This document shows, piece by piece, positions 1-58,080 of a stretch of DNA of 58,080 bases (position 1 is the stretch's first letter; the number at the start of each line of letters is the position of its first letter). The stretch is taken from assembly GCA_004376575.1 (NCBI GenBank), contig SOJN01000143.1:1-58080 (forward strand). The letters are read 5' to 3'. The translations under genes were made by a program, and so were the position numbers. The notes below the pieces were generated by a model. That model saw only the letters and a program-made list of their open reading frames with translations, did no database searches and was not told the DNA's origin. The DNA comes from a candidate division TA06 bacterium (GTDB taxonomy: Bacteria; Hydrothermota; DG-26; E44-bin18).

Positions 1-163
1 TGGGGGTCTGGGCTGTGGTGGCTTGAACATTTGAACGGGGGGGTGGTTGGCGGAGTGGTGGTGCGGTGGTTGAACAGGGCCGGGGGTCTGGGTGTGTGGT
101 GGTTGAATAGGGTCGGGCGGCGTGGTTGGGCTGGTTGAACGGGGCTGTGCGGGGGGAGGGGAA
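1..163. repeat. GTTGAAC-rich G-strand repeat, left flank of tRNA cluster
   Basis: A strongly G/T-biased stretch made of shuffled modules that each end in GGTTGAAC. Positions 1-75 are an almost exact reverse complement of 836-909, with one G-run length difference and one substitution. The tRNA cluster is therefore bracketed by the same repeat family in opposite orientation. No gene is visible here. A tuf or further tRNA gene might lie just beyond the left edge. Confidence 0.85.
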
Positions 164-237
164 AGCGGGAGACGGGATTCGAACCCGCGACCGTCTGCTT
201 GGAAGGCAGACGCTCTACCAGTCTGAGCTACTCCCGC
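164..237 (-). tRNA. tRNA-Gly (anticodon TCC)
   Basis: Read on the minus strand, the 7-bp acceptor stem (GCGGGAG with CTCCCGC) is perfect. The T-loop is TTCGAAT. The anticodon loop CTTCCAA gives anticodon TCC on a 5-bp stem that can extend to 7 bp. The discriminator is T and CCA is not encoded. It is the last of three tRNAs in the order Thr-Tyr-Gly. Confidence 0.97.
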
Positions 238-400
238 ACCGTTACTGACGACAATCGAAAATCGAAGATCGAAAACGAAAGAACGAAGGATAGAGAACGA
301 AAAACGAGAAGACGTTTATGGTGACTAGCTATCAGTTGCCTAACACGAAGACCATGTCACAAGCTTACAGCGTACAGCGCACAGAGTACAGCACTTAGTG
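238..400. repeat. Degenerate short tandem repeats (ATCGAAAACGAA and ACAGCGTACAGC types)
   Basis: The spacer between tRNA-Gly and tRNA-Tyr contains runs of ATCGAAAATCGAAGATCG type at 250-305 and an ACAGCGTACAGCGCACAGAG type run at 365-393. No gene is seen. Similar degenerate patches occur in other intergenic spaces of the window. Confidence 0.6.
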
Positions 401-482
401 TGGGCAGGGAAGGATTCGAACCTCCGTAGGCTTTGCCAGCAGATTTACAGTCTGCCCCCTTTGGCCACTCGGGTACCTGCCC
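401..482 (-). tRNA. tRNA-Tyr (anticodon GTA)
   Basis: Minus-strand tRNA with acceptor stem GGGCAGG/CCTGCCC and T-loop TTCGAAT. The anticodon loop CTGTAAA gives GTA. A long variable arm marks it as a class II tRNA, as expected for bacterial tRNA-Tyr. The discriminator is A and CCA is not encoded. Confidence 0.96.
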
Positions 483-512
483 CCCTAAACACGAAGAGAC
501 GAAAATCGAAAA

Positions 513-602
513 CGAAATAGGTCCGACCCATCATAGATGGGGCGAGGCATATTTCGTCCTGAGCGAAGTCGAGAGCGCAGCGAGCGACGCAGTCGAAGGA
601 TC
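513..602 (+). repeat. Composite palindromic element A+C, copy 1
   Basis: Module A runs 513-556. The outer arms CGAAATA (513-519) and TATTTCG (550-556) enclose an inner hairpin CCCATC-ATA-GATGGG (528-542). Module C follows at 557-602: it starts TCCTGAGC and ends GTCGAAGGAT. Other A+C copies are at 29640-29866 (minus) and 57650-57806. It sits between tRNA-Tyr and tRNA-Thr, so it would be part of the tRNA precursor transcript. Confidence 0.8.
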
Positions 603-675
603 TCGCTCAGAACTCGTGTACAAAACGCGGAAATCAAGGAGCGAAAATCCAAAAACACCCTCCATTCAGTTCCTG

Positions 676-747
676 AGCTGGCGGAGGGAATCGAACCCCC
701 GACAGGCTGATTACAAATCAGCTACTCTACCTCTGAGTTACGCCAGC
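676..747 (-). tRNA. tRNA-Thr (anticodon TGT)
   Basis: Minus-strand tRNA with acceptor stem GCTGGCG/CGCCAGC and T-loop TTCGATT. The anticodon loop TTTGTAA gives TGT on stem GCTGA/TCAGC. It is the first tRNA of the cluster and begins only about 5 nt after the predicted transcription start of the promoter at 759-787. The discriminator base reads T. Confidence 0.96.
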
Positions 748-758
748 AACCACCGAGG

Positions 759-787
759 ATGATACAAAACTCCCCCGTGATTGTCAA
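759..787 (-). promoter_or_regulatory. Sigma70 promoter of the tRNA-Thr-Tyr-Gly operon
   Basis: On the minus strand a perfect -35 TTGACA (787-782) is followed after 17 nt by TATCAT (764-759). The predicted start near 752 lies just upstream of the mature tRNA-Thr 5' end at 747. This fits a stable-RNA promoter. Confidence 0.85.
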
Positions 788-830
788 CAAGACTCGCTGT
801 GCTAGATACACTTCCCTTCCCCACCTCCCA

Positions 831-1150
831 ACCCGGTTCAATCACCGCACCACCACTCCGCCAACCACCCCCCGTTCAAATGTTCAAGCCACCACAGCCC
901 AGACCCCCAGCCCCGTTCAACCACCACACACCCACGCCGCCCAGCCCGGTTCAACCACCCAAGCCCTCTACACAACCCGGTTCAAATGTTCCAACCACCG
1001 CACCCACTCCACTGCCCTGTTCAACGACCACACCACCACTCCACACACCTTGTTCAAGGGTTCAACTAGCCCAACCACGCCGCACAACCCCTGTTCAAGA
1101 GTTCAACGACCCAAGCCCTCTACACAGCCCGGTTCAATTGTTCAAGGGTT
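831..1150. repeat. GTTCAA-rich repeat array, right flank of tRNA cluster
   Basis: This gene-free stretch is C/A-biased and holds about 13 copies of GTTCAA separated by CCACC-rich modules. A 42-bp direct repeat occurs at 950-991 and 1102-1143 with 3 mismatches. The segment 836-909 is the reverse complement of 1-75. Long proline-rich open frames across it are by-products of its composition and are not called as genes. Confidence 0.85.
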
Positions 1151-1182
1151 GAACGCCCACTGCACGGCGTGAGTCGTAGGGT

Positions 1183-3039
1183 TTAGTATTGGATATGCAG
1201 GAGGTAGGAATCCTCATGTTTGAAAAGCACCTTCAGGTGTTTGGCTGTAAACAGGTCAAAAAGCTTCTTCTGCTCTGAATTGTCCCAATTGAAATAGTCG
1301 AACATATCATTCAGCCTGTAGGCCTCCGTGCTATTGTACAAAATGTCTGTAATCCCTTCTTGCTTCAACTGCGTCAGCAGGTCATCCACAGTCTCTGACC
1401 GTTTCATCATCTCCACTATGATCGTCTTATCGTATGCGGAGTTAGCCTCGTAGTTCCTCTTCATGTAGTATGTTCTCGCCTCACCGACAAAAAGGACCTT
1501 TGCGTCTCCTGGAAGACTCGCGTTGGCAAACTGCATGACTGGATAGTGCTCAAGCCGCTCGGTAAGGTATTCTTCCTTAGTCTCTCTGCCGAAGACGACC
1601 GCACCGGGATCAAAAAGGTCTGTTGTCAGATTCAGGGTAAAGACTATGTTGTAAAGAAGACTTGCCCCCAACACTGGCCAGATCACCCATGCAAGGGATC
1701 TTTTCCTCAGATATCTGTCGCAGCAATACCCTATCCACAGAGACAGCAGTGCGATTCCTGCCAGATAGTATCTTGTATTTATTATGGTCGCGGCCCAGAA
1801 AAAGAAGAGTATTGCGGCAAAGCCGAGCAAGTATCTCACATCCCTGTTCACCTTCCTCACAAAAAGGAATGGAATCAGGAATATGAGGAAGAGTGGACCT
1901 ATCTGTGAGGCTGAGCCGAAGTTTTTGTGCCTGAAGGTCATGTCCCAGGGGAGTCTAAGGAAATGGACAGGATGAAGAGCAGTCTTTCCAGAAGTAAAAC
2001 CGATACTCACCTTTTGATATTCACCCACCCCAAATATGTTACTGAGTGCGGGATAGACAGGGTTGCCGGTATAGATGAGACTCTTGATGAACCAGGGAGA
2101 TGATACAAGAAGGGCAAAAATCCCGAAGAAGATTACGGATTTCAAGATGAGAGCCAGACCTCTTTTGTCAAAAGCGAGTCGAAGGAGCACAAGAAGAAGG
2201 CAGGCAACGAAAAAGTACAGTCCTGTATATTTGGTGCCCATGGCAAAACCGCAGAGGACCGCAGAAAGGAAGAGCCACTTGCTCTCTTTTTCGTTGAACC
2301 ACATGAAGAGCGCAAATATTGACGTTATTTCAAAAAGGAGAAGACCTAGATCGTGCGTCGCCATTCCGGATAGTATGCCCACGGAAGGAACAAGATAGAA
2401 CACTGTCGAGCCGATTGCAGCGGCCCTCCTGTTTACGAATCTCCTGCCAATTGAAAAGACAACGAGTGCTGAGGTTATGCCAAAAAGCAAGTTTATCAGC
2501 TTAGCTATCTGGTCTCCATCGAGCAGCAGCATGGAGAAGGTATAAACCGCCTCCACATTCAGCGGGTAGTTAGTGTAAACATTGTATGGCCTGAACTGGA
2601 TGGCGTGATTCATTATTGACCAGTTCGAGTGAGCAAGGTGCGCCGTAAGGGTGTCATAGAAAACAGGCGGAGATAGAGCACTTACCAGGTTAAACAGGCC
2701 GGCCAAAACAGCGACCATCACCATCAGGAAAGAAGAAAACTCTCTTGCCCTTACAGTCCTTATCCAGTTGAAGAAGCTCTTTAGAAGCTCTACAACCTCT
2801 TTATAGGAGACGCCCAGAAGGGCTAGGAACACAATCCAGGCAATTGTGGGATAAAGGAGTCTGGCCAGCCCGAGAAATAGTGTCAAGATGGCGGTGAATC
2901 CCAGGCCAATTGCCCACCCAAATAGAAATGAAGAGAGATTGGCGACCTTTGCTAACCCGGCCCATTTCAGCAATCTGAGCCCGAATGCAGAAAGGACAAG
3001 GAAGATAATGAGCGAAAGAAGAACTTCTCCAAGTATCAT
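1183..3039 (-). CDS. GT-C family membrane glycosyltransferase (GT39/ArnT-like)
   Basis: A 618-residue multipass membrane protein with about 11-12 hydrophobic segments. After the first segments, a periplasmic loop carries PPVFYDTLTAHLAHSNW (Asp near residue 129) and a downstream YPLN (about 158-161). This resembles the first-loop Asp region of PMT_2-type GT-C enzymes, which move a sugar from a polyprenyl-phosphate donor outside the membrane. The C-terminal 120 residues are soluble and probably periplasmic. It has its own promoter at 3072-3100 and is divergent from the flippase at 3168. The acceptor cannot be told from sequence. The family call is firm; the substrate is unknown. Confidence 0.75.
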   Translation of the reverse strand: MILGEVLLSLIIFLVLSAFGLRLLKWAGLAKVANLSSFLFGWAIGLGFTAILTLFLGLARLLYPTIAWIVFLALLGVSYKEVVELLKSFFNWIRTVRAREFSSFLMVMVAVLAGLFNLVSALSPPVFYDTLTAHLAHSNWSIMNHAIQFRPYNVYTNYPLNVEAVYTFSMLLLDGDQIAKLINLLFGITSALVVFSIGRRFVNRRAAAIGSTVFYLVPSVGILSGMATHDLGLLLFEITSIFALFMWFNEKESKWLFLSAVLCGFAMGTKYTGLYFFVACLLLVLLRLAFDKRGLALILKSVIFFGIFALLVSSPWFIKSLIYTGNPVYPALSNIFGVGEYQKVSIGFTSGKTALHPVHFLRLPWDMTFRHKNFGSASQIGPLFLIFLIPFLFVRKVNRDVRYLLGFAAILFFFWAATIINTRYYLAGIALLSLWIGYCCDRYLRKRSLAWVIWPVLGASLLYNIVFTLNLTTDLFDPGAVVFGRETKEEYLTERLEHYPVMQFANASLPGDAKVLFVGEARTYYMKRNYEANSAYDKTIIVEMMKRSETVDDLLTQLKQEGITDILYNSTEAYRLNDMFDYFNWDNSEQKKLFDLFTAKHLKVLFKHEDSYLLHIQY

Positions 3040-3071
3040 AGAAGTTACCTGCTCTTTCCCGAACCGCCTCC

Positions 3072-3100
3072 ATTCTAATTGGGGACATCTCCCCAGTCAA
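3072..3100 (-). promoter_or_regulatory. Sigma70 promoter of the GT-C glycosyltransferase gene
   Basis: Minus-strand TTGACT (3100-3095), 17-nt spacer, TAGAAT (3077-3072). The spacer contains a GGGGA-4 nt-TCCCC inverted repeat (3081-3094), placed where an operator could act. The start codon is about 35 nt from the predicted transcription start. Confidence 0.7.
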
Positions 3101-3123
3101 GCTGACAATTTCCACGCGTTTTT

Positions 3124-3158
3124 TGTACTTTGTACTTCGCACTTTGTACTTTATGCTT
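3124..3158. repeat. TTTGTACTT short tandem repeat
   Basis: Degenerate 9-11 bp repeats (TTTGTACTT, TTTGTACTTCGCAC, TTTGTACTTTATG) fill the space just before the flippase start. Similar GTACTTCGTACTT text occurs at 10317-10345. Confidence 0.6.
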
Positions 3159-3167
3159 AGATGAGAT

Positions 3168-4484
3168 ATGTCTTCTACATCCTTTCTCTACAGAGGAAAA
3201 TACGCTGTCCTGGACAGGGTCGTCTTCTCCCTGTTCACCCTCACCTATGTTTTCCTGAGTGCAAGACTTATCCCCAAGGAGCAGTATGGCCTACTGATGA
3301 TTTCTCTCAGCATCGCAGCCTTCCTCAATCTGGCGAGCGAGGCCGGGGTTGGTAGTGCATTGATCAAGTATGGCTCTGAGGAAAGCGCAGACTTTGGGCG
3401 AGTTTTCTTTTCAGCCCTGACACTCAAGCTCATCTTTGTGATCGTCCTGTCAGTCCTGATAGTCTGTCTCTCTGGGCTTCTTGCACATCTGCTCAAGAAC
3501 GAGGGCCTTATCATCACGCTGAGGTCACTTCCGCTCCTGGCGCTCGCGACCTCTCTGAACAACATAATCAGACAGGCGATGCAAGCCAAACAGGCAGTGA
3601 AGAGATTATTCCTCGTTGACCTGACAGCACTCATAGTCCTGGCTCTTCTTTACGGTTCTTTGAGAATGGCCGGCAGACTCGACTCAGCGCTTACCGTAAT
3701 CATTCTCGTTTCCTCATCGACTCTTGCGGCTGCCGTTTTCGGTGCCGTAACGTGGCTAACGAGGCAGAGGCTCGCGGTCAAGGTGAGTGGTAAGATGATG
3801 CTGCAACTAGTTAACTTCGGGAAGTACTCAAGCGCCTCGGAGTTGAGCACAGTCGTCTACTCGAGGATCGACACTATCATGATAGGCTATTTTCTCACCG
3901 CCATTGCTGCCGCCAAATACAACGCTGCCTGGGTCCTGAGCTATGGAGTCAATCTGTTCTTGGGTGCAATATCACTACTTGCATTCCCGGCTTCTTCACG
4001 AGCTCATTCTGTGGGAGACAAACAGACTCTGAAGAAAATATATGAGAAGACGACAGGTGTGGCTCTCAGCTTCACAGTTCCACTGTCGATCATTCTGGTC
4101 GTCTTTGCCGATCAGATAATAGCACTCCTTTACTCGAACAGATTCCCTGAAGCCGCGATAGTGCTGAGGATTCTGGCGATATGGTGGCTGGTCAAGCCTT
4201 TCGGCAACATGGCCGGCAACGTCTTTTATGGGATGGGCAAGCCAAAAGTCCTCGCAATGCTAACCTCTGCATGTGCTGTTCTGAACGTACTGGGAAACCT
4301 GACACTGATTCCCCGGTACGGCATTGTGGGTGCGGCATGGGCAAGCGTCATCTCTTTCAGCATAAGTACATTCGCTGCCTACTTGCTCATGCGGAGGTGG
4401 CTCAAGGTCAGCATCAAGGGCATCGCCGCCGGTCTTGGAAGTGTATTCACACGAAAACGAAAAGTTGAGAGGATGAGTGGATGA
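3168..4484 (+). CDS. Polysaccharide flippase (MOP/Wzx-like)
   Basis: A 438-residue integral membrane protein with about 12 hydrophobic helices and no signal peptide. It resembles the polysaccharide-synthesis branch of the MOP exporters, which flip undecaprenyl-linked glycans across the inner membrane. Typical features are the N-terminal RGKYAVLDRVVF start, the SALIKYGSE segment near residues 61-69, and the paired C-terminal helices with small polar residues (LGNLTLIPRYGIVGAAWASV). The stop codon overlaps the likely start of the next GT4 gene at 4481 by 4 bp, so the two are probably translationally coupled. The ATG at 3168 is chosen because the hydrophobic N-terminus starts there. A second flippase lies at 21652-23121. 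Confidence 0.8.
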   Translation: MSSTSFLYRGKYAVLDRVVFSLFTLTYVFLSARLIPKEQYGLLMISLSIAAFLNLASEAGVGSALIKYGSEESADFGRVFFSALTLKLIFVIVLSVLIVCLSGLLAHLLKNEGLIITLRSLPLLALATSLNNIIRQAMQAKQAVKRLFLVDLTALIVLALLYGSLRMAGRLDSALTVIILVSSSTLAAAVFGAVTWLTRQRLAVKVSGKMMLQLVNFGKYSSASELSTVVYSRIDTIMIGYFLTAIAAAKYNAAWVLSYGVNLFLGAISLLAFPASSRAHSVGDKQTLKKIYEKTTGVALSFTVPLSIILVVFADQIIALLYSNRFPEAAIVLRILAIWWLVKPFGNMAGNVFYGMGKPKVLAMLTSACAVLNVLGNLTLIPRYGIVGAAWASVISFSISTFAAYLLMRRWLKVSIKGIAAGLGSVFTRKRKVERMSG

Positions 4485-5665
4485 GGATATGCTACTTCGG
4501 TTGCTATGACCCTGACTATCCCAGGAACAGGGTCATACTCAAGGGCTTGAGAAAGGTAGGGGTGGATCTCGCCGAGTGACATGCGCCGACCCTGATGCCA
4601 AAGAGAAGGTTCGGGCCTTTGAGTCTGCTTTCCCTTGTGTTCAGACTGCCGAAGGCCGCGCTTCGTCTCAAACACATCCACGATTCAATTGGCATCTATG
4701 AGGCTATGCTCGTCGGCTATCCGGGAGACTGGGCTAATTACCTGGTCATTCCTTTAGGAAAACTCCTGTCCGGCAGAAGAAAGGTTCCTCTCATTCTTGA
4801 CCAGTTCATCTCGCTGCACGAAAGCTATGTACATGACAAGGGAATGATAAGAGAGGGTTCACTGTTAGCTCTCTGCTGTCGGATCACAGATCATATGTCT
4901 TCACGGTTTGCGAGTCTTGTTCTTCTCGACACAGAAGAGCACATCAGCCTGTTCAGACAAAGACTGGATCTAACCGTGACCGAGTTCAGAAGGATCTTTG
5001 TGGGCACAGATGAGGACGTTTTCTATCCAAGGAAGAGTGAAGGTAAGACTTCGCAATTCACCGTACTCTTCTATGGTTCGATGATTCCGCTTCAGGGTGT
5101 GGAGTTCATCATTCGAGCTGGGGCCCTGCTGAGGGATGAGCAGATCGAATTCAAGATTATCGGGCCGCGAGCCTCCACTGGATTCGCCCAGGCACGTACC
5201 CTTGCAGATCAGCTCAAGGCCGACAACATAAGATTTCAGGACGGCCTACCGTATGGAACTCTGCCCGATCTAATCGCGGAGGCGGATATCTGCCTCGGGA
5301 TATTTGGCACGACTGAAAAGGCAAAATCGGTTATACCCAATAAGGCATTTGAAGCGATAGCAATGGCCAAGCCGCTGATCACGGGAGATTCCCCTGCCGC
5401 AAGAGAGGTTTTTACTTCAGGCCAAAATGTACTCCTGTGTCAAATGGGGTCACCAAAAGCTCTGGCAGATGCTATCCGCACCCTGATGAATGATGATGCA
5501 CTCAGACAGAATATCGCCAAAGCAGGCTACAAGCTGTTCACTGAAAAATTCACAACAGAACGAATCGGCGCCGAAGTTCTCAAGTGCATAAGCGAAGCGA
5601 TGTCAAAAGTCCAAAAGTCCATGCCTGTCCCCAATGCCGATATGGCGTCGAGGCCTGCAAATTGA
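4481..5665 (+). CDS. GT4 glycosyltransferase interrupted by in-frame TGA (4577-4579)
   Basis: The gene begins at ATG 4481, overlapping the flippase stop. It reads MRICYFGCYDPDYPRNRVIL and on to GVDLAE, then meets TGA at 4577-4579. It continues in the same frame as HAPTLMPKRRFG to 5665. Without read-through, only 356 residues from ATG 4595 could be made, lacking the first Rossmann strand of the GT-B N-domain. The C-domain is intact, with a sugar-nucleotide pocket around PNKAFEAIAMAKPLI. The stop may be a mutation or sequencing error; in relatives I recall a Cys near this spot, one base from TGA. The C-terminal tail after LKCISEA (about 18 residues) is encoded by a repeat that recurs at 48041-48095. 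Confidence 0.75.
5604..5632 (+). repeat. Family B repeat, partial copy in GT4 3' end
   Basis: CAAAAGTCCAAAAGTCC followed by ATGCCTGTCCCC matches the 5' part of the element at 48095-48041 (minus) with two substitutions. It encodes the SKVQKSMPVPN tail of the glycosyltransferase. Confidence 0.75.
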
Positions 5666-5765
5666 ATCTCCCACAGCAGAGGAGACCAGAAGCTCACGCC
5701 TGCTTCGTACTTAGCACCACGCTATGCATTCCCAAAACCTCTTACCCCCAATGCGTCCTCTGCGG

Positions 5766-6287
5766 CTATCTTTCAGAAGTCAGGACTGAATCCAGCAGCC
5801 CATTGCGCCCAGCACCATAGACCTTATATTGACCCGCGACCTTGCCCCTTACTTCTAAAGGGACATAGAATACTATGCCTTTACTATCCGGCGACCATGT
5901 TGGCGGGTCCAGATCTGACATGTCCACTGCCACACCGGACTCAGCGTATGGATTTCTGTATCCTCTGGGAAGGATCGCAGGGCCTGTAGAACCAATGTCA
6001 GTCATTCTGACGCGATCCATGCCTTTAGCGCCTGCTATTGAGGATTGATCATCAGAAGATTTCCCCAAATCTTCCAGCACTTCCTTAACAGTCGTGTTAA
6101 TGTGAGCTGGATAGGATCCTCTGGATCTGTCCGAGAAGTCTTCGGCTACTAGCTGCAGCACATACATGTTACCTATTACTCTCGGACCCCTAGGGCGAGT
6201 CCGCATCTCGTAGACGCCCGCCGCGATGGCAAGGAACACGGCTGCTGGAAAGACAACCTTGAATATAAACTCTTTTCTTCGATTCAT
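5766..6287 (-). CDS. Pseudopilin-like secreted protein, paralog 1
   Basis: About 173 residues with an N-terminal membrane anchor (VVFPAAVFLAIAAGVY) and then a globular domain. The domain has the landmarks NMYVLQLVAEDF, GSYPAHINTTVKEVL, RNPY, GIVFYVPL and YKVYGAGRNGLL. This is the layout of GspG/type IV pseudopilin C-domains (helix, YP, NPY, G-rich tail). A canonical prepilin peptidase site (G before FTLIE) is absent. ATG 6287 is preferred over 6293 because GAGGAG lies 6 nt before it. The stop of the preceding small ORF (6298-6300) lies just upstream, which suggests coupling. It is one of three tandem paralogs. Confidence 0.65.
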   Translation of the reverse strand: MNRRKEFIFKVVFPAAVFLAIAAGVYEMRTRPRGPRVIGNMYVLQLVAEDFSDRSRGSYPAHINTTVKEVLEDLGKSSDDQSSIAGAKGMDRVRMTDIGSTGPAILPRGYRNPYAESGVAVDMSDLDPPTWSPDSKGIVFYVPLEVRGKVAGQYKVYGAGRNGLLDSVLTSER

Positions 6288-6297
6288 TGACATCTCC

Positions 6298-6546
6298 TCA
6301 GTCCGCCAGCTTCACGGCGGTGTTCCCCTTAGGTACAAGGGTTGTGTCGCCCAACCATTCCACGAATTCTCCAATCGTCATTCCACTCATTGATGCCAAC
6401 CACAACTTCCAAGCAACTATTACGGCATATCCCTCGTTGATACGGCGAGTCAAGCCCAGCGTACAGTCAGCCCTCCAGTCTGATAGTTCGGATCTTGGCT
6501 CGCTCCCTGACACTATGACAGTTCTATTCCGCTTGGAGACAGGCAC
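6298..6546 (-). CDS. Small 'SGMTIG' companion protein
   Basis: An 82-residue frame from GTG 6546. Its C-terminus reads SGMTIGEFVEWLGDTTLV and ends KLAD; a homologous remnant precedes another pseudopilin at 7964-8074. The frame stays open and protein-like upstream to the stop of paralog 2 (6598-6600), adding about 17 residues but no good start codon. Its stop is followed at once by the Shine-Dalgarno of the next gene. Function unknown. The repeated pairing with pseudopilin-like genes suggests a linked role. Confidence 0.5.
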   Translation of the reverse strand: MPVSKRNRTVIVSGSEPRSELSDWRADCTLGLTRRINEGYAVIVAWKLWLASMSGMTIGEFVEWLGDTTLVPKGNTAVKLAD

Positions 6547-6597
6547 GATCCGGCTGACGTACTTGGAAGGAAAATCATCGCAAATCTCTATCGTCGC

Positions 6598-7131
6598 TTA
6601 TTCGCTAGAAGATAGAACCAAATCGACCAACCCTTCTCGACCTAAGCCGTAAATTTTGTACCCCGTGGCCAGCTTGCCCTTTACACCCAAAGGAACATAA
6701 AATACCATCCCCGCACTTTCCGGCGTCCATACGGGAGGAGGCACAGCCAAGGTAGCCACGACTGGACTCGAGTCATTGTATGGATTTCTGAATGCGTCCG
6801 GAAGCAACGCAGGTCCCACTGAACCTACCTTGCCCCTGCTAACGGGGTCGAGCCCCCGAGCACCCGCTATGGAGGACTCGTCGTCGGAGGGCCTTCCCAA
6901 ATCCCCCAGAACCTCCTTGACTGACGTGTTGATGCTAGCCGGATAGACTCCTCCCGTTTCTCGAGAAAAATCTTTGGCTGCCAACCTCAAGGTATACATA
7001 TTGTCTTTTGCGGCGAGCCCCGGCCGCCGCAGGATCAGGTGAGGACTGAACACCACAAGCCCCCCCACAATGACTACTAGACCAAACACCGCAATTACAG
7101 CCAAGCGTAAAAGCCTTTTTGTACACTTCAT
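6598..7131 (-). CDS. Pseudopilin-like secreted protein, paralog 2
   Basis: A 177-residue protein with a clear N-terminal membrane segment (VIAVFGLVVIVGGLVVF). It has the same landmarks as its neighbours: NMYTLRLAAKDF, GVYPASINTSVKEVL, GDLGRPSDDESSIAGARG, FRNPY, GMVFYVPLGVKG, YKIYGLGREGLV. No canonical prepilin cleavage motif is seen, so it may be a membrane-anchored or minor pseudopilin-like protein. Its TAA stop is followed in the same frame by a 99-codon open stretch that includes the 'SGMTIG' companion. Confidence 0.65.
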   Translation of the reverse strand: MKCTKRLLRLAVIAVFGLVVIVGGLVVFSPHLILRRPGLAAKDNMYTLRLAAKDFSRETGGVYPASINTSVKEVLGDLGRPSDDESSIAGARGLDPVSRGKVGSVGPALLPDAFRNPYNDSSPVVATLAVPPPVWTPESAGMVFYVPLGVKGKLATGYKIYGLGREGLVDLVLSSSE

Positions 7132-7156
7132 CGGTCTTCCCTTAAGTACTCAGGAA

Positions 7157-7261
7157 TCATTGCACACCGTCCTCAATCGCCTGCTCTTGACCGAGACATT
7201 GTGAAGTAACACCGCCGACGCTAAATAGCAAAATAGCTATTCCCGACAAAACTCTTTTCAT
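7157..7261 (-). CDS. Short secreted peptide ORF (34 aa)
   Basis: The ATG at 7261-7259 is preceded by a strong GGAGGG at 5-nt spacing. The 34 codons begin MKRVLSGIAILLFSVGGVTSQ, a signal-peptide-like start, then stop at 7157. The ATG overlaps the TGA of the frame before it (7261-7263). It may be the truncated 5' end of a larger exported protein. No family recognised. Confidence 0.35.
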   Translation of the reverse strand: MKRVLSGIAILLFSVGGVTSQCLGQEQAIEDGVQ

Positions 7262-7434
7262 CACACCCTCCGATGCAAGAGTGCCAATTTGTAAGGCATC
7301 CCTACCCTTCGTTTTCCAATCTTTGTTAAGGGCTCCAAGAACTCATCGTCTCCTTCAGATCTTCCTCCATATGCAACCCGATGCACAAAGGATTTCACGA
7401 CCAATGATGGGGCTTGACCGATCGTAACTGCAAG
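7261..7434 (-). CDS. Possible small protein following pseudopilin paralog 3 in frame
   Basis: Directly after the TAG of paralog 3 (7435-7437) the same frame stays open for 57 codons. It reads TIGQAPSLVVKSFVHRVAYG and on to LALLHRRV, ending in a TGA that overlaps the next ATG. It looks protein-like and faintly resembles the stretch after paralog 2 (SKYVSRIV). No convincing start codon or Shine-Dalgarno. It may be a decayed gene. Confidence 0.25.
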   Translation of the reverse strand, partial: LAVTIGQAPSLVVKSFVHRVAYGGRSEGDDEFLEPLTKIGKRRVGMPYKLALLHRRV

Positions 7435-7947
7435 CTACTCTTCACTAGATAGAACCAGACCAAGCAACCCATCTTTCCCGGCACCGTAAATCCTGTATCC
7501 GGTAGCCGTCTTGCCTTTGATTCCCTTAGGGGCATAGAAAACGGTCCCCGAGACCCGAGAAGACCAAGTAGGAGGATCAGTCAACGACATAGTGAGCGCC
7601 TCTGTTCGCCGAGAGAACGGGTTTCTGAAAGAGACCAGCAGCGCAGGTCCCGTGGACCCTATCTCAGTTCCTCTAACAGAATTGATTCCCTTCGCCCCAG
7701 CAATTGAGTATTCGTTGTCGGAAGTGTCCCCCAAGTCATCGAGAGCTTCCTTGACCGTGGTGTTAATGTCAGCGGGGCAATACCCCCCGGTCCACATCCT
7801 GAAGCCCTCGACTGCTGACTGCACCTCAAACATATTGGATTTTAGACTGATTAACCTAGGTCTCCTCACATTGATAAACCCAACAATACTAATGCACACG
7901 AGCAGTGCAGCAACGAATGATATTGTTAGTACTCTTGTTAAGTTCAT
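7435..7947 (-). CDS. Pseudopilin-like secreted protein, paralog 3
   Basis: A 170-residue protein with an N-terminal membrane segment (VLTISFVAALLVCISIVGFI). Its domain repeats the paralog landmarks: NMFEVQSAVEGF, GGYCPADINTTVKEAL, GDTSDNEYSIAGAKG, FRNPF, GTVFYAPKGIKGK, YRIYGAGKDGLLGL. A strong AAGGAG lies 7 nt before the ATG. It is the most upstream of the three tandem paralogs, and the promoter-like pair at 8068-8098 could serve the cluster. Confidence 0.65.
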   Translation of the reverse strand: MNLTRVLTISFVAALLVCISIVGFINVRRPRLISLKSNMFEVQSAVEGFRMWTGGYCPADINTTVKEALDDLGDTSDNEYSIAGAKGINSVRGTEIGSTGPALLVSFRNPFSRRTEALTMSLTDPPTWSSRVSGTVFYAPKGIKGKTATGYRIYGAGKDGLLGLVLSSEE

Positions 7948-7963
7948 TCGCTTTCTCCTTGCC

Positions 7964-8074
7964 CTAGTCTACTAACCTTACACCACCATCCCCATGAACC
8001 ACGAGTGTTGTGTCACCCAGTGAATCGACGATGGCTCCGATGGTCATGCCACTTTCCGCCAAGTGCCAGTATAC
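7964..8074 (-). pseudogene. Remnant of an 'SGMTIG' companion gene
   Basis: After an in-frame TGA (8075-8077) the frame reads VYWHLAESGMTIGAIVDSLG, then DTTLVVHGDGG and VRLVD, stop at 7964. This matches the C-terminus of the small protein at 6298-6546. The 5' part is broken by stops, so it is a decayed copy just ahead of pseudopilin paralog 3. Confidence 0.55.
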
Positions 8075-8098
8075 TCAGACGTACTGTCAAAATGTCAA
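8068..8098 (-). promoter_or_regulatory. Possible promoter of the pseudopilin cluster
   Basis: Minus-strand TTGACA (8098-8093) and TATACT (8073-8068) are separated by 19 nt, longer than ideal. A second TTGACA begins 8 nt downstream at 8090-8085. It lies inside the companion-gene remnant. Confidence 0.3.
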
Positions 8099-8121
8099 GC
8101 ACGGAGCAAACGTCTAGATGG

Positions 8122-8520
8122 TTAGATTCTCAAACCCGCAAACGACATCAACAGACATAGAACATAGCCCAAAACGAAGAAACACATCATTAGCAGTTCA
8201 ATGGCAACTACTGAAAGATGGGCAAGGCTGAAATCCTCGTCGGAGTTGCCTCTGTATTGTCTGCTCACAAGGACAAAAAGAAAGACATTTGTCGCTGTGA
8301 GGAGACCAAGGAAACTAAACTGTATCTTCAGGGGCGAGAATACGACTGGCGGTGGCCCGAAGGTCCATAGCTGACGCTCCGAGAATGTCAACCGAAGCAC
8401 TATCCTCCTTTGGACAAAAGAAGCACTCGACGAGAGCCATAATCCGAAACTAATTACAACAATGACTAGCACGTAGAGCATTGCTGAACTCAGAAACACC
8501 CTTCTTCTTCCTGACTTCAA
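8122..8520 (-). CDS. Small membrane protein, unknown
   Basis: A 132-residue protein with about three hydrophobic helices (residues 12-32, 66-86, 103-128) and a charged loop SRQYRGNSDEDF before the last. The layout matches the next gene upstream (8604-8984): N-terminal helix, long loop, helix, charged loop, C-terminal helix. The two are probably diverged duplicates. No family recognised. It sits in the accessory island with the pseudopilin-like genes. Confidence 0.5.
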   Translation of the reverse strand: MKSGRRRVFLSSAMLYVLVIVVISFGLWLSSSASFVQRRIVLRLTFSERQLWTFGPPPVVFSPLKIQFSFLGLLTATNVFLFVLVSRQYRGNSDEDFSLAHLSVVAIELLMMCFFVLGYVLCLLMSFAGLRI

Positions 8521-8603
8521 ATCTGCCTCACATTTAAAACGGTGATAACAGCACAGCTAATTGCTCTGGCATAGTCTGCACGATCTTCCCGAGGCCTATC
8601 TTC

Positions 8604-8984
8604 CTATAGAAAGGCGCTACACCAAGAAAAAACTAACCACCAAATCACGGGGCAGATAACAAGTAACTGAATTACGATCAATCGCATATGGACTATACGA
8701 CCATTGCCGTTTACGCGTCTCTTGCATCGCCTGTTTATGAAGAAATAAGCTAGAATATTAACAAGCGCGAGCCCCAAAGAGCAGGCCACGACCACGGTGT
8801 GCCTGGCGGCGATCCGAAAAATGATGGGATAACATGCGTGAGGCCCCTGAAACCATCGTATGATACTCTCGGCGCTTATACTCCCTGCACTAAGGAACAC
8901 TGCGAGAGAACCATACAAGAATATTATAAGCGCATAATACAATTCAATCGGCAAAGATGTTAACATCGGACTGTCTGACTCCAT
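8604..8984 (-). CDS. Small membrane protein, unknown (paralog-like)
   Basis: A 126-residue protein with about three hydrophobic segments (residues 14-36, 62-86, 102-122) and a basic loop NRRCKRRVNGNGR before the last helix. The loop position and final helix mirror the 8122-8520 product. The start lies 9 bp from the end of the RHS remnant. No known domain recognised. Confidence 0.5.
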   Translation of the reverse strand: MESDSPMLTSLPIELYYALIIFLYGSLAVFLSAGSISAESIIRWFQGPHACYPIIFRIAARHTVVVACSLGLALVNILAYFFINRRCKRRVNGNGRIVHMRLIVIQLLVICPVIWWLVFSWCSAFL

Positions 8985-8992
8985 ATGTACTC

Positions 8993-9526
8993 CTATTCGA
9001 TCCTATACAGTTTCTCCTGAATCATTCTTCCCCGTAGAAGGGATCTAGCGGATCTAGGCTCGGTGCCCTCCGAATACTCCCTTCGGATTCCCTCAGCACA
9101 GGCTCCGGATCCATGACTTGACACTATGACAGTTGACATTCCCCCCCTCTTTCCCTTTGCTCGTGCTTGTGATGCATTCCTCTTTGAAATGGTACCTGTC
9201 AGGCCATTTGTATACGCTCCAAGAATCTGCCCTGACTGGTTTGTTTCCATTAAGACGCCCGCACCATCATAGATGAAATTCACGACGCCGTCACTATCCA
9301 CCTTTTTCATCCTCTGGTCAAGAGCGTTGTAGGCAAAGCTGTTCGCCAGAGTATCGCCGGGAAAGTCTACGATCGTCCACCTGTTCCTTTTGTCGTACAC
9401 AAAGAAGGCGGTATCCGAACCCTCTACCTTCGAGATTTGATTCCCATTTGAATCATATCCAAAGCTGACGCCACCGGCGCTCAGAAGCCTGTTGTTCGAG
9501 TCATAGGAATAGGTCGTTTAGTCTGA
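8993..9526 (-). pseudogene. RHS/YD-repeat protein remnant
   Basis: In frame from about 9526 the sequence reads TTYSYDSNNRLLSAGG, FGYDSNGNQISKV, VYDKRNRWTIVDFPG, FAYNALDQRMKKVDSDG and FIYDGAGVLMETN, which are typical YD repeats. It is preceded by an in-frame stop near the 3' end of the hepT gene, so the large N-terminal part is missing. After GAYTNGLTG the frame runs into basic, low-complexity text rather than the conserved RHS core end. The last part overlaps a CTGAGGG/CCGAAGG repeat. It is a decayed fragment of a polymorphic-toxin-type gene. Confidence 0.75.
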
Positions 9527-9532
9527 TTCGCG

Positions 9533-9880
9533 CTAGCGCCCGGGCATTTGTGAGAGAAGGTCGGATATCTTCTCTTTCAACTCTGGAATCTTTTTCTCGA
9601 CAACATCCCAAACCACAACTGTATCAATCCCAAAGTAGGCATGTATCAATATATCTCTCAGACCTGCAAGCTTCCGCCACTCCACATCCGGGCTCTTCTT
9701 TCTGACATCCTCAGGAATGTTTTCCGAAGCTTCCCCCAAAAGTTCAAGGTTCCTCACGATAGCATCTTGCACCAGCTCGTCTTTCACAAAATCGTCGTAG
9801 GAAAGGCCTTTCCTATACTTTTCTATCTTTCGGATTGCTTCGAGGATATCTCTAAGGTAGGCCCTATAGTCCCGAGGCAT
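9533..9880 (-). CDS. hepT: HepT-like HEPN toxin (DUF86)
   Basis: A 115-residue helical protein matching the HepT/DUF86 HEPN family. The catalytic motif RX4HXY is intact: Arg75, His80 and Tyr82 in RDILIHAYF. The family acts as an RNase toxin that the partner MntA inactivates by adenylylating the Tyr. The gene overlaps mntA by 17 bp, the usual antitoxin-first operon order. The family call is firm; toxicity is inferred. Confidence 0.88.
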   Translation of the reverse strand: MPRDYRAYLRDILEAIRKIEKYRKGLSYDDFVKDELVQDAIVRNLELLGEASENIPEDVRKKSPDVEWRKLAGLRDILIHAYFGIDTVVVWDVVEKKIPELKEKISDLLSQMPGR

Positions 9881-10166
9881 ATCTCACGCTCCCAAGGATA
9901 TGTTCTCTCAGTTCTGCCTTTACAGCCTCGGCTATGACCAGATCGACCTCACGCTCGAATAGGTCCTCCAAAAAGAATTTCAAATCCATGTAGTTATCAA
10001 ATGTCTTTTTCCCCGGCTCGAATTCGACGAGAATGTCTATGTCACTTTCGGGCGCCTCGTCCTTCCTGTCAAAGGAGCCGAACAGACCTATCCTCTTGAC
10101 GCCGTACTGTCTTATTCTGGCTATGCTGACCTGCATTCTTCTCATGACGTCTTCGGCTCTCAACAC
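9864..10166 (-). CDS. mntA: MntA-like minimal nucleotidyltransferase antitoxin
   Basis: A 100-residue minimal nucleotidyltransferase. The signature GSF (30-32) is followed by SDIDILVEF with metal-binding Asp42 and Asp44. The family adenylylates HepT to neutralise it. The start is GTG at 10166, with a GGGGGT upstream; a promoter lies at 10211-10239. It is co-transcribed with hepT in an island that also holds an RHS remnant. Confidence 0.88.
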   Translation of the reverse strand: MLRAEDVMRRMQVSIARIRQYGVKRIGLFGSFDRKDEAPESDIDILVEFEPGKKTFDNYMDLKFFLEDLFEREVDLVIAEAVKAELREHILGSVRYASGL

Positions 10167-10210
10167 GGCCTACCCCCTGTAGTCATTCGCTGCTCCATCC
10201 GCCTATGGCT

Positions 10211-10239
10211 AGTTTACTCTCTCCACCTCAGACCGTCAA
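10211..10239 (-). promoter_or_regulatory. Sigma70 promoter of mntA-hepT
   Basis: Minus-strand TTGACG (10239-10234), 17 nt, TAAACT (10216-10211). The predicted start is about 38 nt before the GTG of mntA. Confidence 0.6.
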
Positions 10240-10243
10240 GTCG

Positions 10244-10300
10244 GCAAAAGTTTATACGTGCCTGCCCCGTTTCTCGCAAAGCGAGATACACGGGGTCACC
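10244..10300 (+). repeat. Family B repeat with hairpin, copy in GT4 3' end
   Basis: CAAAAGTTTATACGTGCCTG leads into a hairpin at 10265-10295: CCCCGT pairs with ACGGGG and TCTCGC with GCGAGA around an AAA loop. The same hairpin is at 48041-48071. It overlaps the last codons and the stop of the broken glycosyltransferase gene. Confidence 0.8.
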
Positions 10301-11449
10301 AGGGTTTTCTTTCGTACCTCGAAATTCGTACTTCGTACTTCCTCACAGAGGTTCATTACCCGCCGGGCGACGGCGGACCAACTGCAATTTTCTCTCACAT
10401 ACGCCTGACCCCTGAGGGCCATCTCTTTCGTCTTCTCAGGAGCTTTCAAAAGATGAACCGCCGCTTTTGCCAATTCTACGGGATCCTCGGGTGTTACCAG
10501 GATACCCAGTTTCTTTTCTTCTATGAACTCGAGCCCTGGTATGCGTGAGGCGATCACTGACAAACGGTGCCAGGCACACATCCGATACTGCTATCAATAG
10601 CGGTACGCCGGTGTACGGCACTGTACCGGGGAAACCAAACACAGCAAACAGACCTCTCTTCTTTGCAGCCTCTTTCAAGTCTGAAAGCCCTTCACCCCCT
10701 CCCACAATCAGTACTTTGATCTCTCCCAGCTCGTCACTTATGAGGGGCGCAGCATCAATCAGAATGTCCAGCCCCTGCCAGGGCCGTACGGCTCCTACAT
10801 AGCAGAGCACTGGCACATTAAGATGAAAGACACCTAACCTCTTCTTCTCGCTCTCAATGTCAGACTCTTCTATGTTGCTGCTGAACATATCTGTATTTAC
10901 ACCATTCTCAATCAAGACAATCTTTGAACGAGGGCAGCCCCGCTTGAGCAGAACATCCATCACACCTTTAGAGACCGCGACGATCCTGTCTGCCCCCGCC
11001 ATTGCCAAAGCCTCCAACATCCGAATGACAGGCAGAAGAAACACGTTGAACGGGTGCGGCTTCTGTGCTCTTTCCTGGCTTGCGATTCCGTTCACCTCCC
11101 ACACCATCTTCTTGGAAAAGAGCATCTTGGGCCCCAGTCCGAGCATGCAAAAAAGATAATCTCTCATGTACAGGACGTCGCACTGCGAACTCATAAACGT
11201 GACACGTACCCTCGCCCTCAAGGCAGAGAAGCAGAAGAGAGCCAGGCGCAACAGCATTGTCCTGGCGCCTGCGTAGGCGCCGGTATTGTAGAAATCTGGC
11301 TCAACCGTTCTTTTGCTGGAGTGTACCACTACTATGACCTTGCACCCCAGTCCTCTCAGGTTTCTGGTCAGCTCAAGCGCGTGTACGCCGTCGCCTTTGT
11401 TTGCCGAGATGTTCACAAATCCACCAAATAGAATGGTCAGCTTCTTCAT
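10252..11449 (-). pseudogene. GT4 glycosyltransferase with internal deletion and frameshift
   Basis: From ATG 11449 (4-bp overlap with the previous gene) the protein follows a normal GT4 fold to VSDVCLAPFV near 10572. The expected continuation, VIASRIPGLEFIEEKKLGILV, is found in another frame (10252-10581). The stretch between, which in this family carries the EX7E motif (an EYMACGKP-like segment of about 20 residues), is missing. A deletion of some 50-60 bp with a frame change explains this. The enzyme as read would lack its donor-phosphate site. The C-terminal tail VRKKTLVTPCISLCEKRGRH is encoded by the family B repeat. It is the last gene of the glycan operon, so its loss need not affect other genes. 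Confidence 0.8.
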
Positions 11450-12621
11450 CGTTCTTTACCGAGACTCAAATAAACTGAGTGCGTATCCGATGCAATTGCA
11501 CCCCAGGAGTGAGTGGACTCAACAAGTTCGTGGGAGGCCGCACCCATCTTCTCCATCAGGTCCGGCTTCCCCAGCAATTCAATGATGCTACCGGCCAGTT
11601 CATCCACGCGTTCGGGAGAGACAAGATATCCCGTCTCCCCATGCTTGAGCAATTCAGGAATCCCTCCCACTCTGGACGCAACAACAGGTCTTCCCGTGGC
11701 CATCGCCTCGGGCAACACCGTCGGAAGGCCTTCAGAAAGAGACGGCATCACCACCAGGTCACACCATGCATACATCTCAGAAAGTTCCGAGTGTGGGCTT
11801 TCTCCAGCAAATTCCACACGCTCTCGGAGGTCCAGCTCATTGGTGAGAGTCTCCAGGTCGCTTCTCAAAGGTCCATCTCCCACCAAGCGCAGGCTGGCGT
11901 CCGGATAGGCTGATACCACCTTCTTCATCGCATGAATAAGGTAGTCTACTCCTTTCTCTTCGGTCATCCTTCCCACCCACAGAAGCCTCCGTGTGTTTGA
12001 GGCTTTCCGCACAAATGGAAAATCGCTCAGCTCAACACCGTTGTGGATAGTTCTGACGGCGGTATCCACCTTTGGTTCGAACTCCAGGACATGAGCCTTG
12101 AGAGCATCACTCACTGTTATTATCCGATCGGCAGAGGTTAGGGAAAACCTCGATCCAATCCTCTTCACGGCTCCGCCCTCCAGCAATTTTCCATCGCTTC
12201 CATGTACGGTGAGGACCATGGGAATATCTAACCTCCTTGACACGAGTGAAGCAACAACACCGGTCGGTATCCAGTGGGCGTGGACGATGTCGCACCTGGA
12301 TGCGACTGCCAATGCAGCTCTCAACATGGAGACCATGAACTGAACTAACTCAAGTCTGGCCAGATTGCTGGTTCTCAGTTTGTAGGGGATCCCTCCGTCA
12401 TAGGCAACGACCTGAAGCCTCGCCGGAATAGCATATTTGAATCTGCTTATGGATATGCCGGGTCTGGTTTCATATCCTTGAGCTTCCCTGTGCCCAGGGG
12501 CCACCACTTCAATTCCGACGCCTCGTTTGGCCAGACATGTACAAAGTGATTCTATGAAATTGCCCGACAGGTCACCCGGCCATCTGGGGAAGGATGTTGT
12601 GAGCATGCAGACCTTCATCAA
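11446..12621 (-). CDS. GT4 glycosyltransferase
   Basis: A 391-residue GT-B enzyme of family GT4. The N-domain starts MMKVCMLTTSFPRWPGDLSG. The hinge and C-domain carry LLWVGRMTEEKGVDYLIHA (about 213-231). The EX7E motif is intact as Glu297 and Glu305 in LSEGLPTVLPEAMATGRPV. It should transfer a sugar from a nucleotide donor on the cytoplasmic side. It overlaps both neighbours by 4 bp, so translation is coupled. The sugar is unknown. Confidence 0.88.
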   Translation of the reverse strand: MMKVCMLTTSFPRWPGDLSGNFIESLCTCLAKRGVGIEVVAPGHREAQGYETRPGISISRFKYAIPARLQVVAYDGGIPYKLRTSNLARLELVQFMVSMLRAALAVASRCDIVHAHWIPTGVVASLVSRRLDIPMVLTVHGSDGKLLEGGAVKRIGSRFSLTSADRIITVSDALKAHVLEFEPKVDTAVRTIHNGVELSDFPFVRKASNTRRLLWVGRMTEEKGVDYLIHAMKKVVSAYPDASLRLVGDGPLRSDLETLTNELDLRERVEFAGESPHSELSEMYAWCDLVVMPSLSEGLPTVLPEAMATGRPVVASRVGGIPELLKHGETGYLVSPERVDELAGSIIELLGKPDLMEKMGAASHELVESTHSWGAIASDTHSVYLSLGKER

Positions 12622-13826
12622 TCTTCCCTGGCGTAGTAGCGAACAATCTTCTCAACCGCCTCAACGACACGGTCAGACTCCTCATCCGTGATTTTCGCTG
12701 AGAGGGGAAGTGAAACGGTCCTTTCAGAAACGAATTGGGCTTCAGAAAATTGCTCCGGGGCGAAGTTGTATTTTTCTCTATAATATGAGTGCGTGTGCAG
12801 AGACGTGAAATGGACTCCCGTTCCAATGTTTTCTGCTTCCAGAGCCTCCGCAAACCTGTCCCTGTCTATCTTCAGAGATTCAAGCTGCAGAAGCACAATG
12901 TAGATGCACCTTGCGTGCCGCATCCCCTCTTTGTCTCCTGCGTCCAGGACTGTTAACTGTTCCAGATTTTTGAAGGCATCATCGTACTTCTTGAACAGCC
13001 GCGCCCTCTTAGCCAGATTCTCCTCGAGTCTCCTCAGCTGGTGGATGCCTATGGCTGCCTGCACATCCCACATGTTGAATTTGTAACCTGGTTCGACAGT
13101 CTCATACCTTGAATAGCCTCCGGCGGTATATCTCTTCCATGCGTCTTTGCTGATCCCATGGAGTCTTAAGATACGTATCCTTTCTGCCCAATCATCATTG
13201 TTTGTGGTGAGCATACCACCCTCGCCAATTGCCAGAGTCTTCGTAGCATAGAAAGAGAATGCTGAAGAATCACCCAGGCTTCCAACGCTCTTACTCTTAT
13301 ACCTTGTCTCTATTGCGTGGGCTGCATCGTTTATGACAAAAAGGCCATTCTCTTCTGCAATTTGAAGTATCGAGTCCATCTCGCAGGGCCGCCCAGCCAT
13401 GTGCACAGGAATCACTGCTTTTGTCTTTTCCCCGATCGCTTCCTCCAGCTTGAAGGAATCCATGTTGAGCGTTTCTCTATCTATATCCACAAACACAGGT
13501 CTGGCACCGCAGTGCTCAATGACATTTGCAGTTGAACAGAACGTCATGGGTGAAGTGATAACCTCGTCACCTTCTCCCACCCCAGCAGCCTTGAGGGAGA
13601 GAAACAGGCCGGCCGTGCACGAGTTGAGACCTATGGCGTGCCGACTTCCTGTATATTCTGCAAACTCACTCTCAAACTTCTTGGTCTTCGGGCCCAAGCC
13701 TACCCAGCCGGATCGCAAGGTATCAGCAACCTCGTCAATCTCTTCATCTCCAAAGCAAGGACTCCCATAGACCAGAAACTCATCCTTTACGGGCCTCCCA
13801 CCCTCAATCGCAGGTTTGTCTTTCAT
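12618..13826 (-). CDS. DegT/DnrJ/EryC1/StrS aminotransferase
   Basis: A 402-residue PLP enzyme of the sugar aminotransferase family. Landmarks are GSRHAIGLNSCTAGL (60-74), the PLP-ring Asp167 in VINDAAHA, and the Schiff-base Lys196 in FYATKTLAIGEGG. It would aminate a keto-sugar nucleotide such as a UDP- or dTDP-4-keto sugar. No nucleotide-sugar dehydratase is in the window, so the precursor is made elsewhere. It overlaps its neighbours by 4 bp on each side. The family is sure; the sugar is open. Confidence 0.92.
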   Translation of the reverse strand: MKDKPAIEGGRPVKDEFLVYGSPCFGDEEIDEVADTLRSGWVGLGPKTKKFESEFAEYTGSRHAIGLNSCTAGLFLSLKAAGVGEGDEVITSPMTFCSTANVIEHCGARPVFVDIDRETLNMDSFKLEEAIGEKTKAVIPVHMAGRPCEMDSILQIAEENGLFVINDAAHAIETRYKSKSVGSLGDSSAFSFYATKTLAIGEGGMLTTNNDDWAERIRILRLHGISKDAWKRYTAGGYSRYETVEPGYKFNMWDVQAAIGIHQLRRLEENLAKRARLFKKYDDAFKNLEQLTVLDAGDKEGMRHARCIYIVLLQLESLKIDRDRFAEALEAENIGTGVHFTSLHTHSYYREKYNFAPEQFSEAQFVSERTVSLPLSAKITDEESDRVVEAVEKIVRYYARED

Positions 13827-14779
13827 TTCAACCTCTTGTTGTAGTCCATGTCAAACCACATGGCAAAAAACAAGAACTGTAATCCTGAAATTATGAGCAA
13901 AGTGGAAAAAAGAGCACTGGTCGGTGCGACCGGACCTTTCAGAATTCTATACACCAGAAGATAAAGTCCAAAAAGAACTCCAGCAGGATAGAGTACCATC
14001 CCGGTGAGATAGAAGAAGACAAGGGGGTGGAAATCCCTTATGACATACTTCTCCTTCATCCTCCAGAAGAATCTCCTGGTGAGCAAAAGAGAAAGCCTGG
14101 GCACGACTTTCCACAGCCTTATACCGGATGATTCCCCGACGTTGTACACAGGTTTGACAGGTACATCCTTGACTCGGCAATTGTAAACGTTCAACACCAC
14201 CAGCAGGTCATTTGGGAATCCGTATCGCTTGTATACTCCATCAAAGTTCATTCTCTTCAGCGCGACGAGAGATATTGAAGTATACCCGCACTGAAAGTCG
14301 GCCACATGCCAGTAGCCGGAAGCAATTTTTGTGAGAAGGGATAAGACAGAGTTGCCAAGATATCTTATTTTTGGAATTTCTTTCCATGCTTCTCCTGTGA
14401 ACAACCTGTTTCCCTTCACGTAGTCGGCTTCCCCATTAACAATCGGCTCCAACAGGTGAGGAAGGTCCCCGGGATTCATCTGCGCATGTCCTGCCATAAC
14501 TACACTCACGTCTATCCCGTGAGCCCTCGTCCACTCGTACCCCGTCACTATCGCTCCACCCACTCCGCGATTTTGCGAATGTCTGAGCAAGACTATTCTC
14601 TCTCCACCCTTTTTCTTGAAGTCTTCCACAATCAAGGCTGTCCCGTCCGTGCTTGCATCATCAACAACCACGATGTAATCGACAATCTCCGGCATTCCAG
14701 ACAGGACCTTGCCTATCTGCGTTTCCTCATTGTAGGCTGGAACCACCACTCCAACGCTTTTGCCTTTGTACATGACCAC
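13823..14779 (-). CDS. GT2 glycosyltransferase with C-terminal membrane helices (DPM1-like)
   Basis: A 318-residue GT-A enzyme: GVVVPAYNEETQIGKVL at the start, the donor-binding VVDDASTDGT at 39-47, and QCGYTSI near the acceptor site. Two hydrophobic segments near 250-275 and 288-312 anchor it. This is the form of polyprenyl-phosphate mannose/glucose synthases, which could supply the donor for the GT-C enzyme at 1183-3039; that link is inference. It overlaps the aminotransferase start by 4 bp. Confidence 0.82.
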   Translation of the reverse strand: MVMYKGKSVGVVVPAYNEETQIGKVLSGMPEIVDYIVVVDDASTDGTALIVEDFKKKGGERIVLLRHSQNRGVGGAIVTGYEWTRAHGIDVSVVMAGHAQMNPGDLPHLLEPIVNGEADYVKGNRLFTGEAWKEIPKIRYLGNSVLSLLTKIASGYWHVADFQCGYTSISLVALKRMNFDGVYKRYGFPNDLLVVLNVYNCRVKDVPVKPVYNVGESSGIRLWKVVPRLSLLLTRRFFWRMKEKYVIRDFHPLVFFYLTGMVLYPAGVLFGLYLLVYRILKGPVAPTSALFSTLLIISGLQFLFFAMWFDMDYNKRLK

Positions 14780-14782
14780 TCC

Positions 14783-16087
14783 TCAATGGATGAAGCTTTC
14801 TGCCGCCTTGATCCCATCCCTTATGGAGTCTTCCATTGAGAGATATGACCAGGCACCAAACCTCCCGGCAGTCCTTATTCCGTTAGCCTCCAGGTATTCG
14901 TTGATAGCCTCGAGGCTTTTCTCCCGATTAGAATCATATATCACATATGCATACTTTATGTCCATAATCTTAACAACCTCAACATCCGACTCTGATACGG
15001 CAAACCCCATCTTGTTCATCCCGGAGAGAACTAGAGAAACGAGAGTCTCTTCATTCCATCGGTGGCTCCCCCTATAAGAGATCTCGGCGTATGCCGATGT
15101 CTTTCCCTGCGGAACGAGCAACGGTGAAAAGTTGTGGGGAAATCCTATCCGGTAAAACGGAATCTCTGGTTCTGGAACGTACACCCAATGTTTGTCTGTC
15201 AAATCTGCAACACTGAAACCTATATTCACATCCAGTACGGACGTGTGAATAAGCCTGGCGCAAGATCCCTTCATAGAGCGCGGAGCTGCACTGAGGCAAG
15301 AAGTCAGTTCGGGAAGAGGTATGGTGCTGATCAAACCCTTGTATGAACACGAACTTCCATCCTCGAAATCGACATACTTTGTCTCTAGATCAATTTTCAC
15401 CACCTTCTTCTTACATGTCAGTCTGGTAAGCTTTGAGGCGATTGAGTTTACGACCACCTCAATTCCGCCCTTTTGCGGATAGAAGAACTGCACATTGTAT
15501 CCCACTTCCTCAGTGCTGGGAGAGAAGGCACCGCTTATGATATCCACTGGATTCGTGTCAGGCACAAACCTCCCCATCCAGTCGCAGGTGAGCCTATCAG
15601 GCTCTGTCACCCACATCTTCCTGTTGTAAGGGATCATGAAGTGCCTGGCAATCCCATCTCCGAATGTGGAGATAGCCCAGGATTGGAAATCCCCTTTATG
15701 TTCCTTCCCCCTGTCTATGTCTGCCTCTACATAAGCCAGGACGCACTCCTTGATGATGCTATCCGGAAGACCATGAAGATTTCGCTGAAAAGGATATCTG
15801 GTGTAGGCACCATTTGAGTAAACCCATGCCCTTCTGTTATGTGCCACCAGGACTTCTTCCACCACTTCCTTCACAAACTTCTCAGTTTCTGCGTTAAGAA
15901 AATGCAAGAGATGACCGGCATAATCAAACGTGAAACCATCCGCCTTCTCAGACCTGCACAAACCACCCACTCTTTCCTCTGATTCAAACAGACAATAGTC
16001 CACGCCTTCCTGTTCCAGCCTGTAAGCTGCCGAAAGTCCTGTCATGCCTCCGCCCAGGATTACAACTCCGAATTCTTCACCATTCAT
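14783..16087 (-). CDS. FAD-dependent oxidoreductase, UDP-galactopyranose-mutase/amine-oxidase-like
   Basis: The FAD-binding Rossmann motif VVILGGGMTGLSAAYRLE sits right at the N-terminus when translation starts at ATG 16087 (434 residues). It is followed by FESEERVGGLCRSEKADGFTFDYAGHLLHF in two parts. A longer open frame to 16246 would add 53 residues without family likeness that overlap the previous gene, so 16087 is preferred. Such proteins occur in glycan clusters as relatives of UDP-galactopyranose mutase and protoporphyrinogen oxidase. A mutase-type role on a nucleotide sugar is plausible but not shown. It sits 3 bp before the GT2 gene. Confidence 0.78.
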   Translation of the reverse strand: MNGEEFGVVILGGGMTGLSAAYRLEQEGVDYCLFESEERVGGLCRSEKADGFTFDYAGHLLHFLNAETEKFVKEVVEEVLVAHNRRAWVYSNGAYTRYPFQRNLHGLPDSIIKECVLAYVEADIDRGKEHKGDFQSWAISTFGDGIARHFMIPYNRKMWVTEPDRLTCDWMGRFVPDTNPVDIISGAFSPSTEEVGYNVQFFYPQKGGIEVVVNSIASKLTRLTCKKKVVKIDLETKYVDFEDGSSCSYKGLISTIPLPELTSCLSAAPRSMKGSCARLIHTSVLDVNIGFSVADLTDKHWVYVPEPEIPFYRIGFPHNFSPLLVPQGKTSAYAEISYRGSHRWNEETLVSLVLSGMNKMGFAVSESDVEVVKIMDIKYAYVIYDSNREKSLEAINEYLEANGIRTAGRFGAWSYLSMEDSIRDGIKAAESFIH

Positions 16088-16126
16088 AGTTCGACCTTGC
16101 TCACCACTTATGGTTCGACCTTGCTC
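16079..16126 (-). repeat. 24-bp tandem duplication spanning a stop and the next start
   Basis: Two adjacent 24-bp units (16126-16103 and 16102-16079) starting GAGCAAGGTCGAAC match at 21 of 24 positions. The first holds the TAA stop of the WecA-like gene; the second holds the ATG of the flavoprotein gene. Confidence 0.85.
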
Positions 16127-17115
16127 AAAAGCCTTCCAGTCATTACGAAGATGAAAGCAGTCACTATGTACGTGAAGATTGCTCCAAAAAGACTTACAGT
16201 CGTCGCAATGTATGAGGCCTCGCAAAGAACGAGTGAAATGAGGCACACAATCACAACCACATGCTGGTCTCTAAGACCAATGGCTTTGAGACGGAGCGCA
16301 AAATGGTCGCGCGAACCCCTGAACGGGCTTTTCCTTTTTGCCATTCTCAATATGGATACGTAGAAAGTGTCATATATGGGAATTGCCAGTATCAGAAGCG
16401 GACTGAGCAAAGCAATGTTGTTCGTGGCTGTGTAACTTGTCGATATTGAAACGCCGGCAAGCATAAAACCCAGGAAGAGTGAGCCTGCATCCCCCATAAA
16501 GATTGACGCTGGATGCCAGTTGTATCCCACAAATCCGATGCAGGCCCCTGCCAGGGCAGCAGAGACAACAGCGGTCAGGAGGTCGCCAGTGGGAACAGCT
16601 ATGAAGAAGAAGGTGGCAGAGGCAACGAAGGCAACACTGGCTGCCAGGCCATCCATTATGTCTATCAGGTTGAGTGCATTTGTTATTCCCACTATCCACA
16701 GGATGCTTAAGGCTACGTTCAAGGGAAACGAGAGGTAGACTATCTCTAGCCTCAGGCCCGATATGACCAGCACGACCGCTGCAACAAGCTGGCCAAACAG
16801 CTTCGTCCACACAGAAAGCCTCCTGTAATCATCGAGAACGCCCAGTCCACATACTATCGTGCCTCCCACAATCAATCCCAGGAGTTTGCTCTCTACCGAC
16901 CTTCGGATGACCATCACACAGACCAGGCCAAGCATAAACGCCAAATAGATTGCTACCCCTCCAAGGTAGGGAGTAGGTTTTTTGTGCCTTTTCAGCCCGT
17001 CAGGCACGTCCACCACTCCGCTCTTCCTCGCGAGAACCCGCATGATGGGAGTAAACATGAGTGCTAGACCTGCGGAGACGAGAAACGAGAGTAGGTGAAG
17101 CACCTGGGGTTTCAT
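16108..17115 (-). CDS. Undecaprenyl-phosphate sugar-1-phosphate transferase (WecA/MraY family)
   Basis: A 335-residue membrane protein with about ten helices. It has the family motifs: Asp95-Asp96 in LGVLDDYRRL, NALNLIDIMDGLA (146-158), and GDAGS (208-212). Near the C-terminus, RGSRDHFALRL stands where WecA-type enzymes carry their His motif. It would start a glycan by moving a HexNAc-1-phosphate from UDP-HexNAc to undecaprenyl phosphate. It abuts the GT2 gene at 17115. The absence of other peptidoglycan genes around it argues for WecA/TagO over MraY. Confidence 0.9.
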   Translation of the reverse strand: MKPQVLHLLSFLVSAGLALMFTPIMRVLARKSGVVDVPDGLKRHKKPTPYLGGVAIYLAFMLGLVCVMVIRRSVESKLLGLIVGGTIVCGLGVLDDYRRLSVWTKLFGQLVAAVVLVISGLRLEIVYLSFPLNVALSILWIVGITNALNLIDIMDGLAASVAFVASATFFFIAVPTGDLLTAVVSAALAGACIGFVGYNWHPASIFMGDAGSLFLGFMLAGVSISTSYTATNNIALLSPLLILAIPIYDTFYVSILRMAKRKSPFRGSRDHFALRLKAIGLRDQHVVVIVCLISLVLCEASYIATTVSLFGAIFTYIVTAFIFVMTGRLLSKVEP

Positions 17116-18104
17116 CAGATGATCCCCTTTCTAATCATGTCGTAGCCAACAGTTCTTTTGGATTGGACCAACCTCCTCTTGTGAAGCGAGGCAAAAATCT
17201 CCCTTGCCATCCCTGGAAGCCTCAACATGAGCATGGGAGAGCTGAGAGCAGTGTAACACCACAGCAGAGCTTCAAAGGGCATGATGAAGAGCATGTCTGC
17301 CAGAAGGCTCTCCGGCGAGTCATTCTTGATCATTGTCATGTATCTGTTCTTGATTATATGGTACCTGGTCGCGGTAGACCTTCTCGCGAACTGCTTTGCG
17401 CTAAGCACGGAGAAAACTCTCCTCCCCGCGGGAGCAGTCGCTCCCCTCTGGTGATAGGCAACGGCCCCAGGCTCATATATACAGCTCCAGCCCAGAAGCT
17501 GCGCACGCCACCCCAGATCCAGATCTTCGTAAAAGGCGAAATAGTCTTCATCGAAGTATTGCCCATCGAGTGCCACCTGGTCAAGCATCTTCCTTCTGTA
17601 GAAGGCTACTGCACCGCACACAGAAAAGACAAACTCCCTTGCATCGTACTGCCCCCTATCCCTTCCGCCATATCCCCTTTCTCTTGGCCTTCGGTCTCTT
17701 CCAATAAACTGGCCGGCCGAATCGAGTGTCTTCCCGTCAAACCGCAGAATCTTCCCTGACAGCATGCCGCCCCGCGGGAAGTCGCCCATTGTTGTTACTG
17801 CCTTTTCAACGTAGTCCGCTTCAAGCCTTATGTCTGTGTTGAGACACAGGACAAACTCGCATTCCAGAGCATCTATACCCTGGTTGAGCGCTCTGCAATA
17901 TCCGAGATTTCCATCATTCTCGATCAGGATGAGGTCTTTGTATCTTTCCTTGATCATCTGCACTGAACCATCTGTGGAGCCATTGTCAACTACCACCGTC
18001 CCTATATGATGATAGCTCTGCATCCTTATAGAGTCGAGGCAGGAACAGATGTCGTCAGCCCCATTCCAGTTCACCACAACTGCCGAAACGTCAGTGTCTC
18101 TCAA
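17115..18104 (-). CDS. GT2 glycosyltransferase (rhamnosyltransferase-like)
   Basis: A 329-residue GT-A enzyme starting VSAVVVNWNGADDICSCLDS, with donor-site VVVDNGSTDGSV (36-47), the DxD-type LCLNTDIRLE (about 86-95) and the catalytic-base region FAFYEDLDLGWRAQLLGW (191-208). This pattern is common in O-antigen rhamnosyl/glucosyl transferases. The last 60 residues are hydrophobic to amphipathic and may bind the membrane. The sugar cannot be assigned. Confidence 0.85.
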   Translation of the reverse strand: MRDTDVSAVVVNWNGADDICSCLDSIRMQSYHHIGTVVVDNGSTDGSVQMIKERYKDLILIENDGNLGYCRALNQGIDALECEFVLCLNTDIRLEADYVEKAVTTMGDFPRGGMLSGKILRFDGKTLDSAGQFIGRDRRPRERGYGGRDRGQYDAREFVFSVCGAVAFYRRKMLDQVALDGQYFDEDYFAFYEDLDLGWRAQLLGWSCIYEPGAVAYHQRGATAPAGRRVFSVLSAKQFARRSTATRYHIIKNRYMTMIKNDSPESLLADMLFIMPFEALLWCYTALSSPMLMLRLPGMAREIFASLHKRRLVQSKRTVGYDMIRKGII

Positions 18105-18174
18105 TGCCTGATGGCTCCTTCTCTTGTCCGGACTTCTCCCAGCGTTGTCGAGAACTTCAAAAGAGACAGAAAGC

Positions 18175-19290
18175 TCAGCCTTCCGCGACCTCCTTGTAGA
18201 CTTGCAACGTCTTTTCGGCCGTCTTTCTCCAGGAGAACTCCTTCACCTTTTCTAACCCCTTCGAAATGAGCTCGTCCCTCAATCCTGTGTCTTCAACCAG
18301 CAGACTCATAGCCTGGCCCATCTGTTCAACACTGTAAGGGTCTATCAGAAAAACAGCGTCTGCGAAGAGTTCTGATAGCGATGAGTTGTCTGAGGTTATC
18401 ACGGGAGTTCCGCAGGCCATTGCCTCAAGCACAGGAAGCCCGAAGCCCTCGTACAAAGAAGGGTAGACAAAACATTCTGCACTATTGTAGATTAGAGGAA
18501 GCATGCTGTCCTCGACATAGCCCAGATGGATGACGCGACCATCGAGGCCGAGCTCCTCTATTAGCTTCTTCACATCAAGGTATGGCCACTCCACTTTTCC
18601 GATAAGAACAAGCTGGTAGTCGGGACTTTTCGCCGAGAATAACTTGAAGGCCTTCAACAACCTCTCGACATTCCTCCTCAGATGTATCACCCCTACATAA
18701 AGGAAGAATCTATCTTTGATCCCACATTCGGACCTTGCCCGCTCCAGAGCATCTCTCTTCGACATCACCCTGAACATTGGATCGGCAGCTTCGTAGATCA
18801 CTTCGATTTTCTCCTCTGAGACCCTGTACATTCGCAGAATATCATTCTTCGTCGTCTTTGAACAGGCAATTATCCTGTCCGCGTGTCTGGCGGCAAATCT
18901 GCAAAATGGAATTTGCGCTATTTTCCCCTTGAGAGAAAACCATTCCGGATGAAGGCCAAACGTAATATCGTGTATAGTGACAACGGACCTGTGATTGACC
19001 ACCAGGGGCATCGTGTAGAATGGAAAGTGGAAGACATCAACCCTGTGGGTGAGCAATTCAGGGGGCAGTCTCAGATGGAGCCAGGTGAAGTAGTTCTCGA
19101 GGAACGGGAGGTTTATCTTCTTTTCGCTGAAATTGGGCCGGCCAGCAACCCAACCCGCCTCCTCATGAAGGTACAGGATGTATTGGTTCTCCTCGTCAAT
19201 TCCGGAGAGGTTCTCTAACAGGTTGTGCAGGTATCTGCCAACCCCCGCCCGCTTCCCAATCAGGGACCTTGCATCAATCCCAATTATCAT
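18175..19290 (-). CDS. GT4 glycosyltransferase (mannosyltransferase-like)
   Basis: A 371-residue GT-B enzyme. It starts MIIGIDARSLIGKRAGVGRY, typical of the WbpY/WbaZ-like mannosyltransferase branch. FLYVGVIHLRRNVERLLKAF marks the hinge. The EX7E motif is in PSLYEGFGLPVLEAMACGTPV. Spacing to the next gene downstream is 70 bp, the widest in the operon. It is similar in design to its upstream neighbour (19324-20466) and probably arose by duplication. Confidence 0.88.
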   Translation of the reverse strand: MIIGIDARSLIGKRAGVGRYLHNLLENLSGIDEENQYILYLHEEAGWVAGRPNFSEKKINLPFLENYFTWLHLRLPPELLTHRVDVFHFPFYTMPLVVNHRSVVTIHDITFGLHPEWFSLKGKIAQIPFCRFAARHADRIIACSKTTKNDILRMYRVSEEKIEVIYEAADPMFRVMSKRDALERARSECGIKDRFFLYVGVIHLRRNVERLLKAFKLFSAKSPDYQLVLIGKVEWPYLDVKKLIEELGLDGRVIHLGYVEDSMLPLIYNSAECFVYPSLYEGFGLPVLEAMACGTPVITSDNSSLSELFADAVFLIDPYSVEQMGQAMSLLVEDTGLRDELISKGLEKVKEFSWRKTAEKTLQVYKEVAEG

Positions 19291-19323
19291 ACATGCCTCA
19301 GATCTTCTTTGAAAAACCTATCC

Positions 19324-20466
19324 TCAGTTTCTGACAACTCTGTCATACACATCCAGGGTAGCCCTCGCAGCTTTCTCCCAGGTAAAGGTGGATGCTCTTT
19401 TCCGTCCGGCCAGTTTCAGTCTCTCTCTCAACTCGTCATCAGAAATTAGCCTGTACAATCCCTCTGCCATGTCGTTTACATCCTCTGGATTGACAAGAAG
19501 CGCACTGTCCCCCGCAACGTCCGCCATTGCGCCCCTGTTCGAGGTGAGAACAGGCTTCCCGCAGGCCATTGCTTCGACGACCGGAAGGCCAAAGCCTTCG
19601 TAAAGAGAAGGATAGGCAACAACGCTTGCCAGATTGTACAGGTATGGCATCTCCTCATCGGGAACGTATCCCGTGAACATGACTGTTTCTTTTGATCTAG
19701 AGGTCTCCGCCAGGGCGAAAATCTCATCGTACATCCAGCCTTTCTTTCCGCACACTACCAACCTGTATTTATCGGTATGCCTCTCACACATGAGTTGGAA
19801 TGCCTGGATCAATCTTACGTGGTTCTTTCTCGGCTCAAGAGTACCCACACATAGGACGAACTTCTCCGGTAACTTGTATCTCCGGCGCAGCGCTTCAAGA
19901 GACCCAGAATCGGTAATCGGTCTGAAGCTTTCCTCCACTCCATGCTCAATAATATGTATCCTCTCTTTGTCAAAACCATATACTTCAAGCAGATCACTGC
20001 GGGTAGTTCTTGAAACAGCTATTATGGAATCGACTTTCTCAACCACACATCTCATCTGTTTTTCCAAAAGCGCTCGCATCTCTTTGGTGAACATTTCAGG
20101 CCATAGCGCAAAACCAATGTCGTGTACGGTGACAATTGTTCTGGCGCTTTTCGATCTGAAAGGGTAAGGCTCTGGAAAATGGACCACGTCAAAGCTGCCA
20201 ATGAGCCACTCGATTGGAATATTGAGACGGTTTGCCCAGAACCTGGTGACCTTGACGGGTATCGGAGCACTCATCACCTTGAAATTGGATGCTGCGGGAA
20301 ATGATGCCATTGCAAGCTTCTTCGCATAATCTTTGAACAAGAAGCAGAAAAGGAGATACTTGTTCTCCCGGTCCAGTTCAGCAAGGCTTTTTACCAGATT
20401 GCGCGTGTACCGTCCTATGCCGACTCTTATCGGAAGTGCGGACTTATAGTCTATGCCTACTCGCAT
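19324..20466 (-). CDS. GT4 glycosyltransferase (mannosyltransferase-like, paralog)
   Basis: A 380-residue GT-B enzyme. MRVGIDYKSALPIRVGIGRY at the N-terminus and LCVGTLEPRKNHVRLIQAF in the C-domain match the WbpY/WbpZ-like group. EX7E is intact in YPSLYEGFGLPVVEAMACGKP. It overlaps the upstream gene by 10 bp. Close in layout to the following gene, suggesting two successive transfers of related sugars. Confidence 0.88.
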   Translation of the reverse strand: MRVGIDYKSALPIRVGIGRYTRNLVKSLAELDRENKYLLFCFLFKDYAKKLAMASFPAASNFKVMSAPIPVKVTRFWANRLNIPIEWLIGSFDVVHFPEPYPFRSKSARTIVTVHDIGFALWPEMFTKEMRALLEKQMRCVVEKVDSIIAVSRTTRSDLLEVYGFDKERIHIIEHGVEESFRPITDSGSLEALRRRYKLPEKFVLCVGTLEPRKNHVRLIQAFQLMCERHTDKYRLVVCGKKGWMYDEIFALAETSRSKETVMFTGYVPDEEMPYLYNLASVVAYPSLYEGFGLPVVEAMACGKPVLTSNRGAMADVAGDSALLVNPEDVNDMAEGLYRLISDDELRERLKLAGRKRASTFTWEKAARATLDVYDRVVRN

Positions 20467-21641
20467 GTCTTCTCGTAAAGCTTCAAGAGCTTCTCTACAT
20501 GGACTCCTCTGCCGAACCTTTCGGCGACTATAGATCTCCCTCTTTTGCCCATTGATTCCACCGTCTCCGGGGATTCCAGGAGTTGCTGTATGCGCGCGGC
20601 CAGAGCCTTCACATCTCCTCTGGGCACAAGGAAACCGACCTCACCGTCAACCAGCCAGTCACTTATTCCTCCAGAGTCGAATGCAACTACCGGGCGACCA
20701 TGAGAAAGCGCCTCTATGCCTACAATGCCAAAAGGCTCGGGCCAGAGGGACGGGACGGCGACCAACCTGCAAGCCTCATAGAACGTCTTCAGTTCCCCGT
20801 GTCTCACCTGACCTGCAAAATGGACCCTGGAGGCCAACCCAAGCCTGGACACCCGCCGATCAAGTAGGCTCTCATATTGCTGCGACCCATTCCCTACGAC
20901 AACCAGTTTCACATGGCCCGGCAGCAGGGAAAGCGAATCCAGCAGGATGTGCAAACCTTTTTCAGGGAGCAGCCTCCCCACATAAAGGATACTGTCACCG
21001 ACCGATCCTGTCTCCACTGGCGGGTCTGTGAAGTATGGAAGGACATCCACCATCTTCTCGTTGAATCCGTTCTGCACGAGACACTCCTTCATGTACCTGC
21101 TGGCAACCATCAGTTTATCCAGCCTAATGTTGGCCCTTAGAGTTCGATGAAACGAGCGGTAGTCCCGCCACACACGCCACGGCTTCCTGGTGAAATACCC
21201 GTAACACATAAGTGGCACATAACTGTTGAGAAGGCATCTTATTCCAAAAGGACGTCCGCAGATTGAACCACTGAGGTAGTACTTGCCCCTGGGGCAGAAG
21301 AGCCTGTGGTCATGGAGATACCTGACCGTCGGGCGCATCCTCAGAAGCTGTTCTGTCACCCAACTATTATGGAGGTTGTGTATGTTTATCAGATCCGGAT
21401 TTTCGCCCTCCACAACTCTTGCCACCTCAGCAATAACTTCGTCTTTTCTCTGAAATGACCACAGCGAAATACCAGGAATTCGATGAACGGCGTATTGCCG
21501 GTTCTCCCCGGAATTCCCGGACTCCTCGCAGAGGAGCGCAACATGGTGCCCTCTTTCGATCAGTTCATTCGATATTGAGCGGACATAGACTTCAGTCCCT
21601 CCCAGGTGGCCACAGAACTGGTTAACCTGAAGGATCCTCAT
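20457..21641 (-). CDS. GT4 glycosyltransferase with Cys-rich N-domain insert
   Basis: A 394-residue GT-B enzyme starting MRILQVNQFCGHLGGTEVYV. The C-domain has SILYVGRLLPEKGLHILLDS and an intact EX7E in SLWPEPFGIVGIEALSHGRPV. The N-domain holds HDHRLFCPRGKYYLSGSICG followed by RCL, a Cys-bearing insert that I recall from a GT4 subgroup of uncultured bacteria; whether it binds a metal is unknown. Confidence 0.86.
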   Translation of the reverse strand: MRILQVNQFCGHLGGTEVYVRSISNELIERGHHVALLCEESGNSGENRQYAVHRIPGISLWSFQRKDEVIAEVARVVEGENPDLINIHNLHNSWVTEQLLRMRPTVRYLHDHRLFCPRGKYYLSGSICGRPFGIRCLLNSYVPLMCYGYFTRKPWRVWRDYRSFHRTLRANIRLDKLMVASRYMKECLVQNGFNEKMVDVLPYFTDPPVETGSVGDSILYVGRLLPEKGLHILLDSLSLLPGHVKLVVVGNGSQQYESLLDRRVSRLGLASRVHFAGQVRHGELKTFYEACRLVAVPSLWPEPFGIVGIEALSHGRPVVAFDSGGISDWLVDGEVGFLVPRGDVKALAARIQQLLESPETVESMGKRGRSIVAERFGRGVHVEKLLKLYEKTCE

Positions 21642-21651
21642 CCCTTTCTTC

Positions 21652-23121
21652 CTAAGGGTCTACCCCTTTGGTAAAACTTACCCTCAAATAGTCGAGCGCA
21701 GTTAACCTGAACTGTCTGTCAAAGATAGCCATTAGCAGGTAGTAACAGAGAAACAGGGCTACTGCGCTGGCCAAAAATGTGCGAATGTTACTGACGAAAC
21801 GACAGACCCCCGATGTCGCTGAGAGCACAATCGCAAAAACCACCAGGGGTTTCCATAACAGTTTTGTGAAACTCACCTCGACAAGCACCCTTTTGGTCAA
21901 ATATATGACGAGTGGCTGCATCGCCAGAATGATTCCCATGATGAGCAGTGACATACCGAGTATGCCGAACTTCAGCGTCACATAGGGCCCGAGAAGCAAA
22001 AGAAGGACCGGGCTGGGAATGTATGCCCAGAGAAGGGCTCTTGTCTTTCCCAGGCTCTTATACACCTCTCCCCAGTTTGCAAAGATGGCTCTCACCATAG
22101 CCGCAATCATGAAAATCCTGAATGCGTTCACCGATGGTAACCATTTCTCTCCCAGAAGATAGAGGATGGTCGGCCTCGCAAGCGGTATCAGGACAGCACC
22201 GAATGAAAGCATAAAGATTGCAGAGTTTCTGGTGATCGTGCTGTAGGCTGAGTTCACCCTCCTTATGTCGTTCCTTATTGCGGAAAACGCAGGGAATGAT
22301 ACACCTGCCATTTCTGACCTGATCCTCATCAACTGGTGCGGAAAATAAAATGCCAGGCTGTAGAATCCAAGGGCAGCGTTACCTGCCAGAAATAGAGTCC
22401 GGTCACCAACCAATCCAACTATGAAGTCGTCTCCCTGCCAGAATATCCAAATCAGCAGCGTGAGGAAGTACAGCGGTAGGCTGAAGCGGAGAATCTCTTT
22501 GAAGATCTTTCTGTCAAACTCCAGTCTGGGCTTATGCGGTGAATAGCTCCAGATGATGATCACATTTATCACAGAGTCGAGAACATAACCTGTGATGAGG
22601 CTCCATACCCCAAATCCTCTTACTGCCATCACTATGCATATCACGGTGTTGCCTGCCAATCCGAGGGCTATCGGCAACTTCACCTTGAAGATGTCAATGG
22701 TCTTCAGAAACAAGGCCCTTGGAAGCGCGAAGGGTACGGTCAGAACGAACAGGCTCGCTACTCTCAAGTAGGTCGCCATCTCTGGTTTGTGCAGACCGCG
22801 TGAAATGAAACCCGCAAAGGCGAGGACTATGATGAACATTGGTATGGAGACAGCAAGCTGACAACTGAACGCTGTATTGAGCATTCTTTTGGGATCTGTT
22901 CTTGTCTGGACTATCACATCCTGCATCCGCAGGCTTGCAAGGTTGTTGACAAAAACGACAACCAATATGGTGAATGCAAAAAGCCCGAAGTCCGAAGGCA
23001 ACAGGAGTCTTGCCAGAACCACCTTTCTGAGGAGAATGATGAGCGAAGTGAGCCCCATGAAAATGAAGGAGACGTTTAAGCCCCTTATCGATTTCGTCCT
23101 TATGTCTGTCTCTGCAATCAT
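21652..23121 (-). CDS. Oligosaccharide flippase (MOP family, WzxC-like)
   Basis: 489 residues from ATG 23121, which lies 4 bp after the preceding stop; a longer frame to 23178 would overlap that gene without family support. About 12-14 membrane helices. The N-terminus KSIRGLNVSFIFMGLTSLII is typical of the WzxC/RfbX branch, with MQDVIVQTR near residue 70. It would flip the lipid-linked repeat unit built by the operon. A second flippase lies at 3168-4484, so two glycans may be exported from this locus. Confidence 0.86.
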   Translation of the reverse strand: MIAETDIRTKSIRGLNVSFIFMGLTSLIILLRKVVLARLLLPSDFGLFAFTILVVVFVNNLASLRMQDVIVQTRTDPKRMLNTAFSCQLAVSIPMFIIVLAFAGFISRGLHKPEMATYLRVASLFVLTVPFALPRALFLKTIDIFKVKLPIALGLAGNTVICIVMAVRGFGVWSLITGYVLDSVINVIIIWSYSPHKPRLEFDRKIFKEILRFSLPLYFLTLLIWIFWQGDDFIVGLVGDRTLFLAGNAALGFYSLAFYFPHQLMRIRSEMAGVSFPAFSAIRNDIRRVNSAYSTITRNSAIFMLSFGAVLIPLARPTILYLLGEKWLPSVNAFRIFMIAAMVRAIFANWGEVYKSLGKTRALLWAYIPSPVLLLLLGPYVTLKFGILGMSLLIMGIILAMQPLVIYLTKRVLVEVSFTKLLWKPLVVFAIVLSATSGVCRFVSNIRTFLASAVALFLCYYLLMAIFDRQFRLTALDYLRVSFTKGVDP

Positions 23122-23125
23122 AACC

Positions 23126-24361
23126 CTAGAATTTATCTGCCAGGAGGTTCTTGCCGTGCGCCATCTCATCAACCTCATACCCGAGAAAACTTACAGTTGT
23201 AGCATAGATGTCAACTAGGTCCACGACTTCCGGAGTCCTTATCCTTTTGGATGCATCCGGGGCAAGGATGAAAATACCCTGATTCTCAGTGCAGTCAGGA
23301 TCGTATCCGTGCATCCCCCTTGGCGCGTCACTACCAACACCAAAGAAGCACGGATGAATCAGATTACCAGAGTGAGCAAGAAAAATGAGATCGCCATATT
23401 CTCTGTTGTTGAATCTTATGTGGTGGGTCTTTCTGTCCGCATCATCAAGCAGCTTGCCGCCGCCAACTTCCTTCAGCAGACCTTCTATCGGTTCCTTCGA
23501 ATTCTCGTCAAAGAACCAGAACCTTGCAGTTGTAGAGTCAAGAAAAACGAGATAATCTCTTCCCAGTTTACACGGAAGCATTCGCAACCTGCTCCATATA
23601 GGGAGGTGCTCTTTCACCTTCACCATTCCATGGTCACCGAATATGAATAGAACGAAAGACCCAGAAATCTTTTCAAAAGTTGAGTATAGCTCTCTCACTC
23701 GAGAATCCGTTTCTTTCAGAGCCTTCTTGATCTCTACCGAATCCGGCCCGTGCGTATGGCCCACACCGTCCAACAGTCCGAGTTGGACAAACGCGAACCT
23801 GTGCTTCACACTCAAAGACTCACAAAGGCGAGAGACAACCGTTTCGTCGGTGTACTGGGAAGAGTACTCCGGCCAGCCCACATAAATAGATTCCCCACCT
23901 GTCTTCTTTATCAGGTCAAAAATGGTGGGCGTTACCAGACTCATCTCCCAGGGAAGTTCCTTCTCCGAGTAGTCAAAAAAAGGAAGAAGCGTCAAGGGAA
24001 CCTGAGCTGTCGTATGCAAGTACCTGTATATTGGCCCGGCAAGCCTCGAGGTCTTCAACTCTACCCTCTTTCTGATCCACAGCCTAAGCCTGGGCAGTCC
24101 CTCCAGGCGTGACAATGGACCCGTCCCCTTGAACGGGCTCGTCTCTGGCGAGTATTTGAAAAGAGTACAGACACCACTCTCTTCGGGATAGAGTCCAGCC
24201 AGATATGCAGGTCTGGACTGGAAACCGAAAGGCTCACGCGTCTTTGAGACGATCGCACTGCCCTTTTTGGAAAGCTCCCATAGAAATGGAGTGTCTTTTT
24301 CAGACAGGTAGTCGTGCCTGAAGCCATCAAGAAGAATAAAGACTGCGGTTCCCAAATCCAA
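23126..24361 (-). CDS. Type I phosphodiesterase / nucleotide pyrophosphatase-like (alkaline phosphatase fold)
   Basis: 411 residues from a TTG start that overlaps the radical SAM gene by 35 bp. Metal-site landmarks are FILLDGFRHDY (Asp12), a candidate nucleophile Ser49 in FQSRPAYLAGLYP, LGLLDGVGHTHG, FGDHGMVKV and MHGYDP. The Ser takes the place of the usual Thr nucleophile. There is no signal peptide, so it would act in the cytoplasm on a phosphodiester or phosphonate-like substrate. Its place beside radical SAM and nucleotidyltransferase-like genes hints at a modification pathway. Confidence 0.75.
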   Translation of the reverse strand: MDLGTAVFILLDGFRHDYLSEKDTPFLWELSKKGSAIVSKTREPFGFQSRPAYLAGLYPEESGVCTLFKYSPETSPFKGTGPLSRLEGLPRLRLWIRKRVELKTSRLAGPIYRYLHTTAQVPLTLLPFFDYSEKELPWEMSLVTPTIFDLIKKTGGESIYVGWPEYSSQYTDETVVSRLCESLSVKHRFAFVQLGLLDGVGHTHGPDSVEIKKALKETDSRVRELYSTFEKISGSFVLFIFGDHGMVKVKEHLPIWSRLRMLPCKLGRDYLVFLDSTTARFWFFDENSKEPIEGLLKEVGGGKLLDDADRKTHHIRFNNREYGDLIFLAHSGNLIHPCFFGVGSDAPRGMHGYDPDCTENQGIFILAPDASKRIRTPEVVDLVDIYATTVSFLGYEVDEMAHGKNLLADKF

Positions 24362-25430
24362 CCTTCTTTCCGAGCCTTTTTACGATCGACTCCGGCCATA
24401 CAGGAAGTGAGTTCTCCACGTAGGTGCTTATCCAACATCCTGGACAGTGTCCCTTTCTTATTTGCCTCCGTTTCTCTCTGAATTCTGGACTCAGCCATAT
24501 TTGAGAGATCGGCCTGGCCCGAATGTTTCCCACTACTCCCCCCTCGCTCCAGGTGCAGCAAGGTAGAACATCTCCCATCTCTGAGATGACGATGTTGAAA
24601 AGCCCTGCGAGACAAGGATGAAAAAGTGACGGGTAACTTGACTCTCCTGCATTGTACTTCCTCATCATCCGGTACGCAAATCTGTCTTTCTCTTCTGGCA
24701 GATGCGCCATCAGCCAATCCATTTGAGCATCGTCCACCTCAAGACCGTGGATCCTGCCGCCTTCTCTCGTCACACCGAATTGCTCGGCAAAGCTAATAAG
24801 ACTCCCGAAGGAATGGTTTATTCCCAGACTTTCTTGAGTAATAGTCTTGTTCAGTTCGATAATAGATTCGACATTCTCTCCTGTGACTACTGAGGCCACG
24901 TTCAAGCAAGGCTTTCCGTCACCAATCGCTTTACTGAGTGAGGCCAACTCCTTCAGGTCAGAGTAAGTTTTCTGGAAGGACAACCCCTTTCTGAGTCTTG
25001 AGTGAACCTCTTCTGTCCCATCAATTGAAACAGTTAGGCTGTCCAGATGGGTCTCAATGACTGCTTTTCTATTCACCTCATTGAGCATGGAGCCGTTGGT
25101 CGTAACATTCACCCATATCTTTTTCTCTTTGAGGGCGCGCACAAATCGAAACAAGTCTTTTCTCATGAAGGGCTCGCCGCCTGATATAGAAACAGTCTTG
25201 ACACACAGATCTTCAAGCTGATCTGCCAGCTCGAGCAATTCTTCGGTGGAAAGCTCATCGTCAGCAAGCTCAGGGTTTTCTTGATATCTTGACCAGATAT
25301 TGCACTGAACACACCTCGCATTGCACTTTCCAGTTATCAAGACCTGAGCGTGGACAGGAGAACGACGAGGTTTGGAGGTGAGCCACCTGTACCACCAGTC
25401 TACAGTCTCTTTTGCGCTAGTAAGCACCAC
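24327..25430 (-). CDS. Radical SAM protein with SPASM-like C-terminal cysteines
   Basis: A 367-residue protein. The radical SAM cluster motif is CNARCVQCN (Cys36, Cys40, Cys43). It is followed by SISGGEPFMRKDLFRF and NVTTNGSMLNE, the SAM-binding strands. The C-terminus has CLAGLFNIVI, LPCCTW and GHCPGCW, suggesting one or more extra FeS clusters as in SPASM/twitch enzymes. Such enzymes modify peptides or carbohydrates; the target here is unknown. It overlaps both neighbours (14 bp and 35 bp). Confidence 0.85.
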   Translation of the reverse strand: MVLTSAKETVDWWYRWLTSKPRRSPVHAQVLITGKCNARCVQCNIWSRYQENPELADDELSTEELLELADQLEDLCVKTVSISGGEPFMRKDLFRFVRALKEKKIWVNVTTNGSMLNEVNRKAVIETHLDSLTVSIDGTEEVHSRLRKGLSFQKTYSDLKELASLSKAIGDGKPCLNVASVVTGENVESIIELNKTITQESLGINHSFGSLISFAEQFGVTREGGRIHGLEVDDAQMDWLMAHLPEEKDRFAYRMMRKYNAGESSYPSLFHPCLAGLFNIVISEMGDVLPCCTWSEGGVVGNIRARPISQIWLSPEFREKRRQIRKGHCPGCWISTYVENSLPVWPESIVKRLGKKVGFGNRSLYSS

Positions 25431-26688
25431 CCTTTACTATGACCCTCCACAATTCTGTAGTTGCCTCTCTCAGCTCCTCCCACCAGTCTTCTGCTTTGCC
25501 ACTGAAAGGAACCACAACTGGAAGAAACAGGGCTGCCTGTCCAGTACGCTGCCCGTTTCTCAACACAACCGAGTCCCTGCCTAGCCTATCAACCGAGAAG
25601 AAGAGCATCGTCGCGGCAGCATACGTCATGTCAAGAGGCGTTCCCCTCATGAAGAATGGGAGTGGGCGAATTCTGCCCTTCTTTATGGCCGGGGCAGCAC
25701 GATGAAGAAAGGTCCTGTACTCTCTCAGCCTCCGCAACACATTCTTCCTGCGCAGGAAGGTGATCAAGGCAGAATCGAGAGGGTAATCCTTCACTCCAAA
25801 TGCTTCTTCCAAGCACAGACCAAGGGTCTGTTCCATTTTCGGGACGAGCAGGTTCCAGACCTTCACGGCAACGACTGAACTGCCAGCTGCCACATTCCCA
25901 GGAGAGTACTTCTCGCGGACTCTGTTTTTGTTCGGGTCGAGTTTGTAGTGAGTCCAGAAGCGGGCCTCCTCCAGCAAGCCTTGAAGGCGCGAAGCCACCC
26001 CATCCGAAGACTGCAAGAGCGCACTTAACCTCTCAGCGTATGTGGGCCTGTAATTGTGTTCCAGAACGAGAATACAGGATACTATGTCCAGAAATATTTT
26101 CCCGTTGTGATAGAATGCAAACTCAAACTCAGCGCCTTCAGATTCCCTCAGTGGGTCGATCATCACAAGCTGTGCAGCTATTCTGTTGAACAGGAGAGTG
26201 AGAGCATCATCAAGGGGTATCTCACTTGCCTCAGGTTTCTCTATCTGCGAAAGCGTCTCATCGTCGCCCCACACAACCTTTCCGTGTTCTGCCAGTTCCA
26301 CGTTGAACATGGAAGGGCTCATGTTCTTTAAGTAATCTGTGGTGATGGGTGCGAAGTCGACGTGCGAACAGAACTCCTCTCCCCTGAGTGAATCGGTCAC
26401 GCTGCGAGACATAACAGGAAAGAGGGACCTCGCCTCTGCCACATCTTTCCTATCCTTCGGAACCACAAGGAGGTCATAGTCACTGTAGATTAGCGCCCCT
26501 CCGGAAGATAACTCGCACGAACCCTCCCCTCTGCTCATTCCGCCGGTCAGAATCAAAGAGCGGACTTTTCGCTCCGGGTATGTGTCAAAGAAACCCTCGA
26601 CGGTCTTGACCAGATACTCCTTCATCCTGGTGTCCGCCTCTTCTCGCTGAGCAAGCTTGAAGTCAAGACGGAGATTCAAACCCATCAT
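25417..26688 (-). CDS. Nucleotidyltransferase-fold protein, unknown substrate
   Basis: A 423-residue protein. Near the N-terminus LILTGGMSRGEGSC (46-58) and IYSDYDLLVVP (67-77) form the GG/S plus DxD pattern (Asp70, Asp72) of pol-beta-type nucleotidyltransferases. The remaining about 300 residues are helical and unrecognised. It overlaps the genes on both sides. A role in activating or tagging a sugar is possible but unproven. Confidence 0.6.
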   Translation of the reverse strand: MMGLNLRLDFKLAQREEADTRMKEYLVKTVEGFFDTYPERKVRSLILTGGMSRGEGSCELSSGGALIYSDYDLLVVPKDRKDVAEARSLFPVMSRSVTDSLRGEEFCSHVDFAPITTDYLKNMSPSMFNVELAEHGKVVWGDDETLSQIEKPEASEIPLDDALTLLFNRIAAQLVMIDPLRESEGAEFEFAFYHNGKIFLDIVSCILVLEHNYRPTYAERLSALLQSSDGVASRLQGLLEEARFWTHYKLDPNKNRVREKYSPGNVAAGSSVVAVKVWNLLVPKMEQTLGLCLEEAFGVKDYPLDSALITFLRRKNVLRRLREYRTFLHRAAPAIKKGRIRPLPFFMRGTPLDMTYAAATMLFFSVDRLGRDSVVLRNGQRTGQAALFLPVVVPFSGKAEDWWEELREATTELWRVIVKGGAY

Positions 26689-28619
26689 CTGATCACCCTT
26701 CTAATTTTTGCCAACCCTCTCCCGATTCTGCTTCTCTTCATCTGTTTTCTAAAGAGTCTATACAATCTTTCGCTCTCAACATTAATACTAACCTCGTCCT
26801 TCTCCATTCTGTGCAGCACATACCTCAAGACGGCAGAAGCCGAGTAGACGGCATCGAACATGAGCGGATGGAGCCTCAACTCCTCATCGTAATAGAAACC
26901 TTCTCCGTATCCTCCATACGCATCTTCGGCCTTGAGGGCACCGAAGGCTATCTCAGATTGCCGAAGCCAGAATTCATCCTCTGTATGTCTGTACATCTCG
27001 TAATAGGTTTCAGCAAGCCACACAGTCTCACAGGTCGCAATCCTTGGAGAAAAAGAGAAGATGAGTGTATCGAATGCAGGTACGTCCCACCACCTCTGCC
27101 AGGTAAGGAGATAGGTCGCGAACTCTCGGGCTATTCGCTTGTAGAGCTCTTCCCCGGTGATCTCATAGGCCAGAAGGTTGGCTTGAGCTGCAAATATCGC
27201 TGAAACACCATCCACCTCATCTTGCTTGTTGTCTCTGAGATAACCCGCGGTGAGCACACCACCCTCTGCAAATCGATTCGTCCATTCCAGCGCCTTTCTC
27301 GCACTGACCAAATAGGAGTTGTCTTTGAAGAGACGGTAGGCAAGTAATAGAGCAGTAACACCCTCGCCGTTTCCTCCCACTGAATAGCTCTGCTCACCTG
27401 TCTCCAGTTTGAATTTGGAAATCTCTTCAAAAACCGGATAGGTGCGCGCCCAGTGGCCATCCTCAAACATCGAAGACTTAAGCCAGGAAAGACCTTCCTT
27501 GATTGCTCTTATGAGATTTGAATCGTCATCCCCCAAACATGCTCTCTCCAGAAGAGCTCTCAGAGCGGTCGCCTGCCCCCCGGGGTATCCGGCAATGCCA
27601 GTTCCCAGGTGGCTGTAGAAAATGAGCCTTCGGGATCCGGGATCAAGCCTTGCGGTGTTATGCCAGACCCTGCCGTCCTCCAGGAGGATACTCGCATTTT
27701 CATCCAGCATCAGTTCTTTGGCTCCCCTGGACATTTCCAGAACTGATTCGTCTTTCACCCTCGTAGATAAAGAATAGAGGTCTGACGCAAGCGTGTTGTA
27801 GGTGGGCAAACACCAGTAGCCTCCCAGTGGTGCTCTTCTATCTCTTCTTGTCCCCAACAGAAACAGATTGCATTCCGGGTCAAATACGCTATTAAGCCAG
27901 TTAACTGACTTGTTGAGATGTACATTAAAGTCAGTTTCTCCAACCACAGCGGCATGCCTTCCTTTGAGGAACTCCCTCACAATATCTTTCCAGTCCCCGC
28001 CCTGGTAAAGATGAAAAGAAAGAGATACTCTTTTGCCGTGCAGGTCACGCTTTATCTCCTTCTCTTCAAGCTCAACATGTGGGGATAGCCAGTCATCGTA
28101 GTCGTTTTTCTTTCTTTCGAAGACCTGTTCTTTTGCGACTATACCCAGTTCGAAGACGGTCTCACGCCCTGTAGAGAAAAGGGAGAAGGACAGCGGGATC
28201 TTCGTTCCCTCAATAGTGACATGAATCGGAAAGGCGACGCCAGATGCACCTCTCAGTGAGGAGATGAGAAAAAGGGGCATCTTAACATACATGCACGAGT
28301 GTATCCACCTGCCCTCGAGTTCCTTTGGATATATTCTGGTGCGGCAAAACGCGGGCATCAGAGAAATATCCCTTATGGCCTGAAGGCTGATCTGCTCCCG
28401 CTTGAAATATGCTGCCCCCCCGACAAAAGCATAGCCTGGTTTCTCAAAGAAGCTGAACCTGGCAAGAGACTGCCATGTCTCACCGGTAAGGGGTATGTCT
28501 ATGTTGAGTGAGTTTCCTTCTCTTCGGAAGGTTCCATCAGTCTGTATGTGAGGCTCTTTTCCCGTAGTGGACTCCTCGGTATCTACCCATGGACCTGGCC
28601 AGTCTATAAAACGGTGAAT
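26685..28619 (-). CDS. Alpha/alpha-toroid protein (C5-epimerase/glycosidase-like), ATT start proposed
   Basis: The C-terminal half has repeated helix pairs with aromatic and Gly-rich turns (YSVGGNGEGVTALLLAYRLF, DGVSAIFAAQANLLAYEITG, CETVWLAETYYEMYRH) that fit an (alpha/alpha)6 toroid as in glucuronyl C5-epimerases and six-hairpin glycosidases. The N-terminal half looks like a beta domain. The first ATG is at 28358, but the frame stays protein-like for 87 codons further upstream. The only well-placed start there is ATT at 28619-28617, 8 nt after a perfect AAGGAG. With it the product is 644 residues and overlaps the GT2 gene by 83 bp. No signal peptide is obvious. Confidence 0.6.
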   Translation of the reverse strand: MHRFIDWPGPWVDTEESTTGKEPHIQTDGTFRREGNSLNIDIPLTGETWQSLARFSFFEKPGYAFVGGAAYFKREQISLQAIRDISLMPAFCRTRIYPKELEGRWIHSCMYVKMPLFLISSLRGASGVAFPIHVTIEGTKIPLSFSLFSTGRETVFELGIVAKEQVFERKKNDYDDWLSPHVELEEKEIKRDLHGKRVSLSFHLYQGGDWKDIVREFLKGRHAAVVGETDFNVHLNKSVNWLNSVFDPECNLFLLGTRRDRRAPLGGYWCLPTYNTLASDLYSLSTRVKDESVLEMSRGAKELMLDENASILLEDGRVWHNTARLDPGSRRLIFYSHLGTGIAGYPGGQATALRALLERACLGDDDSNLIRAIKEGLSWLKSSMFEDGHWARTYPVFEEISKFKLETGEQSYSVGGNGEGVTALLLAYRLFKDNSYLVSARKALEWTNRFAEGGVLTAGYLRDNKQDEVDGVSAIFAAQANLLAYEITGEELYKRIAREFATYLLTWQRWWDVPAFDTLIFSFSPRIATCETVWLAETYYEMYRHTEDEFWLRQSEIAFGALKAEDAYGGYGEGFYYDEELRLHPLMFDAVYSASAVLRYVLHRMEKDEVSINVESERLYRLFRKQMKRSRIGRGLAKIRRVIR

Positions 28620-29394
28620 AGAACATGCTCCTTAAGTTCATTCCACTCCGTGCGATGAATCTCATGTCCAGAACTGTCTGTATTGCAGTCTCGACAAGCA
28701 CCTGCTCAAGACTCACCCTCAAAGATGGGTCCAAGCTTGCTACTCCGCAGGTGACTCGCTTCATTCGTCTGTATGCCGCCATAAATGCGTCGTCATCAGA
28801 GTGAAAAACGGCAGCGTCGGGCTCGTACACAACCACATGCCCCTCTTCCTGGACCCTGCGCGCCCAATCCCAGTCCTCGGCCCCGGCTATTGATTCGCTA
28901 AACCTTATTCTGTTCCAGACTTCCTTTTTGATCGCTGAGTTGACATTCGAAAAAAAGTAATCCTCTGACTGCACCTTCCTCTCTGTACCGTAGCGAATCT
29001 GCAAATCCCTTTTTTCCGAGAGATTTGTTCTGGGGCCTGCAATCTGCCTTCCATAAACCCCTGCAGTCCTTGCGTCTTTAAGTGCACCAGTCAGTTTTGC
29101 CAGCCAATTCTCATCCGCTGGCTGTGCGTCCGCGCTCAAGGAGACGAGCAAATCTGAGCTGGCCCGTTCAAAACCTATGTTGAGCGCCCGGCCATAAGTG
29201 AACTCTTCTGGTTCTATCTGAACAACTATCGTTTCGAAGTGGGATGCAATTTGAAGAGTATTATCGCAGGATCCGGAATCTACTACTATGATCTCATCCG
29301 GCTTCTTGGTCTGTGCGCAGACAACCTCAAGGGTCTCTCTGATGAACTCCTCCTCATTCTTGGTCCTTATGATTACCGCGACGGATGGAGCCAT
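28537..29394 (-). CDS. GT2 glycosyltransferase, first gene of the glycan operon
   Basis: A 285-residue GT-A enzyme starting VAVIIRTKNEEEFIRETLEV, with donor-site VVDSGSCDNTL (38-48) and the DxD-like LSADAQPADENWLAKL. GAEDWDWARRVQEEGH is the acceptor/base region. It is the first gene after the promoter at 29453-29481, and its 3' end overlaps the proposed start of the toroid gene. Confidence 0.86.
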   Translation of the reverse strand: MAPSVAVIIRTKNEEEFIRETLEVVCAQTKKPDEIIVVDSGSCDNTLQIASHFETIVVQIEPEEFTYGRALNIGFERASSDLLVSLSADAQPADENWLAKLTGALKDARTAGVYGRQIAGPRTNLSEKRDLQIRYGTERKVQSEDYFFSNVNSAIKKEVWNRIRFSESIAGAEDWDWARRVQEEGHVVVYEPDAAVFHSDDDAFMAAYRRMKRVTCGVASLDPSLRVSLEQVLVETAIQTVLDMRFIARSGMNLRSMFYSPFYRLARSMGRYRGVHYGKRASHTD

Positions 29395-29452
29395 CTTCCC
29401 TCGTAAAATCTAACCCCGTTGCCGGGGCGAATACTCCTGATGAATTCGCATA

Positions 29453-29481
29453 AGTATAAGAAATCATTGACACTATGTCAA
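29453..29481 (-). promoter_or_regulatory. Sigma70 promoter of the glycan operon
   Basis: Minus-strand TTGACA (29481-29476), 17 nt, TATACT (29458-29453). The -35 is part of a TTGACA-3 nt-TGTCAA palindrome (29467-29481), a possible operator. It precedes 16 genes that follow with overlaps or short gaps down to 10252. Confidence 0.75.
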
Positions 29482-29522
29482 GTCAAGACTCAATCCGCAG
29501 GCGACCACTGTCTGCAAACTGC

Positions 29523-29600
29523 CAAAGTTCAAAAGTTCGTATCTGCCTGCCCGGGCCGTTCGACGGCCGGGCGTTCCACGGTCCCCCGCTTCGCGGGGTC
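29523..29600 (+). repeat. Family B repeat, variant with two hairpins
   Basis: CAAAGTTCAAAAGTTCG leads to CTGCCTGCCC as in the other copies. Here the hairpins are GCCCGGGCCG/CGGCCGGGC (29549-29572, one bulge) and CCCCGC/GCGGGG (29584-29598). The trailing GGTCACC is shared with the copy at 10244. Confidence 0.7.
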
Positions 29601-29639
29601 ACCATGTCGTGTTTGGGAGATTGCTGAGTTTATCGAAGG

Positions 29640-29866
29640 GCGCAGCTGTTTTCAGGAGATCCTTCGAGTATCGCTCCCTTCGGCGCTGCCTCAGGACTAA
29701 TTTCCCTAGACTTCGCCCCTCGATAGACTCCCTCCGACTTCGCGAAGGACACGCGGGGCTACGCTCGGGATCGAGACTCTCTAAGCTTCGACTCCGTCTC
29801 AGCAAGAGAGACTAAGCACGACGAAATATGTCTCGCGCCTTCTTGCGAAGGCTCGGCCCTATTTCG
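29640..29866 (-). repeat. Composite palindromic element A+C, copy 2
   Basis: Read on the minus strand, module A spans 29866-29822: CGAAATA and TATTTCG arms enclose a GCCTTC-GCAA-GAAGGC hairpin. Module C follows at about 29700-29640, from TCCTGAGG to TCGAAGGATC. The 5' arm supplies the last codons (PKTK) and TAG stop of the O-antigen ligase gene. Confidence 0.8.
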
Positions 29867-31754
29867 TTTTCGGGCTTATATAGCTTTGCGCGGGGAGAAG
29901 GGACCAGTCAAACTCCAGAAGCGTCTTCTCGTAATCATTCTGAATCCTCAGCTCCAAATGTTGCAGTCTCTTTTCTCGAAGAACCTGATACTGTTCCTCT
30001 TTCTTGTCTGTCATTCCAAGAGTTCCATAAACCTGGGCAAGCATGAATCGGGCAACAAGATAATTTGGCTCCACACTGACCAACATCTTCAACTCGCTGG
30101 CAGCCTTGTCGTAGGACCCCCCTTCTATGTAGACTGCTGCCAGCTTCTTTCTGAGGAATGGATTGTAGGGATCCACATTGACAGCCCCTCTTAGAAGCGT
30201 TGCCACGCCAGAATAGGCTTCCCTTTGACCGATATTCTGTTTCTGGTCATATATGAAATCCGCAAAATCCTCCCAGAAGATCCTGTCGACTGGGTTGGAT
30301 TTGATCGCAGATTCAAACCTCGTCTGTGTAAGATACAGATCTCCTGCACTCTTCGTCTCGTCATACCTCTTTGCATACAGCTTGCCCAGGGCATTGTGAT
30401 AGATAGCTTCGTTCGGAGAAAGCGCAAGGGCCACTCTGCAAGATCCTATTGCCCTGTCTACGTCATTCCTCTTCACCTTTTTCGCCATACTATTGTAAAA
30501 AGATATGGAAACTGCCGGGCGGAGCACAATAACGGCATAAATAATCGCGAGCGCAAAAAGATATATCTTGGCCCTTTTTGGCGGTCTGAAGCTCCTCATG
30601 CTGACAGACGCAGAACACAGAATGCCTGCCAGGGCGAAGAATGCATACCCATTAATTGGAAGGTATAGCGCATTATCCACCAGAGAATGTGCCAGAAGCG
30701 CAATGACAGCAGCCAGCGATCCAGCAATGAGAGGGTCTTTCGTTTTTGCAAACCTGACTCCGCTGACCAGAACAGAAGAGAAGAACACCAGAAACGCGGC
30801 AAGACCAGCGATGCCAGTGGTGGCCAGATACTGAAGGTATTGATTGTGTGCTATCTTCGCCACCTTTGCGTACCTGCCAACTGCATGCTGAACAGGAAAG
30901 TTTGTCATTCTCGAATAGTATACATAGTTCCGGAATCCTACACCCGCAGATGGCCTCATTTTGGCAATCTCCAGAGACTGCTTCCAGATATTCGGCCTCT
31001 CCATCGCGTAGATATCTTGTTTACCCGCTGTCAGTATCCTATCCCGTATCGGGTTTGGAACAACCGCGGCTACGATTACCACACCAACAAGTATGGCCAG
31101 CCACCTCTTGCTTTTTAATATACCCAGAACGATCAGAGATGCTGCAAGGGCAATGAGTCCTGCCCTTGCTCGCGTCAGAAATAGGGCGACGAACAACAAC
31201 AGAGAAATAGGCACATAGACCGCCAGCCGTTTCAGTCCGGAGCTCCTGGAAAACAGAACGAATCCAGCAGCAAGAGAAAGCCCGATTATGAGTGTATCAA
31301 CAAGATAGGTCGGATAGACAAGTGTCCCCGAGACTCTACTCGTGCCAGAGGCCGCCTGAACGATTGCATGGACAGACTGGACGACGCCAACCCCAATCAG
31401 TATATATGCAACCTTTCTCTTCAGAGTCTCTTTGGGGAGATTCATGCAAATCAAAAAGAGCAAGAGATATGAGAAGACCTCATGCAGACCCTTGAAGCTG
31501 GGATAAGGATTCCTGGAAAAAATCGTAGAAATGAACAAAACGCCTGCAAGAAGTATGGCAGGAAGGTTCGCGACGGAAGACCTGAACGTGAACCCACCCT
31601 TTGCCACCATCGAGTAAAGCCATACTACAACACCAACGATCACAATAAACTCGCTCAACGCGAGGATGTATTGCGGCTCTCCCCCTTTTACCAGGTTGAG
31701 AGCGAAAAGTAGAGCAATTGTCGTTAAGAGAAATGTGCTAATTCTTTGACTCAT
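29859..31754 (-). CDS. O-antigen ligase/polymerase (Wzy_C) with C-terminal TPRs
   Basis: A 631-residue protein with about 11-12 membrane helices in the first 420 residues. The Wzy_C/WaaL domain has the TRARAG motif at 194-199, RPNIWKQSLEI and the periplasmic loop GVGFRNY (271-277) through HNQYLQYLATTG (303-314). Residues about 430-620 are TPR-like helices, e.g. YHNALGKLYAKRY and YLVARFMLAQVYGTLG. It would polymerise glycan or ligate it to lipid A or protein. A pilin O-oligosaccharyltransferase is also possible given its place after pilR. It lies 73 bp after pilR. Its last codons come from a repeat element. Confidence 0.85.
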   Translation of the reverse strand: MSQRISTFLLTTIALLFALNLVKGGEPQYILALSEFIVIVGVVVWLYSMVAKGGFTFRSSVANLPAILLAGVLFISTIFSRNPYPSFKGLHEVFSYLLLFLICMNLPKETLKRKVAYILIGVGVVQSVHAIVQAASGTSRVSGTLVYPTYLVDTLIIGLSLAAGFVLFSRSSGLKRLAVYVPISLLLFVALFLTRARAGLIALAASLIVLGILKSKRWLAILVGVVIVAAVVPNPIRDRILTAGKQDIYAMERPNIWKQSLEIAKMRPSAGVGFRNYVYYSRMTNFPVQHAVGRYAKVAKIAHNQYLQYLATTGIAGLAAFLVFFSSVLVSGVRFAKTKDPLIAGSLAAVIALLAHSLVDNALYLPINGYAFFALAGILCSASVSMRSFRPPKRAKIYLFALAIIYAVIVLRPAVSISFYNSMAKKVKRNDVDRAIGSCRVALALSPNEAIYHNALGKLYAKRYDETKSAGDLYLTQTRFESAIKSNPVDRIFWEDFADFIYDQKQNIGQREAYSGVATLLRGAVNVDPYNPFLRKKLAAVYIEGGSYDKAASELKMLVSVEPNYLVARFMLAQVYGTLGMTDKKEEQYQVLREKRLQHLELRIQNDYEKTLLEFDWSLLPAQSYISPKTK

Positions 31755-31827
31755 AGCTCGACTTTTGAAAATCCCAGATCCCTCATACCAGAGAATCTGG
31801 GAAGCTGAAACACCCTGATTATGACTT

Positions 31828-33168
31828 TTACTTCTTATCCATTCCGTATCTCTTTAGCTTTCTATAGAGGGTCGATGGATGTATGCCGAGAGTCCTTGCA
31901 GCCTTAGCTGCATTCCAAGCGGTCTCCTCCAGTGCAGAAGCTATCGCCTCCTTCTCTTTCTCTTTCAGGGAACCAAACACCTGCTTTGGTGTCTCCTGTA
32001 TCATCTTCTCAGGAAGGTCCCCAATTCTTACGGTGTCCCCCTCCTGGAGTACAATTGCTCTCTCTATTGCATTCTCGAGTTCCCTCACATTTCCTGGCCA
32101 TGAGTAACGCATCATAACCTGTGAGGCCCCAGACGATATCTTCTTCAGGGGAACTCCCATCTTAGTACAGTATTTCTTCAGAAAATAATCTGTGAGAAGG
32201 GGAATATCAGTTCGTCTTTCCTTCATAGGTGGTATGCGCAGCGGGATAACATTCAATCTATAAAAGAGGTCCTTCCTGAACACCCCGTCGTCCATCTTCT
32301 GCTCAAGGTCTTCATTCGTCGCCGCAATCACCCTTACGTCCACCTTGATCGGAGAAGTACTGCCTACCGGCACAATCTCCCTTTCCTGCAATACACGCAG
32401 AAGCTTCACCTGAGTGCCCGGCGAAGTTTCGCCAACCTCATCCAGGAAGAACGTCCCTTTGTCTGCCACCTGAAAAAGGCCTGCCTTGTCCTTGATAGCA
32501 CCTGTAAAGGAGCCCTTCTTGTGTCCAAACAGCTCGCTTTCCAGTAGAGTTTCAGGAAGTGCGCCGCAGTTTATTGTTATGAAAGCCCTATCCACCCGGT
32601 TACTTCTATTGTGAATCTCTTTGGCGATGATCTCTTTTCCAGTCCCGCTGTCTCCATAGATCATTATCGTGGAATCCGATTTTGATATCTTATCCACCAT
32701 AGCTAGCACGTTCATAAAAGCGGGGCTTTTTCCGATGATCTTTCTTTCGCCTTCCTTCTTCTTCAGCACCGCTTTAAGGTATATGTTTTCCCGCTTCAGC
32801 CTTTCGCTCTCCATTATCTTTTCCAGCCTCAGTTTCACCTCTTCTATCTTGAATGGCTTCGTTATGTAGTCGGCAGCGCCACCCCTTAGAGCTTCTATCG
32901 CCGACTCCATCGACCCGAAGGCAGTGGTCATTATAATATTGGCAGAGGGGTTGAGCCCCTTTATCTCTTTCAAGAGTTCAAGGCCATCCAGCTTAGGCAT
33001 TCGTATGTCGGTTATTATTGCATCAAATCTGTCCTTTTTGTACAGCTCCAGCGCCTGTTCGCCATTTTCTGCGCACTTTATCTCGTAGCCTTCTTTCTTC
33101 AAGGCAATGGAGAGCCATTCACGTATTGATTCTTCGTCATCGACTATCATAACACGTTCACGGGCCAT
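31828..33168 (-). CDS. pilR: Sigma54-dependent response regulator, PilR-like
   Basis: 446 residues from ATG 33168, which has GGGGAG 8-9 nt upstream; a GTG at 33177 is the alternative. Receiver domain with Asp54 (IITDIRMP), AAA+ domain with Walker A GDSGTGKE (172-179), the sigma54 loop GSFTGA (219-224, Ser for the common Ala), and a Fis-type HTH at the end (AAKAARTLGIHPSTLYRKLK). It follows pilS directly, in an operon with pilus motor genes, so PilR is the best assignment. It should activate a sigma54 promoter of a major pilin gene that is not in this window. Confidence 0.9.
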   Translation of the reverse strand: MARERVMIVDDEESIREWLSIALKKEGYEIKCAENGEQALELYKKDRFDAIITDIRMPKLDGLELLKEIKGLNPSANIIMTTAFGSMESAIEALRGGAADYITKPFKIEEVKLRLEKIMESERLKRENIYLKAVLKKKEGERKIIGKSPAFMNVLAMVDKISKSDSTIMIYGDSGTGKEIIAKEIHNRSNRVDRAFITINCGALPETLLESELFGHKKGSFTGAIKDKAGLFQVADKGTFFLDEVGETSPGTQVKLLRVLQEREIVPVGSTSPIKVDVRVIAATNEDLEQKMDDGVFRKDLFYRLNVIPLRIPPMKERRTDIPLLTDYFLKKYCTKMGVPLKKISSGASQVMMRYSWPGNVRELENAIERAIVLQEGDTVRIGDLPEKMIQETPKQVFGSLKEKEKEAIASALEETAWNAAKAARTLGIHPSTLYRKLKRYGMDKK

Positions 33169-33173
33169 GAGAA

Positions 33174-34799
33174 TCACTCCCCTTCCTTACTGGAGTCAGA
33201 CTTGCGCAACCACACTGTGAATTTTGACCCCTTACCAGGGTTGCTTTCCACATCAATCCACCCCTCGTGCTTTTCCACTATTTTGTGAGCTATGGAAAGC
33301 CCCAGACCAATCCCCTTCTTTCTCGTGGAGTAGAACGGTTGGAAAATCCTGGATATCGCGCTCTTCTTTATTCCGATTCCAGTATCTGTGACTGCCACGC
33401 CAAATGCCCCGTCTGTCTGGAGCACCTCGATGGTAAGCTGCCCACCATCATTCATTGCACTAAGCGAGTTAAGACAAAGATTCAGGAAGACCTGTTTTAC
33501 CTGCTCAGGATCCGCGCTCACTGTGGCATCTGCGTCAGATAGTACTGTTCTCAGTTCAATTGTCTCCCTGAAATCCGGGTGAGCCTTGACTAAATCCAGG
33601 ACCTCTTCAATCACTCTGTTAAGCGACACCTTCCGGAAACTCGGGTCCTTTGAGCGGGCAAACCTCAAAAAGTGCTCTATTATTGTGTCGAGCCTGTCCG
33701 TCTCTTTTATCACCAGATGCATCAGCCTCTTCCTGTCACCACCATAGTCAGTCTCACTGGCAAGCATTTCTACCGAGCCTCTTATTGAGGCCAGGGGGTT
33801 CCTTATTTCATGTGCCATATCTGCTGAAAGTTGTCCTATGGCTGCCATTCTCTCCGAACGCTTCAACCTCTCCTGAGTCTCCCTCACATCCGTCAGGTCG
33901 CTGAATAGCACAAGGTATCCCCTGCGCTGTCCTATCTTGTTCTCCATCACCTTACCGCTCACACCCACCGGCTTGATTCGTCCCCCGCCTAGATGTATGT
34001 CGATCTCTCGCCTGTATTCGTTCCGGCTGGCCTTAAGCCCCTCAAGTATCAGTTGGGTCAGGCCCTGCGCCCCCTTCGGCATAATCTCCTCAAGCATCCG
34101 TCCGCCAGCACCACCAGATTCACAATCCAGAATCGCCCCCGCGGCCCAGTTGAAGTAAATGATACGGCCTGCCGCATCAACAGTGATTACACCTGCTCCC
34201 ATGTTTTCAAGTATGTCATCTGTGGTAAGCTTCACGTCCTCCAATTCCTGGACACCCTTACGTAGTCTTTCCGCAAGATACGTCCCCATGGCCGCCACCC
34301 CAAAGAAGAACAACACATGCATATAGCCACGAAGGAAAATATAATCCCTCACATATTCCACGTCCAGACCGGGCTGAAGCCATTGGAAGTAGTTTCGGTA
34401 TTCGGAAGCCAGGAGCAACAAATATGATATCGAAGAGAGCAAGGCCATTGTGAAGCTTCCGCGGCCAACCAGAAACAGAGCCCCGCATATCACTGGCACG
34501 AAGTACAGGAGAGAAAACTGGCTTTCTGCACCTCCGGAGAAACCGACAATGGCAGTGGCCAGAACAACATCTGTGGCTAGCTGGGCCCACACGAAGGGGC
34601 GAAAGGGCAACCGCTTCCGCAGAGCGAACCAGTAGACAAGGCTCAGGATATAGGTTATGAAGACAAGAAGAGCCAGGGGTATGACCTTGGAGGGCTCTTC
34701 TCTGAGAATGAAAGTCCCTACCCCCAGTATGGCGCTAACACCTATGGGACGTGATATGATGAGCCAATCTAGGGTCTGGGTAGGCCTCTGGGGACTCAT
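33174..34799 (-). CDS. pilS: Sensor histidine kinase, PilS-like
   Basis: A 541-residue protein. Six hydrophobic helices in the first 180 residues make up the PilS-type sensor, followed by a PAS domain (about 190-300, ILENMGAGVITVDAAG), HisKA with His330 in MAHEIRNPLASIRG, and an HATPase domain with the N-box (NLCLNSLSAM), DTGIGI and GIGLGLSIA. It overlaps pilR by a few bases and follows pilC after 54 bp. It is likely to monitor pilin in the membrane and phosphorylate PilR. Confidence 0.88.
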   Translation of the reverse strand: MSPQRPTQTLDWLIISRPIGVSAILGVGTFILREEPSKVIPLALLVFITYILSLVYWFALRKRLPFRPFVWAQLATDVVLATAIVGFSGGAESQFSLLYFVPVICGALFLVGRGSFTMALLSSISYLLLLASEYRNYFQWLQPGLDVEYVRDYIFLRGYMHVLFFFGVAAMGTYLAERLRKGVQELEDVKLTTDDILENMGAGVITVDAAGRIIYFNWAAGAILDCESGGAGGRMLEEIMPKGAQGLTQLILEGLKASRNEYRREIDIHLGGGRIKPVGVSGKVMENKIGQRRGYLVLFSDLTDVRETQERLKRSERMAAIGQLSADMAHEIRNPLASIRGSVEMLASETDYGGDRKRLMHLVIKETDRLDTIIEHFLRFARSKDPSFRKVSLNRVIEEVLDLVKAHPDFRETIELRTVLSDADATVSADPEQVKQVFLNLCLNSLSAMNDGGQLTIEVLQTDGAFGVAVTDTGIGIKKSAISRIFQPFYSTRKKGIGLGLSIAHKIVEKHEGWIDVESNPGKGSKFTVWLRKSDSSKEGE

Positions 34800-34853
34800 C
34801 TGCCAATCCAGTCTGGAGAGCGGCCGATTCCTGCGGCTGCAATTAAAGGTGTA

Positions 34854-36068
34854 TTAATGCCCCCCACCCACGATGGTGGCGATCTTGAATATGGGCAAAT
34901 ACATGGCGATGACTATGCCGCCGATTACCGTGCCCAGAAAAACCATGATTATGGGCTCAAGCGCAGAAGTGAGGTTTTCCACCGCTGCATCTACCTCGGT
35001 ATCATAAAAATCAGCAATCTTTGAGAGCATGTCGTCGAGCCCACCAGTCGCCTCTCCAATAGATATCATCTGAACTACCATGGGGGGGAAAACCGCTTCT
35101 TTTGACAAGGGACCCGCAATCGTTTCACCTTCACTGATGCTCGACCGCGCGGCCCTTACTGCATTCTCCACCACCTTGTTTCCTGCCGTCTTTGCAGTCG
35201 TTTCAAGTGCATCCAGGATTGGAACACCACTTGCAAGAAGAGTGGAGAGAGTTCGTGAGAACCTGGCAATTGCAGTCTTCCTGATCAGGTCCCCCATCAC
35301 GGGCATCCTGAGGAGAGCCTTGTCTATCGCCAATTTCCCGGCATCTCTCTGGTACGTCATTTTCACAGCCACAATTAGAGCGATTGCAAATATCAGAAAA
35401 ATCCAGGAGTACCTTCGCAGAATATCACTGAGCCCAATGACTATGCGTGTTGCCAGAGGAAGCTCTGCTCCGAATTCCGAAAACAGCTGCGCAAACACAG
35501 GGATAACCGCGATTAGAATCACCCCCACAGCCACGACAGCAACACTGACGATCATCGCCGGATATATCATGGCACCCTTTATCTTTCTCGCAAGTGCAGC
35601 TGCCTTTTCAAGGTAGTTGGCCAATCTCACCAGAATCACGTCCAGAGCACCGCCGGTCTCGCCCGCTTCTACCATGTTCACATAGAGGGTGCTGAAGCTC
35701 CCTTTCTGTCTTCGGAGCGCCTCGGCCAGAGTAGCGCCACCCTCAACATCTTCCATTATCTGGCGAAGAACCTTCTTGAACCCAGGATTATCAGTCTGCT
35801 GGCTCTGGATTTCAAGGCACTGCATGAGAGGAAGTCCCGCGTTTATCATGGTCGCAAACTGACGGGTGAATATGGACAGGTCTCTCGTCCCCAGCCTTCC
35901 TCCCTTCAAGAAGGGCAGACCTATCTCCTTGGGTTTTGGCCTGACAGAGGTAGGGATTATCTTCTTGGCCCGCAGTGCTGCAAAGACTTCCTGCTGGCTT
36001 TCTGCAACCAGCTCGCCGGTCTGAACTGCGCCTGAAGCGCTCCTTCCCTTCCATACAAAAATGGGCAT
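34854..36068 (-). CDS. pilC: Type IV pilus inner-membrane platform protein PilC
   Basis: 404 residues. An N-terminal soluble segment (MPIFVWKGRSASGAVQTGEL) is followed by two T2SF domains (about 65-190 and 270-392), each with membrane helices. Landmarks are IFTRQFATMINAGLPLMQCL and FSRTLSTLLASGVPILDAL, plus EAGETGGALD and GEATGGLDDML. It anchors the pilus motor PilB/PilT. It sits 31 bp after pilT. Confidence 0.94.
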   Translation of the reverse strand: MPIFVWKGRSASGAVQTGELVAESQQEVFAALRAKKIIPTSVRPKPKEIGLPFLKGGRLGTRDLSIFTRQFATMINAGLPLMQCLEIQSQQTDNPGFKKVLRQIMEDVEGGATLAEALRRQKGSFSTLYVNMVEAGETGGALDVILVRLANYLEKAAALARKIKGAMIYPAMIVSVAVVAVGVILIAVIPVFAQLFSEFGAELPLATRIVIGLSDILRRYSWIFLIFAIALIVAVKMTYQRDAGKLAIDKALLRMPVMGDLIRKTAIARFSRTLSTLLASGVPILDALETTAKTAGNKVVENAVRAARSSISEGETIAGPLSKEAVFPPMVVQMISIGEATGGLDDMLSKIADFYDTEVDAAVENLTSALEPIIMVFLGTVIGGIVIAMYLPIFKIATIVGGGH

Positions 36069-36099
36069 CGCCTCTCACCTCCCGAGTTGGAACAGCCGC

Positions 36100-37170
36100 C
36101 TAGGCGACCATCTCGCTCTTTTCTTCTATCATTCTCTCAAGTTCCTCTACATTTCTTGAATATGAAAATGCATTGTCCATGGATATCTGCTTGCCGCTAT
36201 ACAGGTTGTAGAGAGACTGGTTCATTGTGGCCATGCCGTATTTCTGCCCGGCCTGAATGAGACTATATATCTGATGAACTTTGTCGTCCCTGACCAAAGC
36301 CTTGATGGCTGGCGTCGCAACCATTATTTCCATGGATAGACATCTACCCCCCTTCAGTCGGGGAATCAGAGACTGAGTCAGAACGCCCAAAAGGACGAAA
36401 GCGAGCTGAGAGCGGACCTGCGGCTGCTGGTTTGTGGGGAAGACGTCGACAATTCTCTCCACCGACTCTGCCGCGGAGTTGGTGTGGAGTGTTGCAAAAG
36501 TAAGATGGCCTGTCTCAGATATCATCAAAGCAGCCGACATAGTTTCCAGGTCTCTCATCTCTCCCACCATCACCACATCCGGATCCTGTCTCAGAACGTA
36601 CTTCAGAGCGTTGCTGAAAGACTTGGTGTCAGAGCCAACCTGCCTCTGATTGATAATGCACTTCTTGTGCCTGAAGATGTACTCAATTGGGTCCTCAACG
36701 GTTACGATGTGGCACCTTCTGGTGCCATTGATAGCATCTATCATGGTGGCGAGCGTTGTCGACTTGCCACAGCCAGTAGGGCCGGTGATCAGAATCAAGC
36801 CTTTTGGTCTGCTCGAGAGCTCCGCCACAACAGGAGGTAAACCCAATTCCTTGAATGTTTTTATTTCAAAGGGAATAGTTCTTATGGCCATCGCCACGCA
36901 GCCACGCTGAACGAATGCGTTCGCCCTGAATCTGGATAGATTGGGTATGCCAAAAGAAAGGTCGAGCTCATGTTCCATCTCGAACTTCTTCTTCTGCTGG
37001 TCTGAGAGGAGACTGTATACTAGCTCCTCAGTTCTCTCAGGAGTGAGCACCTCGTAATTGGTCGGGGCAAGCTCCCCGTCTATTCTGAAGATGGGAGGCG
37101 CGCCTGCAGTAAGGTGCAGATCGCTCGCCCCCTTTTGAACCATCTCTTCCAGAAGTTGTCTTATTGTCAT
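36100..37170 (-). CDS. pilT: Twitching-motility retraction ATPase PilT
   Basis: 356 residues. N-terminal MTIRQLLEEMVQKGASDLHLTAG; Walker A GPTGCGKST at 130-138; Asp box and Walker B in RQDPDVVMVGEMRDLETM; His box TGHLTFATLHTNSA; C-terminal AIRTIP-type and SLYNLYSGKQ regions fit PilT. It powers pilus retraction. It follows pilB2 after 18 bp. Confidence 0.95.
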   Translation of the reverse strand: MTIRQLLEEMVQKGASDLHLTAGAPPIFRIDGELAPTNYEVLTPERTEELVYSLLSDQQKKKFEMEHELDLSFGIPNLSRFRANAFVQRGCVAMAIRTIPFEIKTFKELGLPPVVAELSSRPKGLILITGPTGCGKSTTLATMIDAINGTRRCHIVTVEDPIEYIFRHKKCIINQRQVGSDTKSFSNALKYVLRQDPDVVMVGEMRDLETMSAALMISETGHLTFATLHTNSAAESVERIVDVFPTNQQPQVRSQLAFVLLGVLTQSLIPRLKGGRCLSMEIMVATPAIKALVRDDKVHQIYSLIQAGQKYGMATMNQSLYNLYSGKQISMDNAFSYSRNVEELERMIEEKSEMVA

Positions 37171-37188
37171 TTTGATCTTCCTCCCTTG

Positions 37189-38913
37189 TCACTTCTCCAT
37201 GGATGCTGTTTGCCTTATCACTTCTTCTATGGTGGTAACCCCATGCTTCAGCTTCAACAACACGTCCTCACGGAGTGTTTTCATACCTTCCTGTTTGGCC
37301 GCATTCTGCATTGTCAAATTGGAAGACCTCTCTAGAATAAGCTGTCTGACCTTTGGACTTATGGGCATAACCTCGAATATAGCTAGCCTCCCTTTGTATC
37401 CTGAGCTTCCACACTCCTGACACCCTTTTCCATGATAGATTGTGGCCCCCTCAATCTCTTCTCTACCTATGCCTGCCTCCTCGAGCAATCTGTAGTCAGG
37501 CTCAACTGGCTCCTTGCAGTGCGAGCAGATTTTTCTGACCAACCTCTGAGCCTGTATGAGAGTCACAGATGCCGCCACAAGAAAGGGCTCGATACCCATG
37601 TCTATGAGCCTGTTGATGGTGCTCGGGGCATCGTTGGTGTGGATGGTGGAAAGCACCAAATGGCCTGTCAGAGCTGCTCTCACGGCGATCTCGGCAGTCT
37701 CAGAGTCTCTGATCTCTCCAACCATTATGATGTTGGGTGACTGTCTCAGGAATGCCCTGAGGGCAAATGCGAATGTCAACCCAATCTCGTCGTTCACCTG
37801 GACCTGGTTGATTCCTCTGAGATTGTACTCCACCGGGTCCTCAACGGTGAGTATGTGTACATTTGGCGTGTTCAGTCTGGAGAGGGCTGAATAGAGGGTT
37901 GTGGACTTCCCACTACCCGTGGGGCCGGTTACGAGTATGATTCCGTAGGGTAGTTCTATCGCTTTCAGAAATACCTTCAAAGCTTCCTCTTCGAATCCAA
38001 GGTCGGTCATGTCCAGCATAAGAGCACTCTTGTCAAGTATCCTCATAACAACCTTCTCACCATACAAGGTGGGAACAATGCTTACCCGTAGGTCTATCAT
38101 CTTCTGGCCAACCTTCACCTTGATTCTTCCATCCTGAGGTATCCTTCTTTCTGCTATGTTCAGAGTGGCCATAATCTTGATTCTCGATATTATTGCACCT
38201 TTAAGCCTGTATGGGGGAGATAGGACTTCGTGAAGAACCCCGTCTATTCTGAACCTCACCCTAAGTATTCTTTCATAGGGTTCTATGTGAATGTCACTCG
38301 CCCCTTGTCTCACCGCATCAGTAATCAAGAAGTTCACCAGTTTCGTTACAGGTGCGGATTTCCCGGAAGCTCTAAGCTGGCTTATGTCCTCCTCCTCCTC
38401 CTCGAATTCCACGAGCTCCACATCCTCACCCTCCATGGTGCTCATCACTTCGCCGCGACCCTCTTCCATGACGGCCTCAAGTTCTGTATCAATCTGGTAG
38501 AACTTATCCAGAATCCTCCTTATGGAGCTCTCAGCGGCCACCACCGGGGCTACTTCGAGGCCTGTATGAAACTTGATGTCCTCAATCGCATAAACATCAG
38601 AAGGATTCACCATTGCCAGAGTCAGAATCCTCCCCCTTTTCTTTATGGGCACGACCTCGTACCGGCGAGCCATTTCCGCGGAAACGTATTTGATCGCAGC
38701 GGGATCTATCGAGTCCTTGGACAGATCGACCGAAGGCGCTTTGAACTGCTTGCTTAGAAATCCGACCAGGGTCTCCTCACTTATGAAACCGAGTCTTGTC
38801 AGTGTAGACCCTATTTTCTCGCCCGTTGCGCGCTGTTCTGAGAGGGCCTCATCAAGCTGTTTGTCGTCTATTAGGCCTTCGTTTACCAGCATTACCCCTA
38901 ACTTAAGTGCCAA
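37189..38913 (-). CDS. pilB: Pilus extension ATPase PilB (second copy)
   Basis: 574 residues: N-terminal T2SSE_N/MshEN-like domain (LGVMLVNEGLIDDKQLDEAL), then the ATPase with Walker A TGPTGSGKST, Walker B IIMVGEIRDSETAEIA, His box TGHLVLSTIHTNDAPST and a tetracysteine zinc site (CSHCKEP and CQECGSSGYKGR). It is 6 bp after the first pilB copy. An acidic insert of about 20 residues (VELVEFEEEEED) separates the domains. One copy might serve a type II secretion or other pilus system, but no other secretin parts are present here. Confidence 0.92.
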   Translation of the reverse strand: MALKLGVMLVNEGLIDDKQLDEALSEQRATGEKIGSTLTRLGFISEETLVGFLSKQFKAPSVDLSKDSIDPAAIKYVSAEMARRYEVVPIKKRGRILTLAMVNPSDVYAIEDIKFHTGLEVAPVVAAESSIRRILDKFYQIDTELEAVMEEGRGEVMSTMEGEDVELVEFEEEEEDISQLRASGKSAPVTKLVNFLITDAVRQGASDIHIEPYERILRVRFRIDGVLHEVLSPPYRLKGAIISRIKIMATLNIAERRIPQDGRIKVKVGQKMIDLRVSIVPTLYGEKVVMRILDKSALMLDMTDLGFEEEALKVFLKAIELPYGIILVTGPTGSGKSTTLYSALSRLNTPNVHILTVEDPVEYNLRGINQVQVNDEIGLTFAFALRAFLRQSPNIIMVGEIRDSETAEIAVRAALTGHLVLSTIHTNDAPSTINRLIDMGIEPFLVAASVTLIQAQRLVRKICSHCKEPVEPDYRLLEEAGIGREEIEGATIYHGKGCQECGSSGYKGRLAIFEVMPISPKVRQLILERSSNLTMQNAAKQEGMKTLREDVLLKLKHGVTTIEEVIRQTASMEK

Positions 38914-38919
38914 TCTCTC

Positions 38920-40623
38920 CTACCTCTGTGACGTTTCCTTGATGACCTCAAAAATATCTGTGACTCCTTCTTTGGCCCTCTTAATCGCTGCCTCTCTTAG
39001 TGTCGTCATCCCCCCATCCTTGGCCGCTTTCGCCAGTGCATCAGTGGGGGCTCTGTCAAGAATCAGCTCTCTGATATCTGATGAGACGGCCATCACCTCG
39101 AATATGCCCAACCTTCCTCTGTACCCGGTATTGTTGCACTCCCTGCAACCTTTCCCCTTGTACAGCGTGAACCCCTCAAACTCTGACGGATCAATACCCA
39201 CATCCTTGAGGAGGGCTGGATTCGGCGTCATCGGTTCCTTGCATGACTGGCAGACCTTCCTGAGCAGCCGCTGGCTTTCAATGCAGTTCATCGTCGAAGC
39301 TACAAGGAACGGCTCTACACCCATGTTAACCAGTCGGGTGACGGTTCCAGCGGCGTTGTTGGTATGAACGCTACTGAGAACAAGGTGACCAGTGAGGGAG
39401 GCGCGAATTGAAATCTCGGCAGTCTCTTTGTCTCTTATCTCCCCAACCATGATGATGTCCGGGTCCTGACGGAGGTAGGACCTGAGTGCGCTTGCAAAGG
39501 TGAGGCCGACAGACGCCTTCATCTGAACCTGGTTTATGCCAAGAAGACTGTATTCCACCGGGTCTTCGGCAGTGGTTATGTTCACATCTGGAGCATTGAT
39601 CTTGTTAATAGCGGCATAGAGAGTGGTCGTCTTGCCGCATCCGGTCGGTCCTGTAACCAGCACGATCCCGTACGGCGAACTTATCCCTTTTATGAACTGA
39701 AGCATAGGTTCTCTTTCGAAACCAAGACTGACCAGGTCAAAGGATACGGCTGTCCTGTCAAGAATCCTTAGCGCCATCTTCTCTCCGAAGAGGGTAGGCA
39801 CAGTGGAGACACGCAGGTCCACAGGTCTTCCCTTGATTCTGATCTTAATCCTTCCGTCCTGGGGCAGCCTCTTCTCCGAAATCTTCAGCTTTGACATAAT
39901 CTTCAGTCTGGAGACTATCGCTTTCCTCATTCTGTACGGCGGATGCATCACTTCGTGCAGGATACCGTCAATCCTGAACCTGATTCTCAACTCTTTCTCG
40001 TAGGGCTCTATGTGTATGTCACTCACCCTTCTATCTACAGCCTCCAGAAGTATACTGTTTACCAGCTTCACTACTGGCGCGGAGTCAGCGGCGGCGGCGA
40101 GGTCAGTCATCTCATCCTCTTCCTCGTCCGTCTTCTGCACCACCTCTACCTCTGCCGACTCGTCCCCAATATCCTTCATCACTTCATCCAGCATTCCTGC
40201 AGCCTGATATTGTTCTTCTATCGCTTTCACGATACTGCTTTCGGCCGCAACAACAGGCTTGACCTCAAATCCGGTGGTAAATTTTATGTCCTCAATCGCA
40301 AGGACATCCGCAGGGTTGACCATCGCCACGGTCAATACTTTCCCCCTCCGCTCCAGTGGAATACAACGATATTTTGTAGCAAGCTCACTGGGCACGAGGT
40401 CAAGAATAGCCTGATCAATGTTGTAGTCGGACAGGTTGATGGAAGAAACGCCGTACTGCTTCTGGAGGAACTGAGTTATTTCATCCTCGGAGAGAAAACC
40501 GAGCTTGACAAGGTTGGTTCCCAGGCGTCCGCCCACACGTTTCTGCTCGGCAAGAGCGGTTTTGAGCTGCTCTGCGGTGAGCAGACCAGCAGAAACAAGC
40601 ATATCCCCTAGTTTGGCGGCCAT
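38920..40623 (-). CDS. pilB: Pilus extension ATPase PilB (first copy)
   Basis: 567 residues with the same domain order as its neighbour: MshEN-like N-domain (LGDMLVSAGLLTAEQLKTAL), Walker A TGPTGCGKTT, Walker B IIMVGEIRDKETAEIS, TGHLVLSSVHTNNA, zinc site CQSCKEP and CRECNNTGYRGR. It is the first gene of the pilus operon, with GGGGTG 8 nt before the ATG and a promoter at 40644-40672. The two PilBs differ enough to be an old duplication. Confidence 0.92.
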   Translation of the reverse strand: MAAKLGDMLVSAGLLTAEQLKTALAEQKRVGGRLGTNLVKLGFLSEDEITQFLQKQYGVSSINLSDYNIDQAILDLVPSELATKYRCIPLERRGKVLTVAMVNPADVLAIEDIKFTTGFEVKPVVAAESSIVKAIEEQYQAAGMLDEVMKDIGDESAEVEVVQKTDEEEDEMTDLAAAADSAPVVKLVNSILLEAVDRRVSDIHIEPYEKELRIRFRIDGILHEVMHPPYRMRKAIVSRLKIMSKLKISEKRLPQDGRIKIRIKGRPVDLRVSTVPTLFGEKMALRILDRTAVSFDLVSLGFEREPMLQFIKGISSPYGIVLVTGPTGCGKTTTLYAAINKINAPDVNITTAEDPVEYSLLGINQVQMKASVGLTFASALRSYLRQDPDIIMVGEIRDKETAEISIRASLTGHLVLSSVHTNNAAGTVTRLVNMGVEPFLVASTMNCIESQRLLRKVCQSCKEPMTPNPALLKDVGIDPSEFEGFTLYKGKGCRECNNTGYRGRLGIFEVMAVSSDIRELILDRAPTDALAKAAKDGGMTTLREAAIKRAKEGVTDIFEVIKETSQR

Positions 40624-40643
40624 ATTTTTTGCACCCCTGCAGT

Positions 40644-40672
40644 ATACTAGCAGATTAGCAACAGTTTGTCAA
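40644..40672 (-). promoter_or_regulatory. Sigma70 promoter of the pilus operon
   Basis: Minus-strand TTGACA (40672-40667), 17 nt, TAGTAT (40649-40644). The start codon of pilB lies 21 nt from the -10. Confidence 0.7.
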
Positions 40673-40755
40673 GACCTTTGCCCAGTCTCTTAATACCCCA
40701 TCTTCAAAAAACTTAGGCCACCTCAGTCAGTACTAAACCCGCCATCAGAAGAAAA

Positions 40756-41235
40756 CTACCTGCCAGTGGTCTCGAGAACCTTCACCATGTTCCTTATCTG
40801 CGATAGCTTCTTCTCCCCGATGCCTGAAATATTCTTCAACTCTTCAATATCCTCGAAGAATCCATGTGCCTCCCTGTACTCGACTATTCGTCGTGCAAGT
40901 TTCATGCCTATCCCTGGCAAAAGACAGAACTCCTTTTGCGAAGCTCTGTTTATGTCTATCTTGTTCTTTGCCAGATCCGGCGGATTCGGGCTGTCTATCC
41001 TTTGCTCCACCAGCCTGATGACGGTGTCCAGTTCTGGGACCCTGGAGCTATCGACCTCTGTCGTCAAGGGAAACAGCGTACCTGAGGCGGGGTGTGGCTC
41101 AATCTCCCTGTGCCTGGACCTGTAGACTTTCACCCCCGAACCAGCCAAAAGGGCGGCGAGGAGAAAAAGAAGAACGCGTCTCTCCTGAGGCGTAAATATC
41201 GTCACGGAAACCCCCTTGTCAGAAACAAATTCCAA
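40756..41235 (-). CDS. ComEA-like helix-hairpin-helix protein
   Basis: 159 residues with one N-terminal hydrophobic segment (VLLFLLAALLAGSGVKVY) and a C-terminal double HhH DNA-binding domain: IDINRASQKEFCLLPGIGMKLARRI and FEDIEELKNISGIGEKKL. This is the ComEA layout: membrane-anchored DNA receptor for natural uptake, which often works with type IV pili such as those encoded next door. A role in DNA uptake is inferred. The ORF might start at an internal GTG before the hydrophobic segment. Confidence 0.82.
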   Translation of the reverse strand: MEFVSDKGVSVTIFTPQERRVLLFLLAALLAGSGVKVYRSRHREIEPHPASGTLFPLTTEVDSSRVPELDTVIRLVEQRIDSPNPPDLAKNKIDINRASQKEFCLLPGIGMKLARRIVEYREAHGFFEDIEELKNISGIGEKKLSQIRNMVKVLETTGR

Positions 41236-41333
41236 GCTCCAAATCTCAAATCACAAACTTGAACCGTCTTTTGTTTGGAATTTCGTGCCTGGTCATTGGA
41301 GTTTGTTTGCAGTTTGGTGCTTGAGATTTGCTT
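41236..41333. repeat. CAAATTCCAAGCTCCAAATC-type imperfect inverted repeat
   Basis: The spacer between the cyclase and comEA genes consists of degenerate CAAATCTCAAA / TTTGGTGCTTGAGATTTG words forming an imperfect inverted repeat. No terminator or promoter stands out. Confidence 0.5.
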
Positions 41334-42206
41334 TCAGTTTTGAGGAGTGTAGCGATATACGATTCTGAGAAGGACATCACCAACAGCCTTCAGACTGCGT
41401 GAAGAGCACTTGTCATGGGTGTCCTCCAAGGTGTGCCAATATGGATAGTCAAAATCTATGATTACAGCGCAGGGAACTCCTGCTCCAATAAGATTCATGT
41501 GGTCATCATATACAGAGTGTTTCAGGTGTCCGTGAAACGAAGTGTTCCCCTTTGCGCAATTCCATATGAGTTCCACGACGTGCCGGGCATACGCCATTGA
41601 ATTCTCCTCGACATAAATGTCCAGGTCTGCGTCACCAACCATGTCAACGAGTACCCCGTACGCGGCCCTTGGTCTCAACATGTGTTTGGCATAGTATGCT
41701 GACCCAAGGCAGAAGGTCTCGGGTCTACCCTGCTCGCCACTGTCCTCCCCATCAAAGAGGGCAATGTCAACCCCCTTTTGGGGAGTCCTACTCGAGAAGA
41801 CTCTGGCCAGTTCCAGAAGAACAGCAACACCGGATGCACCATCGTTCGCCCCTGGTATGGGTGTCGTTCTGTTTGCAGGATCGGGGTCGAGGTCAGCCCA
41901 AGGCCTTGTGTCCCAGTGAGCACACAAGATCATTCTGTTTTCGACCTGGGGGTTAAAACGCGCGATAAGGTTCGTGAGCGTGCCTGGCAGGTTCTCAGCT
42001 TCGAAATCTTGAACAATGAGTGTATCCGCAAGGCGTGAGAGCTCCTCAATAAGATATGCCCTGCAGGCCGTGTGCCCCTTTGAACCGGGGTTTCTGGGTC
42101 CCATTGCTGTCTGAGTGAGCAAATACCTGTAGGCCTGCCTGCCGTCAAACTGCGGTACGGGGCTGCAACCTATGAGACCTAACAGCATTACCGCAACCAG
42201 TCTCAT
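41334..42206 (-). CDS. Glutaminyl-peptide cyclotransferase, M28 type, lipoprotein
   Basis: 290 residues from ATG 42206, which starts a lipoprotein signal (MRLVAVMLLGLIGC) ending in a lipobox; an extension to 42242 would overlap sprA. The domain shows CAHWDTRPWADLDPD, IPGANDGASGVAVLLELARV, IALFDGEDSG, FCLGSAYYAKHM, LVDMVGDADL and YDDHMNLIGAGVPCAVI. These match what I recall of Bacteroidetes lipoprotein glutaminyl cyclases rather than general M28 peptidases. It would turn N-terminal Gln of exported proteins into pyroglutamate in the periplasm. It lies 7 bp after sprA. Confidence 0.8.
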   Translation of the reverse strand: MRLVAVMLLGLIGCSPVPQFDGRQAYRYLLTQTAMGPRNPGSKGHTACRAYLIEELSRLADTLIVQDFEAENLPGTLTNLIARFNPQVENRMILCAHWDTRPWADLDPDPANRTTPIPGANDGASGVAVLLELARVFSSRTPQKGVDIALFDGEDSGEQGRPETFCLGSAYYAKHMLRPRAAYGVLVDMVGDADLDIYVEENSMAYARHVVELIWNCAKGNTSFHGHLKHSVYDDHMNLIGAGVPCAVIIDFDYPYWHTLEDTHDKCSSRSLKAVGDVLLRIVYRYTPQN

Positions 42207-42213
42207 ATGGTTA

Positions 42214-45200
42214 CTAGAATTTGAACAGTACATCGAACTCAACGTTTATGTCTCTTCCCGTTCTTCCCCTCTGTTTGTCTCTGTTCTGGCGAAAATCCAT
42301 GGTCAGCCCACCGGTCACTGACTTTGAGAAGTTGTAGCTTGCTCTTGGTGAAATCGAGAAAGACTCCGTGTCTGCGTTGATTCTTGGCGGCTTATCGGAC
42401 CCTTCTGTGACGAGCTTGGAGTGCGTAGATGAGTAAGAGGCGCTGAGCGACAAATCCAGGTTGCTCTTGAATTTAACTCTCCTGCCAAGAAGAGGAAGGA
42501 CCAGCCCCGTTGGTGCACTGAACGAGGTGGATACCTTGAGGGAGATCCCCTTTCTCGTGTCCGTGCTGGTAGTCATGGGAGTACCGGATTCTTTTTCGCT
42601 CACCGAATAGTCTGTGCTCACCTCCGTATTTATTCTCCTCTTCCAGGTTGTATGCCACGATACAAGGGGTGAGAAGTTCATAGCCTTTGTTCTGCTCGTA
42701 GGGGGCGTGTTGAGCGGTCCGGACTCACCCCTGGTCATGGAAAAGCTTGATCTTAGATCAGAGGACTGCATGAGCATCTTTATGGGAACGAATCTCTCAA
42801 ACGATCTGAGGGTCACCGACATATCGGGCCACGTGGTTGACTTTGTTCTCGTCCTGCTGCCGGAGTACCCCTTCTCGGCCTCCGACCCTTTGCGGGAGAT
42901 GCTCAAGCTGAGATCCCCCACACTCAATCCAGACCTGACCTGATACGTGTTATTCACCGACGTCTGGTCATACACATAGTATTCCTTTGGCACATCTTCC
43001 ACATCGTCTCTGAACCCGAACTGATACTGCCATGAAGGACGTCCTTTCAGATAACTGTACTGGCTGTTGCGGCTTCTGGTATAAGAGCCATTGGGCGAGT
43101 TTATCCTGCTGCTGAGCTCAAGGAACTTTGCCAGCAGCCACTTCGGTGTTAGCGCTTTCAGGTCCTCGTCTTTGGCCCCTGCCAGTCCGGAGAAGATACT
43201 CATGAACTTGCTTATATTGAGTGTGAGACTAAGATTGGCTGAGTTTGAATTGCTGACGTTTCTATAATCATTTTCCAGTCCCCCAATGTCCGGATCGTGG
43301 TCCTCGACATATCTGGTATCATAGCTCATAGATTGGCTCAAGTATTCTGTCCAGAGTGGAAAATGGTAATTTATGCCGGCAGCCTGTGTCCTTCTGATCT
43401 CTGACCCAAGGTCGTAGCCGAAAAAAGTCCCTGGAAGATTGAGGTCACGGGTCTGGTCAATAGAGTAGTCTGTAGACACGAACTTGAGAGGGTCGTACGA
43501 GACGCTCGCCCTCCCATTTGCTATCCTGTCTTCGTCCACATTGGTCCTGACGTTCTGAGTGTCAGACTTTACGTATCCCACCCCCCAAGTTTTGTTGTAG
43601 GAGCTCGAAAGACTGAAGTGCGACGGGAAATAAGATAAACCGAATAGCCCAAAGATGGAGAGCGGGTTAACACGGGGTGAATACGAATACGAAATTGATG
43701 TATTGTACGTGGCATTGGAGTCTACGCGTGTCTCCGAATCTGAGAAGTTCTGGCTGGCAGAGGCCCCAACACGCACATTGTCTATCGTCCACCTGAGGAG
43801 CTTGTTAAGGGACTGCCTGGTCTTGTTGAGGCTTATGCTGCCACCCCTTCTGTACGTATGAGAAGCGCGTTTTCTTGCTTCTTCACCAGAGAGTATGATG
43901 TCTGATGACTGCTGATATTTCGGAAGGGATACATCCCTGTTAATGCTCGCATTCACGGGTATGGACATACCCCATTTCTCAGGAAGGAACTTGTCCAAGT
44001 TCATGTTGCCTGAGCCACTGAATTTGGTCGTTGTAGTGCCGCTTCCCCTCTCGCTTGCGAGGCCGCGGAACTCACTGTCTTGTCTGTTAACAGTAATCTT
44101 GAAATCCATCAGATCTGCGAACTTCGTGTCAAGTCTTATTTGGCTGGAAGTCCCCGTGTCTTTTCTGGGGTCAGATAGTCTTATCTCATCTATCCAGATC
44201 TCGCCGCTCACACGACCGTCCTGTTGATTGATGACGCCAACTTCCATTCTCCTTATGTTTCTGAATGATGGCTTTCCGTAGAAGCCATAGCCCACTCCAC
44301 CTGCGTCGAAGTAGAACTGATCTTCCTTGTGGATCAGCTTCCTGTCCGTGAACTCCTGGATGGGCAGGACAAACTCGTGCCACCCTTTACCGACTACCTC
44401 CCTGTATTCGTAGTAGTTTTTCTCATCCCCTCCAAACTTGATGAAGAATGTCGGGTTGGACGTATCTCCGTGGACATAGAGCCTGATATCCTTGTAGTCT
44501 GAGTAGTCCTGCGTCTGACTTATCAACTGATATGCTGTACCCCTGTGCATGGTGTTGATATCGAAGAAATTGATAACAAGCGACTGCTCCCTTCTCTGAT
44601 TCCCATAAGGATCTGTGCCTGGATCAAAAGGTGCCGTGTAGTCAGGATCTCTCTCATTGTTTTTCACGTTGATCTCAACTCTCTCCTCAGGCTCAAAGGT
44701 TCCGCCCTGATCTGGCAGAAGCCCGGAAACCCCTCCATTTTTCCACTTGTTGCCAACTATATCCAGCCCGGCTATTATCACTGAGTCTTTGTGGCTGAAC
44801 CCGTCTATCCAGATTCTAGCCGCCGTTATGTTCTCCCAGTCCGGATTTCCGAACCTTTGCACGTTCATGGAATCGTCAAGCGCTAGTCGGAAAAGGCGCC
44901 AGCCATCCTCTCCGTCGTTCACGACAAAATTCCGACTGGACAGGTCGAATGTGAACTCGAAGTAGTCTTTCCTGCTATCGAGGACATGGTTCCCGTTCAA
45001 ATCTTCTGTATCCAGCCTGTCATTGTTCTCCGTCCCGTTTACACGTGAATAGTTGCTTGTCCCCGGGTCGTATTTGTAGTCATCATTTCCATCGTCCCCA
45101 GAGACAGTTCTGTCGTCATCACCTTGAACACCATCAACTCCGGTGTCTTCATCGTAGTCGAGTTGACCATTCACAGTCTTTATGTCCTCAGTATCCAGCT

Positions 45201-47799
45201 TCCCATTATACCCCTTTATTAGCGTTGGATCTTTGACTCTCCTCGGTGCGTCCTCTGGTATGTTTGTCCCCACGTCAATATGTATTCTTCCCGTATCCCC
45301 CTTCACCCACACCTCTAAGGCCCTTGACCGGGAGAAGTCCAGCCCCTGGATGGAAAGACTTCTGTTCAAACTGACCCAGGTGCTTTCTCCAATACTGCTC
45401 AGCTTATTCCCAAACACGAGCACGGTCACCTGATCGTTCCTCCGGTCCTCGGGCAGATTTGGATCCAGGTATCTTGCACGTATGCCGTCCCTGGGATTGT
45501 ACCAGTAGGGGCTCCCAAAACTGGTAGTATCTCTCCCGTCAGGTACGGAGCCGGACAACCAAGAGGGCCTGGTGACTCCAAGATTGTAGCTTGTTCTTGT
45601 ACCTTCCATGTCATCTACGAAGACTTCGCCCTGAGTGTTCGGGTTAGGCATGGATATCGCCGCCTCCCCTGAAAGCCGGAATGAAGACTTGGCCTCTGTT
45701 GATACGAGTGGAAGAGCATTTGCCAGACGGGTGAAGAGGTCCGGCTCGGCGTTAAAGTGGCCGTCCACCTCGCCTACCAAAATCCTTCTTGACTCTTCTC
45801 CCAGTTTGGGTCTCAGCTCTCTGGTAGCCTCCGACCTGTACATCCAGCTCGTCCCGATTTCTGCCTTATCGGAGAACTGATATGTTGCCCTGGTCCCCAA
45901 AAGAGATTTTGAAGCGAGAGACAGGAAGGGCGCATACTGGTAAGTTATGGTCACCTCTGCATCTGGCCTGCTTGCTTCCGGAGCCAAGAGGGTGACCATT
46001 CCAAGATCATAGTCAACCGTGTAGTCCTGACCCTGCACAAGTTCACGACCATTCAGCTTCACCTGTACTGACCCTTCAAGAATATTTATCCTGTTCAGAC
46101 TGAATGTGGTCTTTGTGCCTTTGGCCACAGCTTCAATATAGTATTTTGGCGAATAGTCTGTGAAGGTCGTTCTGTCGTAGATGGAGTCGGGGTCAGCCAA
46201 AATATCACTTTGAAAGGGTCTTTCATTAGGGAATATGAGAAGACCTTCCTCCCACCTTATCCAGCCCACGTCAACTGCTCCGTCCTTGGGATTCTCATCC
46301 AGGCCGAGTATTTCAAGGTATGTCTTCCCCCCCTCAGTCCAAGGGTCTTCTTCTGCAGAGTAACTGTATTTTCTTATTCTCAGCTCAACAGGAGGTCTCA
46401 CATAAGTCGCACCCAGACTGTACACATTCTTCAGTTCGTAGCTCCATGTCCGGGAGTCCGGACCGGGAATCTTCGGCTTTATCAATTGAACGATAACTGT
46501 ATCATCAGAAGCGTATGTGTCCTTAAACGTCCCAACAGTCTCATCCAGTGCAGTCACGTATGAAACTGCGAATACGTCCTGGTTCTTCTGTCCCAACCCA
46601 CGGGCCAGCTCTATGATGTTCTTCTGGTAGTCGAACGTGTAGAACTCCTCATCCACCTGCTTGATATCAAATCGGCCAGAGTGAAACTCGGTCGTGTCCG
46701 GCACATCCGGATCAATGTATGCCTCACCGTAAACAGTCCCGTCGTCATTCGCGCCATTCCCGTCATCCACAAAGACCTTTATCATCCCTTCTTTTATGGT
46801 TGTGTGAGCCGGAATCCAAAAGAACCGCCATCTGAGAAAGCGTATGTCATCTATCTTGAGGGTTTCTGCAACTGCACCTCCGGAAATAGTCAACTCCTCT
46901 GCCTTCCCCTGTTCTTTGCTGGCAATGGCCGTTATGTTGAGGGGGCCGACCTTGGCCTCACCCTTTAAGCCAAATAGCCCCTTGTGCGTGGGTGGCCCTC
47001 CTATCAGCCTGGTGCCGGGTAGACTCAGCTGTGTGTCCCCGGCCTCTATCAACTGCACTATTTCATCTTCATCCCCTTCATACCGGAGCTTTATCTTGTT
47101 CTTGGTTTCGGTCTCCCTTTCAGAATCGTGATCCACGAACACGTGAACCTTCTGCCCCACGGTCCCTTCCAGATTCACAATAAGATGCTGTTTCATTTTC
47201 AGTTCAGGGAAGGGAGACTGGCGGGTGAGCTCTGTCTGCTGCTGCTCCAGCTCGAAGTGCTTCGACCCACCGAACTGAATCCCCTGGCTTCCTTTTACGT
47301 CGATCTTTCCACCCTGACCGATGATACCAGCAATAGGTTTCGGAAGCTCGATAGGAATGTCAATCGGCGGTATCAGGCCCCCCTCTGATTCCTGCTGGCG
47401 TTTGGAAGTTGATTTTCTGGCACTCTCTTTCAACGCTTTTCTTATGCCCCTTTTCCTGACCTCGGCAAGATACTCACTCAGGGGCACTATCTCCACTATG
47501 CCCAGAACCTGGCCATCCTTCTCAAGTGTGGTGACCACAACACCCAGATCGTAGTCAACTCTGGTCACCTCTCTGACACCGGTCATCCTCTGCAGAAGAA
47601 TCTCAGCGGCCCTGTGATCCAGGTACTTGGTTTCCAGGCTGTCTTCCTGCGCGCATGCCGTGGGAGTAAAGAAGGCGAGGACCAGGCACAGAAGGATAAG
47701 TCCCTCCAGACTGGTCTTCAGGGAAAGGCACAGACAGCAAAAGCCGGGAGCTCTAACACCCCGGCTCCCGGCTAGGTTTTTTCTTAACGTTTGTACCAT
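42214..47799 (-). CDS. sprA: SprA/Sov-like type IX secretion outer-membrane translocon
   Basis: 1,861 residues from ATG 47799 (a TTG three codons upstream is the alternative). The signal peptide ends TACA, with Gln as the first mature residue. The N-terminal part has repeated SprA segments such as KGLFGLKGEAKVGPLNITAI and AIASKEQGKAEELTISGGA, the middle has RYLDPNLPEDRRNDQVTVLV and Asp-rich Ca-binding-like text (DYDEDTGVDGVQGDDD), and the last 600 residues are alternating beta strands of a large barrel ending in Phe (VEFDVLFKF). SprA forms the giant barrel that exports T9SS clients. No other T9SS core gene is in view. Confidence 0.88.
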   Translation of the reverse strand: MVQTLRKNLAGSRGVRAPGFCCLCLSLKTSLEGLILLCLVLAFFTPTACAQEDSLETKYLDHRAAEILLQRMTGVREVTRVDYDLGVVVTTLEKDGQVLGIVEIVPLSEYLAEVRKRGIRKALKESARKSTSKRQQESEGGLIPPIDIPIELPKPIAGIIGQGGKIDVKGSQGIQFGGSKHFELEQQQTELTRQSPFPELKMKQHLIVNLEGTVGQKVHVFVDHDSERETETKNKIKLRYEGDEDEIVQLIEAGDTQLSLPGTRLIGGPPTHKGLFGLKGEAKVGPLNITAIASKEQGKAEELTISGGAVAETLKIDDIRFLRWRFFWIPAHTTIKEGMIKVFVDDGNGANDDGTVYGEAYIDPDVPDTTEFHSGRFDIKQVDEEFYTFDYQKNIIELARGLGQKNQDVFAVSYVTALDETVGTFKDTYASDDTVIVQLIKPKIPGPDSRTWSYELKNVYSLGATYVRPPVELRIRKYSYSAEEDPWTEGGKTYLEILGLDENPKDGAVDVGWIRWEEGLLIFPNERPFQSDILADPDSIYDRTTFTDYSPKYYIEAVAKGTKTTFSLNRINILEGSVQVKLNGRELVQGQDYTVDYDLGMVTLLAPEASRPDAEVTITYQYAPFLSLASKSLLGTRATYQFSDKAEIGTSWMYRSEATRELRPKLGEESRRILVGEVDGHFNAEPDLFTRLANALPLVSTEAKSSFRLSGEAAISMPNPNTQGEVFVDDMEGTRTSYNLGVTRPSWLSGSVPDGRDTTSFGSPYWYNPRDGIRARYLDPNLPEDRRNDQVTVLVFGNKLSSIGESTWVSLNRSLSIQGLDFSRSRALEVWVKGDTGRIHIDVGTNIPEDAPRRVKDPTLIKGYNGKLDTEDIKTVNGQLDYDEDTGVDGVQGDDDRTVSGDDGNDDYKYDPGTSNYSRVNGTENNDRLDTEDLNGNHVLDSRKDYFEFTFDLSSRNFVVNDGEDGWRLFRLALDDSMNVQRFGNPDWENITAARIWIDGFSHKDSVIIAGLDIVGNKWKNGGVSGLLPDQGGTFEPEERVEINVKNNERDPDYTAPFDPGTDPYGNQRREQSLVINFFDINTMHRGTAYQLISQTQDYSDYKDIRLYVHGDTSNPTFFIKFGGDEKNYYEYREVVGKGWHEFVLPIQEFTDRKLIHKEDQFYFDAGGVGYGFYGKPSFRNIRRMEVGVINQQDGRVSGEIWIDEIRLSDPRKDTGTSSQIRLDTKFADLMDFKITVNRQDSEFRGLASERGSGTTTTKFSGSGNMNLDKFLPEKWGMSIPVNASINRDVSLPKYQQSSDIILSGEEARKRASHTYRRGGSISLNKTRQSLNKLLRWTIDNVRVGASASQNFSDSETRVDSNATYNTSISYSYSPRVNPLSIFGLFGLSYFPSHFSLSSSYNKTWGVGYVKSDTQNVRTNVDEDRIANGRASVSYDPLKFVSTDYSIDQTRDLNLPGTFFGYDLGSEIRRTQAAGINYHFPLWTEYLSQSMSYDTRYVEDHDPDIGGLENDYRNVSNSNSANLSLTLNISKFMSIFSGLAGAKDEDLKALTPKWLLAKFLELSSRINSPNGSYTRSRNSQYSYLKGRPSWQYQFGFRDDVEDVPKEYYVYDQTSVNNTYQVRSGLSVGDLSLSISRKGSEAEKGYSGSRTRTKSTTWPDMSVTLRSFERFVPIKMLMQSSDLRSSFSMTRGESGPLNTPPTSRTKAMNFSPLVSWHTTWKRRINTEVSTDYSVSEKESGTPMTTSTDTRKGISLKVSTSFSAPTGLVLPLLGRRVKFKSNLDLSLSASYSSTHSKLVTEGSDKPPRINADTESFSISPRASYNFSKSVTGGLTMDFRQNRDKQRGRTGRDINVEFDVLFKF
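47742..47773. other. 10-bp perfect hairpin in the start of sprA
   Basis: AGCCGGGAGC (47742-47751) and GCTCCCGGCT (47764-47773) pair perfectly around a 12-nt loop, within codons about 9-19 of sprA. On the plus strand it is followed by six T after 3 nt, like an intrinsic terminator for antisense transcripts. On the minus strand it is followed by TTTTGC. It may act on sprA translation or antisense RNA. Confidence 0.5.
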
Positions 47800-47925
47800 A
47801 CTCGCCAAGGGGGCACGAAGTAAAGACCTTGTGTCACAAAATAGGACTATAAGCTATTCTCACCTTGACGAGCGCTATAGGATCGCCCCTTTCGTTTCTA
47901 TATTCCTAACCTACTCTCATTCTTA

Positions 47926-47953
47926 ATTATAGCCCAATCCGCCCTTCTGTCAA
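47926..47953 (-). promoter_or_regulatory. Sigma70 promoter of sprA
   Basis: Minus-strand perfect TTGACA (47953-47948), 16 nt, perfect TATAAT (47931-47926). The leader would be about 120 nt. Confidence 0.85.
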
Positions 47954-48225
47954 CCCCCTTTTGCGCGCTTTACGCTGTACGCTATGCGCTATACGCCAAA
48001 AGACGGCCAAAAGCTGCTTTTTTCAGGTTTGGGGGAAAGGCCCCGTGTATCTCGCTTGGCGAGAAACGGGGCAGGCGTGGACTTTTGGACTTTTGCAGAA
48101 TCACCAACTGCCGAAGGTCCTGAGCCCGGTCGAAGGGCAAACTCTGAATTGCCAACTACTTCAGTAGCCCGGTCCTTCGCCCTTCCCACCAAGCGGCTTT
48201 TGTTTTCGATTTTCGAAGTCGTGAG
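47954..48225. repeat. Intergenic repeats: TACGCTATGCGC type, family B and module C
   Basis: With the sprA promoter this gives a gene-free stretch of about 420 bp. From left: a GCTTTACGCTGTACGCTATG type degenerate repeat (47966-47998), a family B hairpin copy (48041-48095, minus), and a short module C (48118-48140, TCCTGAGC to TCGAAGGGC). No gene is seen. Confidence 0.7.
48041..48095 (-). repeat. Family B repeat with hairpin, full copy
   Basis: On the minus strand CAAAAGTCCAAAAGTCC, CACGCCTG, then hairpin CCCCGT...ACGGGG with inner TCTCGC/GCGAGA (48071-48041). It is nearly identical to the hairpin at 10265-10295. Confidence 0.8.
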
Positions 48226-49017
48226 TTAGATGAGGTTTCGGGCCACGAAGTCCACGGCATTTTTGAATATCGCCATGCCATCCCCTTCTTCCTTGAGGCC
48301 TTCACGCGCCCACCGCGGGTGCTGAGTAGGATGCATGTGCCTCTCAGGGTGTGGCATCATACCGAAAATCCTGCCGGTTGGATCGCATATCCCTGCTATC
48401 CCTTTGACAGAGCCATTGGGATTTCCCGGATAACCTGTGGGTTCGCCATGCTCATCCACATAAGTGAAAACAACCTGGCCACTTTTTTCTAGCTTGCTCA
48501 GAGTCTCGCTATCTTTGGAAACAAACTTTCCCTCGGCATGAGCAACCGGCATATACACAATTGGCTCTATCCCCTCCGTGTATATGCATCTCGATTCATC
48601 ATTTGTCTTCAGATAAACCCACCTATCTTCAAACTTGTTTGAATCGTTGAAAACAAGCGTTACCGACTGCTCCACCTTCCCGTCGAATGCAGGAAGCAAA
48701 CCCGCCTTAACCAACACCTGGAAGCCGTTGCATATGCCGATGGCCAGCTTCCCGTCCCTCGCAAACTGCTCGATCTCTGCCCGCAGTTTGTACTTCAATT
48801 CATTCGCCAGTATCTTCCCAGCAGCTATGTCGTCGCCGTATGTGAACCCGCCAGGTATGACCAGGATTTCAAAATCATTCAAACTCACCTTCCCACTGAT
48901 CAGCCGATTGACATGCTCAAGACTTGTGCTGGCCCCAACAGAATCGAACGCATACCTCGTCTCATAGTCGCAGTTGGTACCAGCAGTCCTCAGAATCAAT
49001 ACTCTAGCCTTACCCAT
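48226..49017 (-). CDS. purQ: Phosphoribosylformylglycinamidine synthase, glutaminase subunit PurQ
   Basis: A 263-residue class I glutamine amidotransferase. The nucleophile is Cys96 in AIGICNGFQVLVKAG; the His/Glu pair is in MMPHPERHMHP. The N-terminus KARVLILRTAGTNCDYE is typical. It supplies ammonia to PurL in step 4 of purine synthesis. It is separated from purL by an unrelated 151-residue gene. Confidence 0.95.
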   Translation of the reverse strand: MGKARVLILRTAGTNCDYETRYAFDSVGASTSLEHVNRLISGKVSLNDFEILVIPGGFTYGDDIAAGKILANELKYKLRAEIEQFARDGKLAIGICNGFQVLVKAGLLPAFDGKVEQSVTLVFNDSNKFEDRWVYLKTNDESRCIYTEGIEPIVYMPVAHAEGKFVSKDSETLSKLEKSGQVVFTYVDEHGEPTGYPGNPNGSVKGIAGICDPTGRIFGMMPHPERHMHPTQHPRWAREGLKEEGDGMAIFKNAVDFVARNLI

Positions 49018-49077
49018 CTTCTCCTACCTCACCGGTACAAGTTTGGCTGTACACCGTTCATCACAGCAACCATTCTC

Positions 49078-49533
49078 TCACTTAACACTACCTTTCTCAT
49101 GAAGGCCTATTGCAAGGAGCCTCACATCGTATCCCTTGATGTCCGGGCTCTCTATCGGCTTTGCCACAATGTTGGTGTATCTGCCGGCCAGCCTTCTCAT
49201 CGTCTGGTTTATCTCATTTATCTGCTTTTGAGAGATAAGGTTCCTTGCGTGAACCACAACCACTATGGCATATGATCTGAAGAAGCGCTCCTCCTTGAGC
49301 AACATGGCAGATATGGCCTTCTCCAGAGCCTTCATCGGGTCATCAGATAGACCCGAGGCAGCCTCAAATCTTCCGTAAGGTGAAATCGCGTCCTTAAGCT
49401 TGTTCCGTAGAACTTCCATCTCTTCGCCATCGGAAGTGGTCGCAACCTTCTCCATGTCAGAAGCGATCTCTTTGCGCTTCTCATGGTCCGCAACGCCCAA
49501 CGCATCAACAAGCTGAATAAGATAGTTTACCAA
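49078..49533 (-). CDS. Unknown 151-residue protein between purL and purQ
   Basis: A mostly helical N-terminal half (LVDALGVADHEKRKEIASDM, MEVLRNKLKDAISPYGRF) and a mixed C-terminal half with SYAIVVVVHARNLISQKQIN and MRRLAGRYTNIVAKPI. It starts 4 bp after purL and ends 60 bp before purQ. No family recognised. Its place within the complex genes suggests a purine-linked or assembly role, but this is inference. Confidence 0.6.
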   Translation of the reverse strand: MVNYLIQLVDALGVADHEKRKEIASDMEKVATTSDGEEMEVLRNKLKDAISPYGRFEAASGLSDDPMKALEKAISAMLLKEERFFRSYAIVVVVHARNLISQKQINEINQTMRRLAGRYTNIVAKPIESPDIKGYDVRLLAIGLHEKGSVK

Positions 49534-49537
49534 CTCC

Positions 49538-52390
49538 TCACCACCTCAAAGGTTTCTGCCACGCCTCCTTCAGGCCCGCAATGTCAGCACTCACAACAAC
49601 CTTACCCGTCATGCCTTTGACCACAAAATCACCGGAGTCGTCAACGGTGCCCAGAAGCCCAAATGGGACATTCCTCATCTCTGCTTCGAACTGCAGCCGG
49701 TTTCTTTCCCCTACCTCGACTATGAATCTTGTATTTGACTCTGAGAAGAGAATCTTGTCATCCCTCTCTATGGGATCACCAAGTGGTACATGTGAAAGGT
49801 CAATCTCTATCCCGAGTCCGCCCGCAAAAGCCATCTCAGCGCACGCTACACCGATACCGCCTTCCGAACAGTCATGGATTGATCTCAATAAACCCTTTCT
49901 CGAGGCGCTACTGAGAGATTCCATTGTGCACCTGGCATCAACAAAACTGACTCTGGGGACGTTGCAGCCGATTTCTCCGTGCACAAGATAGTAATGTGAG
50001 CCACCAAGCTCATCAAAAGTCTTGCCCACAACATAAATGAGACTGCCAACCCCTTTTGCATCCATCGTCTTTGCCTTGCGCACATCACTCATGATACCCA
50101 TAGCCGATATAAGCAGTGTGGGAGGAATCGAGATCGTTTTGTCCCCAACTCTGTACTCGTTATTCAGACTGTCCTTGCCGGAGATGAAGGGGCACCCGTA
50201 AGCGGTGGAAGCGTCATGGCATGCCTTAGCTGCTCTGACAAGAGCGCCCAGCCTTTCGGGAACATCCGGATTCCCCCAGGAAAAATTGTCAAGGAGGGCG
50301 ACACGATCGAGACTTCCTCCAACGGCAATCTGATTTCTCAAAGCCTCGTCTACGGCTGAGGCTGCCATCCAGTACGGATCGATCAGTCCGTATCTCGGAT
50401 TTATCCCGCAGGATATGATTACCCCCCGGTCTGAGTGAAGAACAGGCCTGGTGACCGAGGCATCGGAAGGACCATCGTTTCCGATGCCAGTCAAGGGCTT
50501 GACTACAGACCCACCCTGAACCTCATGGTCATACTGTCGGATTATCCACTCCTTACTGCACACGTTCCAGGACGAGAGTATCGATAGAAGGTCACCGGTC
50601 AAATCGTCTGGTTCGCCAAACTCAGGTTCTTGCAGGGACGGTCTTTCCCATTCTGCCTTCTTGGTTGGAATTGGATAGCCATCGTGCAGAAATCGCATAT
50701 CCAGATCGCAGACCTTCTTGTTCCGGTAGTTCAGAACTAGCTTCTTGTCGCCAGTATATTTCCCGATTACCGTGGCTTCCACTTCCTCACTTTCAAACAC
50801 GTCGAGCAACCTTTCCAGTTTCTCTTCTGGCACCGCAAGTACCATTCTTTCTTGAGCCTCAGATACCCAGATCTCCCAGTAGGAAAGCCCCTCATACTTG
50901 AGCGGAACTCGTTCTAGATTCACTTCCGCGCCTACAGCTCTGGCTGTCTCTCCCACAGCAGAGGACAGGCCTCCTCCTCCACAATCTGTGATACCAACAT
51001 AAAGGCCCAGATCTCTCGCCTTGATTATTGCATCTGTCAGCCTCTTCTCCTCTATCGGATTTCCTATCTGCACAGCCTGTGAAGAGAGAGACTCCGACTC
51101 TTCATGCAGCTCCAGGGACGCAAAAGTGACTCCGTGTATCCCATCTCTCCCAGTCCTTCCCCCCACCAGCACTATCGCATTCCCTGCTTCTATCTTTTTA
51201 CTGCTTTTGCCTTTGGGAAGCAACCCTACGTTCCCGCAGTAAACCACTGGGTTGCCAAGATAAGCGGGATCGAAAAGAACTGCACCATTGGAAGTAGGAA
51301 TACCCATTCTATTACCATAATCCCTCACGCCCGCGACGACTCCCTTCATCACCCTTTTGGGATGCAGGACCCCTTTTGGAACCTCCCGTGCAGGATAGTC
51401 CGGAGGAGCGAAGCAGAAGACGTCGGTGTTTATTATCGGTTTGGCCCCAAGACCAGTACCGAGCGGATCCCTTATCACACCTCCTATCCCTGTGCCTGCG
51501 CCACCATAGGGTTCAAGCGCCGAAGGGTGGTTATGCGTCTCGACCTTGAAACAGATGTCGTGCTCCTCATCGAATTCTATCACTCCGCTGTTGTCTTTGA
51601 AGACAGAGAGGCACCAGTCTTTTCCCAACTGCTCTGTCGCCTTCATTATGGTCGATTCAAGAAGTCCTTCTATCCTTTCGCCTTCGTACTCTATTATTCC
51701 TCTGAAAGTCTTGTGAACACAGTGTTCTGACCATGTCTGTGCAATCGTCTCCAGCTCAACATCAGTGGGTTCCCTCCCCAGTTCGAGGAAATGCTGCTGA
51801 ACAGCCTTCATCTCGTCAAGGTTGAGCGAAAGCTGACCGTCTTCGCTTATCTCCAGAAGCTTATCATCGCTTGCATCCACCAAAGGGATAGAAGTGAGCT
51901 CAAACTTATAGGGAACCACAGGCAGAATCTTCTCCTCTCTTACTATGTGCTGGATTAGGGGATTGTAGAACAGTCTGGACGCAGCAATGAGGATATCGTC
52001 ATCACTCATTACGCCCCAGATTGCATATTTGACTCCTGTCCTGATCGAGGCCACGTCCTTTATTCCAAGATCCCGAATCGCCTTGGATGTGCTTAAAGCA
52101 ACAGTATCCATGACCCCCGGATTGAAGCCTATTTCTATCACCCTGAGCCGGTCATCGTTTTTATAGACGGACTCCCCGCAAGAAGTCATTTCGGCTACCG
52201 GGTCAGCTAGAAGCTCAGAGGAGATTCTCTGAACCTCATTCTCAGTGAGTTCACCCTGGATACTGTAAGTATGGCCCACCCTCACCTTTTGTACCGACAC
52301 ATATCCAAGATCATGCAGATCCTTCTTTGCAGACTCGCCGGCAGCATCGGCGAAATCTTCCTTGACCCAGGTCTCTATCTTCCACTCCAT
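49538..52390 (-). CDS. purL: FGAM synthase PurL with two fused PurS-like N-terminal domains
   Basis: 950 residues from ATG 52390 (preceded by AAGGA); a TTG at 52408 is less likely. Residues 1-75 (KKDLHDLGYVSVQKVRVGHT) and about 80-160 (SKAIRDLGIKDVASIRTGVK) both resemble PurS. The PurL part follows: TWSEHCVHKTF, the FGAR/ATP site KVETHNHPSALEPYGGAGTG, VVAGVRDYGNRMG, and the second AIRS half with SGKDSLNNEY and DCSEGGIGVACAE. It forms formylglycinamidine ribonucleotide with ammonia from PurQ. The double PurS fusion removes the need for a separate purS. Confidence 0.93.
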   Translation of the reverse strand: MEWKIETWVKEDFADAAGESAKKDLHDLGYVSVQKVRVGHTYSIQGELTENEVQRISSELLADPVAEMTSCGESVYKNDDRLRVIEIGFNPGVMDTVALSTSKAIRDLGIKDVASIRTGVKYAIWGVMSDDDILIAASRLFYNPLIQHIVREEKILPVVPYKFELTSIPLVDASDDKLLEISEDGQLSLNLDEMKAVQQHFLELGREPTDVELETIAQTWSEHCVHKTFRGIIEYEGERIEGLLESTIMKATEQLGKDWCLSVFKDNSGVIEFDEEHDICFKVETHNHPSALEPYGGAGTGIGGVIRDPLGTGLGAKPIINTDVFCFAPPDYPAREVPKGVLHPKRVMKGVVAGVRDYGNRMGIPTSNGAVLFDPAYLGNPVVYCGNVGLLPKGKSSKKIEAGNAIVLVGGRTGRDGIHGVTFASLELHEESESLSSQAVQIGNPIEEKRLTDAIIKARDLGLYVGITDCGGGGLSSAVGETARAVGAEVNLERVPLKYEGLSYWEIWVSEAQERMVLAVPEEKLERLLDVFESEEVEATVIGKYTGDKKLVLNYRNKKVCDLDMRFLHDGYPIPTKKAEWERPSLQEPEFGEPDDLTGDLLSILSSWNVCSKEWIIRQYDHEVQGGSVVKPLTGIGNDGPSDASVTRPVLHSDRGVIISCGINPRYGLIDPYWMAASAVDEALRNQIAVGGSLDRVALLDNFSWGNPDVPERLGALVRAAKACHDASTAYGCPFISGKDSLNNEYRVGDKTISIPPTLLISAMGIMSDVRKAKTMDAKGVGSLIYVVGKTFDELGGSHYYLVHGEIGCNVPRVSFVDARCTMESLSSASRKGLLRSIHDCSEGGIGVACAEMAFAGGLGIEIDLSHVPLGDPIERDDKILFSESNTRFIVEVGERNRLQFEAEMRNVPFGLLGTVDDSGDFVVKGMTGKVVVSADIAGLKEAWQKPLRW

Positions 52391-52427
52391 CAGCACAATC
52401 CTTTCCAATCAGCTCTTCATATTGAAT

Positions 52428-53270
52428 TCAGAAACCAATGCGTGCACCGGCAGCAACGAACCCGTTCCCTCCGGTCAGACCTCCTTCAAGGTTCAGGTGG
52501 ATGATGACCAGGCAAAGCTCCACGCCGGCATATAGCCTTCTTGACGAAGGCTTCAGATCCATGCCCCCCGAGTCATCCTCCATTAGCGGATTCACATAAT
52601 CTACCTCCCAGCTTGCATTGAATTCATGCCAGTCCCAGCCAATGCCTGCATAAGGTGTGATCAGCAGTAGATTCTTTGAAATATCTACATGCAAGCTCAG
52701 TGTAGAGAGTTTCAGTTTTGCCCAGGCCTCTGCCGTTGAATCGCTGAAAACGTACATCATCTGGCTGGTTCTGGTATAGGCAAAAGTAAGGGAGACAGCG
52801 GGAGCAATCAGGGAATTCCGTAACAGACCCATCCTGATACCGCCACCAAATATGGCTGGCGCCATCTCCGCATATTTTCTGTACTCCCCAACAGTGGGGA
52901 ACTGACCGAATCTCCCAATCAGGTCAACAGATCCGATCCCTCCCACCAAAGGGTTGGGACTGAACCCCTTTAGAATACCGATCCCCCCGAACAAAAACAT
53001 GGTCGGAACCACAGCCACCAGGGTCTCACTCGTGTCTGTCGGATTCACAGCCTCTATCCCCACCACGTTCAAGCCCGCCCCCATCTGGAAGTGGGGAAGA
53101 CCGCCGTGAGTGTTGGCGGACCAGAGCACGCCCCCTGAAATCGCCTGCCCCACCGTCTCCACAAGCGTGTTAAGGAAAATCTTCACCTCAGTCGAATCGA
53201 GCCCCTGGCCACTGGAAGAGCAAGGCGTGAAAAGAAGGCACACCAGCGCAATCCCACAAACTAGCCTCAT
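52428..53270 (-). CDS. Outer-membrane beta-barrel protein, unknown
   Basis: 280 residues with a signal peptide ending CSSSG and Gln as the likely first mature residue. The rest alternates glycine and aromatic beta strands (GGIRMGLLRNSLIAPAVSLTF, LYAGVELCLVIIHLNLEGGL) and ends in Phe, all typical of a small outer-membrane barrel. There is no lipobox. It lies 38 bp before purL and 10 bp after the radical SAM gene, so it is probably co-transcribed. Confidence 0.6.
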   Translation of the reverse strand: MRLVCGIALVCLLFTPCSSSGQGLDSTEVKIFLNTLVETVGQAISGGVLWSANTHGGLPHFQMGAGLNVVGIEAVNPTDTSETLVAVVPTMFLFGGIGILKGFSPNPLVGGIGSVDLIGRFGQFPTVGEYRKYAEMAPAIFGGGIRMGLLRNSLIAPAVSLTFAYTRTSQMMYVFSDSTAEAWAKLKLSTLSLHVDISKNLLLITPYAGIGWDWHEFNASWEVDYVNPLMEDDSGGMDLKPSSRRLYAGVELCLVIIHLNLEGGLTGGNGFVAAGARIGF

Positions 53271-53280
53271 ACGTCTCCTC

Positions 53281-54195
53281 CTATATCAGGTGGTCCTGTA
53301 CCCACCCCCTATGTAACCCCAACTTCCACATCGCGTCAAGTGCATCTTCATACTCTTTTGTGGTTATTCTCCTGCCCAGCTCAGGATAGGAGTCTGCATT
53401 GTAGCACGGAAAATACTGATCCATCAAGCTTATGTAGGTGTTTTTCGAAAGATGTTCGGCTATAAAGGCCAGGACTTCGTAGGAATTGCTCAATCCATTG
53501 GGGAGAACAAGATGCCTTATGAGAAGCCCACCGACTGCCACGCCGTCTTCGATCACAAGGTCACCAACCTGGCTGCGCATCTCCTTCAGTGCGGCCCTGT
53601 TCACCTCCACATAATCAGGCGCATCAGAGTACTTCGAGGCTTCTTCGTTTCTCCCATATCTTGAGTCTGGCATGTAGATATCAAAGACTCCATCAAGGAG
53701 CTTCAGAGCCTCCACAGAATCGTATCCACCAGAGTTGTACACCAGAGGGAGCATCAAGCCCTTTTCAACTGCGGCGGAAAGCCCCTCAAGTATCTGTGGG
53801 ACCATGTGAGTGGGCGTCACAAAGTTTATGTTATGACATCCTTTCTCCTCCAGCGAAATCATCATGTCTGCCAACTCATCGGAGCTCACCGTTCTACCGT
53901 TATGCAACTGACTTATGGGATAGTTCTGGCAGTAGACGCAACTCAGATCGCAGTTCGTGAAAAAAATTGTTCCCGAACCAGAATGACCAGAGATGGGAGG
54001 CTCCTCGCCGAAGTGGGGGTTGTAACTGGACACAATGGCATCCTTGCCGGAGTCGCAGTAGCCCAACTCGCCCTTCAGCCTGTTCACACCACACTTCCTG
54101 GGACAAAGCCTGCATCCATCGAGAAGAGAAAATGCTTCTTCAACTCTATCTGTTAACTCCTTTCCCACCAGATTGAGATACTTGGGATACTTCAT
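53281..54195 (-). CDS. PflX-like radical SAM protein
   Basis: 304 residues. N-terminal Cys set CRLCPRKCGVNRLKGELGYC (28-47) followed by the radical SAM motif CDLSCVYCQN (Cys82, Cys86, Cys89). This order matches the PflX/COG1313 group of radical SAM proteins related to activating enzymes. The substrate is unknown. It starts 2 bp after the transporter gene. Confidence 0.82.
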   Translation of the reverse strand: MKYPKYLNLVGKELTDRVEEAFSLLDGCRLCPRKCGVNRLKGELGYCDSGKDAIVSSYNPHFGEEPPISGHSGSGTIFFTNCDLSCVYCQNYPISQLHNGRTVSSDELADMMISLEEKGCHNINFVTPTHMVPQILEGLSAAVEKGLMLPLVYNSGGYDSVEALKLLDGVFDIYMPDSRYGRNEEASKYSDAPDYVEVNRAALKEMRSQVGDLVIEDGVAVGGLLIRHLVLPNGLSNSYEVLAFIAEHLSKNTYISLMDQYFPCYNADSYPELGRRITTKEYEDALDAMWKLGLHRGWVQDHLI

Positions 54196-54196
54196 G

Positions 54197-56242
54197 CTAC
54201 ATTCTTCCCAGTACAGCCTCCGCAGTGTTGGCCGCGTGGAAGTTAATCCGCTCCAGATCCCGTATCAGGTCAAGATGGACTGAGCTCGTATCCAGACTCT
54301 CTTTCTTGTCCTTACGCAGTCTATCTATGTGGGCATCATGAAGTCTTGACTGCCTCCGTTCACCTTCGACCCTCCTGTCCAGAGTTTTCCTCGCCAGGTC
54401 TCCGTCCCAGGATGAAAAAGAGGTAACAGCCATTCTTAGGCTCTTGGAAACAAACTCATGAAACTCGTTTATCTCTGAGAATCCTTCCTTGGAGAAATAG
54501 AATCCAAGTTCTATCTTCTTCTTCGCATAGATCATGAGACTCTTGCTGACAACATCGCCAACACTCTCCAGTTCATCGACTATGTGGAGAAGGGCAACTC
54601 CCCTTAGCGACTGATCCTTGGTCAGCTCCTCCTGGGATATCCTTGTCAGATAGGTAGTAATACTTCCGGCCAGCTCATCAACCCTATCATCCTCGGCAAC
54701 AATCTCTTTTCTCAGGGTGTCGTCATTCCTTCTCAGCACATCTTTCACCTTGGCAAACATGGCCATAACAATGTCGGCCATGCGCATCGCCTCTCTCTGA
54801 GCCTGACCTATTGCAAGTGAAGGCGTATCAAGAACCGTGTCGTCAAGGTATCTGGGTTTTCTCCTCAATGTTTCGGGACCTTCTTTGACCAAGGCCTTTA
54901 TGACCCTCTCATACGGGGAGACTATGGGAAAAAACAGAACTACTGCTGCGAGATTGAGGATGGTGTGAGCGTTCGCAATCTGCCGGGCAGTAGAACCGCC
55001 GATAATCGACAAAAGGCCTGTGAAGTATCTGATGAAGACAAAGAAGATGATCACAACCACAAGCTTGAATACTGTGTGGGCCAGAGCCACTCTCCTCCCT
55101 TCTGTCGTGGATCTCACTGCTCCCAGCAGGGCGGTTACGGCGCTGCCCAGGTTGGCCCCCAGTACCACTGCAACCGCGCCATTTAAGTCTATTATACCCT
55201 CATAGCCAAGCATGATAGCCACACCTATCGGGCCCGCGCTTGAACGGGCAACCGCAGCAAAGAGGGCGGCAAGGATAGCGGTGAGAAGAGGCTTTGTCCC
55301 CAAGAATGCGATCGCAACCTTAAACTGCGGACTCGCCTGGAGCGGAGCTACCGCGTCAGCCATGAGTCTCAGGCCAAGGAAGACCATACCCACCCCAAAC
55401 AGAGTCCTTCCTAAGTAGACATAGGGCTGCCTCAACGACATGAGCAGGAACCCGAGTGCCACCAAAAGGGGCGCAAAACTGGTCACTCTGAAGGCGATTA
55501 CCTGTATGGTCAGTGTGGTCCCAACTTCCGCCCCAAGGATGAGGCCAAGAGACTGAGAGAGGTTGACAAGCCCGGCATTTGCAAAGCTCATGAGCATGGC
55601 CACTGTCGCAGAGGAGGATTGGACCAGAATGGTGAGAAGGGCACCCACCAAAATTCCCATAGCCTTCCGCTCGCTGAGGGAAAATATCATATGGCGAAGC
55701 CTGCCTCCGGCAGCCCTGTTCAAAGCCCTCCCCACAAAGTTCAGCCCGAACAGAAATAGCGAGAGACCCCCGACCAGGCCGAACACGCTGAAGGCCGGCC
55801 AGCCCTTCCGCATTCCTCTTATAGTGAAGTTGATATGAGATTCCTGGCCGGCAATTCTTGCCGTCAGATGATAATAACCCGGTTCTGCCCCCAGCCTCAC
55901 ATGTGTTTTTGCGTAGCCGTACCCATCTGTCAGAACTGTATCCTGTGCTACCCTTGCGCGTACCCCTTTGTGGATGTTCCCTTCCGGCTCCCCCACAACA
56001 GAAAAGACGATGGGAACGGACCGAGCTGGCAGACCATCAGGCCCTCTAACAGAAACGATAATGGGCTGGGCTGCCTGGTGTTTCACCGTTGCAAGTTGAT
56101 CATCGCCTGAAATATCTCTTCCGAAGGTATCGTGCGCTTTGGATATGCTCAGTTTCAGGGGGATCCCCTCTTGGGCGTAGGAAGTCGGCGAAGCAAGAAT
56201 TGCGAACGCCAGGAATGCGCCTATAGTCACGCCTTTCTTCAT
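54197..56242 (-). CDS. Na/Pi cotransporter (NptA-like) with secreted Ig-like N-domain and PhoU tail
   Basis: 681 residues from ATG 56242. A signal peptide ends TSYA with Gln as first mature residue. An Ig-like domain follows (about 25-145: IIVSVRGPDGLPARSVPIVF, VLTDGYGYAKTHVRLGAEPG). Membrane repeats come next, with QSSSATVAMLMSFANAGLVN and RSSAGPIGVAIMLG, the paired QSS motifs of the family. The last 190 residues are PhoU-like helices. The Ig-like domain would sit in the periplasm. A GTG two codons upstream (56248) is less likely because the promoter predicts transcription to start at or after it. Confidence 0.86.
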   Translation of the reverse strand: MKKGVTIGAFLAFAILASPTSYAQEGIPLKLSISKAHDTFGRDISGDDQLATVKHQAAQPIIVSVRGPDGLPARSVPIVFSVVGEPEGNIHKGVRARVAQDTVLTDGYGYAKTHVRLGAEPGYYHLTARIAGQESHINFTIRGMRKGWPAFSVFGLVGGLSLFLFGLNFVGRALNRAAGGRLRHMIFSLSERKAMGILVGALLTILVQSSSATVAMLMSFANAGLVNLSQSLGLILGAEVGTTLTIQVIAFRVTSFAPLLVALGFLLMSLRQPYVYLGRTLFGVGMVFLGLRLMADAVAPLQASPQFKVAIAFLGTKPLLTAILAALFAAVARSSAGPIGVAIMLGYEGIIDLNGAVAVVLGANLGSAVTALLGAVRSTTEGRRVALAHTVFKLVVVIIFFVFIRYFTGLLSIIGGSTARQIANAHTILNLAAVVLFFPIVSPYERVIKALVKEGPETLRRKPRYLDDTVLDTPSLAIGQAQREAMRMADIVMAMFAKVKDVLRRNDDTLRKEIVAEDDRVDELAGSITTYLTRISQEELTKDQSLRGVALLHIVDELESVGDVVSKSLMIYAKKKIELGFYFSKEGFSEINEFHEFVSKSLRMAVTSFSSWDGDLARKTLDRRVEGERRQSRLHDAHIDRLRKDKKESLDTSSVHLDLIRDLERINFHAANTAEAVLGRM

Positions 56243-56250
56243 GCACACGG

Positions 56251-56279
56251 ACTATAGAAAAGAGATATTCAAAAGTCAA
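56251..56279 (-). promoter_or_regulatory. Sigma70 promoter of the nptA-pur operon, near-leaderless
   Basis: Minus-strand TTGACT (56279-56274), 17 nt, TATAGT (56256-56251). The predicted start is at 56246-56242, so the message would begin 0-4 nt before ATG 56242. Confidence 0.7.
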
Positions 56280-56365
56280 CTGTAACTTTGCGTTTGATTT
56301 GTCGCAACCCTGTGCGCAGGAAAGTCGAAATTAGACCTTCGACCTTTGTTTCCAGATGATCCTGT

Positions 56366-56506
56366 TCATTTTTCCAGGAACCTGCTCACATAGCGTTCTA
56401 CGGTTCTGACGGTCGCCCTCAATTCATCAGCTGCTTCCTGCTTAGATATCCTCTCTTTCAACAGATCCTTGATCAAAAAGACCCTCTTTTCCGTTCTCGT
56501 TTCCAT
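56366..56506 (-). CDS. Small helix-turn-helix protein (46 aa)
   Basis: ATG at 56506-56504 after GGGGAG; TGA at 56366. The product METRTEKRVFLIKDLL continues KERISKQEAADELRATVRTV and ends ERYVSRFLEK: a compact homeodomain-like HTH. It resembles the DNA-binding head of some transposases (ISNCY type), but no transposase body follows. It might be a stand-alone regulator or a remnant. Confidence 0.6.
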   Translation of the reverse strand: METRTEKRVFLIKDLLKERISKQEAADELRATVRTVERYVSRFLEK

Positions 56507-56600
56507 CTCCCCACCCCCTTTTCCGGAGGTGAGGATACCGACATTTCAAATGCAAGGAAACAACGACAATTTTAATGCTACTCAACAGTCAACTTTTTTC

Positions 56601-56629
56601 TTGACTCGCACTTAGCCCAAAGTTATATT
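56601..56629 (+). promoter_or_regulatory. Sigma70 promoter of the EIIA-zinc ribbon pair
   Basis: TTGACT (56601-56606), 17 nt, TATATT (56624-56629). The ATG at 56661 follows 31 nt after the -10. Confidence 0.75.
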
Positions 56630-56660
56630 CTCTAATGTGAGCGGGGAAATGGACTAAGTA

Positions 56661-57116
56661 ATGAGGCTTGTCGATCATCTTCGGAGTGAATTGATAGAGT
56701 TGGATCTCCAATCCCGCACCAAAAATGAAGTGCTCAGGGAGCTATCGGATCTCCTTCCCATAGATGAAAAATCAAAAGAGATGCTCATCGAGACGCTCAA
56801 GAAAAGAGAGGAACTTGGCTCGACAGGTGTTTCAAGAGGTATAGCAATCCCTCACTGTCGTTCCCTTCTGGTGAAAAAGCTGTATGTGATCCTTGGCCGT
56901 TCCAAGAAGGGGATAGATTTCAAGTCCTTAGACGGAAAGCCTGTGTATATTTTCTTTCTGATCGTTGCTCCTCCCCAGGAACCATCTAACCAGTACCTCA
57001 TAGCCCTGGGCAAGGTTGCCCAAATGGCCAGAGAGCTTTCAAAGAAGAAAGAGATTCTCGAAATAGAAGACAAACAACAATTCTTGAGGTTTCTCTCCAA
57101 ACTTGATACGGGGTAG
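56661..57116 (+). CDS. PTS EIIA domain protein (PtsN/fructose type)
   Basis: 151 residues, one EIIA-2 domain. The phosphorylated His65 lies in SRGIAIPHCRS. Other landmarks are REELGSTGVS and VYIFFLIVAPP. No EIIB/EIIC genes are near, so a regulatory PtsN-like role is likelier than sugar transport. The downstream zinc-ribbon gene starts 27 bp later. Confidence 0.88.
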   Translation: MRLVDHLRSELIELDLQSRTKNEVLRELSDLLPIDEKSKEMLIETLKKREELGSTGVSRGIAIPHCRSLLVKKLYVILGRSKKGIDFKSLDGKPVYIFFLIVAPPQEPSNQYLIALGKVAQMARELSKKKEILEIEDKQQFLRFLSKLDTG

Positions 57117-57143
57117 GAGTCTCTCCTCCGTGCAGGTCAGGAC

Positions 57144-57500
57144 ATGCACCAGCAGCTCGAGCTTTTGATAATGCTTCATGACGTAGATCTTCTTCTGAAG
57201 GAGTCCCAGGACGCAAAGACTTCAAGCCAATTGAAGAAGATCGGCTTCAAGATGGGCAAGCCGACAAAGAAGATAGAGGCAGCAAGAAAGAAGTTGCTTG
57301 AAGAGCTTGACAAAGATATCGTCGAAAGATACAGGCGACTGATGAAAAGGTATGATAGGGCCGTGGCTCCCGTTCTGGACGGAATATGCTATGGATGCTA
57401 CCAGGTCATGCCCATTGCCCTAGCCACTGACAAAGACAGAAACAAGAAAATTTGTCTCTGTCCCAACTGCGGCCGATTTCTATATTGGATTGACAAATAA
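57144..57500 (+). CDS. Zinc-ribbon coiled-coil protein
   Basis: 118 residues: a helical, Lys-rich N-terminal part (residues 5-75) and a C-terminal Cys4 zinc ribbon, CYGCYQV (Cys82, Cys85) and CLCPNCGRFLYW (Cys106, Cys109). It resembles the C4-type zinc-ribbon proteins (zf-RING_7, CT398 group), whose precise function is unclear. It follows the EIIA gene in the same transcript. The usual family has a longer coiled coil of about 240 residues, so this is a short form. Confidence 0.75.
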   Translation: MHQQLELLIMLHDVDLLLKESQDAKTSSQLKKIGFKMGKPTKKIEAARKKLLEELDKDIVERYRRLMKRYDRAVAPVLDGICYGCYQVMPIALATDKDRNKKICLCPNCGRFLYWIDK

Positions 57501-58080
57501 CCTTTCACACTTCCACCCACCACTCCTTCGAAATTCCCATCTACCCCCAGCAACACCTTCGAAAATAGAAATTCCGCACCACTCCACACTCAGCCTTCGA
57601 AATTCCTCTCAACTCCTCCCCACACATTCGAAATTGCGAAATTAGAAAACGAAAAAGGCCCCGCCCGCCTGTTGGCGGGATGAGGCATTTTTCGTCGTGT
57701 TTACTCTTTCTCAATAAGACCCAGCGGCAGCGAAGGTCGAATTATAGAAAGAGTTAATCCTGAGCAGCCGCAGGCTGTCGAAGGGAGGCGTCAGCCGAAG
57801 GATCTGCTTTTCGCCGGGCCAACAATCCCACTTCTCATTGCACCTCGACAGGCTCCTTTCGGATAGCCTCCCCTCGACTTCTCTCGGGACAAGCAGGACA
57901 GACGGCATAAACTCGCAGACCGTGGGACGCGAAGCAATGTCAACCCTACCTGCCCCCAGCCGCACCTTCGAAAATAGAAAATCAAAGACGAACGACCCGC
58001 AGTGGCACAGCGAAAAAAAACGGACTGTCATTGCGAGACTCGCGGAGCGAGTCGAAGCACCCATTAAAAGGCACCTTGTC
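57501..58080. repeat. 580-bp repeat-packed tail: TTCGAA repeats, composite A+C copy 3, GTCATTGCGAG unit
   Basis: No gene is seen. From left: spaced CCTTCGAAAATAGAAATTCC / CTTCGAAATTCC repeats between CCACTCC-rich text (57525-57645, one more at 57971-57985); element A (57650-57694) and module C (57754-57803); then further CGAC/CTTTCGG words and a GTCATTGCGAG...CGAAGCA unit (58028-58060), a kind I recall as a common intergenic palindromic repeat in environmental bacteria. Confidence 0.75.
57650..57806 (+). repeat. Composite palindromic element A+C, copy 3
   Basis: Module A: arms CGAAAAA (57650-57656) and TTTTTCG (57688-57694) enclose CCCGCC-TGTT-GGCGGG. Module C runs from TCCTGAGC to CTGTCGAAGG. 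Between them an ACTCTTTCT/AGAAAGAGT inverted repeat appears. The A arm differs from copies 1 and 2 by a compensated A-T change. A GC-rich stem ending in T5 could also stop transcription of the zinc-ribbon gene. Confidence 0.8.

Follow-up and report, generated by a model that had tools for sequence, protein, structure and literature searches.

The stretch of DNA analysed here, referred to as the window, comprises 58,080 nt of contig SOJN01000143.1 (assembly GCA_004376575.1) from a candidate division TA06 bacterium of the Hydrothermota. It contains a glycan operon in which five ORFs, encoding a glycosyltransferase (GT2), an alpha/alpha-toroid protein (toroid), a nucleotidyltransferase-like protein (NT), a radical SAM protein (rSAM) and a phosphodiesterase (PDE), were all present as annotated in a co-directional run on the minus strand. 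In order of transcription, a ligase-like gene is followed by GT2, toroid, NT, rSAM, PDE and a Wzx-type flippase, and then by three GT4, a further GT2, a WecA-like transferase and a FAD/UGM-like protein (Table 1). A first-pass annotation had described the five genes as overlapping end to end; this was the case at the toroid/NT (4 bp), NT/rSAM (14 bp) and rSAM/PDE (35 bp, the PDE start being a TTG) junctions but not at the GT2/toroid junction, where the listed toroid ATG (28358) does not reach the GT2 stop (28537). The true toroid frame probably begins further upstream, near position 28500. Its start is uncertain, reflecting a frameshift, an assembly error or a non-canonical start, because the frame is open for a further ~85 codons without an ATG, GTG or TTG and the ATG overlapping the GT2 stop lies in a different frame that terminates after 12 codons. 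No signal peptide was apparent by eye in any of the five proteins.

Table 1. Features of the glycan operon in the window.
Feature	Position	Strand	Evidence
TPR-containing O-antigen-ligase-like membrane protein at the start of the glycan operon	29859..31754	-	weak NCBIfam PEP_O_lig_1/2A73
GT2 glycosyltransferase, often found as third partner with the NT-PDE pair	28537..29394	-	PF00535, E 3e-25
Alpha/alpha-toroid protein, accessory	26685..28358	-	PF06662, E 4e-6, residues 330-369
NT, KNTase/ANT-like nucleotidyltransferase, proposed core component	25417..26688	-	motifs, AF2 model, fold search
Accessory radical SAM protein with a twitch/SPASM-type domain	24327..25430	-	PF04055, E 2e-20; PF13186, E 5e-10
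PDE, NPP-fold phosphodiesterase, proposed core component	23126..24361	-	PF01663, E 2.6e-18; AF2 model; fold search
Wzx-type flippase, immediately downstream of PDE	21652..23178	-	PF13440, E 6e-54
Remaining glycan operon: three GT4, GT2, WecA-like initiating transferase, FAD/UGM-like oxidoreductase	14783..21641	-	Pfam/NCBIfam

The families proposed earlier for GT2, PDE and rSAM were recovered in profile searches (Table 1). The NT of the window gave no Pfam or NCBIfam match, and 6 of 19 NT relatives showed a weak match to PF18765 (best E 0.007); its earlier designation as nucleotidyltransferase-like was nevertheless supported by motifs and by structure prediction with fold search. The motif set consists of G49, E55, D70-x-D72 and D111, plus R169. 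Among the 19 relatives G49, D70, D72 and R169 are invariant and E55 is nearly so, while D111, the third carboxylate in the window protein, is substituted in a few. The AF2 model of NT (pLDDT 79, pTM 0.81) had as best PDB folds the ANT(4')/kanamycin nucleotidyltransferases and HalB of the Hailong antiphage system; for 6un8, 1kan and 6p06 the Foldseek probability was 1.0, with an E-value of about 1e-3 and TM-scores by target length of 0.40–0.42, indicating modest similarity; weak profile matches were also obtained to 4ebj and 6sxj. NT thus shares with ANT(4')/KNTase, members of the pol-beta superfamily, the fold, a G-x(n)-SDYD motif and a third Asp. However, it is only 11–12% identical to these enzymes over the fold alignment, has an extra C-terminal helical region and the conserved E55 and R169, and is encoded beside a PDE in glycan operons.

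The PDE scored 67.2 bits against PF01663 (cut-off 23), and all 20 subfamily members matched this family. In the AF2 model (pLDDT 90) the nearest PDB folds were XaNPP, ENPP5 and ENPP6 (TM about 0.7), and several of the nearest NPP structures were solved with AMP or UDP-GlcNAc. Six metal ligands, D12, D198, H202, D243, H244 and H351, occur in the same order as in NPPs; the first five are invariant in 20/20 members and H351 is present in all complete members. Unlike the NPPs, the PDE appears to be cytoplasmic, is paired with NT and has a motif specific to its subfamily, DSTxxRFW with an invariant S276, which may serve another function in catalysis or binding. A further difference concerns the nucleophile. 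Alignment with XaNPP placed the NPP nucleophile at G46/F47 of the PDE, and conservation is likewise lacking at the following Q48 and S49 within the window clade (clade A), which includes the phage and both PDE-NT fusions described below; this clade carries no conserved Ser or Thr at the nucleophile position, whereas the sister clade has a Ser there (GFSQ/GYSS). The mechanism of the window-clade PDEs, or their activity itself, is for this reason uncertain, and a loop shift could still bring another residue to the nucleophile position. The candidate Ser nucleophile of the first-pass annotation, S49, immediately precedes a predicted helix (H50-55) and was rejected as a conserved feature, the site being E, P, L, T or Q in relatives of the same clade.

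The distribution of the PDE was examined in viral contigs, and the phage PDEs were then added to the query for a scan of 84,980 genomes. Helper alignments containing altered copies of the window PDE were used for searching only, and the conclusions rest on natural sequences. The scan returned 80 loci, 18 with a PDE of the window subfamily and 62 with generic NPP-like proteins. An NT was encoded nearby in 18/18 of the former and 0/62 of the latter (Fisher p 3e-18), usually overlapping or adjacent to the PDE and within about 2.5 kb. The 18 loci, some of which are from related MAGs, span about a dozen phyla, with hosts from Opitutia, Eisenbacteria, Fermentibacteria, Nitrospirae, Deltaproteobacteria, Acidobacteria, Bacteroidales, Chloroflexi, GN15, Latescibacteria, Kiritimatiellae and Krumholzibacteria. 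In one Opitutia and one Acidobacterium, PDE and NT form a single continuous ORF (L012, positions 1027-3396, 790 aa; L017, 760 aa), and a Chloroflexi genome (L019) encodes a fusion of the PDE with a GT2 domain. In the reverse direction, an NT profile found NT in 75 of 289 Verrucomicrobiota genomes. Among 29 newly fetched NT loci from this phylum, a PDE lay within 1.5 kb in 17 and at about 4–7 kb in three more, and several loci had no PDE in the examined stretch; in groups outside Verrucomicrobiota, a PDE was alongside NT in 4/4 loci. The two genes also co-evolve: distance matrices of PDE and NT were correlated across 39 loci (r = 0.89, with 0/2000 permutations as high), in part due to shared species history. 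A single-sequence NT scan of genome contigs gave no match, which was put down to the choice of pattern rather than to absence, and a tblastn search of plasmids returned only generic Pseudoalteromonas NPPs for PDE and no match for NT.

Within its own phylum the cassette is a singleton. A search of 147 Hydrothermota genomes found relatives of NT, PDE and toroid in the window only, with the single exception of a weak partial NT from the profile search that has no PDE beside it, which suggests that the NT-PDE cassette was gained horizontally in this lineage. The pair also occurs in phage, the viral search having identified two related contigs in IMG/VR. One of these (L010) has the order GT4-PDE-NT-GT4-GT2 next to a phage major head protein gene, with a complete PDE and an NT that matches the window NT by BLASTP (E 9e-6 over 210 aa). 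GenBank phages contained no relatives of PDE or NT, and the two IMG/VR contigs were the only viral hits.

The pair lies in polysaccharide loci. Glycosyltransferase or flippase genes were found in 30 of 34 module loci versus 3 of 62 generic NPP loci, and relatives of the window GT2 were present in NT loci L020, L026, L141-L143, L145 and L148-L152. The order NT-PDE-flippase recurs in L023, L024, L028 and L149; the last of these, GT2-NT-PDE-Wzx, corresponds to the window order minus toroid and rSAM. Chain-length/tyrosine-kinase-like genes lie beside the pair in L023, L024, L028 and L057. A PRK/uridine kinase gene (PF00485) was detected in 9/33 NT loci versus 1/63; neither the window nor the majority of loci have it. 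In Verrucomicrobial loci L138, L140-L142 and L144, NT is accompanied by genes for a PRK-family kinase and for a GlmU-like NTP_transferase (NTP_transferase/LbH).

Comparison gave a different result for the other two genes. The toroid exceeded the Pfam cut-off for the C-terminal domain of D-glucuronyl C5-epimerases (PF06662, C5-epim_C; 26.8 bits versus 23.3), in agreement with its earlier assignment, but the match covers only 40 of the 188 model positions. No solved relative was found by sequence. Homologues of the toroid were detected neither in 146 relatives from the phylum nor beside any other PDE-NT pair, nor in 297 further genomes from the phylum of locus L016, the latter a weak negative as the search had no positive control (~440 genomes overall). 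The gene-neighborhood search proposed in the first-pass annotation for NT and toroid thus placed NT beside PDE in many phyla and returned no toroid homologue. The rSAM carries, in addition to the C36/C40/C43 radical SAM cluster motif (CxxxCxxC), the extra Cys residues already suspected, at C273, C291/C292, C329 and C332. This arrangement resembles that of BtrN, the twitch-type radical SAM dehydrogenase from the butirosin pathway, which oxidizes a cyclitol hydroxyl and holds its auxiliary cluster with four Cys ligands (PMC9012708). A weak phmmer match to BtrN extends over 56 residues of the auxiliary-cluster region; in contrast to BtrN, the window protein has the extra C292, and similarity over the whole length is generic. 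Because of the BtrN-like Cys set and this short match, the rSAM possibly acts in sugar oxidation or epimerization. Its relatives were near the pair in only 2 of 34 loci (L013 and L014), with generic similarity. As judged by sequence comparison, toroid and rSAM are local extras without comparative support as members of the module.

Taken together, the distribution, the fusions and the gene context make it very probable that NT and PDE act jointly on a cytoplasmic glycan precursor. The earlier proposal that the genes work in one pathway on a common glycan precursor therefore stands for NT and PDE, and often for GT2, whose homologues co-occur elsewhere and in some cases are fused; it does not extend to toroid and rSAM. 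A fixed five-gene pathway, as read from the overlaps, was not supported by the comparison, the toroid having no relative beside another PDE-NT pair and the rSAM being a generic neighbor at two loci. Action in the cytoplasm, also proposed earlier, is consistent with the PDE-NT fusions and with the expected need of NT for NTPs, and a phosphodiester-related outcome is compatible with the folds of both proteins. The view that the five genes are just an unremarkable variable section of the glycan operon, with hitchhiking neighbors and no joint function, describes toroid and rSAM as far as the comparison goes; for NT and PDE, the fusions and the 18/18 versus 0/62 association exclude it in practice, and as an account of the whole set it is highly improbable.

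ANT-type enzymes attach an NMP to a hydroxyl of a sugar, whereas nucleotide diesters are cleaved by NPP-fold enzymes, NPPs normally releasing NMP. Given these known chemistries, nucleotidylation by NT followed by processing by PDE is the simplest joint function. The reading we prefer, although we put it no higher than evenly balanced, is that NT and PDE form a conserved and mobile glycan-modification core, commonly with GT2 and next to Wzx, in which NT nucleotidylates and PDE processes, toroid and rSAM having been added in this lineage. In the cytoplasm, NT would transfer NMP from an NTP to a sugar hydroxyl of a lipid-linked (or nucleotide-linked) precursor, and PDE would act on the resulting sugar-phosphate-nucleoside diester of that substrate, most likely cutting it so that the nucleoside is released and the sugar stays phosphorylated. 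The modified precursor would then be handed to Wzx. In the window alone, rSAM (BtrN-like twitch, possibly by oxidation or epimerization) and toroid (C5-epimerase/lyase-like) may edit the same glycan. If the product is trimmed to a phospho-sugar, the uridine-kinase neighbors would be accounted for, as the recurrent uridine-kinase-like enzyme could recycle the released nucleoside; this specific route of nucleotidylation and trimming is only a tentative proposal. Similarly tentative is the fuller picture of a KNTase-like NT whose product is processed by a dedicated, nucleophile-less NPP-fold PDE, in an NT-PDE(-GT2) cassette exchanged between phyla, used by phage and here elaborated by rSAM and toroid.

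The usual release of NMP by NPPs favors complete removal over trimming, and on that basis NT could cap the precursor with a nucleotide and PDE remove the NMP, giving a reversible gate on polymerization, chain length or Wzx export that leaves no final substituent. The NPP fold of the PDE with AMP-binding nearest structures, the presence of opposing activities on one chain in the fusions, and the position of the pair beside Wzx and, at some loci, the chain-length/tyrosine-kinase-like genes are all in line with such a gate. It would, however, leave the uridine kinase without a need, and the NPP nucleophile has been lost in clade A; moreover, we know of no precedent for nucleotide capping of glycans, and we regard this reading as rather doubtful. 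An unlikely alternative is that NT is a LicD/FKRP-like phospho-substituent transferase using a CDP- or UDP-activated alcohol, with the PDE editing or recycling the phosphodiester and the PRK-family kinase and NTP_transferase/LbH protein making the donor. LicD-type proteins share the superfamily fold of NT, and the Verrucomicrobial loci noted above provide candidate donor-synthesis genes, but such genes were not seen in the window or in most loci, LicD Pfam matches were found in 0/19 NT members, and the nearest folds of NT are ANT/KNTase and HalB. The latter, together with the carriage of the pair by phage and the fact that variable islands house both defense genes and glycan loci, would also fit a CBASS/Hailong-like nucleotide-signaling or defense module, made up of an NT synthase and a degrading PDE, that sits in glycan islands by chance. 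Neither NT nor PDE gave a PADLOC match, no HalA-like or other effector gene was seen in the neighborhoods, glycosyltransferase or flippase genes are present at most module loci, and glycosyltransferases flank the pair in phage; on the PADLOC result and gene context this very unlikely reading was rejected.

No description of the NT-PDE pair or of the gene set was found in the literature, of which coverage was incomplete. Each fold is known already, and what appears to be new is the conserved, at times fused NT-PDE unit in glycan loci together with the nucleophile-less NPP-fold clade. The occurrence of the pair in a dozen phyla and in phage, with two mutual fusions and one fusion to a glycosyltransferase, argues strongly on genetic grounds that the two form a single enzymatic unit. 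If nucleotidylation or phosphorylation of glycan precursors is correct, it would account for phosphate or nucleotide of unassigned origin in the surface polysaccharides of bacteria, and NT-PDE would be a recognizable marker for the annotation of EPS and O-glycan loci. The fused 790-aa PDE-NT protein offers a direct test system.

The cassette that carries the NPP-fold phosphodiesterase (PDE) and the KNTase/ANT-like nucleotidyltransferase (NT) splits a phage structural-gene block in the related IMG/VR contigs L010 and L011; the block included a head-tail adaptor and a major head protein, and no PHROG family was found for the PDE or NT. In Verrucomicrobiota (L138-L144), the NT was present with no PDE adjoining; its block contained a uridine-kinase-like gene together with a GlmU-like NTP_transferase bearing hexapeptide repeats, as well as chain-length-like and sugar-phosphate-transferase-like genes.

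Coordinates of the features discussed
Sequence	Positions	Feature
L010 (IMGVR_UViG_3300033150_002046)	4865-9802	GT4-PDE-NT-GT4-GT2 cassette
L019 (Chloroflexi MAG)	9971-12445	PDE and GT2 domain in one ORF
Window	28358-28620	~85 open codons before the first toroid ATG, same frame
Window	5766-7947	three tandem paralogues, 170-177 aa each
Window	42214-47808	1864-aa product

The open codons upstream of the alpha/alpha-toroid gene lacked a standard start codon, and the GT2 stop was overlapped by an ATG out of frame with the toroid, an anomaly possibly reflecting a frameshift, an assembly error or a non-canonical start.

The tandem paralogues showed a membrane segment at the N terminus, along with the stretch NMYxLQxxxEdF...YPA, which is pseudopilin-like. 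By eye, the 1864-aa sequence resembles SprA-type gliding/type IX secretion proteins; PilB/PilT/PilC and PilS/PilR-like genes share the window with it.
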